Positions 1-37,282 of a DNA stretch of 37,282 nt are shown here, in pieces. Numbering within the stretch: position 1 is the first letter of the stretch; every line of letters starts with the position of its first letter. The stretch comes from Oscillospiraceae bacterium (GTDB lineage: Bacteria > Bacillota > Clostridia > Oscillospirales > Oscillospiraceae): NCBI GenBank assembly GCA_022800665.1, contig JAAWQS010000024.1, positions 1 to 37,282 of the forward strand, read 5' to 3'. The translations under genes were made by a program, and so were the position numbers. Under the pieces are notes generated by a model. It was not told where the DNA came from. It did no database searches and saw nothing but the letters and a program-made list of their open reading frames with translations.

Positions 1-52
1 CCGTATTATGAAACAAACAGTCCTCCGTAGTAAGGAGATGAAAAACTAGGTA

Positions 53-81
53 TTGAAAAAAGATGGGAAGACTGTTATAAT
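53..81 (+). promoter_or_regulatory. Sigma-A promoter, rightward
   Basis: TTGAAA at 53-58 and TATAAT at 76-81 are separated by 17 bases, a near-consensus sigma-A promoter. Transcription would start near 88 and enter a hairpin-rich segment. No gene with a good ribosome site follows before the minus-strand protease gene, so the product may be a small RNA. Confidence 0.55.
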
Positions 82-83
82 AG

Positions 84-167
84 GAGCTGGCGTAGCAAAA
101 TGCTATTGTGTAGGAGCTCACTCTCCTGCATAGGGGCATGGGTGACTGCGAATCGCCCATGTCCTGC
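84..167. ncRNA. Hairpin-rich segment between convergent promoters
   Basis: The segment contains a TAGCA/TGCTA hairpin near 93-105, a GAGCT/AGCTC pairing (84-88 with 115-119), and a 9-bp stem at 136-160 (arms CATGGGTGA and TCGCCCATG) that can extend to GCA/TGC at 128-130 and 165-167. A promoter points into it from each side, so complementary RNAs could be made. A hydrophobic open frame starts at ATG 138 but has no properly spaced ribosome site. It may be a small RNA or a degenerate type I toxin-antitoxin unit. I do not recognise an RNA family. Confidence 0.3.
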
Positions 168-191
168 CTTATTATTTGCCTCGTTGTTGTT

Positions 192-220
192 ATCATACCA
201 CGTTTTCCTCGACTTGACAA
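192..220 (-). promoter_or_regulatory. Sigma-A promoter, leftward
   Basis: Read on the minus strand, TTGTCA (220-215) and TATGAT (197-192) are separated by 17 bases. It faces the rightward promoter at 53-81, so the two transcripts would overlap across roughly 88-185. Confidence 0.5.
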
Positions 221-257
221 GTATTTTCTTTTTTGGGTAAAAATTATTTCTGTTGGG

Positions 258-365
258 AAACCCCTCAGTCACGCTTCGCGCTCCCCTTTCAGGGGAGCCT
301 TTTTTGATGCCGCGCCTCCAAAGCCTCCCCTGAAAGGGGAGGGGGACCGCTTGCGGTGGTGGGGT
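258..365. repeat. Palindromic interspersed repeat (MITE/RPT-like)
   Basis: Two imperfect inverted arms, each beginning with AACCCC and carrying CTCCCCTTTCAGGGGAG, flank a short centre. The left arm is 259-303 and the right arm 321-365, read inward. Each arm also contains its own CCCCTttcAGGGG hairpin. There is no coding capacity. The layout is that of a non-autonomous mobile repeat; copy number cannot be judged from this window. Confidence 0.5.
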
Positions 366-421
366 TCCTCGGATGAGCTGCACTCCACGTCCCTCCGCTC
401 AGGCAGAAATTTTTCCTGTCC

Positions 422-2134
422 CTACAGCTCCCGCATCAGATTGAAGCTCTGCATCAGCTGCACCGACCCGTATCCCCACTGGTTGTTGGGATACTCCATA
501 TCGGACCGCCGCAGGCAGCCCCGGATGAGATACGCCCGGATCTGATACGTCCCCATGGACGGATCGTTCCCCTCCCGGATGCCCCACTGCAGCAGCAGGG
601 CGCAGATGCCCGCCAGCACCGCCGCCGCCGCGCTGGTGCCGCTCATGATACCGGGGCCGAAGGGATAGATGCCCCCCACCCCCACGCCGGGGGCCGTCAG
701 GTCCGGCAGAATCCGTCCGTCCCAGGCCGGGCCCCTGGAGGACTTGGCATAGAGGCTCTTGCTGGCGCTGTCGTAGGCCCCGCAGCAGATGACCCCCACG
801 GCGGAGGCGGGACAGGTGATGGTATAGTCCGGCGTGGCGGCCAGGAACTCCACGGTGGGGGAGACAAAGCCCGTCATAGGAAGCCAGACCTGATAGCTCC
901 CGTTGAGCAGGATGTCCCCGTGGAGCCCGACGGTCCACACGCCGGGGGTGGCCCCCAGAATCCGGATCACCGACAGCTGTCCGCCGCTTCCCTCCACCGG
1001 GAAGTGGTACTCGATCTGCACCCGCGCGGCCTCCAATACCAATTTTACGTCTATAGCGGGGGACGGCCCCGGCCTGGCCGGAACCCGGCCCACCAGCTCC
1101 CCGGAGGGGGAGCGCACCGACACCGACAGCCGGTCCGCCACCGTGTTCCAGACGGCCAGGTACACGTCTCCCGCCCGCTCCCCCACTTTGATGTCCACCT
1201 GTCCCGGCTTCTCCCCCGGCTGCAGGATGCCGCCGGTGTGGTGGCGGGCCTCCGCCTCGTTGCCCGCCGCCGCGCACAGGCACACCCCCTGCTGGATGGA
1301 CACTCCGCCCAGATATTCCTCAAAGACGCTGTAGCCGTCGTGACTGCCGGCGTTGGTCCCCAGCCCGATGCAGATGGCCACCGGACGGTCCAGCTCCCGC
1401 GCCTTGCGGAGAATGTACTCCACCCCCAGCATGACGGCGGTGGACTCGTAGGCATTTTCCTGGCCGGCGGGGACGCAGTATTTTTTCCGGTAGAAGGGCC
1501 GGGCCTTTTTCAGCTTCACGGCGATGATCTCCGCGTCCGGAGCCGCGCCGGAAAAATCCTCCGTCTCCCGCCCGGCGGCCACCGAGGCCAGAAATGTACC
1601 GTGGCCGTCCTCGTCCCGCTCCGGAACCAGGTCATAGGGGGTCTCGGAGGCCAGGGCGGCGTCGATGTCCGCCTTGCTGTACTCCCGGCCCAGCAGAAAA
1701 CCGGGGGGCGGGTCCCCCTCCGCCGTCTGGTCGTAGATGTACTGGATTTTACTGCTGCCGTCGGCGTAGCGGAACACGTCCTGGGTGTAGTCAATGCCCG
1801 TGTCCACAAAGCCCAGCAGCACCCCCCGGCCCTTCAGGTTCAGATAGGGCTGGCTGTGGACCTGGGAGACCCCCGCCGCATCCAGGGCCGGACGGTCCAG
1901 CAGCCCCAGCACCACCGGCACAGAGCTGACAAAGGCCGTCCCCAGCGCCTCTGACAGCCGCTGGAAATTCTCCTCCTTTACATAACCCAGCACATACCGT
2001 CCCGCCAGCGTCTGGCCCAGCACCACGTCGCTGGAAGTTTTCGCGTATGCAAAAAAATTCTCCGTGGCCCGCGCCACGAAATCCACAGTATCCGGCGCCT
2101 GGATGAACTCCAACGCCTCCGGTGACAAACGCAT
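422..2134 (-). CDS. Csp-type subtilisin-like germination protease (second copy)
   Basis: This is a 570-residue S8 family serine protease of the Csp type, which in spores cleaves the propeptide of the cortex-lytic enzyme SleC. The triad is intact: Asp111 (VDTGID), His178 (DGHGTF) and Ser501 (SGTSAA), with the oxyanion Asn in AAAGNE. The roughly 95-residue N-terminal part resembles the Csp prodomain, and the large segment between His and Ser matches the jelly-roll insertion of the family. The ATG at 2134 is chosen because it follows the stop of the upstream protease by two bases; the longer frame would only re-read the upstream gene's end. It is the second gene of a two-gene operon divergent from sleC. 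In C. difficile CspC and CspA are pseudoproteases; here the residues look catalytic. Assignment to A, B or C cannot be made from this view. Confidence 0.88.
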   Translation of the reverse strand: MRLSPEALEFIQAPDTVDFVARATENFFAYAKTSSDVVLGQTLAGRYVLGYVKEENFQRLSEALGTAFVSSVPVVLGLLDRPALDAAGVSQVHSQPYLNLKGRGVLLGFVDTGIDYTQDVFRYADGSSKIQYIYDQTAEGDPPPGFLLGREYSKADIDAALASETPYDLVPERDEDGHGTFLASVAAGRETEDFSGAAPDAEIIAVKLKKARPFYRKKYCVPAGQENAYESTAVMLGVEYILRKARELDRPVAICIGLGTNAGSHDGYSVFEEYLGGVSIQQGVCLCAAAGNEAEARHHTGGILQPGEKPGQVDIKVGERAGDVYLAVWNTVADRLSVSVRSPSGELVGRVPARPGPSPAIDVKLVLEAARVQIEYHFPVEGSGGQLSVIRILGATPGVWTVGLHGDILLNGSYQVWLPMTGFVSPTVEFLAATPDYTITCPASAVGVICCGAYDSASKSLYAKSSRGPAWDGRILPDLTAPGVGVGGIYPFGPGIMSGTSAAAAVLAGICALLLQWGIREGNDPSMGTYQIRAYLIRGCLRRSDMEYPNNQWGYGSVQLMQSFNLMREL

Positions 2135-2136
2135 TC

Positions 2137-3693
2137 CTACAGCCCCCTTTCCAGATGATCCACCAGCTCGCGCATGGTCCCGCACAGGTTCAGCCGCCCG
2201 TACCCCCACTGGGGATTGGGATAGGACAGGAACGGACTGCGCAGGGCGCCTTTGCACAGAAACGCCTTTACCCGCTGGCCGTAGAGAAACAGGTCGTTTC
2301 CCTGCACGATGCCCCACTCCATCATCAACGCCGCCGCGCCGGAGACAAAGGGCGCGGCCATGCTGGTACCGGTGTACACGTCGTAGCCGCCCCCCGGTTT
2401 GGCCGAGCGCACCGCCTCCGCCGGAGCCGCCAGGTCCAGCAGCACCCGCCCGGCGCAGTCCTGGTCCCCCCGCCCGGAGAAGGGGCTGACCGTCTCCGTC
2501 TCCGGACGGAAGCCCCCTACGGAGATGGGATACATGGCCGTGGCCGGGAGGGTGATGGTGAGGTCCGGCTCCGGCTGGAGAAAGGCCGTGCGGTCGCTGA
2601 CCTCCTCCACCGTGGGCAGCCAGATATCAAAGCGTCCGTCGGACACCCGCTTTCCCTGGCACCGCAGCCGCCACAGGCCGTCCAGACCGCCCGGCGGGGC
2701 CTCCAGCAGAAACATGGCCTCCTGGGACGCGCTGTAGTGGGTGGGGACGCCGTAGAACACCGACACCCGGATGGACCCGAACCGCATAAACCGGGTTCCC
2801 TCGCTCAGCGGCCCGGTGGACTGCCCGTTGGGAAGCGTCAGGTCGAAGACCGCCTCGTCGGCGAAGCTCTTCCACAGGGACAGATAGACCAGCTCCCGCC
2901 GGGTGGAAATGGTAAATTCCGCGTCCACATTTCCACCCTCGATGAGCCTGCCCCGGAAGTGGTGCGCGCCGCTGCCCTCGTTCCCGGCAGCGCACACCAC
3001 CACGCTCCGGCCCCGCTGGGCGGACTGGTCGATATAGGACTCAAAGAGGGTCTGGCCCTGGTGGGACCCGCAGTTGGTGCCATAGCTCAGGTTGATCACG
3101 CAGGGCATCCCCCGCGCCTCCGCCTGGTCCAGTATGAATTTCACCGCCCGCATAATATCCGTGGTCCGGGAACTGGCCAGCTTCACCGCCGCAATGGACG
3201 CGCCGGGCGCCGCGCCGCTGCGTCCGGCGGCAATGGCCGCCACCGCAGTGCCGTGGCCGGTCTCCCCGGAGACGGAGACCAGACCGGCGGCAATCTCCTC
3301 CCCGGTATAGGCCGCGCCGTGGAGAAAGCCCTCCGGCGGGGTCCCCTCCGCCGTCATGTCCCAGAACGCAACCACCCGGCTGGTTCCATCCTCCCCCAGA
3401 AATTCCGGGTGGCTGAGGTCCAGCCCTGAGTCCGCAAAGCCGATGAGCACCCCTTTGCCCGTCAGCCCCAGGCCGTTCTCCCGCTGGACCGGCGGGATGC
3501 AGGCCGCATCCATGCTCCGGTCCGCCAGCGGGCTGAGGTACCGGACCGGCTCGTAAAATGTCACCTGCTGGTACTCCAGCAGCCGGGAGGCGGGGATGGC
3601 CTCCAGCTCCATGATGGCGAACTGCGCGTCCAGCAGCTCTGTGGGGTAGCCCAGAGAGAGTATGTCCCCGGTGTATTTGATGATATATTCCAT
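2137..3693 (-). CDS. Csp-type subtilisin-like germination protease (first copy)
   Basis: This 518-residue S8 protease of the Csp family is a probable activator of SleC in the spore. The N-terminal prodomain (about 1-75) begins with a YIIKYTGD motif seen in Csp proteins. The triad is Asp88 (FADSGLD), His147 (TGHGTA) and Ser444 (TGTSMAAP), with Asn in CAAGNEG. A beta-rich insertion lies between the His and Ser blocks. An AGGAGG ribosome site (3704-3699) precedes ATG 3693. Like the downstream copy it has no signal peptide, in keeping with mother-cell synthesis of Csp proteins. It shares an 83-bp divergent control region with sleC, so the pair is probably made with sleC during sporulation (inference from family knowledge). 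Confidence 0.9.
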   Translation of the reverse strand: MEYIIKYTGDILSLGYPTELLDAQFAIMELEAIPASRLLEYQQVTFYEPVRYLSPLADRSMDAACIPPVQRENGLGLTGKGVLIGFADSGLDLSHPEFLGEDGTSRVVAFWDMTAEGTPPEGFLHGAAYTGEEIAAGLVSVSGETGHGTAVAAIAAGRSGAAPGASIAAVKLASSRTTDIMRAVKFILDQAEARGMPCVINLSYGTNCGSHQGQTLFESYIDQSAQRGRSVVVCAAGNEGSGAHHFRGRLIEGGNVDAEFTISTRRELVYLSLWKSFADEAVFDLTLPNGQSTGPLSEGTRFMRFGSIRVSVFYGVPTHYSASQEAMFLLEAPPGGLDGLWRLRCQGKRVSDGRFDIWLPTVEEVSDRTAFLQPEPDLTITLPATAMYPISVGGFRPETETVSPFSGRGDQDCAGRVLLDLAAPAEAVRSAKPGGGYDVYTGTSMAAPFVSGAAALMMEWGIVQGNDLFLYGQRVKAFLCKGALRSPFLSYPNPQWGYGRLNLCGTMRELVDHLERGL

Positions 3694-3702
3694 GTGCGCC
3701 TC

Positions 3703-3722
3703 CTGTCCCAGCGGCGGGACAG
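3703..3722. promoter_or_regulatory. Hairpin in the csp leader
   Basis: CTGTCCC (3703-3709) and GGGACAG (3716-3722) form a perfect 7-bp stem with a 6-base loop. In the csp mRNA the stem abuts and overlaps by two bases the AGGAGG ribosome site, so it could limit initiation. It could equally be a DNA operator between the divergent genes. Confidence 0.4.
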
Positions 3723-3742
3723 TGGCTAACCGGCCCCGCCCG

Positions 3743-3758
3743 CATAGAATACTATATG
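3743..3758. promoter_or_regulatory. Overlapping SigE-like -10 elements for sleC and csp
   Basis: CATAGAAT at 3743-3750 (plus strand) is one mismatch from the SigE -10 CATACAAT. On the opposite strand CATATAGT (3758-3751) resembles the same element. Neither has a clear -35. Sporulation-sigma control is expected because sleC and csp genes are SigE-dependent in C. difficile; this is a suggestion only. Confidence 0.3.
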
Positions 3759-3776
3759 GAAAGGAGGACTGCCGTT

Positions 3777-5015
3777 ATGAATCCAGCTTACATAGACAGA
3801 GGCGATCTGCAAATTTTTGTCACAGCGGGGGAGGACCCCCAGCCCATTCCCGACGCACGGGTGCGCATCACGGACCCGGAGAATGGCCGGATTTTGGAGG
3901 AGGCCGTCACCGACGCCTCCGGCCAGACCCCATTTATCGAACTGCCCGCCCCGCCCATCGAGTTCTCGGTGGCTGAGGGGGAGTCGGAACAGCGGCCCTA
4001 TGCCGTCTACAACGTTACCATCTCCGCCGGGGACCGGGAGACCCTCCACATCGGCGGCGTGGAGGTGATGCCCACAGGCCGGTCCATCCAGCGGGCGGCC
4101 CTGGCCCCCGCCCGGACCGGCGGGTTCAATGTGCGCAACCTGCGCCTGGCGCCCCATGCCCTCTGGGGCAATCCCGTGGCCCAGGAGCCGGAGGAGCAGG
4201 TCAAACCCCTGCCGGAACCGGGGGGCCTGGTGGTACTGCCGGAGCCGGTGATCCCGGAGTTCGTGGTGGTCCACGACGGACGGCCCGACGACGCCTCCGC
4301 CCCCAACTACTGGGTCCGGTTCAAGGACTACATCAAAAACGTGGCGTGCAGCGAAATTTATTCCACCTGGAAGACAGAGGCCATCAAAGCCAATGTCCTG
4401 GCGATCCTCTCCTTCACCCTCAACCGGGTGTACACCGAGTGGTATCGCGGGAAGGGGTACGACTTCACCGTCACCAGCTCCACCGCCTTCGACCAGTCCT
4501 TTTCCTACGGACGGACGATTTTTGAAGAAATCGGCGTGGTGGTGGACGATCTCTTCACCACCTACATCACCAAGGAGGGCATCGCCCAGCCCCTGTTCAC
4601 CCAGTATTGCGACGGGCGGCGTGTCCAGTGCGGCGGGCTGAGCCAGTGGGGTTCCCAGGCCCTGGGCGAGCAGGGCTGGGACGCGGTGAGCATCCTGCGG
4701 AAATATTACGGCGCGGAGATCTATCTGAAAAGCGCGGAGCGTGTGGAGGGCGTCCCTCTGTCCTACGGCGGCGAGGTCCTCTCCCCCGGCAGCGAGGGGG
4801 AGGCGGTGCGGACTATTCAGGAACAGCTCAACCGTATCTCCCAGAACTATCCTGCCATTCCCAAAGCCCCGGCGGACGGGATCTACGGTCCCGCCACGCA
4901 GGCGGCAGTGCTGGAGTTCCAGAAAATCTTCCACCTGCCCCAGACCGGCAGCGTGGATTTTGCCGGGTGGTATGAGATTTCCAACGTCTATGTGGCGGTG
5001 ACGAATATGGCGTAG
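3777..5015 (+). CDS. sleC: Spore cortex-lytic enzyme SleC
   Basis: This is a 412-residue pre-pro cortex-lytic enzyme that degrades spore cortex peptidoglycan after cleavage by Csp. From N to C terminus: a beta-rich pro-region (about 1-150) with the LPAPPIEFS segment, a SpoIID/LytB-like catalytic domain (about 155-310) with blocks such as VVHDGRPDDASAPNYW, FKDYIKNVACSEIY and LTQYCDG-type FTQYCDG, and a C-terminal peptidoglycan-binding domain (about 335-405; VRTIQEQLNRIS, DGIYGPAT). The length fits clostridial SleC (about 420-440), and these blocks match my recollection of C. difficile SleC closely. ATG 3777 is chosen for the AAGGAGG at 3761-3767. The two Csp genes lie back to back with it, so protease and substrate are genetically linked. 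Confidence 0.93.
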   Translation: MNPAYIDRGDLQIFVTAGEDPQPIPDARVRITDPENGRILEEAVTDASGQTPFIELPAPPIEFSVAEGESEQRPYAVYNVTISAGDRETLHIGGVEVMPTGRSIQRAALAPARTGGFNVRNLRLAPHALWGNPVAQEPEEQVKPLPEPGGLVVLPEPVIPEFVVVHDGRPDDASAPNYWVRFKDYIKNVACSEIYSTWKTEAIKANVLAILSFTLNRVYTEWYRGKGYDFTVTSSTAFDQSFSYGRTIFEEIGVVVDDLFTTYITKEGIAQPLFTQYCDGRRVQCGGLSQWGSQALGEQGWDAVSILRKYYGAEIYLKSAERVEGVPLSYGGEVLSPGSEGEAVRTIQEQLNRISQNYPAIPKAPADGIYGPATQAAVLEFQKIFHLPQTGSVDFAGWYEISNVYVAVTNMA

Positions 5016-5033
5016 CCAAGCAGAAATTCCCCC

Positions 5034-5062
5034 TTGACGAACAGGCCGTTTTGTCGTAAACT
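5034..5062 (+). promoter_or_regulatory. Sigma-A promoter of metA T-box transcript
   Basis: TTGACG (5034-5039) and TAAACT (5057-5062) are separated by 17 bases, just downstream of the sleC stop and upstream of the T-box leader. Confidence 0.6.
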
Positions 5063-5084
5063 AAGTGCAGTTTTATTTTCAGCA

Positions 5085-5360
5085 AAGGCAGTGAAGAGAA
5101 GAGTAGGCGGTGAGATACGCAGCAGAGAGCCCGGACGGTGGAAAAGGGCGCGGAATGCACCGCTGAACATGGTCTCGGAGCCGCGCGCCGACTGGGGGCC
5201 TTCCCGCCCGCACAGGCCGCGACGGGCGCGCCCGTTACAGCGCCAGGGTATGGTTTCGTACCCGCTGAGGTCCCCGCCCCCAGGGCGCGGACGAACCAAG
5301 GTGGTACCACGGTTTTTTACAGCCGTCCTTGATGACGCTTCATCAGGGACGGCTTTTTGT
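5085..5360 (+). promoter_or_regulatory. T-box riboswitch, Met (AUG) specifier
   Basis: The leader has the conserved Stem I start GTGAAGAGAAGAGTAG near 5091, a specifier region CTGAACATGGTCTCGGAGC with AUG at 5169-5171, and the T-box bulge AACCAAGGTGGTACCACGG at 5294-5312, followed by a 15-bp terminator (5321-5354, loop CGCT) and a T run. Uncharged tRNA-Met would pair with the specifier and bulge and favour antitermination, raising metA expression when methionine is scarce. The specifier agrees with the downstream gene. Confidence 0.93.
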
Positions 5361-5404
5361 ACGTCCGCCGGCCCCGCTGCCCACAACGACAAGGAGGTTG
5401 TCCC

Positions 5405-6337
5405 ATGCCAATCCGTATTCCCAACGAACTGCCCGCCGTCAAAACCCTGACGGGTGAAAACATCTTCGTTATGACCGAAACCAGGGCCATGACCCAGGAC
5501 ATCCGGCCCCTGCGCATTCTGCTGCTGAACCTGATGCCCACGAAGATTGCCACCGAGACCCAGCTCAGCCGCCTGCTGTCCAACACGCCCCTGCAGGTGG
5601 AGCTGGAGCTGATCTGTCCCCAGGACCACATTCCCAAAAACACGCCCCAGGAGCATATGCTGGCCTTTTACCGCCACTTTGCGGACGTCAGGGACCGCAA
5701 TTTTGACGGCATGGTCATCACCGGCGCGCCGGTGGAGCGCCTGCCCTTTGAAGATGTGGAATACTGGCCGGAGCTGTGCGAAATCATGGAGTGGAGCAAG
5801 AGCCATGTCCACAGTACCTTCCATATCTGCTGGGGGGCGCAGGCGGGGCTGTACTACCACTACGGCATCCAGAAATATCCACTGGAACAAAAGCTCTTCG
5901 GCGTGTTCCCCCACGTGGTGGAGCGCAGGAGCAATATGCTTTTCCGCGGCAGCGACGACGTCTTTATGGTCCCCCACTCCCGGCACACCACCGTCCGCCG
6001 GGAGGATGTGGAGCAGGTCCCCGGCCTGAAGATTCTGGCCACGTCCCCGGAGGCGGGTATCTATGCCCTGTCCACAGAGAGCGGACGGCAGATTTTTATT
6101 ACCGGCCACAGCGAGTACGATGCCCTTACGCTGGAACAGGAGTATCTGCGGGACAAGAACCAGGGCAAGCCCATTGCGCCGCCGAAAAACTACTATCCCA
6201 ACGACGACGACACCCAGCCCCCCAGGGTGACGTGGCGGTCCTGCGCAAACCTGCTCTACAGCAACTGGCTGAATTATTTCGTCTACCAGACAACGCCGTT
6301 TGATATCAATGAGATTCAAGGGGCAGGGCGTGCGTGA
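5405..6337 (+). CDS. metA: Homoserine O-acetyltransferase MetA
   Basis: This 310-residue MetA-family acyltransferase activates homoserine for methionine synthesis in the cytoplasm. The glutamine-amidotransferase-like core shows nucleophile Cys142 (HICWGAQ), His235 and Glu237 (TGHSEYD). Residue 111 is Glu (PVERLPFE), the residue reported to specify acetyl-CoA rather than succinyl-CoA in this family, so I call it an acetyltransferase despite the common 'succinyltransferase' label. ATG 5405 follows AAGGAGG with good spacing; the earlier in-frame ATG at 5357 lies inside the T-box terminator tail and is rejected. Expression is set by the Met T-box immediately upstream. Confidence 0.95.
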
Positions 6338-6409
6338 GGGCCGTCTTCGTCAAAACGCACAGAAATGGCGGGGCAGACTGTGCAAAATTCTGAAAATTGA
6401 CTGTGTTTC

Positions 6410-6438
6410 TTGACAACAGGGCAGAGAGGGATTATTCT
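6410..6438 (+). promoter_or_regulatory. Sigma-A promoter of the MsmK-type gene
   Basis: A consensus TTGACA (6410-6415) and TATTCT (6433-6438) are spaced 17 bases apart. The predicted start near 6445 leaves an untranslated leader of about 200 bases. Confidence 0.7.
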
Positions 6439-6447
6439 AAAAGCAGC

Positions 6448-6644
6448 CTGTATGGTCATACGGGCATTCAAATCACGAGCTGCCCCGCCACTCCACAAAA
6501 ATGGCGCGGCAGACTGACAAGAAAGGATGTAACCCGCGTAGGCGTGCGGTGCGGCAGTGTGGAGACCTGCCGTAAAGGCTTGGCGGCTCCGCTCCGCCCT
6601 GCCGAGGTGAGTATTGCGGAGGCATTCTCACTAACGCCTGGAAC
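6448..6644 (+). promoter_or_regulatory. Long structured 5' leader of the MsmK-type gene
   Basis: This non-coding leader folds into several hairpins: GTATG/CATAC near 6450-6462, CTGCC-C-CGCCA with TGGCG-C-GGCAG at 6480-6511, CGGCAG/CTGCCG at 6552-6572, and GGCGG/CCGCC at 6582-6598. A last hairpin (6607-6632, GTGAG/CTCAC) holds GGAG in its loop, which is the only ribosome-site-like sequence yet lies about 22 bases before the ATG. A 16-base repeat (ATGGCGGGGCAGACTG at 6364, ATGGCGCGGCAGACTG at 6500) brackets the promoter. I do not recognise a riboswitch class. Confidence 0.4.
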
Positions 6645-7841
6645 ATGGCAACTGTTACCCTGAAAGGCGTCAAGAAGATCTATCCCCACAGCAGCGATGA
6701 CAAGAAGAAAAAGAAGAAGGCCGGGGACGCTCCGGTAAAGAAGACCAACCTGCAGATCACCGACAAAGGCGTGGTCGCGGTGCAGGAGTTCAACCTGGAC
6801 ATCGCGGATCAGGAGTTCATCGTTCTGGTCGGCCCCTCCGGTTGCGGAAAGTCCACCACCCTGCGCATGGTGGCCGGTCTGGAGGAGATCAGCGAAGGCC
6901 AGCTGCTCATTGACGGCAAGGTCGTCAACGACGTGGCCCCCAAGGACCGCGATATCGCCATGGTCTTCCAGAGCTACGCCCTGTACCCCCACATGACGGT
7001 GTACGACAACATGGCCTTCTCCCTGAAGCTGAAGAAGGTGCCCAAGGATGAGATCGACCGCAAGGTGAAGGAAGCCGCTGAGATTCTGGGCATCACCCAG
7101 TATTTGGAGCGCAAGCCCAAGGCTCTGTCCGGCGGCCAGCGCCAGCGTGTTGCCATTGGCCGCGCCATCGTCCGCGAGCCGAAGGTGTTCCTGATGGACG
7201 AACCTCTGTCCAACCTGGACGCCAAGCTCCGTAACGAGATGCGCGCTGAGATCATCAAGCTGCGCAAGAGAATCCATACCACCTTCATTTACGTCACCCA
7301 TGACCAGACCGAGGCCATGACCCTGGGCGACCGGATCGTGATTATGCGGGACGGCTTCATTCAGCAGATCGGTACCCCCCAGCAGGTGTTTGATCATCCT
7401 GCAAACCTGTTTGTGGCAGGTTTTATCGGCACTCCCATGATGAACTTCTTTGACGCTAAGCTGGAGAAGGACGGCAAGGGCTACTATGCCAGCGTGTACG
7501 GCGCCCGCGTGGACCTGCCCGCCGGCATGCAGAAGACCCTCGCCAGCCGGAACACCGCTCCCCAGGATATTACCTTGGGCATCCGCCCAGATCACCTGGA
7601 GCTGTGCGGCGCAGGCGATGAGAACGCCCTGGCCGCTACGGTGGACGTTACCGAGCTGATGGGCAGCACCATCCATATGCACGTCAACATCTCCGGCAAG
7701 GATGCGATTGTCATCCAGCCCACCTTGGACCTGTCCAGCGAGCAGAAGACCAATCTCAGCTATGGCTCCAAGATTCATGTACATTTCCCCAGCAGCGTGG
7801 TGAATCTGTTCAGCAAGGCCGACGAGAAGAGCCTTCTGTAA
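6645..7841 (+). CDS. Sugar ABC transporter ATPase, MsmK/UgpC-like
   Basis: This 398-residue ATPase belongs to the CUT1 carbohydrate-importer family (MsmK, MsmX, UgpC). It has Walker A GPSGCGKST (63-71), Q-loop VFQSYALYPHMTV, signature LSGGQRQR (161-168), Walker B VFLMDE (181-186), and a C-terminal TOBE/OB regulatory region (about 260-390; ITLGIRPDHLEL). A lysine-rich insertion (about 19-33, six consecutive Lys) separates the first two strands. No permease or binding protein adjoins it, so it is probably a shared ATPase energising several sugar importers, as MsmX does in Bacillus. ATG 6645 is the only plausible start, but its ribosome site is poor (see the leader entry). Confidence 0.93.
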   Translation: MATVTLKGVKKIYPHSSDDKKKKKKAGDAPVKKTNLQITDKGVVAVQEFNLDIADQEFIVLVGPSGCGKSTTLRMVAGLEEISEGQLLIDGKVVNDVAPKDRDIAMVFQSYALYPHMTVYDNMAFSLKLKKVPKDEIDRKVKEAAEILGITQYLERKPKALSGGQRQRVAIGRAIVREPKVFLMDEPLSNLDAKLRNEMRAEIIKLRKRIHTTFIYVTHDQTEAMTLGDRIVIMRDGFIQQIGTPQQVFDHPANLFVAGFIGTPMMNFFDAKLEKDGKGYYASVYGARVDLPAGMQKTLASRNTAPQDITLGIRPDHLELCGAGDENALAATVDVTELMGSTIHMHVNISGKDAIVIQPTLDLSSEQKTNLSYGSKIHVHFPSSVVNLFSKADEKSLL

Positions 7842-7874
7842 TAAAGTCCAGCCTGTTTCCTTTAATCCGAAGAG

Positions 7875-7906
7875 GGACCCCGGAGCTGCAGGCTCCGGGG
7901 TCCTTT
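7875..7906 (+). terminator. Intrinsic terminator
   Basis: GGACCCCGGAGC and GCTCCGGGGTCC form a 12-bp stem with a 5-base loop, followed by a short T run, 33 bases after the MsmK-type stop codon. Confidence 0.85.
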
Positions 7907-7962
7907 GCTCAACAATTTTCGTTACCGTTCGGTGGGCTTTTCACTTGCCGGTGGGAAATTGT

Positions 7963-7970
7963 GCTATAAT
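7963..7970 (+). promoter_or_regulatory. Extended -10 promoter of the Rpn-type gene
   Basis: TGCTATAAT is a perfect TATAAT with the upstream TGn extension; no convincing -35 is visible at 17 bases. The start near 7977 gives a leader of only about 10 bases. Confidence 0.5.
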
Positions 7971-7987
7971 AAAAAGAGGTGAGGGGC

Positions 7988-8977
7988 GTGTCTGAACTGA
8001 GACGAAATTTTAAGGACAGCGTATTTACATTCCTGTTCAGTGACCCAAAATATGCCAGGGAGCTGTATCTGTACCTGCACCCGGAGGATACGGACGTGAC
8101 AGAAGAGGAATGCCGGCTGGTGACAACAAAGAATATTCTCGCCATTGGCCAGTATAACGACTTGGGGATTCAAATCCGGGATAAACTGATTCTATTGGTA
8201 GAGGCCCAGAGCGTATTTTCCGTTAATCTGCCGCTGCGGCTGCTGATCTATCTGGCAAAAGCATACAAGGACTATATTGTTGAGAATGAGCTGTCCCTGT
8301 ATTCCACAAAAGCGGTCAGAATCCCCAGGGCTGAGCTGTATGTGGTTTATACCGGTCTGGAGAAAAATCTCCCCGATACCCTGCGGCTGTCCGACCTGTG
8401 CGGCGGCGAGGGCAGCGTAGAGGTGACTGTAAAAATTCTGCGCGGCGGGGACGGCAGTATTCTGGGACAGTATGTGTCATTCTGTCAGATTGCAGATGAG
8501 CAGCGGAAATTGTACGGCAGGACGAGCGAAGCGATTCGGGAGACAATCCGCATTTGCCAGGAGCGGGATATTCTGATTCCTTTCCTGGCTTCCAGACGGA
8601 AGGAGGTTATTGATATTATGGAATTATTATTCAGTCAGGAAGAGGTTTGGGAGATGACCCGCCGGGAAATTGCCCGTGATGCCAGAGAAGATGGCCTCCA
8701 AAAAGGAATACAGGAGGGACGGCTGGTAGGACATCGGGAAGGGCGTCGAGAAGGACGTCGAGAAGGACGTCGAGAAGGACGGCTGGAGGGGCGTCAGGAA
8801 GGACGGCTGGTAGGACGTCAGGAAGGGCTTCAGGAAGGCGCAGCTAATCGTGACCGGCTCTACAGTGAGCTGCTGAAACATTTGGAACCTTTAGGGCGCA
8901 CCGGCGAGCTGCTTGCTGCCATAACAGATCGATCAAAGCTCGCCGCTCTTGCAAATGAATTTGGCCTTCAGCTTTGA
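7988..8977 (+). CDS. Rpn-family PD-(D/E)XK nuclease/putative transposase
   Basis: The product is about 329 residues with an N-terminal nuclease-like domain of the Rpn/YhgA family: NFKDSVFTFLFSDP at the start, LILLVEAQS for the core strand, and NLPLRLLIYLAKAY after it. Family members are recombination-promoting DNA endonucleases, but the biological role of these clostridial relatives is unknown. The C-terminal third holds repeats of the form REGR/QEGR (about residues 240-285) encoded by 12-bp direct repeats, then a short helical tail. I prefer GTG 7988, with AGAGGTGAG just upstream, over the in-frame GTG 7979, which would sit almost at the predicted mRNA start. It is a single-gene unit with its own promoter and terminator. 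Confidence 0.82.
   Translation: MSELRRNFKDSVFTFLFSDPKYARELYLYLHPEDTDVTEEECRLVTTKNILAIGQYNDLGIQIRDKLILLVEAQSVFSVNLPLRLLIYLAKAYKDYIVENELSLYSTKAVRIPRAELYVVYTGLEKNLPDTLRLSDLCGGEGSVEVTVKILRGGDGSILGQYVSFCQIADEQRKLYGRTSEAIRETIRICQERDILIPFLASRRKEVIDIMELLFSQEEVWEMTRREIARDAREDGLQKGIQEGRLVGHREGRREGRREGRREGRLEGRQEGRLVGRQEGLQEGAANRDRLYSELLKHLEPLGRTGELLAAITDRSKLAALANEFGLQL
8707..8845 (+). repeat. In-frame 12-bp tandem repeat
   Basis: Units of the type GAAGGACGTCGA occur three times almost exactly and several more times in diverged form. Twelve bases keep the reading frame, so copy-number change would lengthen or shorten the REGR/QEGR tail of the Rpn-type protein by four residues at a time. Confidence 0.85.
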
Positions 8978-8997
8978 CAAGCAAAATATATACAGAT

Positions 8998-9037
8998 AAC
9001 AGCAAGCCGGCTTTTAGGGGCCGGCCTGCTGTTGTTA
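8998..9037 (+). terminator. Intrinsic terminator
   Basis: AACAGCA-A-GCCGGC pairs with GCCGGC-C-TGCTGTT across a loop, followed by a T-rich tail, just after the Rpn-type gene. Confidence 0.75.
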
Positions 9038-9104
9038 TTTATATTGCGGACCCGCCAAACGGCGGCGCGGCATTTCCAAATTTCGCCAAAATTTGATATA
9101 TAAA

Positions 9105-9134
9105 TTGACAACGTCCCTCTTACGGGAGTATAAT
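9105..9134 (+). promoter_or_regulatory. Sigma-A promoter of the flotillin gene
   Basis: TTGACA (9105-9110) and TATAAT (9129-9134) are separated by 18 bases; both hexamers are perfect. Confidence 0.8.
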
Positions 9135-9183
9135 TCTACATATACCTGGTCCTACATGCCCAACATAAAAAAGGAGGAAAACT

Positions 9184-10668
9184 ATGGATGTCATCATGCG
9201 TTTCCTGCCGGCAATCATCACTGCCGCGATCTTGCTGCTGCTGTTTTTTATCGGCTACCTGAAGGCGCCCCCCGACACCGCCTATATCATCTCCGGTCTG
9301 GGCCGCAAACGCATCCTCATCGGAAAAGCCGGCTGGCGCATCCCCTTTTTTGAGCGGGTGGATAAGCTCTCCCTGCGGATTATGCAGGTAGACGTCAAAA
9401 CCAGCGAGGCCGTACCTACCAACGAGTTCATCAATGTCATCGTGGACGGTGTCGCCAACGTAAAAATCAGTTCCGATCCGGAGCTGCTCCACTTGGCCGC
9501 CGAGGCCCTGCTGGGCAAGCGTCCTGAGGAGCTGGTCAGTCTTGTGACCCAGGTGCTGGAGGGCAATATGCGTGAGATTGTCGGCTCTGTGGGCCTGAAG
9601 GAGATGGTCCAGGACCGGCAGGGCGTGGCCCGGAAAATCACAGAAAACGTGGTGCCGGATATGCGTAAGCTGGGGCTGGAGGTCGTCAACTTCAACATCC
9701 AGAATTTTAAGGACGGCGCGGGTACCATTGAAAATATGGGTATCGACAACGTGGAGCAGATCCGCAAGAACGCCCAAATCGCCAAAGCAAACGCCCAGCG
9801 CGACATTGCCATTGCCACCTCCAACGCCCAGCAGGAGGCCAACGCCATCAAGGTGCAGGCGGAAAAGATGATCGCTGAGCAGGACGCCGCCCTGGCCATC
9901 CAGCAGGCGGAAATGAAGGTAAAAGCCGACACCAAGAAGGCGGAGGCGGACGCCGCCTACTCCATCCAGCAAGAGACACAGCGCAAGACCATTGAAGTCA
10001 CCCGCGTCAACGCGGACATTGCCCGAAAGGAGAAGGAAGCGGAGCTGGCAGAGAAGGAAATCGCTCTGAAAGAGCGGCAGCTGGACGCCGAGGTCCGCAA
10101 ACAGGCCGACGCCATGAAGTACAAGGCGGAGAAAGAGGCGGAAGCCGAGCTGGTCCGCCGTCAGCGGGAGGCGGAAGCAAAAGCTTATGAGGCTGTGAAG
10201 GAAGCCGAGGCCCGAAAAGCCGCGGCAGAAGCGCTGCGCTTCTCTATGGAACAGGAGGCGGAGGGCATCCGGGCAAAGGGGCTTGCGGAGGCAGAGGCCA
10301 TTGAAAAGAAGGCGGAAGCCCAGAAGAAGATGGGCGAGGCGTCGGTACTGGAGATGTATCTGGACGCACTGCCGGAGGTGGTGAAGAACGCCGCCCAGCC
10401 CCTGGCCCAGACCGACCGCATTATTATGTACGGCGACGGCAACTCCACCCGTCTGGTAAAAGATGTCATGACCAGCGCCGGACAGGTCATGGACGGCGTG
10501 CGGGAATCCACCGGTCTGGATTTGAGCGCACTGCTGGCAGGCGTGGTAGGCGGCAGTGTGGCGGCGTCCCGGCCTGTGACAGTGGAGGTCAAGAAGGAAC
10601 AGGCGGATGAAACGCCGGAGGCGAGAGCTGCCGCCGGTCAGGAAGCCGGTCCGGAAAAAGAAGTATAA
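9184..10668 (+). CDS. Flotillin-like SPFH membrane scaffold protein
   Basis: This 494-residue flotillin (FloT/YuaG type) organises membrane microdomains. It has one N-terminal transmembrane segment (about 6-26), an SPFH/band-7 domain (about 30-200; VPTNEFINVIVDGVANVKI), and a long Ala/Glu/Lys-rich coiled coil (about 195-400) with the EA-repeat pattern of flotillins. An oligomerisation region follows (GEASVLEMYLDALPEVVKN, DRIIMYGDGNSTRLV), then a charged tail. AAGGAGG precedes ATG 9184. Length and order fit FloT. In Bacillus floT partners with an NfeD protein; none is seen here. The DUF2284 gene follows after 58 bases and may be co-transcribed. Confidence 0.92.
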   Translation: MDVIMRFLPAIITAAILLLLFFIGYLKAPPDTAYIISGLGRKRILIGKAGWRIPFFERVDKLSLRIMQVDVKTSEAVPTNEFINVIVDGVANVKISSDPELLHLAAEALLGKRPEELVSLVTQVLEGNMREIVGSVGLKEMVQDRQGVARKITENVVPDMRKLGLEVVNFNIQNFKDGAGTIENMGIDNVEQIRKNAQIAKANAQRDIAIATSNAQQEANAIKVQAEKMIAEQDAALAIQQAEMKVKADTKKAEADAAYSIQQETQRKTIEVTRVNADIARKEKEAELAEKEIALKERQLDAEVRKQADAMKYKAEKEAEAELVRRQREAEAKAYEAVKEAEARKAAAEALRFSMEQEAEGIRAKGLAEAEAIEKKAEAQKKMGEASVLEMYLDALPEVVKNAAQPLAQTDRIIMYGDGNSTRLVKDVMTSAGQVMDGVRESTGLDLSALLAGVVGGSVAASRPVTVEVKKEQADETPEARAAAGQEAGPEKEV

Positions 10669-10726
10669 TCAGCCGGGGACGTGCGTACACTCCCCGATAG
10701 AGACCATCAAAAACGGAGGACCCGCC

Positions 10727-11263
10727 ATGGACGAACAAAGACTGCTGGAAACGGCATTGGACTTGGGCTTTGCCAACGCTGCCCTGATAGATACAAAGGA
10801 CCTGGTTTTTATGCCTGCCTTCCGCCCGCTGTGTGAAGAAAATCTGTGCGGGAAATATGGGGTGAACTACGCCTGCCCGCCGGACTGCGGAACGGTAGAG
10901 GAGATGCGTCAGAAGGCGCTGCGCTGGCCGCGGGCGTTGGTGATGCAGACCATGTGGGACATTGAGGACCCCTTGGACGACGGCCTGATTAAACCCGCCA
11001 AGGGACAGCACAACCGTCTGACCCGCGAGCTGATAAACCAAGCGGGCGCGCCGGGACTGATGATCGGCGCCAGCGGCTGCAGTCTCTGCACGCCCTGCGC
11101 CATTACAGAGGGCAAGCCCTGCCGTTTTCCAGACCTGCAATACTCCTGCATGTCCGCTTACTGCATCTTTGTACAGGATCTGGCGGAGCGGTGCGGCCTG
11201 GAGTACGACTGCGGACCGGGCGTGACCGCATTTTTCAGTATGTACTGCTTTGATCCGGGCTGA
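10727..11263 (+). CDS. DUF2284 cysteine-rich putative metal-binding protein
   Basis: This 178-residue protein matches the DUF2284 family, predicted metal-binding proteins of unknown function. Cysteines occur in characteristic clusters: LCEENLCGKYGVNYACPPDC near 35-55, GCSLCTPC near 120-127, and single Cys residues towards the C terminus (PCRF, YSCMSAYC, EYDCGPG). ATG 10727 is chosen for the CGGAGG upstream; a longer frame would overlap the flotillin gene's end. A CGGGGA/TCCCCG hairpin (10674-10696) lies between the two genes, but without a T run. Confidence 0.8.
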   Translation: MDEQRLLETALDLGFANAALIDTKDLVFMPAFRPLCEENLCGKYGVNYACPPDCGTVEEMRQKALRWPRALVMQTMWDIEDPLDDGLIKPAKGQHNRLTRELINQAGAPGLMIGASGCSLCTPCAITEGKPCRFPDLQYSCMSAYCIFVQDLAERCGLEYDCGPGVTAFFSMYCFDPG

Positions 11264-11295
11264 CAGAGAGTATTTTTAATATTTTTCACATGAAA

Positions 11296-11336
11296 ACAGG
11301 GTCGGCAATTCCAGCGTTGAATTGCCGGCCCTGTTT
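11296..11336. terminator. Bidirectional intrinsic terminator
   Basis: ACAGGGTCGGCAATTC pairs with GAATTGCCGGCCCTGT (one mismatch) and is followed by TTTTT. It separates the DUF2284 gene from the convergent chemoreceptor gene; A-rich sequence on the other side would let it serve both strands. Confidence 0.85.
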
Positions 11337-11354
11337 TTGGGCCTATTCCTGTGC

Positions 11355-12941
11355 CTACAGGTTTGCAAAGATATCCACCTGCTTTTGCAGCTCGCCTACG
11401 ATCTCCTGATTGGTATCCATACCGGCGGCAATCCCTGTCATATCCTCCGCCAGGACACGGGTGCTGCTGGTGACGCCGGTGACGCCGCCGACGGCGCTCT
11501 CCACAGCGCCGGAGATTGCGGAAATGGACAGCGCAATTTCGGACATAGCCGACTGGAGCCTGCTGGCCTGCTGGTTAAAATCCCCCATCGAACGCTCCAG
11601 ATAGGCGGCGTCGCTCCGGTACTGCTGCCCGGACTGTACGGACCGCTCCAGCTGGGTCAGGACCGCCTGCCCCAGATAGTCTGCCAGTTCCTGCGCGCTG
11701 CTGGCAAGATAGTGCACCGCCCCAGTGACCACCTCGCTTACCTCCTGGATATGGCTGGCGGTCTCGGCGCAGGAGTCGGCCAGGCGGCGGATTTCCCTGG
11801 CCACCATAGCGAATCCCTTTCCCGCAGCCCCGGCGCGGGTGGCCTCAATGGAGGCGTTTACGGCGATGAGGTCTGTGGAGGAGGAGATGGAGAGGATATC
11901 CTTGGTCAGATTACCAATCCGGTCCACGTTCCGGCTCTGCTGGATGGCCTGCCGGAGCAGCTCCATAATTTCCTCCGTCCTGGCCCGTACCACCTCCATC
12001 TCCTCGTGGGCGGACTGCTCCATCTCCTCCGCCCGGCCCCGCATTTCCACGGAATAGGCGGTGATGGCGGAACACTCCTCCGCCATGCTCACCGTGTCGC
12101 TCTGGGTGCCGGATGCGCTGGCGGTAATCGCGGCGGTGTTTCCGGCAATCTCCTGCAGGGCGGCGGAGAGCTGTTCGGTAAGATGGGAGAGCTCCCGTGC
12201 GCTGCTGCTGGAGGTACGGGTTCGCCTGCGGACCTCGCCCACAACGCCGCTGATGCGCTGGGAGCTGTCCTGCAGGGTACCCATCGCGTCCTGAATCGGC
12301 GCGATGACGTATTTCCGTATGATTCCCAGAGCCGCCCACACCAGGAATACCCCTGCGGCCAGCGTCGCTGCGCTGGTGACGAGGGAGGCGGCATATACAC
12401 GGAAAAGACGTCCCCGCGCCGCTTCCGCCTGTGCGCTGACCGAGGCGGAGAGGGCGTCCAGACTGTTCTCCGCAGCGGCGCTTCTGGTGGAGACGTCCCC
12501 GTTGGCCACGGCATAGGCCGCCTGGGTCCTGCTGTCGGCGCTGGCGCTGACCAGATGGACCAGGGCATGCTTAAAGGCGTCGTAATCTTCCAGCAAGGTG
12601 CGGTAGACCGCGCCGTCGTCCTCGGAGACAAAGACCTCGTAGTCCGCCAGCTTCTGGTCCAGCTCCTTTTCACTGGCTTTGATTTCCTGCACCAGCGTAA
12701 TCATGGTGGCGTGGTCCGCGGCCACGATATGGCTGAGGGCCAGCCGGTGAATGTTCATCATGGAGCGGCGGATCTCCTCCAGCTGCGCCTCGCTGACCAT
12801 ATATTCGTCGACAATGGTCCCGGCGTTGGCGTGGACATTGTTGATGCCGAAGACCGCCAGGAGATTGGACAGCAGCGTAATCAGACCCAGCAGGAGAATG
12901 GGCATAACCAGCCGCTGCTGCAGAGTAAGCTTGCCTTTCAT
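11355..12941 (-). CDS. Methyl-accepting chemotaxis protein
   Basis: This membrane chemoreceptor has about 528 residues. Transmembrane segment 1 is near 11-32, an extracytoplasmic four-helix-bundle-type sensor covers about 33-180, transmembrane segment 2 is near 180-205, and a long cytoplasmic coiled coil follows. The signalling hairpin tip reads TDLIAVNASIEATRAGAAGK, close to the universal MCP tip that contacts CheA and CheW. No clear HAMP domain is visible after TM2. GGGGAGG lies 4 bases before ATG 12944 and 7 before ATG 12941, so either Met could start. The gene follows the binding-lipoprotein gene by about 40 bases in the same operon, so the receptor may read the ligand-loaded lipoprotein. 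Confidence 0.92.
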   Translation of the reverse strand: MKGKLTLQQRLVMPILLLGLITLLSNLLAVFGINNVHANAGTIVDEYMVSEAQLEEIRRSMMNIHRLALSHIVAADHATMITLVQEIKASEKELDQKLADYEVFVSEDDGAVYRTLLEDYDAFKHALVHLVSASADSRTQAAYAVANGDVSTRSAAAENSLDALSASVSAQAEAARGRLFRVYAASLVTSAATLAAGVFLVWAALGIIRKYVIAPIQDAMGTLQDSSQRISGVVGEVRRRTRTSSSSARELSHLTEQLSAALQEIAGNTAAITASASGTQSDTVSMAEECSAITAYSVEMRGRAEEMEQSAHEEMEVVRARTEEIMELLRQAIQQSRNVDRIGNLTKDILSISSSTDLIAVNASIEATRAGAAGKGFAMVAREIRRLADSCAETASHIQEVSEVVTGAVHYLASSAQELADYLGQAVLTQLERSVQSGQQYRSDAAYLERSMGDFNQQASRLQSAMSEIALSISAISGAVESAVGGVTGVTSSTRVLAEDMTGIAAGMDTNQEIVGELQKQVDIFANL

Positions 12942-12982
12942 CATGTTTCCTCCCCAAATAAATTCCATTCGGACGGCCCGGC

Positions 12983-14218
12983 CTACCGCGCCGTCACGGC
13001 CTCCGTCATGCGGTCCAGCTGGGCCTGGAGGGATGCGCCGGAGGGATTCCCCTGGGCGCAGTTCCCGGCAAACTCTGTCACCGGGTCCCAGAACTTGCCG
13101 CCCACCCGCTGGAGCTGGGAAAACTCCGATTGAGCCAGCAGCGCGGCAATGGCCGGGGAGTCCTGCACCTCCGGGGAGCCTGCGGCGTTGATATTGGCGG
13201 GACCCTGTCCCCGCATCTGGAAGCGCAGCCGCTGGTTTTCCTCGCTGGTAATCCACTCCGCCAGACGCGCCGCCCATTCCGGGTGTTGGGAGTAGGCGTT
13301 GACGCCGATGAGTTTACAGCCGGAAAAGGAGGCCATCTGTACCTGACGGCCTGCGCAGGTATATGTAGGGAGCTTGGCGGCCCCGGCATTCTCGCCCCAC
13401 GCCTCCTGAATGGCCACCGCATTCCAAACGCCGCTGATACCAGCGATGACGGAGCCGTTCTGCACGCCCTCCAGGAACTCGGTATCCGTCCGGCTGGCAA
13501 ATCCCGGACTGGCGGCGGCGGACAGCATGGCCTGGGCCACGTCCACGCCGGTAATGGGGCCGTCCGTGCTGTTCCAGGTGCAGTAATTGGTGATACCGTC
13601 CTCGTTAAGCCCGACTTCCAGACCGGTGTTGCCGAAAAAGGCATACACATACCAGGCGGAGGACCAATCCATGGTCATCAGCTTGCCGGCCTCTGCCGCC
13701 GCCGCCAGAATCCGGTCCAGGCTCTGGATGTCCTCCTGGGTGAAATACGCCTTGTTGTAGTAGAGGAAGTAGCCGTTGTCCGCTGTCAGGGGGTAGGCGT
13801 ACAGCGTATTTCCCACACTGGCGGCATCCACTGCGGCAGAGAGATTTGCAGCGCGGATTTCCCCGGCGTTTTCGATGGGGTCCAGCCCTCCGGCGGCGGC
13901 CAGGGCGGCAACCTGGTCGTCGGCAAAGGCGAACACATCCGCGCCGTTTTCCAAGTCTCCCAACAGGATATCCTTGCAGTTGGATTCGCTCTGGGGCTGG
14001 AAGGTAATGCGGAAGCTTGCCTCGCCGGCGTAACGGGACTGGAAGGAGGCGAAAATTTCCTGAAGGAGGGCTTCGTCCTCCTCTGCGCCCCAGACGGTCA
14101 GGGCAACCGTCTCACTTTCCGTTCCGGCGATCTCCGCCGGCGGCGTTTTCTCGCCGCAGGCGGACAGCAACAGCAGCATTCCCATGGTTAAAAGCAGAAA
14201 AAAGGAGGGCTTCTTCAT
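12983..14218 (-). CDS. Extracellular solute-binding lipoprotein (sugar type)
   Basis: This 411-residue binding lipoprotein belongs to the MalE-like family 1. The lipobox LLLSACG places the lipidated Cys at residue 21. Mature-protein features include VALTVWGAEEDEALL at the start, ADVFAFADDQVAALAAAGGLDPI, and YAYPLTADNGYFLYYNK, typical of sugar-binding proteins. No permease genes adjoin it; the next gene is a chemoreceptor, suggesting a chemosensory binding protein, or one used with a remote permease and the orphan MsmK-type ATPase at 6645. The ribosome site (AGGAAAGG) is somewhat distant from ATG 14218. Confidence 0.9.
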   Translation of the reverse strand: MKKPSFFLLLTMGMLLLLSACGEKTPPAEIAGTESETVALTVWGAEEDEALLQEIFASFQSRYAGEASFRITFQPQSESNCKDILLGDLENGADVFAFADDQVAALAAAGGLDPIENAGEIRAANLSAAVDAASVGNTLYAYPLTADNGYFLYYNKAYFTQEDIQSLDRILAAAAEAGKLMTMDWSSAWYVYAFFGNTGLEVGLNEDGITNYCTWNSTDGPITGVDVAQAMLSAAASPGFASRTDTEFLEGVQNGSVIAGISGVWNAVAIQEAWGENAGAAKLPTYTCAGRQVQMASFSGCKLIGVNAYSQHPEWAARLAEWITSEENQRLRFQMRGQGPANINAAGSPEVQDSPAIAALLAQSEFSQLQRVGGKFWDPVTEFAGNCAQGNPSGASLQAQLDRMTEAVTAR

Positions 14219-14285
14219 GGTATCAGACCTTTCCTGTTAATTCCAGCAGCCGTGTATTTGGCGCGTTCACAGCTGAGCGTCAGAC

Positions 14286-14314
14286 ATTATACCACACTTC
14301 CATTTTCCTGGCAA
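14286..14314 (-). promoter_or_regulatory. Sigma-A promoter of the binding protein-chemoreceptor operon
   Basis: On the minus strand TTGCCA (14314-14309) and TATAAT (14291-14286) are separated by 17 bases. Confidence 0.75.
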
Positions 14315-14327
14315 GCCGCTCCCCCGG

Positions 14328-14356
14328 TTGCTTTTGGGAATAATTTATAGTATTCT
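14328..14356 (+). promoter_or_regulatory. Sigma-A promoter of the acetyltransferase gene
   Basis: TTGCTT (14328-14333) and TATTCT (14351-14356) are separated by 17 bases, pointing to the gene at 14444. Confidence 0.55.
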
Positions 14357-14443
14357 TAACAGACGGCTGGCGCAGAATTGCACCGCGTCCCCCGTCAGGA
14401 CCGGTAGGACTGGCCAGCCGCGAGAGCAAAGGAGGAGAAGCAT

Positions 14444-15058
14444 ATGAGCGGCAACAGAGAAAAAATGCACACCGGCGAGCTGTACGAACCCTATGACCCG
14501 GAGATCATGGCGTGGCAGCTCCAGCGGCTGAACAGGCTGTACGACTTCAACATGACCCGCCCCACAGAGCTGGACAAGCGGGAATCGCTGTTGAAGGAGA
14601 TGCTGGCAGAAATCGGGGAGGGCTGTTACATCGAGCCGCCCTTCCACGCCAATCTGGGGGGCGCGCACGTCCACTTGGGGAAAAACGTCTATGCCAACTT
14701 CAATCTCACCTGCGTGGATGACACCCACATCTACGTGGGCGACTGCACCATGTTCGGTCCCAACGTCACCCTGGCTACCGCAGGCCACCCCATCCTGCCG
14801 GAGCTGCGGGAGAGGGGCCTGCAGTACAACATGCCCATCCGTATTGGCCGGAACTGCTGGCTGGGCGCGGGGGTCATCGTACTGCCGGGCGTAACCATCG
14901 GAGACAATGTGACGGTAGGCGCGGGCAGCGTGGTCACACGGGACCTGCCGTCCAATGTGGTGGCGGCTGGCAGCCCCTGCCGGACACTGCGGGAGGTGGG
15001 GAGCCGGGACAGGGAGTATTACTTCCGGAACCGGAAAATTGACAGCAGCCTCCTGTAG
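14444..15058 (+). CDS. Sugar O-acetyltransferase (maltose/galactoside type)
   Basis: This 204-residue left-handed beta-helix acetyltransferase is of the Maa/LacA type; it moves acetyl from acetyl-CoA to a sugar hydroxyl. An N-terminal helical Mac domain (about 5-60; EKMHTGELYEPYDPEI) precedes hexapeptide repeats (about 65-190; HVHLGKNVYANFN, GVTIGDNVTVGAGSVV). The catalytic His is in ATAGHP, and the GLQYNMPIRIGRNCWLGAG block is diagnostic. AGGAGG precedes ATG 14444. It is a monocistronic gene with its own promoter and a strong terminator; the exact sugar acceptor is unknown. Confidence 0.93.
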   Translation: MSGNREKMHTGELYEPYDPEIMAWQLQRLNRLYDFNMTRPTELDKRESLLKEMLAEIGEGCYIEPPFHANLGGAHVHLGKNVYANFNLTCVDDTHIYVGDCTMFGPNVTLATAGHPILPELRERGLQYNMPIRIGRNCWLGAGVIVLPGVTIGDNVTVGAGSVVTRDLPSNVVAAGSPCRTLREVGSRDREYYFRNRKIDSSLL

Positions 15059-15062
15059 GCAA

Positions 15063-15112
15063 AAAAATCCGGGGTCCCCTGCGCCGTCCCGGCGGGGGAA
15101 CCCCGGATTTTT
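15063..15112. terminator. Bidirectional intrinsic terminator
   Basis: AAAAATCCGGGGT (15063-15075) pairs with ACCCCGGATTTTT (15100-15112). The A and T runs on both sides suit termination of the acetyltransferase gene and of the convergent ABC exporter gene. Confidence 0.88.
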
Positions 15113-15128
15113 CGGAGAGAGAACCGGA

Positions 15129-16880
15129 CTACCTGCCTCCCTTCACCTGTACAATCTTTTTGTCCTCGATTTTGTAGATGAGGTCGCACTCGTTGGCCAG
15201 GCTCATGTGGTGCGTGACCATCAGCAGCGTCTTACCGGCCCGGATTTGGCGGATGGAATCAATCACCGCCCGTTCCGTCTCCATGTCCAGAGCCGCGGTG
15301 GCCTCGTCCATCACCAGCAGCTCAAAGTCCTTGTACAACGCCCGCGCCAGGGCAATCCGCTGACGCTGTCCGCCGGAGATGGCGGTCCCGTTCTCTCCGA
15401 TGAGGGTATGGACGCCCTCCGGCATTTTCTGAACGTCCTCCCAAATCTGCGCGCACTTCAAACAGGACTCCACCCTGCCGCTGTCAATGTCGGCGTCATC
15501 CGAGAAAAACGCCACGTTGCGCTGTACCGTCTCGCCGTTTAGATAGATCGTCTGCGGGATGTAGCTGACCAGTTCTCCCAGGCTGGCCCGGCAGGGACCG
15601 TCCCCGTCGGTCTGGGAGACGATGTCGTAATCGTCGAAATAGATGCGCCCCCCCTGGGGCTTCAGCAGGCCCAGGATCAAGTCCAGAAAGGTGGTCTTTC
15701 CCACGCCGGAGGCTCCGATGACGGCGATGGAGCCGCCCACCGGGATGTCAATGGACGCATCCTCAAATATTTTCGTCCGCTCATTGTACCCAAAGGTCAG
15801 GTTCCGGACGGAAAGCCCCTGTTTGAACGTAGGAACCTTCTGGCGGACCGCCGCCGAACGCCGCTCCTCCTCCTTCAGCTCTTCATACCTGGAGACCATC
15901 TCTTTCAGCTTGACAAAGGGTTTCCGGGCAAATTCCACGTTGTACATCCCGCTGAGAATGCTGTATATCATCGGCAGCATCCGGATGAGGGCGGTGATAT
16001 ATGTCGCCATCGGCGTGAGAAGCGCGGGAAGATTGGAACCGGCAGTCAAAATAACCGCAAGTACCGCAAATATGGCGCACATGGCGGAATTGCGCAGAAT
16101 CAGGATGACGCCGTTGGACTCATAGTGATATCTGCTCTGTACCTGCGCATACGCGCTGCTGGCCTGCTGGTATTTTCCCAGGACAAAGGCGGACCTGTCG
16201 TCTATCTTCATCTCCTTGAAAGAACCGTATGCAATGGTAATCTGGGCGTTGGCCCGGATAGCGTACTCCCTGCTTTTTGCGCCGTAAGCGTTCATCCGGT
16301 CCCGCGTCCAGAGGTATTGTCCGGCCATAATCAACACCAGCAATATGCTGCTGGCTACGCCGAGCCAGCCGGAGACATAGATCAGCACCGCCCCGTATCC
16401 GGCCAGGGTAATGCCGCTGACCAAAATGTCGATGCAGAGAGGGACAATCTGGATGCTGGTCACGGTATCCTGCCGGACCATAGTCAACGCCTGTATAGCG
16501 TCCTTTTCATAGTGGGACCGCAGGTCCTCTTTAATCAGAGCCTCATAAATTTTGACCGACAGCTTTTGTGCGCCGCCGTATGTAATGCGGTTGGAAAGCC
16601 TGCTTTTGTACAGCTCCAAAAAGCATTTCGCGATGGACACCGCCATCATGCACAGCGTAAAGGCAATCAGTCCTGCGCCGGCCTGCCGGGCGGCCTGGTC
16701 GATGATATACACAATGGCGGAAAAACTGAAGATATCCACCGCCAGGGAGACGAGGCTGAGCGCGGCCAGTATCCTCCAGCCGCCCCGCTCCTGCTGTTCC
16801 AGCAGGCCCGTCAGATACCGGAACATGCCCGGCACACTCTCGTTCCGGTCTTTTTTCTGCTTCAAGTCGGATTTCACCAT
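15129..16880 (-). CDS. ABC exporter/flippase, fused membrane and ATPase domains
   Basis: This half-transporter has 583 residues from ATG 16880. The membrane domain has about six helices (roughly 35-320) and the ATPase domain follows: Walker A GASGVGKTT (389-397), signature ISGGQRQR (501-508), Walker B LLVMDE (521-526) and switch His in VTHH. The layout fits multidrug/lipid exporters and PglK-like flippases. The upstream neighbour is a glycosyltransferase, so export or flipping of a glycoconjugate is a reasonable inference. A TTG at 16889, six bases after GGAGGAG and overlapping the neighbour's TGA, is an alternative start that would couple the two genes. Confidence 0.85.
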   Translation of the reverse strand: MVKSDLKQKKDRNESVPGMFRYLTGLLEQQERGGWRILAALSLVSLAVDIFSFSAIVYIIDQAARQAGAGLIAFTLCMMAVSIAKCFLELYKSRLSNRITYGGAQKLSVKIYEALIKEDLRSHYEKDAIQALTMVRQDTVTSIQIVPLCIDILVSGITLAGYGAVLIYVSGWLGVASSILLVLIMAGQYLWTRDRMNAYGAKSREYAIRANAQITIAYGSFKEMKIDDRSAFVLGKYQQASSAYAQVQSRYHYESNGVILILRNSAMCAIFAVLAVILTAGSNLPALLTPMATYITALIRMLPMIYSILSGMYNVEFARKPFVKLKEMVSRYEELKEEERRSAAVRQKVPTFKQGLSVRNLTFGYNERTKIFEDASIDIPVGGSIAVIGASGVGKTTFLDLILGLLKPQGGRIYFDDYDIVSQTDGDGPCRASLGELVSYIPQTIYLNGETVQRNVAFFSDDADIDSGRVESCLKCAQIWEDVQKMPEGVHTLIGENGTAISGGQRQRIALARALYKDFELLVMDEATAALDMETERAVIDSIRQIRAGKTLLMVTHHMSLANECDLIYKIEDKKIVQVKGGR

Positions 16881-16885
16881 CTCTG

Positions 16886-17926
16886 TCAAATCACTCCTCC
16901 GCTCAGTGTTTTCCGAAACCGGCGGCCCACCGCCTTTTTCAACCCGCCCCAAACAGCAGACAGAATGTTTTCCACAGCCTTCAGCAGCCGGTACAGCGGG
17001 CGGCAGAAAAAGCAGGAGGCAAACAGCAGTCTGACAAACAGATCAGCCCGGCGGTAGAGGGGATGCGCCCGCTCTGCCCGCTCCCGTTCCCGCAGTCTTT
17101 TGCAGCCCTCCTGGTCCTGGAGCTTTTCCAGCAGCAGAAAACTTCTCATAATCTGGGAGAGCGTCAGATTTTCCCATGTCAGCGCAAAGTCCGGGCGGCT
17201 CTTCTGCCACTCCAGGTCCCGGATTCGCCGGCAGCTCTCCAAATACATCTTCCCGCCAATAATCCGCGCGGACTTTGTTGCATTGGCCGGATGCCACCGG
17301 TAGCAGTACCATGCCGCGGGGGAGTAGGCAAGGGAGGGCTGTTTGCAGATCAAGTTGTAAAGAAACCAGGTGTCCTCCCCGTTGATGAGCTCCTCGTCAA
17401 AGCGCAGGTCCCCCACCAGATCCCGCCGGATCAGCTTTCCGCCAATTCCGGCCAGCTGGTTGATGTACGTCTGATGGAACCACACCTCCGCCTCCGCTCC
17501 CTCCGCCAGCAGCCACCGGGGCCGCTCCAGCGGCATCTCCGCCAGGGCCTGTTCCAGATGCTCTGCCTTGCGATACTCGCAGAAGGCTATTCCTGCGCCG
17601 CGCTCCTCCATTTGCCGGAGCTGTTCCTCTAACAGCAGGGGATGAATGGCGTCGTCGCAGTCCAGGAAAAAGACATATTCGCCCGCTGCCAGTTCCAGGC
17701 CGCGGTTTCTGGCCGCAGACACCCCGCCGTTCTCCTGACAGTACAGCTTGATTCTGTCATCGTCCCGGCCCAGTTCCCGGCAGACGTCCGGCCCCCGGTC
17801 CGTGGAACCGTCGTCGATCACGAGAATTTCCAGGTCCCGGTGCGTCTGCCGCGCCGCCGACAACAGGCACGGCTGTATAAATGCTTCGCCGTTGTACAGG
17901 GGAATGATGACCGATATTTGTGCCAT
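16886..17926 (-). CDS. Family 2 glycosyltransferase
   Basis: This GT-A fold glycosyltransferase has 346 residues. The N-terminal SVIIPLYNGEAFIQPCL and ILVIDDGSTD blocks bind the nucleotide sugar; the metal-binding DxD-like motif is in FFLDCDDAI (about 89-92). INGEDTWFLYNL further on resembles the acceptor-site ED motif. A basic, hydrophobic C-terminal stretch (about 290-335) may attach the enzyme to the membrane. ATG 17926 is taken because GGGGAGG precedes it and homology begins there. It is the first gene of a two-gene operon with the ABC exporter; sugar and acceptor cannot be told. Confidence 0.88.
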   Translation of the reverse strand: MAQISVIIPLYNGEAFIQPCLLSAARQTHRDLEILVIDDGSTDRGPDVCRELGRDDDRIKLYCQENGGVSAARNRGLELAAGEYVFFLDCDDAIHPLLLEEQLRQMEERGAGIAFCEYRKAEHLEQALAEMPLERPRWLLAEGAEAEVWFHQTYINQLAGIGGKLIRRDLVGDLRFDEELINGEDTWFLYNLICKQPSLAYSPAAWYCYRWHPANATKSARIIGGKMYLESCRRIRDLEWQKSRPDFALTWENLTLSQIMRSFLLLEKLQDQEGCKRLRERERAERAHPLYRRADLFVRLLFASCFFCRPLYRLLKAVENILSAVWGGLKKAVGRRFRKTLSGGVI

Positions 17927-18070
17927 AGAAACGCCGCCTCCCCAAGCAAGAATATAACGCCTGTTTATGGGGTTCCCAAAACAATTATTCTTGTCAATGG
18001 CAATAACTATCTTACCAGAAGCTGCGCCGTTTTGCAATGCTGTCTTACCAGAATATTTGTGAATTCCTAC

Positions 18071-18112
18071 GACAGCCGCGACACCCTGATTTTCAGAGCG
18101 CCGCGGCTGTCT
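18071..18112. repeat. Inverted repeat between operons
   Basis: GACAGCCGCG and CGCGGCTGTC form a 10-bp stem with a loop of about 21 bases, in the roughly 200-bp gap between the glycosyltransferase start and the DUF1638 stop. On the minus strand it lies just after the DUF1638 gene and may terminate the methyltransferase operon, though no T run follows. Confidence 0.4.
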
Positions 18113-18130
18113 AGGCAATTGTCTTCTAGC

Positions 18131-18790
18131 TTAGATATTCCAGAATTGCCGCTGCGTTATCCGCTCTCCCGGCGCGGCAAGGCAAAATTCTCCGTCGAAC
18201 TCATGCAGCAGCAGTTTTTCCAGCGCCCGTACGGTACCCTGCTGGCGGCTGTACGCCAGTCCAAGCGACGCCGCATCCGACTGAGCGGCCCCCTCGCAGG
18301 ACGCCAGGTCGTATCCCCCGGTGTCCACCAGCCGCAGCCAGCGGTACCCGGACAGCATAGCCCGCTGGATTTTTGCGGCCTTTTTTTCTCCGTAGATACG
18401 GCGGTATCTCTCCATTTCCCGCACAATATAGCGGTCGGAGATCATCCACTGACGGGTAAAATACAGACTGCGGCTGTCGCCGAGATGCCGGTTCTCCGGC
18501 TCCAGGGCCAGCAGAAGCCGTACGCAGTCGTCGAATCTTGGCACCGCAACGGCGGCTGTCCTGCTGCCCACGCCGTCCAGCGCGCCGCCGCAGTAAGCCA
18601 TCCCCAGCAGGATGAGACGGCAGGTTCCCTCCCGCCGGTCAATTTCCTCCTGCACGGCGGCCCGCAGGATTCCAGGGGAATCGTGCAGCCCCTTGTCCAG
18701 CCACACGGTTTCCGGCGCGCGGCCTGTCCGGGCCATAGCCAGCTCCAGTTCGTCCCGAAGCATCCCGCAGGCAATCAGTAGTTCACCCAT
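18131..18790 (-). CDS. DUF1638 protein of the methyltransferase operon
   Basis: This protein of about 219 residues fits the DUF1638 family: LLIACGMLRDEL at the N terminus, a KGLHDSPGILRAAVQEEID block, LILLGMAYCGGALDGV, and VPRFDDCVRLLLAL. Family members are commonly found beside corrinoid-dependent methyltransferases and UroD-like proteins; the function is unknown. It is the last gene of the operon, starting directly after the MtxA stop. Two starts are possible, GTG 18799 and ATG 18790; neither has a clear ribosome site, suggesting translation coupled to the upstream gene. Confidence 0.72.
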   Translation of the reverse strand: MGELLIACGMLRDELELAMARTGRAPETVWLDKGLHDSPGILRAAVQEEIDRREGTCRLILLGMAYCGGALDGVGSRTAAVAVPRFDDCVRLLLALEPENRHLGDSRSLYFTRQWMISDRYIVREMERYRRIYGEKKAAKIQRAMLSGYRWLRLVDTGGYDLASCEGAAQSDAASLGLAYSRQQGTVRALEKLLLHEFDGEFCLAAPGERITQRQFWNI

Positions 18791-18802
18791 GGGCCGCACG
18801 CG

Positions 18803-19813
18803 CTAACAGCCGGTATAAAAATCCGCTGCAGCCTGATAGAAAGCGTCAATGTTTTCCCACTTGGCAATCGGCGGAATATCGCAGCCGGAGGAAATGACAA
18901 AGTTGGGCGCGTGACAGCACTCCCGCATGACGTTCAGCGTCTCCTCGCGGATGGTATCGGGGGCGCCGAAGGTGAAGGTAGCCGGATTGACATTGCCCAT
19001 GCAAAGCAAGTGGTCCGGGCAGAGGGAGACGGCCTCCTTCATGGAGATCGCGTTGCCGAAGTGGTATCCGGCAGCGCCTACCCGCAGGATCGAGTCCATC
19101 ATCAGCATGGTATTGTTGCCGCAGTTGTGGTAAATAACGATAAAGTCGTCCTGCTGCACGGCGTCCACAATCCGTTTGACGTAGGGCTCGGAGAAATCGA
19201 CCGCCATCTTGGGCGACAGCAGGCCGGTCAGCGGCTCTGCCATGACGATGCCGTTGGCCCCGGCGTCCTGGTACGCCTTGGCATAGGAAATCAGGAACTG
19301 CGTACACTTTTCCATCACGGTGTGTACCAGCTGGGGATTTTTCTTGCACGCCTTCATGGCCTGCGCGGTACCGAGAAGACGTCCGGCCAGAGAGTAGGGA
19401 CCGATAATGCCCGCCAGAACGGGACGGTCTGTAATCAGCTCCACCGAGCGGGACATAGCGTCCAGATAAATCCGGGTGCGGCCTGCGCCAACCGCAGGCG
19501 CCGCCAGCCGGCCGGCCTCGTCCTGATTGTTGACCAGGCAGCCGATGACAGCCGGAACCTCGTCGTCGTTGACAAGGATTTCCGCGCCGAAGGACTCCGC
19601 CTCCAGGGACAGGTCCATCATACTCACCGCCGCCAGGGAATCGTTCCGGTCGGCCAGCAGCTTCATGGCCTTTGCCTGCGTTTCGCTGTCGCTGATGAGT
19701 TCCTTCACGGTGATGCCCAGCAGTTGAATCACCGGGAAAGTCAGGATTGGCATCGGCTTCTTGACAGAACCTGCAATCACCTCATCCTTCCATGCACGCA
19801 TGTTTCGTTTCAT
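18803..19813 (-). CDS. UroD/MtaA-family corrinoid methyltransferase (MtxA)
   Basis: This 336-residue protein of the uroporphyrinogen decarboxylase superfamily, MtaA/MtbA branch, would take the methyl group from the methyl-corrinoid protein and pass it to a thiol or folate acceptor. The zinc ligands of the branch are visible: His229 and Cys231 (YHNCGN) and Cys311 (SSGCDIPP); Glu183 in MAEP is also typical. In methanogens the acceptor is coenzyme M. A clostridium should lack it, so tetrahydrofolate or another thiol is more likely (inference). GGGAGG precedes ATG 19813. The gene lies 111 bases after mtxB, with a hairpin in the gap. Confidence 0.85.
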   Translation of the reverse strand: MKRNMRAWKDEVIAGSVKKPMPILTFPVIQLLGITVKELISDSETQAKAMKLLADRNDSLAAVSMMDLSLEAESFGAEILVNDDEVPAVIGCLVNNQDEAGRLAAPAVGAGRTRIYLDAMSRSVELITDRPVLAGIIGPYSLAGRLLGTAQAMKACKKNPQLVHTVMEKCTQFLISYAKAYQDAGANGIVMAEPLTGLLSPKMAVDFSEPYVKRIVDAVQQDDFIVIYHNCGNNTMLMMDSILRVGAAGYHFGNAISMKEAVSLCPDHLLCMGNVNPATFTFGAPDTIREETLNVMRECCHAPNFVISSGCDIPPIAKWENIDAFYQAAADFYTGC

Positions 19814-19882
19814 GGTAAATGCCTCCCATAGTATTTTGAATAAAAATTTTCCATGCTCTTCCCAGCGGCCAGCATATCAGAA

Positions 19883-19913
19883 CAGCCGCTCCCCCTGACC
19901 GGCGGAGCGGCTG
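19883..19913 (-). promoter_or_regulatory. Intercistronic hairpin between mtxB and mtxA
   Basis: CAGCCGCTCC and GGAGCGGCTG form a perfect 10-bp stem with an 11-base loop just after the mtxB stop. There is no T run, so it may stabilise the upstream mRNA 3' end or reduce read-through rather than end transcription. Confidence 0.5.
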
Positions 19914-19924
19914 CTGCGGGACGC

Positions 19925-21301
19925 TTAATACTTCATTTTCAGACCAATGCGGCCAACCTCGTCCTTGACCTTGCCATACATGTCCAGCCACTCCTGCGCC
20001 GGCTCGACCTTAATGGGATCGTACGCCTCCAGGAAGCTCTTGCCGATGGGACGCTTGTCAAGATAGGACACATAGTGTTTCTGGAATTCCTTAATCATTT
20101 CGTTGGCGTCCTTCCGGGACACGCCTGTGGCTGCGTGGGCGATTTCGCCGTTGAAGCGGGCCTCCAGACCGGTTACGTGGAGGACCTCCACGCCCACGGC
20201 GGAGCGCACGCCGTCGATACGGGCGGTACCGGAGACGGTGGCCGCAGCAGCCATGGCGGCGCACTCATACAGCAGGCTCTCGGTCATGGGGCCGGAGACG
20301 GGGGAGGTCATGACGGTGGTCAGCAGGTGCGTGTTGCGGTTGACGGCCTGCTGTGCCGCGCTGACAGCCCAGATCAGCTCAGGCGCGGTATCGCAGTTAT
20401 AGAACGGATGGGTGGGGCAGATGGAGAAGGTGGTAGCCATATTGACCACGCACTCCATCACGATGCCCGCCACCGCGCACACGGCAACGCCCTCCGCGCC
20501 GCCGGCGTAGCCGCCCAGGATGGGATTGTAAAAGCTGTGGATGATACAGCCGGTTTTCACCAGATGGGCCACCTTGATAAGAAGGCCGTAGTTGGTCTTC
20601 AGCTCGCTGACAAAGCAGGTGTGGTGCCAGTCGCACTGGGGGAAGCCGCCGTAGGAGGAGCCGGAGAGCTCGCCGATTTCGGACACGGCGTTCTCCACCA
20701 CGCCGATGCCAATGCCGGGACGGCCCGCCCGCTGGGCCGCGGACTTGATCAATTCCACCTCGCGCCAGGCCAGAAGGACCTCCCAGGGACTGCGGGTCTT
20801 GGGGGTGCGGCCATGGGTGGTAAAGAAATTGCAGCCTACGATGGAGTCGATAACCGGCTCTTTGGCGTAGCTCTCCATAACGGCGGAGAACCACTCCTCC
20901 GGGATAGGCGCGCCGAAGCCGCCGCCCACGATTTTCGGCGTCACAGGGTCCTCCGGACGGCGGGTGACGATGGTACACTGATCCAGGCCGGAGCCGATGG
21001 TCAGGGCGTCTGGCGCCCAGCGCAGGGCCTGCAAAATCTCCTCTTTGCTGAATACCATCCGGGTATGGGTGTCGGTGCAGTACACGCCGGCGGCGCTGGC
21101 CAGCTCCAGGCCGGCCTCAAAAAAGCGGTCTGCCAGATCGTCGTCTGTAATAATGGCCTCGTTCCGGTCATATTTCAGGTCGTACTTTTTAATCAGGCTC
21201 CGGACGGTTTTGGAAATCAGCTTGTCGAATTCCTTTTCCTCCATTACGGGGCCGTTGTCCATACGGTCCAGGACCGTGAGCAGTCTGGTATGTGATTTCA
21301 T
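19925..21301 (-). CDS. MtmB-like corrinoid methyltransferase lacking pyrrolysine (MtxB)
   Basis: This 458-residue protein is collinear with archaeal monomethylamine methyltransferase MtmB, which is also 458 residues. Shared blocks include GVYCTDTHTRMVFSKEEI (about 73-90), GGGFGAPIPEEWF, AGRPGIGIG (192-200), GGYAGGAEG, GLEARFNGEIAHAATGV and a C-terminal KSFLEAYDPIKVEP. By my recalled alignment the UAG-encoded pyrrolysine (residue 202 of MtmB) falls at Gly200 here, and the frame has no amber codon. Such non-Pyl relatives would demethylate something other than monomethylamine and charge the corrinoid of the MtxC encoded immediately upstream (4-base gap). The substrate is unknown; the neighbours point to an N-methylated heterocycle. 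Confidence 0.85.
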   Translation of the reverse strand: MKSHTRLLTVLDRMDNGPVMEEKEFDKLISKTVRSLIKKYDLKYDRNEAIITDDDLADRFFEAGLELASAAGVYCTDTHTRMVFSKEEILQALRWAPDALTIGSGLDQCTIVTRRPEDPVTPKIVGGGFGAPIPEEWFSAVMESYAKEPVIDSIVGCNFFTTHGRTPKTRSPWEVLLAWREVELIKSAAQRAGRPGIGIGVVENAVSEIGELSGSSYGGFPQCDWHHTCFVSELKTNYGLLIKVAHLVKTGCIIHSFYNPILGGYAGGAEGVAVCAVAGIVMECVVNMATTFSICPTHPFYNCDTAPELIWAVSAAQQAVNRNTHLLTTVMTSPVSGPMTESLLYECAAMAAAATVSGTARIDGVRSAVGVEVLHVTGLEARFNGEIAHAATGVSRKDANEMIKEFQKHYVSYLDKRPIGKSFLEAYDPIKVEPAQEWLDMYGKVKDEVGRIGLKMKY

Positions 21302-21305
21302 TTTC

Positions 21306-21962
21306 TCAGCCCGCCTTTCTCTCGGCCATTATTTTCCGGCAAAGTTCCACCGCTTCGTTGGCGTCGTTGCTGTAGCCGTCCGCACCGATGGATTCGGCCC
21401 ATTCGGCGGACACCGGGCCGCCGCCTACGATCACCTTGTACTGATCGCGGATGCCCAGGCCCTCCATCGTCTTGAGCACGTCCACCATATAGGGCATGGA
21501 GGTGGTCAGGAGGGAGGAGAGGGCGATAATATCCACGTTTTCCCGCTTGGCGGTTTCAATGAAGGCGTAGGGAGCGACGTCGTTGCCCAGATCAATCACC
21601 TCGTAGCCATTGACTTCAAGGAGGGTAGCGACGATATTCTTGCCAATGTCGTGGACGTCGCCCTGGACAGTGCCGATGGCCACTTTTCCGGCGCTCTCGG
21701 AATCGTTGGAGGAGCTGAGCAGGTGGGCGCGGATTTCGTCCTTGACGGCCTTGGCTACATCGGCGGACATAATCAGGTCGGGCAGGAAGATTTCCAGCTT
21801 GGAAAATTTGTCGCCCACATCGTCCAGGATCGGCACAAGGCATTTTTGTACGATGTCCAGCGGATCGGTACCGTTCTCGATTTCCGCGCGGGTAATCTCG
21901 ACGGCCTCCTCCTCCTCTCCTTCCAAAACGCACTCCATCAGTTTGTCATAATACTGTTCCAT
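21306..21962 (-). CDS. Corrinoid-binding methyltransferase protein (MtxC)
   Basis: This is a 218-residue cobalamin-binding protein of the MtmC/MtbC/MttC type. A helical cap domain (about 1-85) precedes a Rossmann B12-binding domain (about 92-215) with the lower-axial ligand motif Asp102-x-His104-x-x-Gly107 (GDVHDIG), SSLLTTS and VGGGPVS. It shuttles the methyl group between MtxB and MtxA; its cobalt must be kept as Co(I), the job of RACE-type activators such as the one encoded at 24576-26906. ATG 21962 follows an AAAGGA-type ribosome site. It is the first gene of the mtxCBA-DUF1638 unit and has its own promoter. Confidence 0.93.
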   Translation of the reverse strand: MEQYYDKLMECVLEGEEEEAVEITRAEIENGTDPLDIVQKCLVPILDDVGDKFSKLEIFLPDLIMSADVAKAVKDEIRAHLLSSSNDSESAGKVAIGTVQGDVHDIGKNIVATLLEVNGYEVIDLGNDVAPYAFIETAKRENVDIIALSSLLTTSMPYMVDVLKTMEGLGIRDQYKVIVGGGPVSAEWAESIGADGYSNDANEAVELCRKIMAERKAG

Positions 21963-22058
21963 AGTTACCCTTTTCCTTTCTTATTTTTTCAATGGCGGGG
22001 ACGTATGCTGCGATGTCCGGTTTTGGCGGATTCACCCAAAAAAGGGTTTTCTGTTCAC

Positions 22059-22088
22059 AGCATACCATACATTCTACACAAATGTCAA
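22059..22088 (-). promoter_or_regulatory. Sigma-A promoter of mtxC-mtxB-mtxA-DUF1638
   Basis: On the minus strand TTGACA (22088-22083) and TATGCT (22064-22059) are spaced 18 bases, in the 271-bp gap between the XdhA-type gene and mtxC. The rest of the gap (22089-22233) is GC-rich with a GCGGG/CCCGC hairpin but no clear terminator. Confidence 0.65.
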
Positions 22089-22233
22089 ACCTGCTTTTGC
22101 AGCGTTTTCCCGCCTGTTTTGCCGGTTGTATTACTCATAGGGGCGGGCCGGACCCGCTTTCGCCGCCGCGGGGGACGTTTGAGGTCCCGTATGGCGGACT
22201 TCAAGGGGGGCGGCGGTCGCAATACAGTCATAC

Positions 22234-24543
22234 TCATTCACGAAAAAATTTTTTCTTGAGAAGACCGGCGTCCCGGAACGCGGCAAAGAGCACGTGGGGC
22301 GTCACCGGCGCGCGGTTGACCGCCACGCCGGTGGCCTGCAGAATGGCGTTGCGGATGGCCGGGGCCGGCGAACACGCCGGCGGCTCCCCCAGAGCTTTGG
22401 TTCCGTATGGACTGGTAGGCTCCGGATTTTCCACAAAGACCGCCTGTAAATGGGGGTGGTCCATAAAAGTGGACAATTTATAGTCCAGCAGATTGTTGTT
22501 CAGAGGCCGTCCCGTCTTCTCGTCAAAGAGCAGCTGTTCCGACAGGCCGTAGCCGATGCCCATGGACATGCCGCCGTGGACCTGGGCCTCCGCCAGCGCG
22601 GGATTGATCAGCTTGCCGCAGTCGTGGACATTGACAATGTTCAGCAGCTTCACCTGGCACAGGGGGATATCCACCTCCACCTCGGCAAAGGTGCAGCCGA
22701 AGGAATAGGCGTTGTTCTTGACCTGATACGTGCTCTCCGCCGTGATGTGCTGGGAGTGTTCCAGACTGTACAGCGTCTCCGTGGCCAGCTCGCCCAGGGT
22801 CATCAGCTCCCGCCCGTCGGAGATGCGGACAATCCGTCCGTCGATCAAATCCAGATTCGCCTTTGCCTGCCGCGTCAGCTCCACGGCGCAGGTCAGAATC
22901 TTATCCCGCAGAATCCCGCCCGTCTGCCGCAGGGAGAAGCCGCCGACATAGGTCTGCCGGGAGGCATAGGCTCCGGTACCGTAGGGGGTGATGTCAGTGT
23001 CCTGGGTGGACACAATATGTACGTCTTCAAAGGGAATCCCAATCGCGTCCGCCGCCATCTGCGCGAAGACGGTGTCGCAGCCCTGGCCGATCTCCGTCTC
23101 GCCGGTCTGGACCTGGACAGACCCGTCCTGATTGAGAACCATCCGGCAGGAGGAGGACTCCAGAGCGATGGGCCATACGGCGGTATTGTACCAGAACAAC
23201 GCCATGCCGACTCCCCGCCGCACCGGGCCGGTCTGGTTTTCATATTCCTGCCGTTTCCGCGTATAGTCAATGGCCGCCATGCCCTTGTCCATTGTCTCGC
23301 GGAAAGAGTCATAGTAATTTTCATTTTTACTGAAGGGATCGAAGAACCCCTTCGGCATGACAATCTGGCGGCGGTATTCCACAGGGTCCCGGCCCAAGGC
23401 GCGGGCAATTTCGTCTATATGGCTCTCCTCGGCCCACATCACCTGCGGCGTGCCGTAGCCCCGCATAGCTCCGCCGGAGGGCCGGTTGGTGAAGGCTGTC
23501 CAGGCGTCTCCCTCCAGATTGGGGCAGGGATACAGCTCCGGAAATGCGCTCATGCCCTTTTCCACCACGCCGTGTCCGTGGGAGATATAGGCCCCCTGAT
23601 TGGAGAAATACTCCGCCTTCCGGGCGGCCAGGGAGCCGTCGGGCCGCACCCAGGAGATGAGATGGGTGCGGATGGCGTGGCGCACCCGGTTTGTGACAAA
23701 GGTATCCTCCCGCGGGCAGTCCACCTTCACCAGCCGTCCCCCCAGCTGGGTGGTCAGCCAGGCGCACAGCGGCTCATACAGCGCGTCCTGCTTGTTGCCG
23801 AAGCCGCCGCCGATATAGGGCTTGATAATCCGCACCTTCCCCCACGGCACGCCCACGGCCTGGGCGCAGATCCGGCGGATGATATGGGGAATCTGCGTGG
23901 AAGCCGTGACAATAATCCGTCCGTTTTCCATATAGGCGGTGCAGATATTGTTTTCCAGGTGGCAGTGCTGGACGGTGGGGGTGTCATACCAGCCCTCCAC
24001 GCGCAGCAGACCCGGCTCCTGGACGGCGGCGGCGTAATCTCCTCTGCGAATCTGGGAATGCCCCACCACGTTGCCCGGATACCGCTCATGCAGTTGGGGG
24101 GCGTCCGGCGCGAGGGCCTCCTGCGCATCCAGCACAAAGGGATATTCCTCGTACTCCACCCGCACCAGCCGCGCGGCCCGGGCCGCCGAGACCTCGTCCT
24201 CCGCCACGACAACGGCGATATCCTCGCCGTAATAGCGCACGTGCCGGGCCAGCAGCAGCCGGTCTGCCACGTCCTGATGGGCCGGGTCGGTGGACCAGGG
24301 GTGTCCGGCGGTGGGGAAATAATTTTCCGGCACGTCAAAGCAGGTGAAGACCCGCACCACCCCCGGCATTTTTTCCGCCGCGGCGGTATCAATTGACTTG
24401 ACCATGCCGTGGGCAATCCGGGCATGTACCAGCCGGGTTGCCAGGGCGCGGCGTCCGCAGAGATCGTCGGTAAACTTGGCGCGGCCCGCCGCCTTGTCGT
24501 AGGCGTCCACGCGGATTTTGCTCTGTCCTGCGCTGCTGCTCAT
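22234..24543 (-). CDS. XdhA-type molybdenum hydroxylase large subunit
   Basis: This 769-residue molybdopterin-binding subunit belongs to the xanthine dehydrogenase/aldehyde oxidase family, which hydroxylates purines and other N-heterocycles at carbon using water. The a/b hammerhead domain (about 10-125) is followed by the Mo-binding halves, with GGGFGNK (245-251), MRGYG (Arg361), TGETEIGQG and the catalytic Glu in KALGEPP (Glu720). AGGAGG precedes ATG 24543, only 32 bases after the fused regulator gene, so the two are probably one transcript. The FAD and [2Fe-2S] subunits normally encoded beside it are absent from this window, so it must recruit partners encoded elsewhere or be a divergent hydroxylase. 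Whether it is a xanthine dehydrogenase proper is open. Confidence 0.9.
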   Translation of the reverse strand: MSSSAGQSKIRVDAYDKAAGRAKFTDDLCGRRALATRLVHARIAHGMVKSIDTAAAEKMPGVVRVFTCFDVPENYFPTAGHPWSTDPAHQDVADRLLLARHVRYYGEDIAVVVAEDEVSAARAARLVRVEYEEYPFVLDAQEALAPDAPQLHERYPGNVVGHSQIRRGDYAAAVQEPGLLRVEGWYDTPTVQHCHLENNICTAYMENGRIIVTASTQIPHIIRRICAQAVGVPWGKVRIIKPYIGGGFGNKQDALYEPLCAWLTTQLGGRLVKVDCPREDTFVTNRVRHAIRTHLISWVRPDGSLAARKAEYFSNQGAYISHGHGVVEKGMSAFPELYPCPNLEGDAWTAFTNRPSGGAMRGYGTPQVMWAEESHIDEIARALGRDPVEYRRQIVMPKGFFDPFSKNENYYDSFRETMDKGMAAIDYTRKRQEYENQTGPVRRGVGMALFWYNTAVWPIALESSSCRMVLNQDGSVQVQTGETEIGQGCDTVFAQMAADAIGIPFEDVHIVSTQDTDITPYGTGAYASRQTYVGGFSLRQTGGILRDKILTCAVELTRQAKANLDLIDGRIVRISDGRELMTLGELATETLYSLEHSQHITAESTYQVKNNAYSFGCTFAEVEVDIPLCQVKLLNIVNVHDCGKLINPALAEAQVHGGMSMGIGYGLSEQLLFDEKTGRPLNNNLLDYKLSTFMDHPHLQAVFVENPEPTSPYGTKALGEPPACSPAPAIRNAILQATGVAVNRAPVTPHVLFAAFRDAGLLKKKFFRE

Positions 24544-24575
24544 AGTTCTCAGCCTCCTTTATATGTGGGTGGAAA

Positions 24576-26906
24576 TCACCGGGGCGGGGGAAAGTTCATG
24601 GACTCAATATACCGCTTGCGGAAAAAACTGCTGACAGACAGCTCCACCACCTGGGCGGCGGCGGCGATCTGCCGGGCCTCCTCGGCCAGACCGGCGGATT
24701 GCAGGATACGGCACGCGCCGGTACCAGCCGCGTTGCCGATGGAGACCGTCCGTCCGGACAGCCCCTCCGGCAGAAGGCCGATGCGCTCGGCGGACACCGG
24801 GTCCATCCAGCTGCCGAAGCCGCCGCAGAGGATAATGCCGTCCAGCTGGCCGTATTCGATCCCGGCGGCGTCCAGCAGGGCGTCGATCCCCCCGCGGACC
24901 GCCCCCTTTGCCAGCTGCAGCTGCCGGATATCCTTCTGCGTAATCCGCACGTTGGCGGCGAGGGACAGCTCGCCGTCCGGACCAGGGCGGATACGGCCTC
25001 TTGGACTGATGTCCCCGGTCTCCAGCAGGCAGGCCGCGGCGTCGATCAGGCCGGACCCGCAGAGGCTCTCGGCCTCCCCGCCGCCGATCACCGTGCAGTG
25101 CAGGGCGCCCTGGTCCAGCGTTACCCGGCTGATGGCGCCGCTGCGGGCGCCGGACCCGCAGGAAATGCCCGCGCCCTCGAAGGCGGGGCCTGCCGCCGTA
25201 GCGCAGCAGTACAGTCCCCGGCTGGTCTTCAGCGCCATTTCCCCGTTGGTACCCGCGTCCACCAGCAGAAAACATCCCGGCTGCTGGAGAAGCCCGCTGG
25301 CCAAAATGCTGCATGTGATATCCGCGCCCACATAGGCGGAGATACAGGGGGGGAGATAAGCGGGCAGGCCGGGGAAGCCTGGCAGGCCAAGGGCCAGCGT
25401 CGTCCCGAACAGGGACTGGGGGCGGAAGGGCGCAAGGGACAGCGACCGGGGGTCCAGGCCGGAGGCCAGGTGCAGCATGGTGGTGTTGCCGGTGACGCAC
25501 AGGCCGGATACCCGGCTCTCCTCTGCATTGGCGTTCCGGCAAAGCTGGTGGAGCATGTCCCCCAGCTGTCCGCAGATCAGCGTCCGCAGAGGCTCCACCG
25601 TATTCCGGTTGGCGTAGTCGATGCGGGAGAGCACATCCGCGCCGTACCGGCTCTGGCGGTTCATCTCTCCCAACGCCGCTAGCGCCCCCTTCTCCTCCCG
25701 TGAGAAAAGGTAGCCCACCACGGTAGTGGTGCCGATGTCAAAGGCCGCGCCCAGCGTCCCGCTGTAGATGGGCTCCAGGGGGGCGGAATCTGCGGAATAG
25801 CCGGTTTCGATCCTGTCGCCGCCCTGGGAGGAGGGGAGGGTGACGCAGCAGTCCCCCTGAATTCTGGCGAAGCAGGCCAGACGCACGCCGTCGGGTGCGC
25901 CTTCCAGCAGGGCCTTCTCCTCCGGAGACGGGGCGGACAGCTCTCCGGACACGTTCACCCGGCATTTCCCGCAGGCGCGGTTCCCGCCGCAGGGGAAATC
26001 CAGGGGCAGTCCTGCGCTCCGGATGGCCTCCATCAGCTCCGTATTGGCATGGACGGGGATGGTTCCAGATTTTTCTCCATTGTGCCAGGTCAAAGATACC
26101 ACGGGGACCTCCTTGCTCGCTCTGTTCCGGCGCAGGGACTCCGGCGGCAGGGTGCGTTTGAATTTTGCGCTGAGGACCCGCTTCTGGAAGGAGAAGGGGA
26201 TCAGCTTTGTGTTGTAGTGCTCCACCGAGTACAGCACCGGGTCCGACGCCTGGGTATAGCAGACGGAATCCAGCTTCAGCAGGGGGAAGCCCTCGTCCAC
26301 GGTCATGATTTCTGCCAGCCGCCCCTCCGCCGCGCAGGTGTCCATATGGACGATCAGCGTCTCCAGCAGATCGTCGCACATGCCCTGGAGGAACAGAAAA
26401 ATGTTCATGTCCACCAGCGACAGGCTGCTGTTCGTCCGCTCGTAATAGCGGGCGGGGATGTAGTCCACAACCAGAATCACCGGCCTGCCGTCCGCATAGA
26501 TCACAATCTCAATCTGATACGTGCTCTCCCCAGGCTCCAGCGCCAGCTTCCTGGCCACCTCCGGCGGCGGGTCGGACAGCTTCCGCAGCTGATAGAGCGT
26601 GGAGCGCGGCTGGAAGCCGCAGTTGGCCACAATATCCATATAGACGCTGTCGATATCCAGCCGGGCCGGTTCATCCAAAACATAGCGGTTAATCAGCGTT
26701 CCCGCGCCCCGCTTTCTGATAATATACCCCGCGCCCTCCAGCTGGGAGAGAACGTCCCGCATTTTGACCCTGCTGACGCCAAACTGTGCCGCCAGATCGG
26801 CCTCAGAGGGGAGGCGGTTGCCGGTGTGCTCCTTGGCGTAGGCGCGAATCCACTCCAGCAGGCGAATGTAGGTTTCCGGATACAGGTCGTACGGCTGACT
26901 TTTCAT
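24576..26906 (-). CDS. GntR/UTRA regulator fused to [2Fe-2S]-ASKHA corrinoid activator (RACE)
   Basis: This 776-residue fusion has three parts. Residues 8-75 are a GntR winged helix (RLPSEADLAAQFGVSRVKMR, then GYIIRKRGAGTLI). Residues about 85-245 are a HutC-type UTRA effector domain ending in PFSFQKRV. From 269 onward it is a reductive activator of corrinoid enzymes: a ferredoxin domain with Cys306, Cys312, Cys315 and Cys345 (CGGNRACGKC, LACF), a linker, and a DUF4445 ASKHA ATPase from about 387 (FDIGTTTVVG, GNTTMLHL, LVDAGTNGEM, CGSGARSGA, CGGFGSW). The activator half should reduce Co(II) corrinoid of MtxC using ATP; the front half should bind DNA in response to a small molecule. I know the two families only as separate proteins. 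ATG 26906 has GGAGG 8 bases upstream. The frame is continuous. Confidence 0.93.
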   Translation of the reverse strand: MKSQPYDLYPETYIRLLEWIRAYAKEHTGNRLPSEADLAAQFGVSRVKMRDVLSQLEGAGYIIRKRGAGTLINRYVLDEPARLDIDSVYMDIVANCGFQPRSTLYQLRKLSDPPPEVARKLALEPGESTYQIEIVIYADGRPVILVVDYIPARYYERTNSSLSLVDMNIFLFLQGMCDDLLETLIVHMDTCAAEGRLAEIMTVDEGFPLLKLDSVCYTQASDPVLYSVEHYNTKLIPFSFQKRVLSAKFKRTLPPESLRRNRASKEVPVVSLTWHNGEKSGTIPVHANTELMEAIRSAGLPLDFPCGGNRACGKCRVNVSGELSAPSPEEKALLEGAPDGVRLACFARIQGDCCVTLPSSQGGDRIETGYSADSAPLEPIYSGTLGAAFDIGTTTVVGYLFSREEKGALAALGEMNRQSRYGADVLSRIDYANRNTVEPLRTLICGQLGDMLHQLCRNANAEESRVSGLCVTGNTTMLHLASGLDPRSLSLAPFRPQSLFGTTLALGLPGFPGLPAYLPPCISAYVGADITCSILASGLLQQPGCFLLVDAGTNGEMALKTSRGLYCCATAAGPAFEGAGISCGSGARSGAISRVTLDQGALHCTVIGGGEAESLCGSGLIDAAACLLETGDISPRGRIRPGPDGELSLAANVRITQKDIRQLQLAKGAVRGGIDALLDAAGIEYGQLDGIILCGGFGSWMDPVSAERIGLLPEGLSGRTVSIGNAAGTGACRILQSAGLAEEARQIAAAAQVVELSVSSFFRKRYIESMNFPPPR
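26100..26114 (-). promoter_or_regulatory. Internal ribosome site and GTG at the fusion junction
   Basis: Inside the fused gene, on the coding strand, AAGGAGG (26114-26108) lies 5 bases before an in-frame GTG (26102-26100, Val269). The GTG coincides with the first strand of the ferredoxin domain (VVSLTWHNGEKSG). Initiation here would give a free 508-residue RACE protein, the usual domain content of the stand-alone family. Confidence 0.6.
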
Positions 26907-26943
26907 ACCCCGGTCCTCCTCTGCGATGTCCCCTATATTTTGC

Positions 26944-26956
26944 CGCAAATTTTGCG
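26944..26956. promoter_or_regulatory. 13-bp palindrome upstream of the fused regulator
   Basis: CGCAAATTTTGCG is a perfect inverted repeat around its centre base, 38 bases before the start codon of the GntR-RACE gene. It could be an autoregulatory operator; no clear sigma-A promoter can be set with certainty around it. Confidence 0.4.
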
Positions 26957-27010
26957 TTTTGTCCAGCCCCCAGAGGGCATAAAAATTTTTTGCCGGGCGG
27001 ATGGAGGCCG

Positions 27011-27025
27011 ATTGGTACTACTAAT
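27011..27025. promoter_or_regulatory. Candidate GntR/HutC-type operator
   Basis: ATTGGTACTACTAAT is a 15-bp inverted repeat with a single mismatched pair (arms ATTGGTA and TACTAAT). The form resembles operators of UTRA-type GntR regulators such as the DasR/NagR sites. It lies between the fused regulator gene and the divergent amidohydrolase gene. Confidence 0.5.
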
Positions 27026-27200
27026 TTTTGTGTAATTCGTCAAAACGCCCCGAAAAGAGCCGAAATAATGGAGGAAAAAGGGGGAATATCCGCCAATAAA
27101 CAGCCGGGCGGGCGGACATGGACCGCCGGTTTTACCGAATAAAACTGGAAATCAGTAGCGCCAATCCGGGAATGGAAAAATTTTTCGTAAAAATCCATGG

Positions 27201-27229
27201 TTGCATTTGTAGGAAATGTATGCTATTTT
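27201..27229 (+). promoter_or_regulatory. Promoter of the amidohydrolase-permease operon
   Basis: TTGCAT (27201-27206) and TATTTT (27224-27229) are spaced 17 bases apart; transcription would start near 27236, about 100 bases before ATG 27338. Confidence 0.5.
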
Positions 27230-27240
27230 TTAGGTTATAA

Positions 27241-27270
27241 GCGCATTTTTGTTGTTAATAACAAAAGCGC
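27241..27270. promoter_or_regulatory. Palindrome/hairpin just after the amidohydrolase promoter
   Basis: TTGTTGTTAATAACAA (27249-27264) is a near-perfect palindrome centred on TTAA, embedded in a longer hairpin closed by GCGC at both ends. It sits just downstream of the predicted transcription start, where a repressor would block the amidohydrolase-permease operon. It could be a second site of the GntR-type regulator or an RNA hairpin. Confidence 0.45.
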
Positions 27271-27337
27271 GCGGACAGGAACGATTCATTTTTTAGTGGG
27301 AGCGGCTGCCGCTCAACTGCAGAAAAGGAGGTTTTTG

Positions 27338-28693
27338 ATGCACCGCCTGTTAATCCGCAATATCCGCACCCTGATTTCCTGCGACGGGCAGGATCGGGTC
27401 TATGAGAACGTGAATGTCTTTTGTGAGGACGGGCTGATCCGCTCCATCGGCCCGGAAGCCCCGGAGGCCGGCGAGGTGATTGATGCCGCCGGAATGCTCT
27501 GTTACCCCGGCCTGGTCAACACCCATCACCATCTCTATCAGGTCTTTTCCCGGAATCTGCCCCAGGTGCAGAATATGGAGCTGTTTGACTGGCTGGTAAC
27601 GCTCTACGAGATCTGGAAGGGGCTGAATGAGGATACCATCCGTCTTTCCTCCGCCGTAGGGATGGGAGAGCTGCTGAAGAACGGCTGCACCACCGTCTTT
27701 GACCACCACTATGTGTTCCCGAAGGACGCCGGGGACCTCATCGGCGCACAGGCCCAGGCGGCGGAGCTGCTGGGTGTGCGGATGCACTTCTCCCGCGGCA
27801 GCATGGATCTGTCCAAGAAGGACGGCGGCCTGCCGCCGGATTCCGTGGTGCAGAGCGTGGACGAAATCATGAGCGACAGCGTCCAGCTGATTGCCAAATA
27901 TCACGACCCGTCCTTCCAATCCATGCGCCGGCTGGCGCTGGCGCCCTGCTCGCCCTTCTCCGTCTCGGCGGACCTGCTGCGGGAGAGCGCGGTCCTGGCG
28001 CGGGAGTACGGCGTGCGCCTGCACACCCACTTGTGCGAGACCAAGGACGAGGAGCGGTACACCCTGGAAAAAGTGGGACTGCGGCCCCTGGCGTACATGC
28101 AGAGCCTGGGCTGGACAGGCCCCGACGTCTGGTATGCCCACGGCATCCATTTCAATGACGAGGAGCTCAAGGTCCTGGCAGAGACCGGCTCCGGCGTGTG
28201 CCACTGCCCCATTTCCAATATGAAGCTGGCCTCCGGCGTGGCCCGGATCCCGGAGATGCTGGAGATGGGGATTCCCGTGGGCCTGGGCGTGGACGGCTCC
28301 GCCTCCAACGACGGCTCCAATCTCCTGGAGGAGCTGCGGGTGAGCTATCTGCTCCACCGCCTCCATTCCAGCGCAAAGGCCCCCTCCGGCTACGAGCTGC
28401 TGAAGACGGCCACAATGGGCAGCGCACGGCTGCTGGGCCGGGAGAAGGAGATCGGCTCCCTGGAGGTCGGGAAGTGCGCGGACCTGTTCCTGCTCCGGCA
28501 GAACCGGCTGGAGCTGACGGGCGCGTGCCGCGATCCCAAGTCTGTGCTGTGTACCGTGGGCGTCAAGGGTCCGGTGGACTACACCGTGGTCAATGGCCGC
28601 GTGACCGTCCGCGACGGCAGACTGACCGGCGTGGACGAGGAAAAATTGGCGCAGGAGGCCGAGCAGGAAGTACAGCGTTATCTGGACCAGTAA
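27338..28693 (+). CDS. Amidohydrolase, 8-oxoguanine deaminase/TrzA-AtzA type
   Basis: This 451-residue metal-dependent deaminase belongs to the amidohydrolase superfamily (SsnA/guanine deaminase/TrzA branch). Metal and catalytic motifs are NTHHHLYQVF (about 63-72), HTHLCET, AHGIHF and GVDGSASNDGS. The last, with the HHHLYQ start, resembles 8-oxoguanine deaminase, which makes uric acid. The substrate here may be another aminopurine or related heterocycle. AAGGAGG precedes ATG 27338. The permease gene follows after 44 bases, and the operon is divergent from the regulator-XdhA genes, which echoes purine-catabolism clusters that join deaminase, XDH and permease. Confidence 0.85.
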   Translation: MHRLLIRNIRTLISCDGQDRVYENVNVFCEDGLIRSIGPEAPEAGEVIDAAGMLCYPGLVNTHHHLYQVFSRNLPQVQNMELFDWLVTLYEIWKGLNEDTIRLSSAVGMGELLKNGCTTVFDHHYVFPKDAGDLIGAQAQAAELLGVRMHFSRGSMDLSKKDGGLPPDSVVQSVDEIMSDSVQLIAKYHDPSFQSMRRLALAPCSPFSVSADLLRESAVLAREYGVRLHTHLCETKDEERYTLEKVGLRPLAYMQSLGWTGPDVWYAHGIHFNDEELKVLAETGSGVCHCPISNMKLASGVARIPEMLEMGIPVGLGVDGSASNDGSNLLEELRVSYLLHRLHSSAKAPSGYELLKTATMGSARLLGREKEIGSLEVGKCADLFLLRQNRLELTGACRDPKSVLCTVGVKGPVDYTVVNGRVTVRDGRLTGVDEEKLAQEAEQEVQRYLDQ

Positions 28694-28737
28694 GGAGCTT
28701 ACAGCCGGATATTTCCATACAATGAAAAGAGGTTTAT

Positions 28738-30021
28738 ATGGGACAAAATAATAGTCAGGTTTCATCATACGATACAGCAGCAATCAACCAGGAAAACCGG
28801 CAGAGCTGGGTTAAAGTCCTCTCCATTTGGATGGGTCTGATCTTCTCCACAGCCACCATGCTCTATGGCGGCGTTCTGGGTACCTTTTTGAGCCTGGGCG
28901 GCGCGCTGCTGGCCATTCTCTGCGGCACGGCGATCCTGGCAGTCCTCTCGATCCTGATCTCCAATATCGGCGCGGATACGGGCCTGTCCTGCTATGAGCT
29001 GATGAAATATTTCCTGGGCAGCACAGGCGGCAAAATCGTCTCCGTCATGTTCATCATTGTCATGCTGGGCTGGTCCGGAATCGGCGTGATCGTGGTGGTG
29101 GAGATGCTGGCGATCTATTTCCCCTTTTTCAGTACCCCCATCGGGTTCGCTCTGGGCGGAATCGGGCTGAATATTATCTTTGTGGGGACCGTGTGGACCA
29201 GCTTCAAGGGGCTGAGCTTTTTCTCCCGCCTCGCTGTGCCGGTCATCGCGCTGGTGTTTATCATCGCGCTCATCCGCACCGGACAGGTCTACGGCATCAC
29301 CCCGCTGTTTGAAAAGCCGCCGGTGAATCCCCGCAGCTTTATCTATGTGGTCTCCGGCGTGGTGGCCTGCTGGATCAACGCGCCGCTCCAGGCCCCCGAT
29401 ATTTCCCGGTTCTCCCGCTCCCGGAAGGATACGCTGCTGGCCACCATTCTGGCCTTTGTGGGCGGCGCTACGCTGGTCTACGGCATCGGCGCAATCACAG
29501 GCGTCGCCACGGGACAGGACAATATTCCCGGCATCTTCAATATGCTGGGCATCGCGGGTCTGGCCGTCATACTGATTCTGCTGCTGACCTGGACCAGCAG
29601 CGCGGAGAGCCTCTACTCCTCCTCCCTCGCCTTTGCCTCCGTCCTGCCGGTTAAGAAGAAGGAGTACCTGCTGGGCCTGAGCTTCCTGATTACTACAATC
29701 TTTACGCTGATTGATCTGTACTCCTATTTTACCCAATGGGTGGATATCGTGGGTCTGTTCTTCTGCCCCGTCATCGGCCTCTTCCTGACGGATTATCACT
29801 TTTTCCGTGAGAAATACACCCTGCCCGCAGACGAGATTACCGCGGCTATCTCCATCCCGTCTGTGATTGCTATGGTCGTCGGAATCGTCACCAATCTGGC
29901 CATCGCGGATTACGGGCTGTTTGTCTCGATCCTTACTACCTCGGTCGCTTACTACATACTCAACCGCTTTGTGTTCCCGGATCAGACGCTGCTGGCCGCA
30001 AGGGCGGCGAAAAAGGGATAA
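28738..30021 (+). CDS. NCS1-family cytosine/purine permease (CodB-like)
   Basis: This 427-residue membrane transporter has about 12 helices from residue 24 to 415. The N-terminal QSWVKVLSIWMGLIFS, GADTGLSCYELMKYFLG and WINAPLQAPDISRFSRS blocks are typical of CodB-like nucleobase:cation symporters. It probably imports the substrate of the neighbouring amidohydrolase. It is the second gene of the plus-strand operon and is followed by a strong terminator. NCS1 relatives carry cytosine, purines, hydantoins or thiamine precursors, so the substrate is not fixed by family alone. Confidence 0.9.
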   Translation: MGQNNSQVSSYDTAAINQENRQSWVKVLSIWMGLIFSTATMLYGGVLGTFLSLGGALLAILCGTAILAVLSILISNIGADTGLSCYELMKYFLGSTGGKIVSVMFIIVMLGWSGIGVIVVVEMLAIYFPFFSTPIGFALGGIGLNIIFVGTVWTSFKGLSFFSRLAVPVIALVFIIALIRTGQVYGITPLFEKPPVNPRSFIYVVSGVVACWINAPLQAPDISRFSRSRKDTLLATILAFVGGATLVYGIGAITGVATGQDNIPGIFNMLGIAGLAVILILLLTWTSSAESLYSSSLAFASVLPVKKKEYLLGLSFLITTIFTLIDLYSYFTQWVDIVGLFFCPVIGLFLTDYHFFREKYTLPADEITAAISIPSVIAMVVGIVTNLAIADYGLFVSILTTSVAYYILNRFVFPDQTLLAARAAKKG

Positions 30022-30058
30022 GTCCAAGACAGTTCAAGAAAAAAGAATATGGCCGGGT

Positions 30059-30096
30059 GAATTACCGCTTCCGTCAGGCAGCGGTAATTCTTTTTT
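30059..30096 (+). terminator. Intrinsic terminator
   Basis: GAATTACCGCT and AGCGGTAATTC form an 11-bp perfect stem with a 10-base loop, followed by six T residues, after the permease gene. Confidence 0.93.
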
Positions 30097-30112
30097 CCAC
30101 GCAAAAAGTCTA

Positions 30113-30141
30113 TTGCCAGATTTCCGTCCTTACGGTATAAT
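30113..30141 (+). promoter_or_regulatory. Sigma-A promoter of the two-component operon
   Basis: TTGCCA (30113-30118) and a perfect TATAAT (30136-30141) are spaced 17 bases apart. Confidence 0.8.
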
Positions 30142-30176
30142 TCCAACGACACCATGAGATGAAAGGGGAGGCGCGT

Positions 30177-30860
30177 ATGACAAAAATCCTGGTTGTGGAG
30201 GACGATCTGGCCCTGAGCGCAGGACTGTGCTTTGCGCTGGACGAGGCCGGGTATCTCTCCGCCGCGGCCTACACCTGCGAAAAAGCCCGGCGGTTTTTGC
30301 AGGGCGAACCATTTCGTCTGGCTATTCTGGACATCAATCTCCCGGACGGAGACGGCTTTGCCCTGTGCCGGGAGTTCAAAACGGCGGCGCCGGAGATGCC
30401 GGTGATTTTCCTGACCGCCAACGACTTGGAGCAGGACGAGCTGCATGGCTTTGACCTGGGTGCGGACGATTACGTCACCAAGCCCTTCAGCATCCAAATT
30501 CTCATACGGCGGGTGGAGGCGGTTCTGCGCCGGGGCGTCTCCAACGCCGGCGGCGACGGGTTTGACGACGGCTTCCTGCGGCTGGATTTTCAGGCCATGA
30601 CCGCCGTACGGGGCGGCGAGAAGGTGGCGATTACGCCTAACGAATATAAGCTGCTCCGCCTTCTGACCGCCAAAGCCGGGACGGTAGCCACGCGGCGGCT
30701 CCTGCTGGAAAAGCTGTGGGATATGGAGGGGAATTTTGTGGACGACCACACCCTTACCGTTACCATGAACCGCCTGCGCGCCAAGATTGAGGACGGCCGG
30801 CATACCTACATCCAGACCATCCGGGGCATGGGCTATGTCTGGACGGGAGCGCAGGAATGA
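30177..30860 (+). CDS. OmpR-family response regulator
   Basis: This 227-residue regulator has a receiver domain (acidic pocket Asp9/Asp10, phospho-acceptor Asp52 in LDINLPDGDG, Thr80, Lys102 in TKPF) and a C-terminal winged helix (about 130-225; ITPNEYKLLRLL, TIRGMGYVW). GGGAGG precedes ATG 30177. Its stop overlaps the kinase start in ATGA. With the following kinase and ABC genes it resembles the peptide-antibiotic sensing modules of Firmicutes; a likely target is the promoter at 32604-32647. Confidence 0.94.
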   Translation: MTKILVVEDDLALSAGLCFALDEAGYLSAAAYTCEKARRFLQGEPFRLAILDINLPDGDGFALCREFKTAAPEMPVIFLTANDLEQDELHGFDLGADDYVTKPFSIQILIRRVEAVLRRGVSNAGGDGFDDGFLRLDFQAMTAVRGGEKVAITPNEYKLLRLLTAKAGTVATRRLLLEKLWDMEGNFVDDHTLTVTMNRLRAKIEDGRHTYIQTIRGMGYVWTGAQE

Positions 30861-31867
30861 GCGGGGACGGCACGGCGCGGATTCCGCTGCTGCTGGTTCT
30901 GTCGGCCCTGCTGCTGATCCTGCTGGGGACGCTGGAGTTCTCCGCCGTACTCCTGCGCCTGGCGGCGGTTTGTCTGGGCCTGTCCGTTCTGCTGCTGACC
31001 CTCCTGTGGAAACGCCGTCAGGCGCGGCGGGAATCCGATTTCGCCAACAGCGTCTGCGAAACCCTGGACGCGCTGATGCGTGGCCGGGAGCCGGAGAACT
31101 ACCGCCCCTATGAGGACTCCCAGCTCTCCAAGGCGCTGGGAAAGCTGGTGCAGTACCACGACCAGGCCCAGGCGGGACAGCGGCAGAGCGAAATGGACAG
31201 GCAAACCATTCAGGAGCTGGTCAGCGACATCTCCCACCAGGTAAAGACCCCTATGACAAATATCCGGATGTTCACGGACATTCTGCGCCGGCATGAGCTG
31301 CCGGAGGAAAAACGGGCGGAGGTTCTCGCCACACTCGCCGCTCAGGTCCATAAGCTGGACTTTCTGATGCAGTCCCTCATCAAAATGTCCCGGCTGGAGG
31401 CCGGCACGTTTACGCTGCACGTGGAGGAGGCCAGCCTGTACGACACCATTGCCCAGGCCGCCGGCGGCGTTCTGGCGGCGGCGAACCGGAAGCGTATCCG
31501 GATCACTGTGGACTGCGACAGCCGGGAGACTGTCCGGCACGACCCCAAGTGGACGGCGGAAGCGTTGGGGAATCTCCTGGACAATGCGGTGAAATATACG
31601 CCGGAGGGCGGGAGCATTTGTATCAGCGTCCGCCCCTGGCAGTTTTATACCCGGATTGACGTGGCCGACACCGGAATGGGAATCCCCGCTGCGCATTACC
31701 ACGATGTATTCAAACGCTTTTACCGCGCGCAGCCATCGGCGGCGGCAGAGGGCGTGGGGCTGGGGTTGTATCTGGCACAGGGGATCATCTCCCGGCAGAA
31801 GGGCTATATCAGCGTAAAATCAGAGGTTGGGAAGGGTTCCACCTTTTCCGTATTTCTTTTGAGGTAA
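30857..31867 (+). CDS. Sensor histidine kinase
   Basis: This 336-residue kinase has two N-terminal transmembrane segments (about 9-27 and 30-50) with almost no extracytoplasmic loop, as in intramembrane-sensing kinases linked to peptide-antibiotic ABC transporters. The phospho-acceptor is His127 (SDISHQVKTPM); the ATPase domain shows NLLDNAVKYTP, DTGMGIP and GVGLGLYLA. Its ATG overlaps the response regulator stop. With no sensor domain of its own, it may take its signal from the transporter encoded downstream (family inference). Confidence 0.93.
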   Translation: MSGDGTARIPLLLVLSALLLILLGTLEFSAVLLRLAAVCLGLSVLLLTLLWKRRQARRESDFANSVCETLDALMRGREPENYRPYEDSQLSKALGKLVQYHDQAQAGQRQSEMDRQTIQELVSDISHQVKTPMTNIRMFTDILRRHELPEEKRAEVLATLAAQVHKLDFLMQSLIKMSRLEAGTFTLHVEEASLYDTIAQAAGGVLAAANRKRIRITVDCDSRETVRHDPKWTAEALGNLLDNAVKYTPEGGSICISVRPWQFYTRIDVADTGMGIPAAHYHDVFKRFYRAQPSAAAEGVGLGLYLAQGIISRQKGYISVKSEVGKGSTFSVFLLR

Positions 31868-31876
31868 ACGAATTTC

Positions 31877-32542
31877 ATGGACATTGCAGCCGTTCATAAT
31901 CTGAAAAAGTATTTTAACGCAGGCGTCCGGCAGGTCAAGGCCATTGACGGGATTGATCTCTCGATTGAAAAGGGAAAGCTTACCGCCATCATCGGGGCCT
32001 CCGGCAGCGGAAAGACGACGCTTTTGAACCTGATCGGCGGTCTCTGCCGGCCAACGGAGGGGACTGTGACGGTTGACGGCGTGGACCTGGGGACGCTGGG
32101 GGAGGATGAGCTGACCGTCTTTCGCCGCCGGAAGATCGGTTTTGTCTTCCAGGGCTGCGGCCTTGTTCCGGAGCTGACCGTCCGGGAGAACATCCTGCTC
32201 CCCCTGGCCCTGGACGGCTCCTGGCCGGACGCGGTCTTTTTGGAGGAGCTGGCCGGCCTGCTGGGGCTGACGAAAAAGCTGGACTGCTTTCCCTGTCAGC
32301 TCTCCGGCGGCGGACAGCAGTGTACCGCCATTGCCCGGTCGCTGCTTACAAAGCCCGCGGTCATTCTGGCCGACGAACCTACAGGGAGCTTTGATGCCAG
32401 GACCAGTCGGAATGTAGCGGGACTTTTGAAAATGACTGCGGAGACATTTCACCAGACTTTGGTCATGATTACCCATAATCTGGAGCTTGCCCAGCTTGCC
32501 GACCATGTCGTGTGCCTGCGGGATGGCCGGATTGCACAGTGA
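31877..32542 (+). CDS. ABC ATPase with degenerate signature motif
   Basis: This is a 221-residue ATPase of the MacB/BceA/LolD family. Walker A GASGSGKTT (40-48) and Walker [11 protein letters not shown] are normal, and the Q-loop has Gln92. The signature region reads LSGGGQQC (142-149) where LSGGQQQR is usual, and the D-loop side reads GSFDART instead of GNLDSRT. The sister gene at 35288 keeps the consensus. This copy may hydrolyse ATP poorly or act as a regulatory partner. It follows the kinase by 9 bases and is cut off from the permease gene by a terminator. Confidence 0.87.
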   Translation: MDIAAVHNLKKYFNAGVRQVKAIDGIDLSIEKGKLTAIIGASGSGKTTLLNLIGGLCRPTEGTVTVDGVDLGTLGEDELTVFRRRKIGFVFQGCGLVPELTVRENILLPLALDGSWPDAVFLEELAGLLGLTKKLDCFPCQLSGGGQQCTAIARSLLTKPAVILADEPTGSFDARTSRNVAGLLKMTAETFHQTLVMITHNLELAQLADHVVCLRDGRIAQ

Positions 32543-32547
32543 ACCCG

Positions 32548-32580
32548 CCGCGCCCCGCATCCTGCCGGGGCGCGGTTTTT
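32548..32580 (+). terminator. Intrinsic terminator
   Basis: CCGCGCCCCG and CGGGGCGCGG form a perfect 10-bp stem followed by TTTTT, right after the degenerate ATPase gene. It splits the cluster into a sensing unit and a transporter unit. Confidence 0.9.
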
Positions 32581-32603
32581 CCGCCCAGCAAAAGGTACAA
32601 AAA

Positions 32604-32647
32604 TGTGACCTGGCTGTACCGCAATTGTGACATTCGGCTGCTATACT
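32604..32647 (+). promoter_or_regulatory. Candidate response-regulator promoter for the transporter genes
   Basis: TGTGAC occurs at 32604-32609 and again at 32626-32631, each followed within 2-4 bases by GGCTG; the offset is 22 bp, two helical turns. The -10 TATACT is at 32642-32647 and there is no good -35. Direct repeats in place of a -35 are typical of promoters activated by OmpR-family regulators. Confidence 0.5.
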
Positions 32648-32678
32648 GAGCGCAGTAAAACATGCAGGAGGCATCCCT

Positions 32679-35267
32679 ATGGAAGACATGCTGAAAACCC
32701 TGGCGCGGCGGAGCTTTGCCGCCAGCCGGGTGCGGAACTGGATTGCGGCGCTGGCTATTGCGCTGACAGCAGTCCTCTTTACCGCAATTACCACCATTGT
32801 GCTTGGGACAGTGGAATCCTTTACGCTGACCATGCAAATGCAGAAAATGAGCCGGTCCGACGGCGAGGTCCGGTTCATGACGGCAGAGCAGTTTCAGACC
32901 ATGCGGCAGGCGGATTTCATCCAGGCTGCGGGGCTGCGGTTACCGGTAGCTTACCTCGCCAACTCCGTCCGCCACAACATCGAGTTCAACGTCGAGGATG
33001 AAATTCAGGCGGAACTGACCTTCTGCACCCCCACCCACGGCAGACCGCCCGCCGCAGCCAATGAGGTGGTTGCCTCCGACCTGGCCCTGCGGGACCTGGG
33101 CGTGGAGCCGGAGGCCGGGGCGGAAGTTACCGTCAAATTCACCGCCCACGGGCGGGACTACACGTTTCCCATGGTGGTCTCCGGCTGGTATGAAGCCCTC
33201 AACAGCCAGCTGAGCGTCATGTGGGCCGGGACCGCCTTCCAGGAGGCACACCCGGAGATTTTCCAGTTTACTTTCCATGAGGACAGAGATACGACTGGAA
33301 CCTATTTCTCTGATTTTACCGCCCGCAGCGTCTGGGGCCTGGAGGAAAATCTCCGGGAGCTGGTCTATGGTCTGGGCGGTGAGCCGGAGGACGGCGAGGC
33401 CCCTAACTATATGCAGGCCGTTGTAAACCGGGCCACCAATGTCCAGCCCAGCCCCTTCCAGATTGCGGCGGCAGCGGCTTTTGCCGCGCTGTTCATGCTC
33501 TGCGGGTACCTCTTGATTTATAACGTGTTTGACATTGCCGTCATGCAGGACATCCGCCGCTTCGGTCTCTACCGGACCATTGGCATGAGCCGGAAACAGG
33601 TGCGCACGCTGATGAACCGGCAGATCCTCTGGCTCAGCGGCATCGGAATCCCCCTGGGAATGCTGGCCGGCTTTTTCATCGGAAGGGCATCCCTCCCCCT
33701 GGTCATGAGCATGGTAGCCACCGAGTACCAACGCCTTTCCGCCGGTATCTCCCCCTCTCCCGCGCTCTTTCTGACGGCGGCGGCTCTGACGGCTCTGACA
33801 ATCTTCTGCAGCGCCCGCAAGCCCATTCGGATCGCCGCCAACACCCCGCCAATGGAGGCATTCCGCTATGTGGAGAGCGGCAGCGGGCGGCGGGCCTCCC
33901 GCAGAAGCGCCCCAGGAGCCAGCATTCCCCGGCTGGCCTGGTCCAACCTGGGACGGAACCGGCGGCGGACGGCATTTATCATGCTGTCCCTGGCGTTGTG
34001 CGTGACGCTTCTGAACTGCGCGGGTACGGCGGCGGACAGCGTGGACGTGGAGAAGGAGACGGCCTACATGATCCGCACCGACTTCGCTGTGGTGAACGCG
34101 GCCAGCTCCAGCAACATCAACGGCTTTACCCAGCGTTCCGACGCCCTGCGGGCGGAAACCATCGCCGCTCTTGCCGCCCGGCCCGGCGTCACCGGCGGTT
34201 CTGCAATCTACAAAAATACGGCGGAGGACACCAACGTCACCTATGACTTTGGCCATCCCCTGACGGGGGAGGCTTTTGTGCTTGAGGAGACCGGTCTCAC
34301 CTTCGGTTCAGACAACTACAGGAGCTTCGGCCTTGGAGACGACGGACGCATGCTCTGCAACGTCTACGGAATGGAGGAAACCGCCCTGGCCCGGCTGGAC
34401 CTGCGGGAAGGGGAGACGGATCCCCATGCGCTTTACGAGAAAATGTCCGCCGGGGAGGGCGTGCTGGTTGGAGCGAGCATGGACCGCACGGATATGTCCA
34501 TTCTGCCGGCCTTGGATTTGGCGGAGGTGGGACAGCTCGTTACCGTCTATAAAAACGGCGCGGCGGTGATGGAACTGCCGGTACTGGCAAAAGCCGCCCT
34601 CACCGTGGACGATATAGAAATTGGCTATATTGGCAGCGGCCCCGTCAAGGTCGGCGGCGACGGCCTGTTTTTGTACCTTCCCGCCAGCGTTTATGAGGAG
34701 CTGTACGATGTCCCGACGGTCTATAAGTATTCCTTTGACGTAGAGGACGGATACGAAGCGGAGATGACGGCGTTTCTGGAGGACTATATGGAACAGACGG
34801 ACCCGGACATGAACTACCTCTCTGCCCAGGAGGCGCGGGAGAGCTCCGAGGGGACCCGGCGGATGATTCGCTTTGTAGGGGGATTTGTGGGGTTGATTTT
34901 TGGTTTTGCCGGAGTCCTGAATCTGATCAATACCATCGTCACCTCGATTCTCACCCGCCGCCGCGAGTTCGCCGCTATGGAGAGCGTGGGCATGACCCGA
35001 CGGCAGCTGACGAACATGATGGTGTGGGAGGGCGTCTATTATGCGGCGGGCGCCTGTCTGCTGGGTCTGGTTCTGGCGGCGGCGCTGGGCCTGACGCTGG
35101 TGAAAAGCATGGTGGATTCCATGTGGCAGTTCACCTTCCACTTTACGCTGGTTCCCGCACTGACAGCCTGCGTGGTCCTGCTGCTGGTATCCGCCGTTAT
35201 TCCAGCGTTGGCCCTGCGCTGTTTTCATAAGGGAAGTATTGTAGAACAGCTCCGCATAGCGGAGTGA
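32679..35267 (+). CDS. FtsX-type ABC transporter permease
   Basis: This 862-residue permease is of the MacB/BceB-like large class with two FtsX modules. Transmembrane segments are near 20-42, 264-290, 310-340, 358-378, 430-450, 730-758, 785-815 and 825-850; two long extracytoplasmic regions (about 45-255 and 455-720) carry the substrate- or peptide-sensing parts. IMQDIRR-like VMQDIRRFGLYRTIGMSRKQ and FAAMESVGMTRRQL are the coupling-helix regions of the two modules. AGGAGG precedes ATG 32679. The ATPase gene follows after 20 bases. Likely role: removal or sensing of cell-envelope-active peptides. Confidence 0.9.
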   Translation: MEDMLKTLARRSFAASRVRNWIAALAIALTAVLFTAITTIVLGTVESFTLTMQMQKMSRSDGEVRFMTAEQFQTMRQADFIQAAGLRLPVAYLANSVRHNIEFNVEDEIQAELTFCTPTHGRPPAAANEVVASDLALRDLGVEPEAGAEVTVKFTAHGRDYTFPMVVSGWYEALNSQLSVMWAGTAFQEAHPEIFQFTFHEDRDTTGTYFSDFTARSVWGLEENLRELVYGLGGEPEDGEAPNYMQAVVNRATNVQPSPFQIAAAAAFAALFMLCGYLLIYNVFDIAVMQDIRRFGLYRTIGMSRKQVRTLMNRQILWLSGIGIPLGMLAGFFIGRASLPLVMSMVATEYQRLSAGISPSPALFLTAAALTALTIFCSARKPIRIAANTPPMEAFRYVESGSGRRASRRSAPGASIPRLAWSNLGRNRRRTAFIMLSLALCVTLLNCAGTAADSVDVEKETAYMIRTDFAVVNAASSSNINGFTQRSDALRAETIAALAARPGVTGGSAIYKNTAEDTNVTYDFGHPLTGEAFVLEETGLTFGSDNYRSFGLGDDGRMLCNVYGMEETALARLDLREGETDPHALYEKMSAGEGVLVGASMDRTDMSILPALDLAEVGQLVTVYKNGAAVMELPVLAKAALTVDDIEIGYIGSGPVKVGGDGLFLYLPASVYEELYDVPTVYKYSFDVEDGYEAEMTAFLEDYMEQTDPDMNYLSAQEARESSEGTRRMIRFVGGFVGLIFGFAGVLNLINTIVTSILTRRREFAAMESVGMTRRQLTNMMVWEGVYYAAGACLLGLVLAAALGLTLVKSMVDSMWQFTFHFTLVPALTACVVLLLVSAVIPALALRCFHKGSIVEQLRIAE

Positions 35268-35287
35268 CGGCAGAAAGGAGATTTATT

Positions 35288-35956
35288 ATGGAGAGCATTT
35301 TAAGAGCTTCCGGTCTGAAAAAATATTACGGTACAGGCGAAACGCAGGTCCGGGCCTTGGACGGCGTGGACCTGGAAATTGAACGGGGAACATTCACCGC
35401 TATTATCGGCGCCTCCGGCAGCGGGAAATCTACCTTGCTGAATATTCTGGGCGGGCTGGACATCCCCACAGAGGGAATCGTTCAGATTGGCGGTACGGAG
35501 CTTGCCAGCCTGGATCGGGAACAGGCGGCTATTTTCCGCCGGAAACAGATCGGCTTTGTTTTTCAGAACTACAACCTGATCCCTGTGCTGACGGTGTGGG
35601 AGAACATTGTGTTCCCCCTTTCCCTGGACGGACAGAAGCCGGACCAAGCGTTTATCATGCGGGTGGCGAAGCTGCTGGGGCTGGAGGACAAGCTGGACAG
35701 CCTGCCCAACTGTCTCTCCGGCGGACAGCAGCAGCGGGCCGCCATTGCACGGGCCTTGGCGTCCAAGCCCGCCATCATTCTGGCTGACGAGCCAACGGGA
35801 AATCTCGATTCCAGAACCAGCGACGACGTGATGGGCCTGTTGCAGATGAGCAGCAGGGAGTTTCACCAGACCATTGTGATGATTACCCACAATCCTGATA
35901 TTGCGCAGAGGGCGGACCGGATTGTGCGGATCGAGGACGGAAAAATTGCCGCGTGA
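35288..35956 (+). CDS. ABC ATPase of the FtsX-type transporter
   Basis: This is a 222-residue ATPase of the MacB/BceA family with [10 protein letters not shown]-loop [13 protein letters not shown], canonical signature [15 protein letters not shown], Walker [12 protein letters not shown]-loop GNLDSRTS and switch His in [17 protein letters not shown] precedes ATG 35288; an earlier in-frame ATG at 35264 overlaps the permease stop and is less likely. It is the obvious energy partner of the permease. Close similarity to the ATPase at 31877 suggests duplication, with this copy conserved and the other drifting. Confidence 0.93.
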
Positions 35957-36018
35957 CCATCGGGCGGCTGCAATTTCCTTTATCAGACGAAATTATTGCG
36001 GAAATTTTCAAAAAACTG

Positions 36019-36048
36019 TTGACAAATGGGGGGCGCGTTGGATATAAT
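36019..36048 (+). promoter_or_regulatory. Sigma-A promoter of rplJ-rplL
   Basis: A perfect TTGACA (36019-36024) and TATAAT (36043-36048) are spaced 18 bases apart, upstream of the L10 leader. Confidence 0.85.
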
Positions 36049-36053
36049 ATTCT

Positions 36054-36162
36054 GGCGTTCCAAAGACAGCAGGTGGTCTGTAAATCCTGCCGAGGATTGC
36101 CAATCATTCCTTGATTAGCACGGTCTTTGCGTTCTGCGCAGGGACCGTTTCCTTATTTTTTT
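36054..36162 (+). promoter_or_regulatory. Ribosomal protein L10 leader with attenuator
   Basis: AAAGACAGCAGGTGG and AAATCCTGCCGAGGA match the conserved L10 leader core that binds L10(L12)4. It is followed by a terminator hairpin (ACGGTC/GACCGT at 36120-36148, inner TGCG/CGCA) and a T-rich run before the rplJ ribosome site. Excess L10 complex would favour termination and so reduce rplJ-rplL synthesis, as established for this leader family. Confidence 0.85.
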
Positions 36163-36207
36163 GAACGCGCTGATCCTACGCAAATTCTAATGGAGGTGAA
36201 CACAAGA

Positions 36208-36735
36208 ATGCCTAACGCAAAAGTTCTCAGCGAAAAGCAAGCAATCGTGGCGGGTCTGACAGAGCAGCTGAAAAATGCCGCCGCCGGTGTGCTGGTGGAC
36301 TACAAGGGCATTACGGTGGCCGAGGATACCGCGCTCCGTGCGGAACTGCGGAAGAACAACGTGGAATATGCAGTTGTGAAAAACACGCTGCTGCGCTTCG
36401 CGGTGGACAACTGCGGCATGAACGAGCTGGACAGCCTGCTCAACGGCACCACCGCCCTGGCAATCTGCTCCGATGACCCCGTTGCGCCTGCCCGTGTCAT
36501 CAACGATTTCGCCAAGAAGCTGGAAGACCACTTCGAGATCAAAGGCGGTTTCATGGATGGCAAGGTCATGCCCCTCAATGAAGTCATGGCCCTGGCCTCG
36601 ATTCCCCCGCTGCCCGCTCTCCAGGCCCAGGTCCTGGGTACTATGCTGGCGCCTATTTCCGCCCTGGCTTTCGTACTCAAACAGGCCGCTGAAAAACAGG
36701 GCGCTCCCGCTGCCGCGGAAGCTGCCGCTGAGTAA
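36208..36735 (+). CDS. rplJ: 50S ribosomal protein L10
   Basis: This 175-residue L10 anchors the L7/L12 stalk to 23S rRNA. The N-terminal MPNAKVLSEKQAIVAGL, VDYKGITVAEDTALR and EYAVVKNTLL blocks are typical; the C-terminal helix (FVLKQAAEKQ) binds L7/L12 dimers and ends in an Ala/Glu-rich tail. TGGAGGTGA precedes ATG 36208; a longer frame from 36127 lies in the leader and is rejected. Confidence 0.97.
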   Translation: MPNAKVLSEKQAIVAGLTEQLKNAAAGVLVDYKGITVAEDTALRAELRKNNVEYAVVKNTLLRFAVDNCGMNELDSLLNGTTALAICSDDPVAPARVINDFAKKLEDHFEIKGGFMDGKVMPLNEVMALASIPPLPALQAQVLGTMLAPISALAFVLKQAAEKQGAPAAAEAAAE

Positions 36736-36795
36736 GCGGCATCCCCATTTTCCCTAAAATTTTATTGATAAAAACTATTAGGAGGTACCTAAACA

Positions 36796-37170
36796 ATGGC
36801 TAGTGAGAAAGTTACCGCTCTGATTGAGGAAATCAAGCAGCTGACCGTTTTGGAGCTGAGCGAGGTCGTCCATGAGCTGGAGGAAGTGTTCGGCGTATCC
36901 GCTGCCGCAATGGCTGCCGCTCCTGCCGGCGGAGATGCTCCCGCCGCCGCTGAGAAGACCGAGTTCGACGTGGTCCTGGCCGGCTTCGATGCCGCCAGCA
37001 AGATTAAGGTCATCAAGATTGTCCGTGAGATTACCGGCCAGGGCTTGGCTGAGGCGAAGGCGACCGTCGAGGGCGCTCCCAAGACCTTGAAGGAGGGCCT
37101 GTCCAAGGAGGACGCCGAGGCTATGAAGGCTAAGGTTGAAGAGGCCGGCGGTAAGGTCGAGCTGAAGTAA
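36796..37170 (+). CDS. rplL: 50S ribosomal protein L7/L12
   Basis: This 124-residue stalk protein recruits translation GTPases. It has an N-terminal dimerisation domain (about 1-35; [19 protein letters not shown]), an Ala-rich hinge (about 36-52), and a conserved C-terminal domain (about 55-124; [39 protein letters not shown]). AGGAGG precedes ATG 36796, 60 bases after the rplJ stop; co-transcribed with rplJ. Confidence 0.98.
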
Positions 37171-37214
37171 GACGCGCATAAATTTGATAACGTCTGATTT
37201 AAGACGCGCATAAA
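37169..37214 (+). repeat. 14-bp direct repeat after rplL
   Basis: AAGACGCGCATAAA occurs at 37169-37182, overlapping the rplL stop, and again at 37201-37214. The copies are exact and offset by 32 bases. Function unknown; possibly a small duplication in the 3' untranslated region. Confidence 0.7.
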
Positions 37215-37240
37215 ATCTCTCGAATAATGACACCCTGAGA

Positions 37241-37274
37241 AGGGCTCGTAGCAAATCGCTGCGGGCCCTTTTTT
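37241..37274 (+). terminator. Intrinsic terminator of rplJ-rplL
   Basis: AGGGCTCGTAGC pairs with GCTGCGGGCCCT (12 bp, with G-T pairs) around a 5-base loop and is followed by a run of T. Confidence 0.88.
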
Positions 37275-37282
37275 GTACCCAT

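Follow-up and report, generated by a model that had tools for sequence, protein, structure and literature searches.

A GntR-UTRA regulator fused to a RACo-type corrinoid activator in an Oscillospiraceae bacterium: a candidate purine-responsive autoregulator

A single gene in the 37,282-nucleotide stretch of Oscillospiraceae DNA analyzed here (the window) joins a GntR-UTRA transcription regulator to a RACo-type corrinoid activator. It occurs in a second species too, and represents a real, conserved and rare domain architecture. Both fused parts are ordinary members of known families; what is new is the join, the predicted operator upstream of the gene, and the purine setting. We favor, with some confidence, a bifunctional autoregulator: a protein that controls its own gene, probably in response to purines, and reactivates its cognate corrinoid protein as well. 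Oxidation to Co(II) inactivates corrinoid methyltransferases, and RACo-type proteins restore their activity. A regulator that doubles as the repair enzyme would reduce the question of how cells match this repair capacity to demand to a single protein, its operator and a corrinoid protein.

Results

Domain organization of the fusion

The fusion gene (24576–26906, minus strand) is a single unbroken open reading frame from ATG to stop encoding 776 amino acids (776 codons plus stop), and the plus-strand frame of the same interval holds two stops. A first-pass annotation of this DNA had described one unbroken 776-codon frame; its coordinates and length are right, and the minus strand is now added. 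A ribosome-binding-site-like GAGGAGGA is located 5' of the ATG (26914–26921, minus strand). The encoded protein contains, in order, a GntR winged-helix domain (residues 11–72; 26691–26876; Pfam PF00392, 2.3e-11), a UTRA ligand-binding domain (residues 97–233; 26208–26618; PF07702, 2.2e-16), a basic, polar linker of 23 residues with seven Lys/Arg and two Asp/Glu (residues 244–266; 26109–26177), a ferredoxin-type [2Fe-2S] domain (residues 276–358; 25833–26081), a RACo middle domain with DIGTTT at 390 (residues 385–541; 25284–25754; Raco_middle, 7.9e-40), and a RACo C-terminal ASKHA domain with DAGTNGE at 550 (residues 546–773; 24588–25271; RACo_C_ter, 1.2e-61), all on the minus strand.

The domain search that the annotation had proposed returned GntR, UTRA, Raco_middle and RACo_C_ter above their curated cut-offs, but the Pfam Fer2 model reported no match in the 776-aa fusion. 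The ferredoxin domain is identified by the NqrF model at residues 276–358 (with a score under the NqrF family cut-off), by ferredoxin structure 1l5p over residues 290–352, and by a CX5CX2C...C motif formed by Cys 306, 312, 315 and 345. Together with the Pfam matches, these agree with the claim that a GntR/UTRA regulator is joined to a complete RACE protein. The GntR-UTRA half matches structures 2wv0 and 9i0v, and Carboxydothermus RACo (3zyy; E 2.7e-70) aligns to residues 384–771 and, as a separate segment, to the ferredoxin part. After the linker the fusion reads VPVVSL, equivalent to MPVVTL at the native N-terminus of an unfused RACo (locus L058, below). Judged from these alignments, the fusion is a full GntR protein followed by a 23-residue basic linker and a RACo from its natural start. 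An AlphaFold2 model built on a 13-row alignment (mean pLDDT 68) supports a folded RACo half only: that half lies mostly above pLDDT 75 with dips, and residues 60–112 and 127–265 are below 50, the GntR/UTRA half being mostly under this value because just two alignment rows cover it.

The succession of [2Fe-2S] domain, middle region and C-terminal ASKHA domain is that of Carboxydothermus RACo/RACE (3zyy, 4c1n), from which the fusion differs by its N-terminal GntR-UTRA regulator, by an alanine in place of Ser398, and by a ferredoxin-to-middle spacing of about 25 residues as compared with about 115 in RACo. With GntR/HutC proteins such as YvoA and DasR it shares a winged helix followed by UTRA, and it may also share a palindromic operator, since one is predicted upstream of its own gene; unlike YvoA and DasR, it carries a C-terminal enzyme, and some of its close relatives adjoin purine genes.

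Conservation in a second species

The annotation had suggested looking for the same architecture in other genomes, and among 40 relatives one genome of the same genus (G020) encodes the whole fusion with 90% identity over residues 1–774 and no stops; the G020-type contig record is CAMWTG010000088.1 (uncultured Clostridia bacterium). By the Nei-Gojobori method the two genes differ with dS 0.61, dN 0.056 and dN/dS 0.093, and by one single-residue indel. The dN/dS is 0.063 in GntR, 0.041 in UTRA, 0.157 in the ferredoxin part, 0.042 in the middle domain and 0.162 in the C-terminal domain, and both halves look to be under constraint. The linker stretch gave the highest value of those measured, 0.33, from 35 codons with about 10 changes, too few to weigh. 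Gene order 3' of the fusion is also that of the window: fusion, XdhA, corrinoid protein, MtmB homologue, UroD-type methyltransferase, DUF1638. Divergent genes are not visible in G020 because its contig starts 237 bases before the fusion ATG. The same join in a second species rules out a single base error.

Distribution and origin

The full fusion is present in 2 of 25 genomes of the genus, 9 of which are ≥90% complete and ≤5% contaminated, so some of the absences may be gaps. The matches listed for genomes sampled from the order (394), class (391), family (300) and phylum (289) include no further fusion; these samples overlap, and scoring was limited to the top two or three candidates in each genome. 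A scan of genome contigs identified the fusion at one of 12 loci, the G020-type record; no plasmid record had one place covering 80% of the fusion query, and none was found in viral contigs.

In a RACo tree of 76 rows, with support given as ultrafast bootstrap/SH-aLRT, the fusions form a pair (100/100); their nearest neighbor is the unfused RACo of genome G846 (100/95), followed by a second, unfused RACo from G020 (100/99). Because the fusion is nested in an unfused group, it is most simply read as derived and as having arisen once. G020 also carries the two halves as separate genes on contig C31 (L058), in a run whose members all have the same orientation: GntR (252 aa), NCS1 permease, corrinoid protein, MtmB homologue, an unassigned stretch of 0.7 kb, RACo and UroD-type methyltransferase. 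The GntR and RACo of L058 are 44% and 48% identical to the fusion, and their presence as separate genes of one run is a classical sign that the fused proteins share a pathway. In G846 (L093) the RACo stands alone, with a TetR-type gene instead of GntR and no GntR match in the surrounding 19 kb. The annotation had named separately encoded halves in relatives as evidence against a genuine fusion. Such loci do exist, but so does an orthologous fusion, and L058 and L093 therefore mark the unfused state and not an error.

In G015 (L009) a GntR gene directly precedes a RACo gene in the same frame; a stop codon separates the two, and this candidate fusion was rejected. Its RACo is placed in another part of the tree. 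Frame lengths from the genome search were not used as proof of fusion because L009 and L031 ran through stops. In a search for other regulator-RACo fusions, ten RACo frames of 609–888 codons, chosen for length from a set with further frames of >630 codons (e.g., L024, L025, L030, L069 and L077), contain no N-terminal regulator domain by Pfam at E 0.001; one of the ten bears a C-terminal DUF2284.

Neighboring genes and the purine setting

On the minus strand, the fusion is followed by an XdhA-type molybdenum subunit (22234–24543; 1189 bits, cut-off 780), a stand-alone MtxC-type corrinoid protein that is the probable RACo substrate (21306–21962; 189 bits versus a family cut-off of 215), a non-pyrrolysine MtmB homologue (19925–21301), a UroD-fold MtaA/MtbA-like methyltransferase whose NCBIfam matches are all below cut-off (18803–19813), and a DUF1638 protein (18131–18799). 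Divergently, on the plus strand, lie an amidohydrolase (27338–28693; 8-oxoguanine deaminase model, 576 bits versus a cut-off of 532) and an NCS1-type cytosine/purine permease (28738–30021; Pfam above and NCBIfam below cut-off). Neither XdhB nor XdhC was found beside the XdhA; the genome has an XdhABC set on contig C167. In the MtmB homologue, Gly200 aligns with X, the pyrrolysine, at 202 of MtmB1 (1l2q), and the gene reads through with no in-frame stop. The UroD-type enzyme would perform the second methyl transfer.

MtmB homologues are rare, occurring in 3 of 250 family genomes including that of the window (G020 lies outside this sample). Purine genes were present in 6/6 MtmB-homologue loci examined, of which some match by construction because several purine queries came from these loci. 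The six comprise the window (8-oxoguanine deaminase model, XdhA and NCS1), G020 C88 (XdhA) and C31 (NCS1), G846 C2 (an 8-oxoguanine-deaminase-like protein at 528 bits versus the cut-off of 532, XdhABC and a PbuX-like permease) and C5 (two xanthine/uracil-type permeases), and G807 C129 (a divergent adenine deaminase). When purine queries were taken from the window alone, G020 C88 and G846 C2 matched. Wide RACo loci lacking MtmB, searched with the same queries, had a purine gene in 0 of 30 cases.

Purine genes also accompany relatives of the regulator half. They were present in 5 of 16 wide GntR loci (one, L107, by a query drawn from itself). The initial signal could therefore well be binding of a purine to UTRA, and not the redox state that the annotation had suggested. 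The other 11 loci had none of the purine gene types searched, which counts against the fusion as a purine-responsive autoregulator.

A predicted operator upstream of the fusion

The pattern TTRGTANTACYAA, a 13-bp palindrome, has a single exact match in the genome, about 105 bp upstream of the fusion, and its reversed control has none. This predicted operator, TTGGTACTACTAA at 27012–27024, falls within 26907–27337, the region that the annotation had named for binding. A comparison with G020 showed 15 invariant bases, AAATTAGTAGTACCA, at the site, with no gap and unchanged spacing to the -10 region; G020 has no exact match to TTRGTANTACYAA because of one mismatch to the pattern. A weak sigma-70-like promoter, TGGACA-17-CAAAAT, is located at 26937–26965 on the minus strand (one found, against a mean of 0.7 in shuffles). 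The weak -35 match sits 46 bp downstream of the predicted operator instead of beneath it, which counts against autoregulation. A weaker second palindrome, TTGTTAATAACAA at 27252–27264 with two mismatches, was rejected, since two matches at this mismatch level in the window are the chance level.

Related regulators were surveyed with a profile of three GntR halves. With E values of up to 1e-25, it detected relatives in 12 of 300 family genomes, one of them that of the window. The 18 related GntR loci other than that of the window span 65,142 nt and contain nine sites with ≤1 mismatch, two of them exact, spread over six loci. Of 200 permuted half-site palindromes none equalled this, the best being present in four loci, and 102 control loci, some of which overlap and which total 645,692 nt, contained no site at this level. 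At two mismatches, GntR loci had 21 sites in 14 loci and control loci 19 in 15. Near-matches to the predicted operator cluster around related GntR genes. No site with ≤1 mismatch was present in the flanks searched (up to 1.5 kb) at the other 12 of the 18 loci, a further point against the autoregulator.

Several of these sites are placed next to purine genes. L151 and L154 each have a pair of sites spaced by 172 bp, with the GntR gene on one side and the genes for a PbuX-type permease, XdhC and XdhA on the other; L152 has one site between XdhC and GntR; and the L107 sites lie on the GntR side leading to a purine-type permease three genes away. The layout of the window, with its fused regulator gene, predicted operator and divergent deaminase-permease pair, matches this plan. 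In the sister cluster L058, the 9-bp core RGTANTACY alone occurs in two copies (Markov resampling P 0.0004, for a core picked after seeing it), and 13-mer matches at three mismatches there are at chance level (7 versus 6.2), which again weighs against the autoregulator.

The RACo half as an activase

Besides the fusion, the genome (95% complete) has one RACo match, a 703-codon frame on C10 that we label AcsV-like. The window encodes the only stand-alone MtxC-type corrinoid protein found in this genome; further matches fall within a frame of 809 codons and, at a weak level, one of 751 codons. With no other short RACo and one stand-alone MtxC-type partner, the fused RACo probably must serve as the activase, and we expect it to have real activase activity. 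The Raco_middle and RACo_C_ter domains and the four-Cys [2Fe-2S] domain are all present. Counting against an activase, Ala571 aligns with the Co(II)-ligating Ser398 of Carboxydothermus hydrogenoformans RACo; at this position 8 of 11 unfused relatives have Ala and three have Ser (L072, L074 and L077). As described in PMC4934906, RACo binds the Co(II) corrinoid protein and ligates its cobalt through Ser398; binding of ATP is proposed there to trigger electron transfer out of a cluster with a potential near -340 mV. For O-demethylases, PMC6739815 reports that the nucleotide-bound activator shifts the cobalt potential and that ATP hydrolysis does the rest.

Discussion

The reading that we favor would operate as follows. 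The GntR-UTRA half, probably as a dimer, would bind TTGGTACTACTAA and thereby regulate the run of genes that the fusion heads and, probably, the divergently oriented deaminase and permease genes. Repression would prevail when purine is absent, and a purine or methylated purine bound to UTRA would release the fusion from DNA, such that the activase is made together with its operon. The RACo half would use its [2Fe-2S] cluster and ATP to return the neighboring corrinoid protein from Co(II) to Co(I), and the MtmB homologue would then pass methyl groups from its substrate, predicted to be an N-methylated purine, towards the UroD-type methyltransferase. The pathway may in this way be a demethylation pathway switched by its own repair enzyme.

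Known GntR-UTRA proteins are dimeric, and two activators would accordingly sit on one operator-bound dimer. Corrinoid methyltransferase activators are described as monomeric in PMC6739815. The RACo half is expected to hold its Co(II) partner, and this engagement could report pathway demand to the DNA-binding half; such cross-talk between the halves is the least certain element. More speculative, and on balance doubtful, is a full scheme in which a corrinoid-dependent N-methylpurine demethylase has its repair enzyme as a purine-responsive repressor, and the Co(II) protein and the UTRA-bound purine together release or remodel the fusion on its operator, so that how much of the pathway is made would depend on the share of cofactor that is dead.

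It is possible, though we think it the less likely case, that the fusion consists of two working modules that do not communicate, the join keeping regulator and activase in one pathway and the UTRA ligand alone setting DNA binding. Both halves are full length, the 23-residue polar linker maps onto the natural ends of separate proteins, and the linker dN/dS is the highest of the measured stretches, although from few changes. Against this, a repressor is usually needed at lower copy number than the enzymes of an operon, and a fixed 1:1 ratio would by itself have no obvious use. A relic in one half, with GntR a mere dimerizing tail or RACo a sensor lacking activase activity, is improbable. ROK and MocR families include fused regulators that keep an enzyme fold purely as a sensor, and the cobalt-ligating serine is replaced by Ala in the fusion, though the 8 of 11 unfused relatives share that replacement; yet dN/dS is 0.04–0.06 in GntR/UTRA and 0.04–0.16 in the RACo-side domains, the Cys and phosphate motifs are intact, the predicted operator is conserved, and the genome yielded no other short RACo. 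An assembly or base-calling artefact that joined two genes is hardly credible: the two fusion-bearing genomes are fragmented (194 and about 360 contigs) and unfused relatives exist, but the same join is found in two species at dS 0.61 with the same downstream gene order.

The bifunctional autoregulator that we favor has parallels in other systems. In PutA-type proteins an operon's DNA-binding repressor is likewise joined to a pathway enzyme, with different folds; redox cross-talk is known in PutA and proposed in the fusion. ROK repressors combine a helix-turn-helix with an ASKHA fold, as does the fusion, but belong to a sugar-kinase-like branch that has neither an Fe-S domain nor UTRA. The annotation knew of no described protein with the present architecture, and our search of the open-licence PMC literature likewise found no GntR/UTRA-RACo fusion described, nor a paper joining corrinoid, methyltransferase, demethylation and methylxanthine. 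In the genome of a rumen Eubacterium, GntR regulators encoded by genes of their own usually accompany the methyltransferase genes whose substrate is unknown (PMC4791908).

The genes around the fusion constitute a concrete, testable candidate for the anaerobic demethylation of purines. Like MtqB of Methanococcoides, the window's methyltransferase is an MtmB homologue without pyrrolysine; unlike MtqB, it is bacterial and accompanied by purine genes. A 2026 report (PMC13044021) assigns a function to a non-Pyl MtmB for the first time, with MtqB acting on tetramethylammonium and choline; a figure legend there calls the function of MtmB enzymes outside the named clades unknown. The purine setting suggests a possible function for one group of these non-pyrrolysine homologues.

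Association with purine genes

The window encodes a non-pyrrolysine MtmB homologue (19925-21301, minus strand), and further homologues are present at loci L058, L059, L093, L142 and L143 from other genomes. Purine permeases, deaminases or xanthine dehydrogenase accompany these homologues in all six loci examined, several of the purine-gene queries having come from those same loci. The six homologues are candidate corrinoid-dependent N-methylpurine demethylases. The remaining xanthine dehydrogenase subunits were not seen adjoining the window XdhA gene (22234..24543, minus strand); a second, XdhABC-type set on contig C167 of the same genome (L144:4790-8478) could supply them.

Exact or near matches to the predicted operator palindrome upstream of the fusion gene, TTRGTANTACYAA, occur at L151 (5948 and 6120), L154 (5846 and 6018), L152 (4632) and L107 (3909 and 3923), where purine-type permease or xanthine dehydrogenase genes adjoin GntR/UTRA genes of one group, a possible purine-catabolism regulon.

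Other RACo gene arrangements and further window genes

At L009 (1498-3972, minus strand), a GntR/UTRA-like gene, named by eye, and a RACo activator gene share one reading frame, separated by a stop codon, and a corrinoid-protein gene adjoins the pair. L063 (2635-4839, plus strand) encodes RACo with a C-terminal DUF2284 domain in a single frame. A further close pairing occurs at L031 (plus strand), where 3 bases separate the end of a putative AraC-type regulator gene (277-1494), typed by reading of the sequence, from a RACo gene (1498-3078). Reading by eye of window positions 30159-35956 (plus strand) suggests genes for a response regulator, a sensor kinase and ABC transport.
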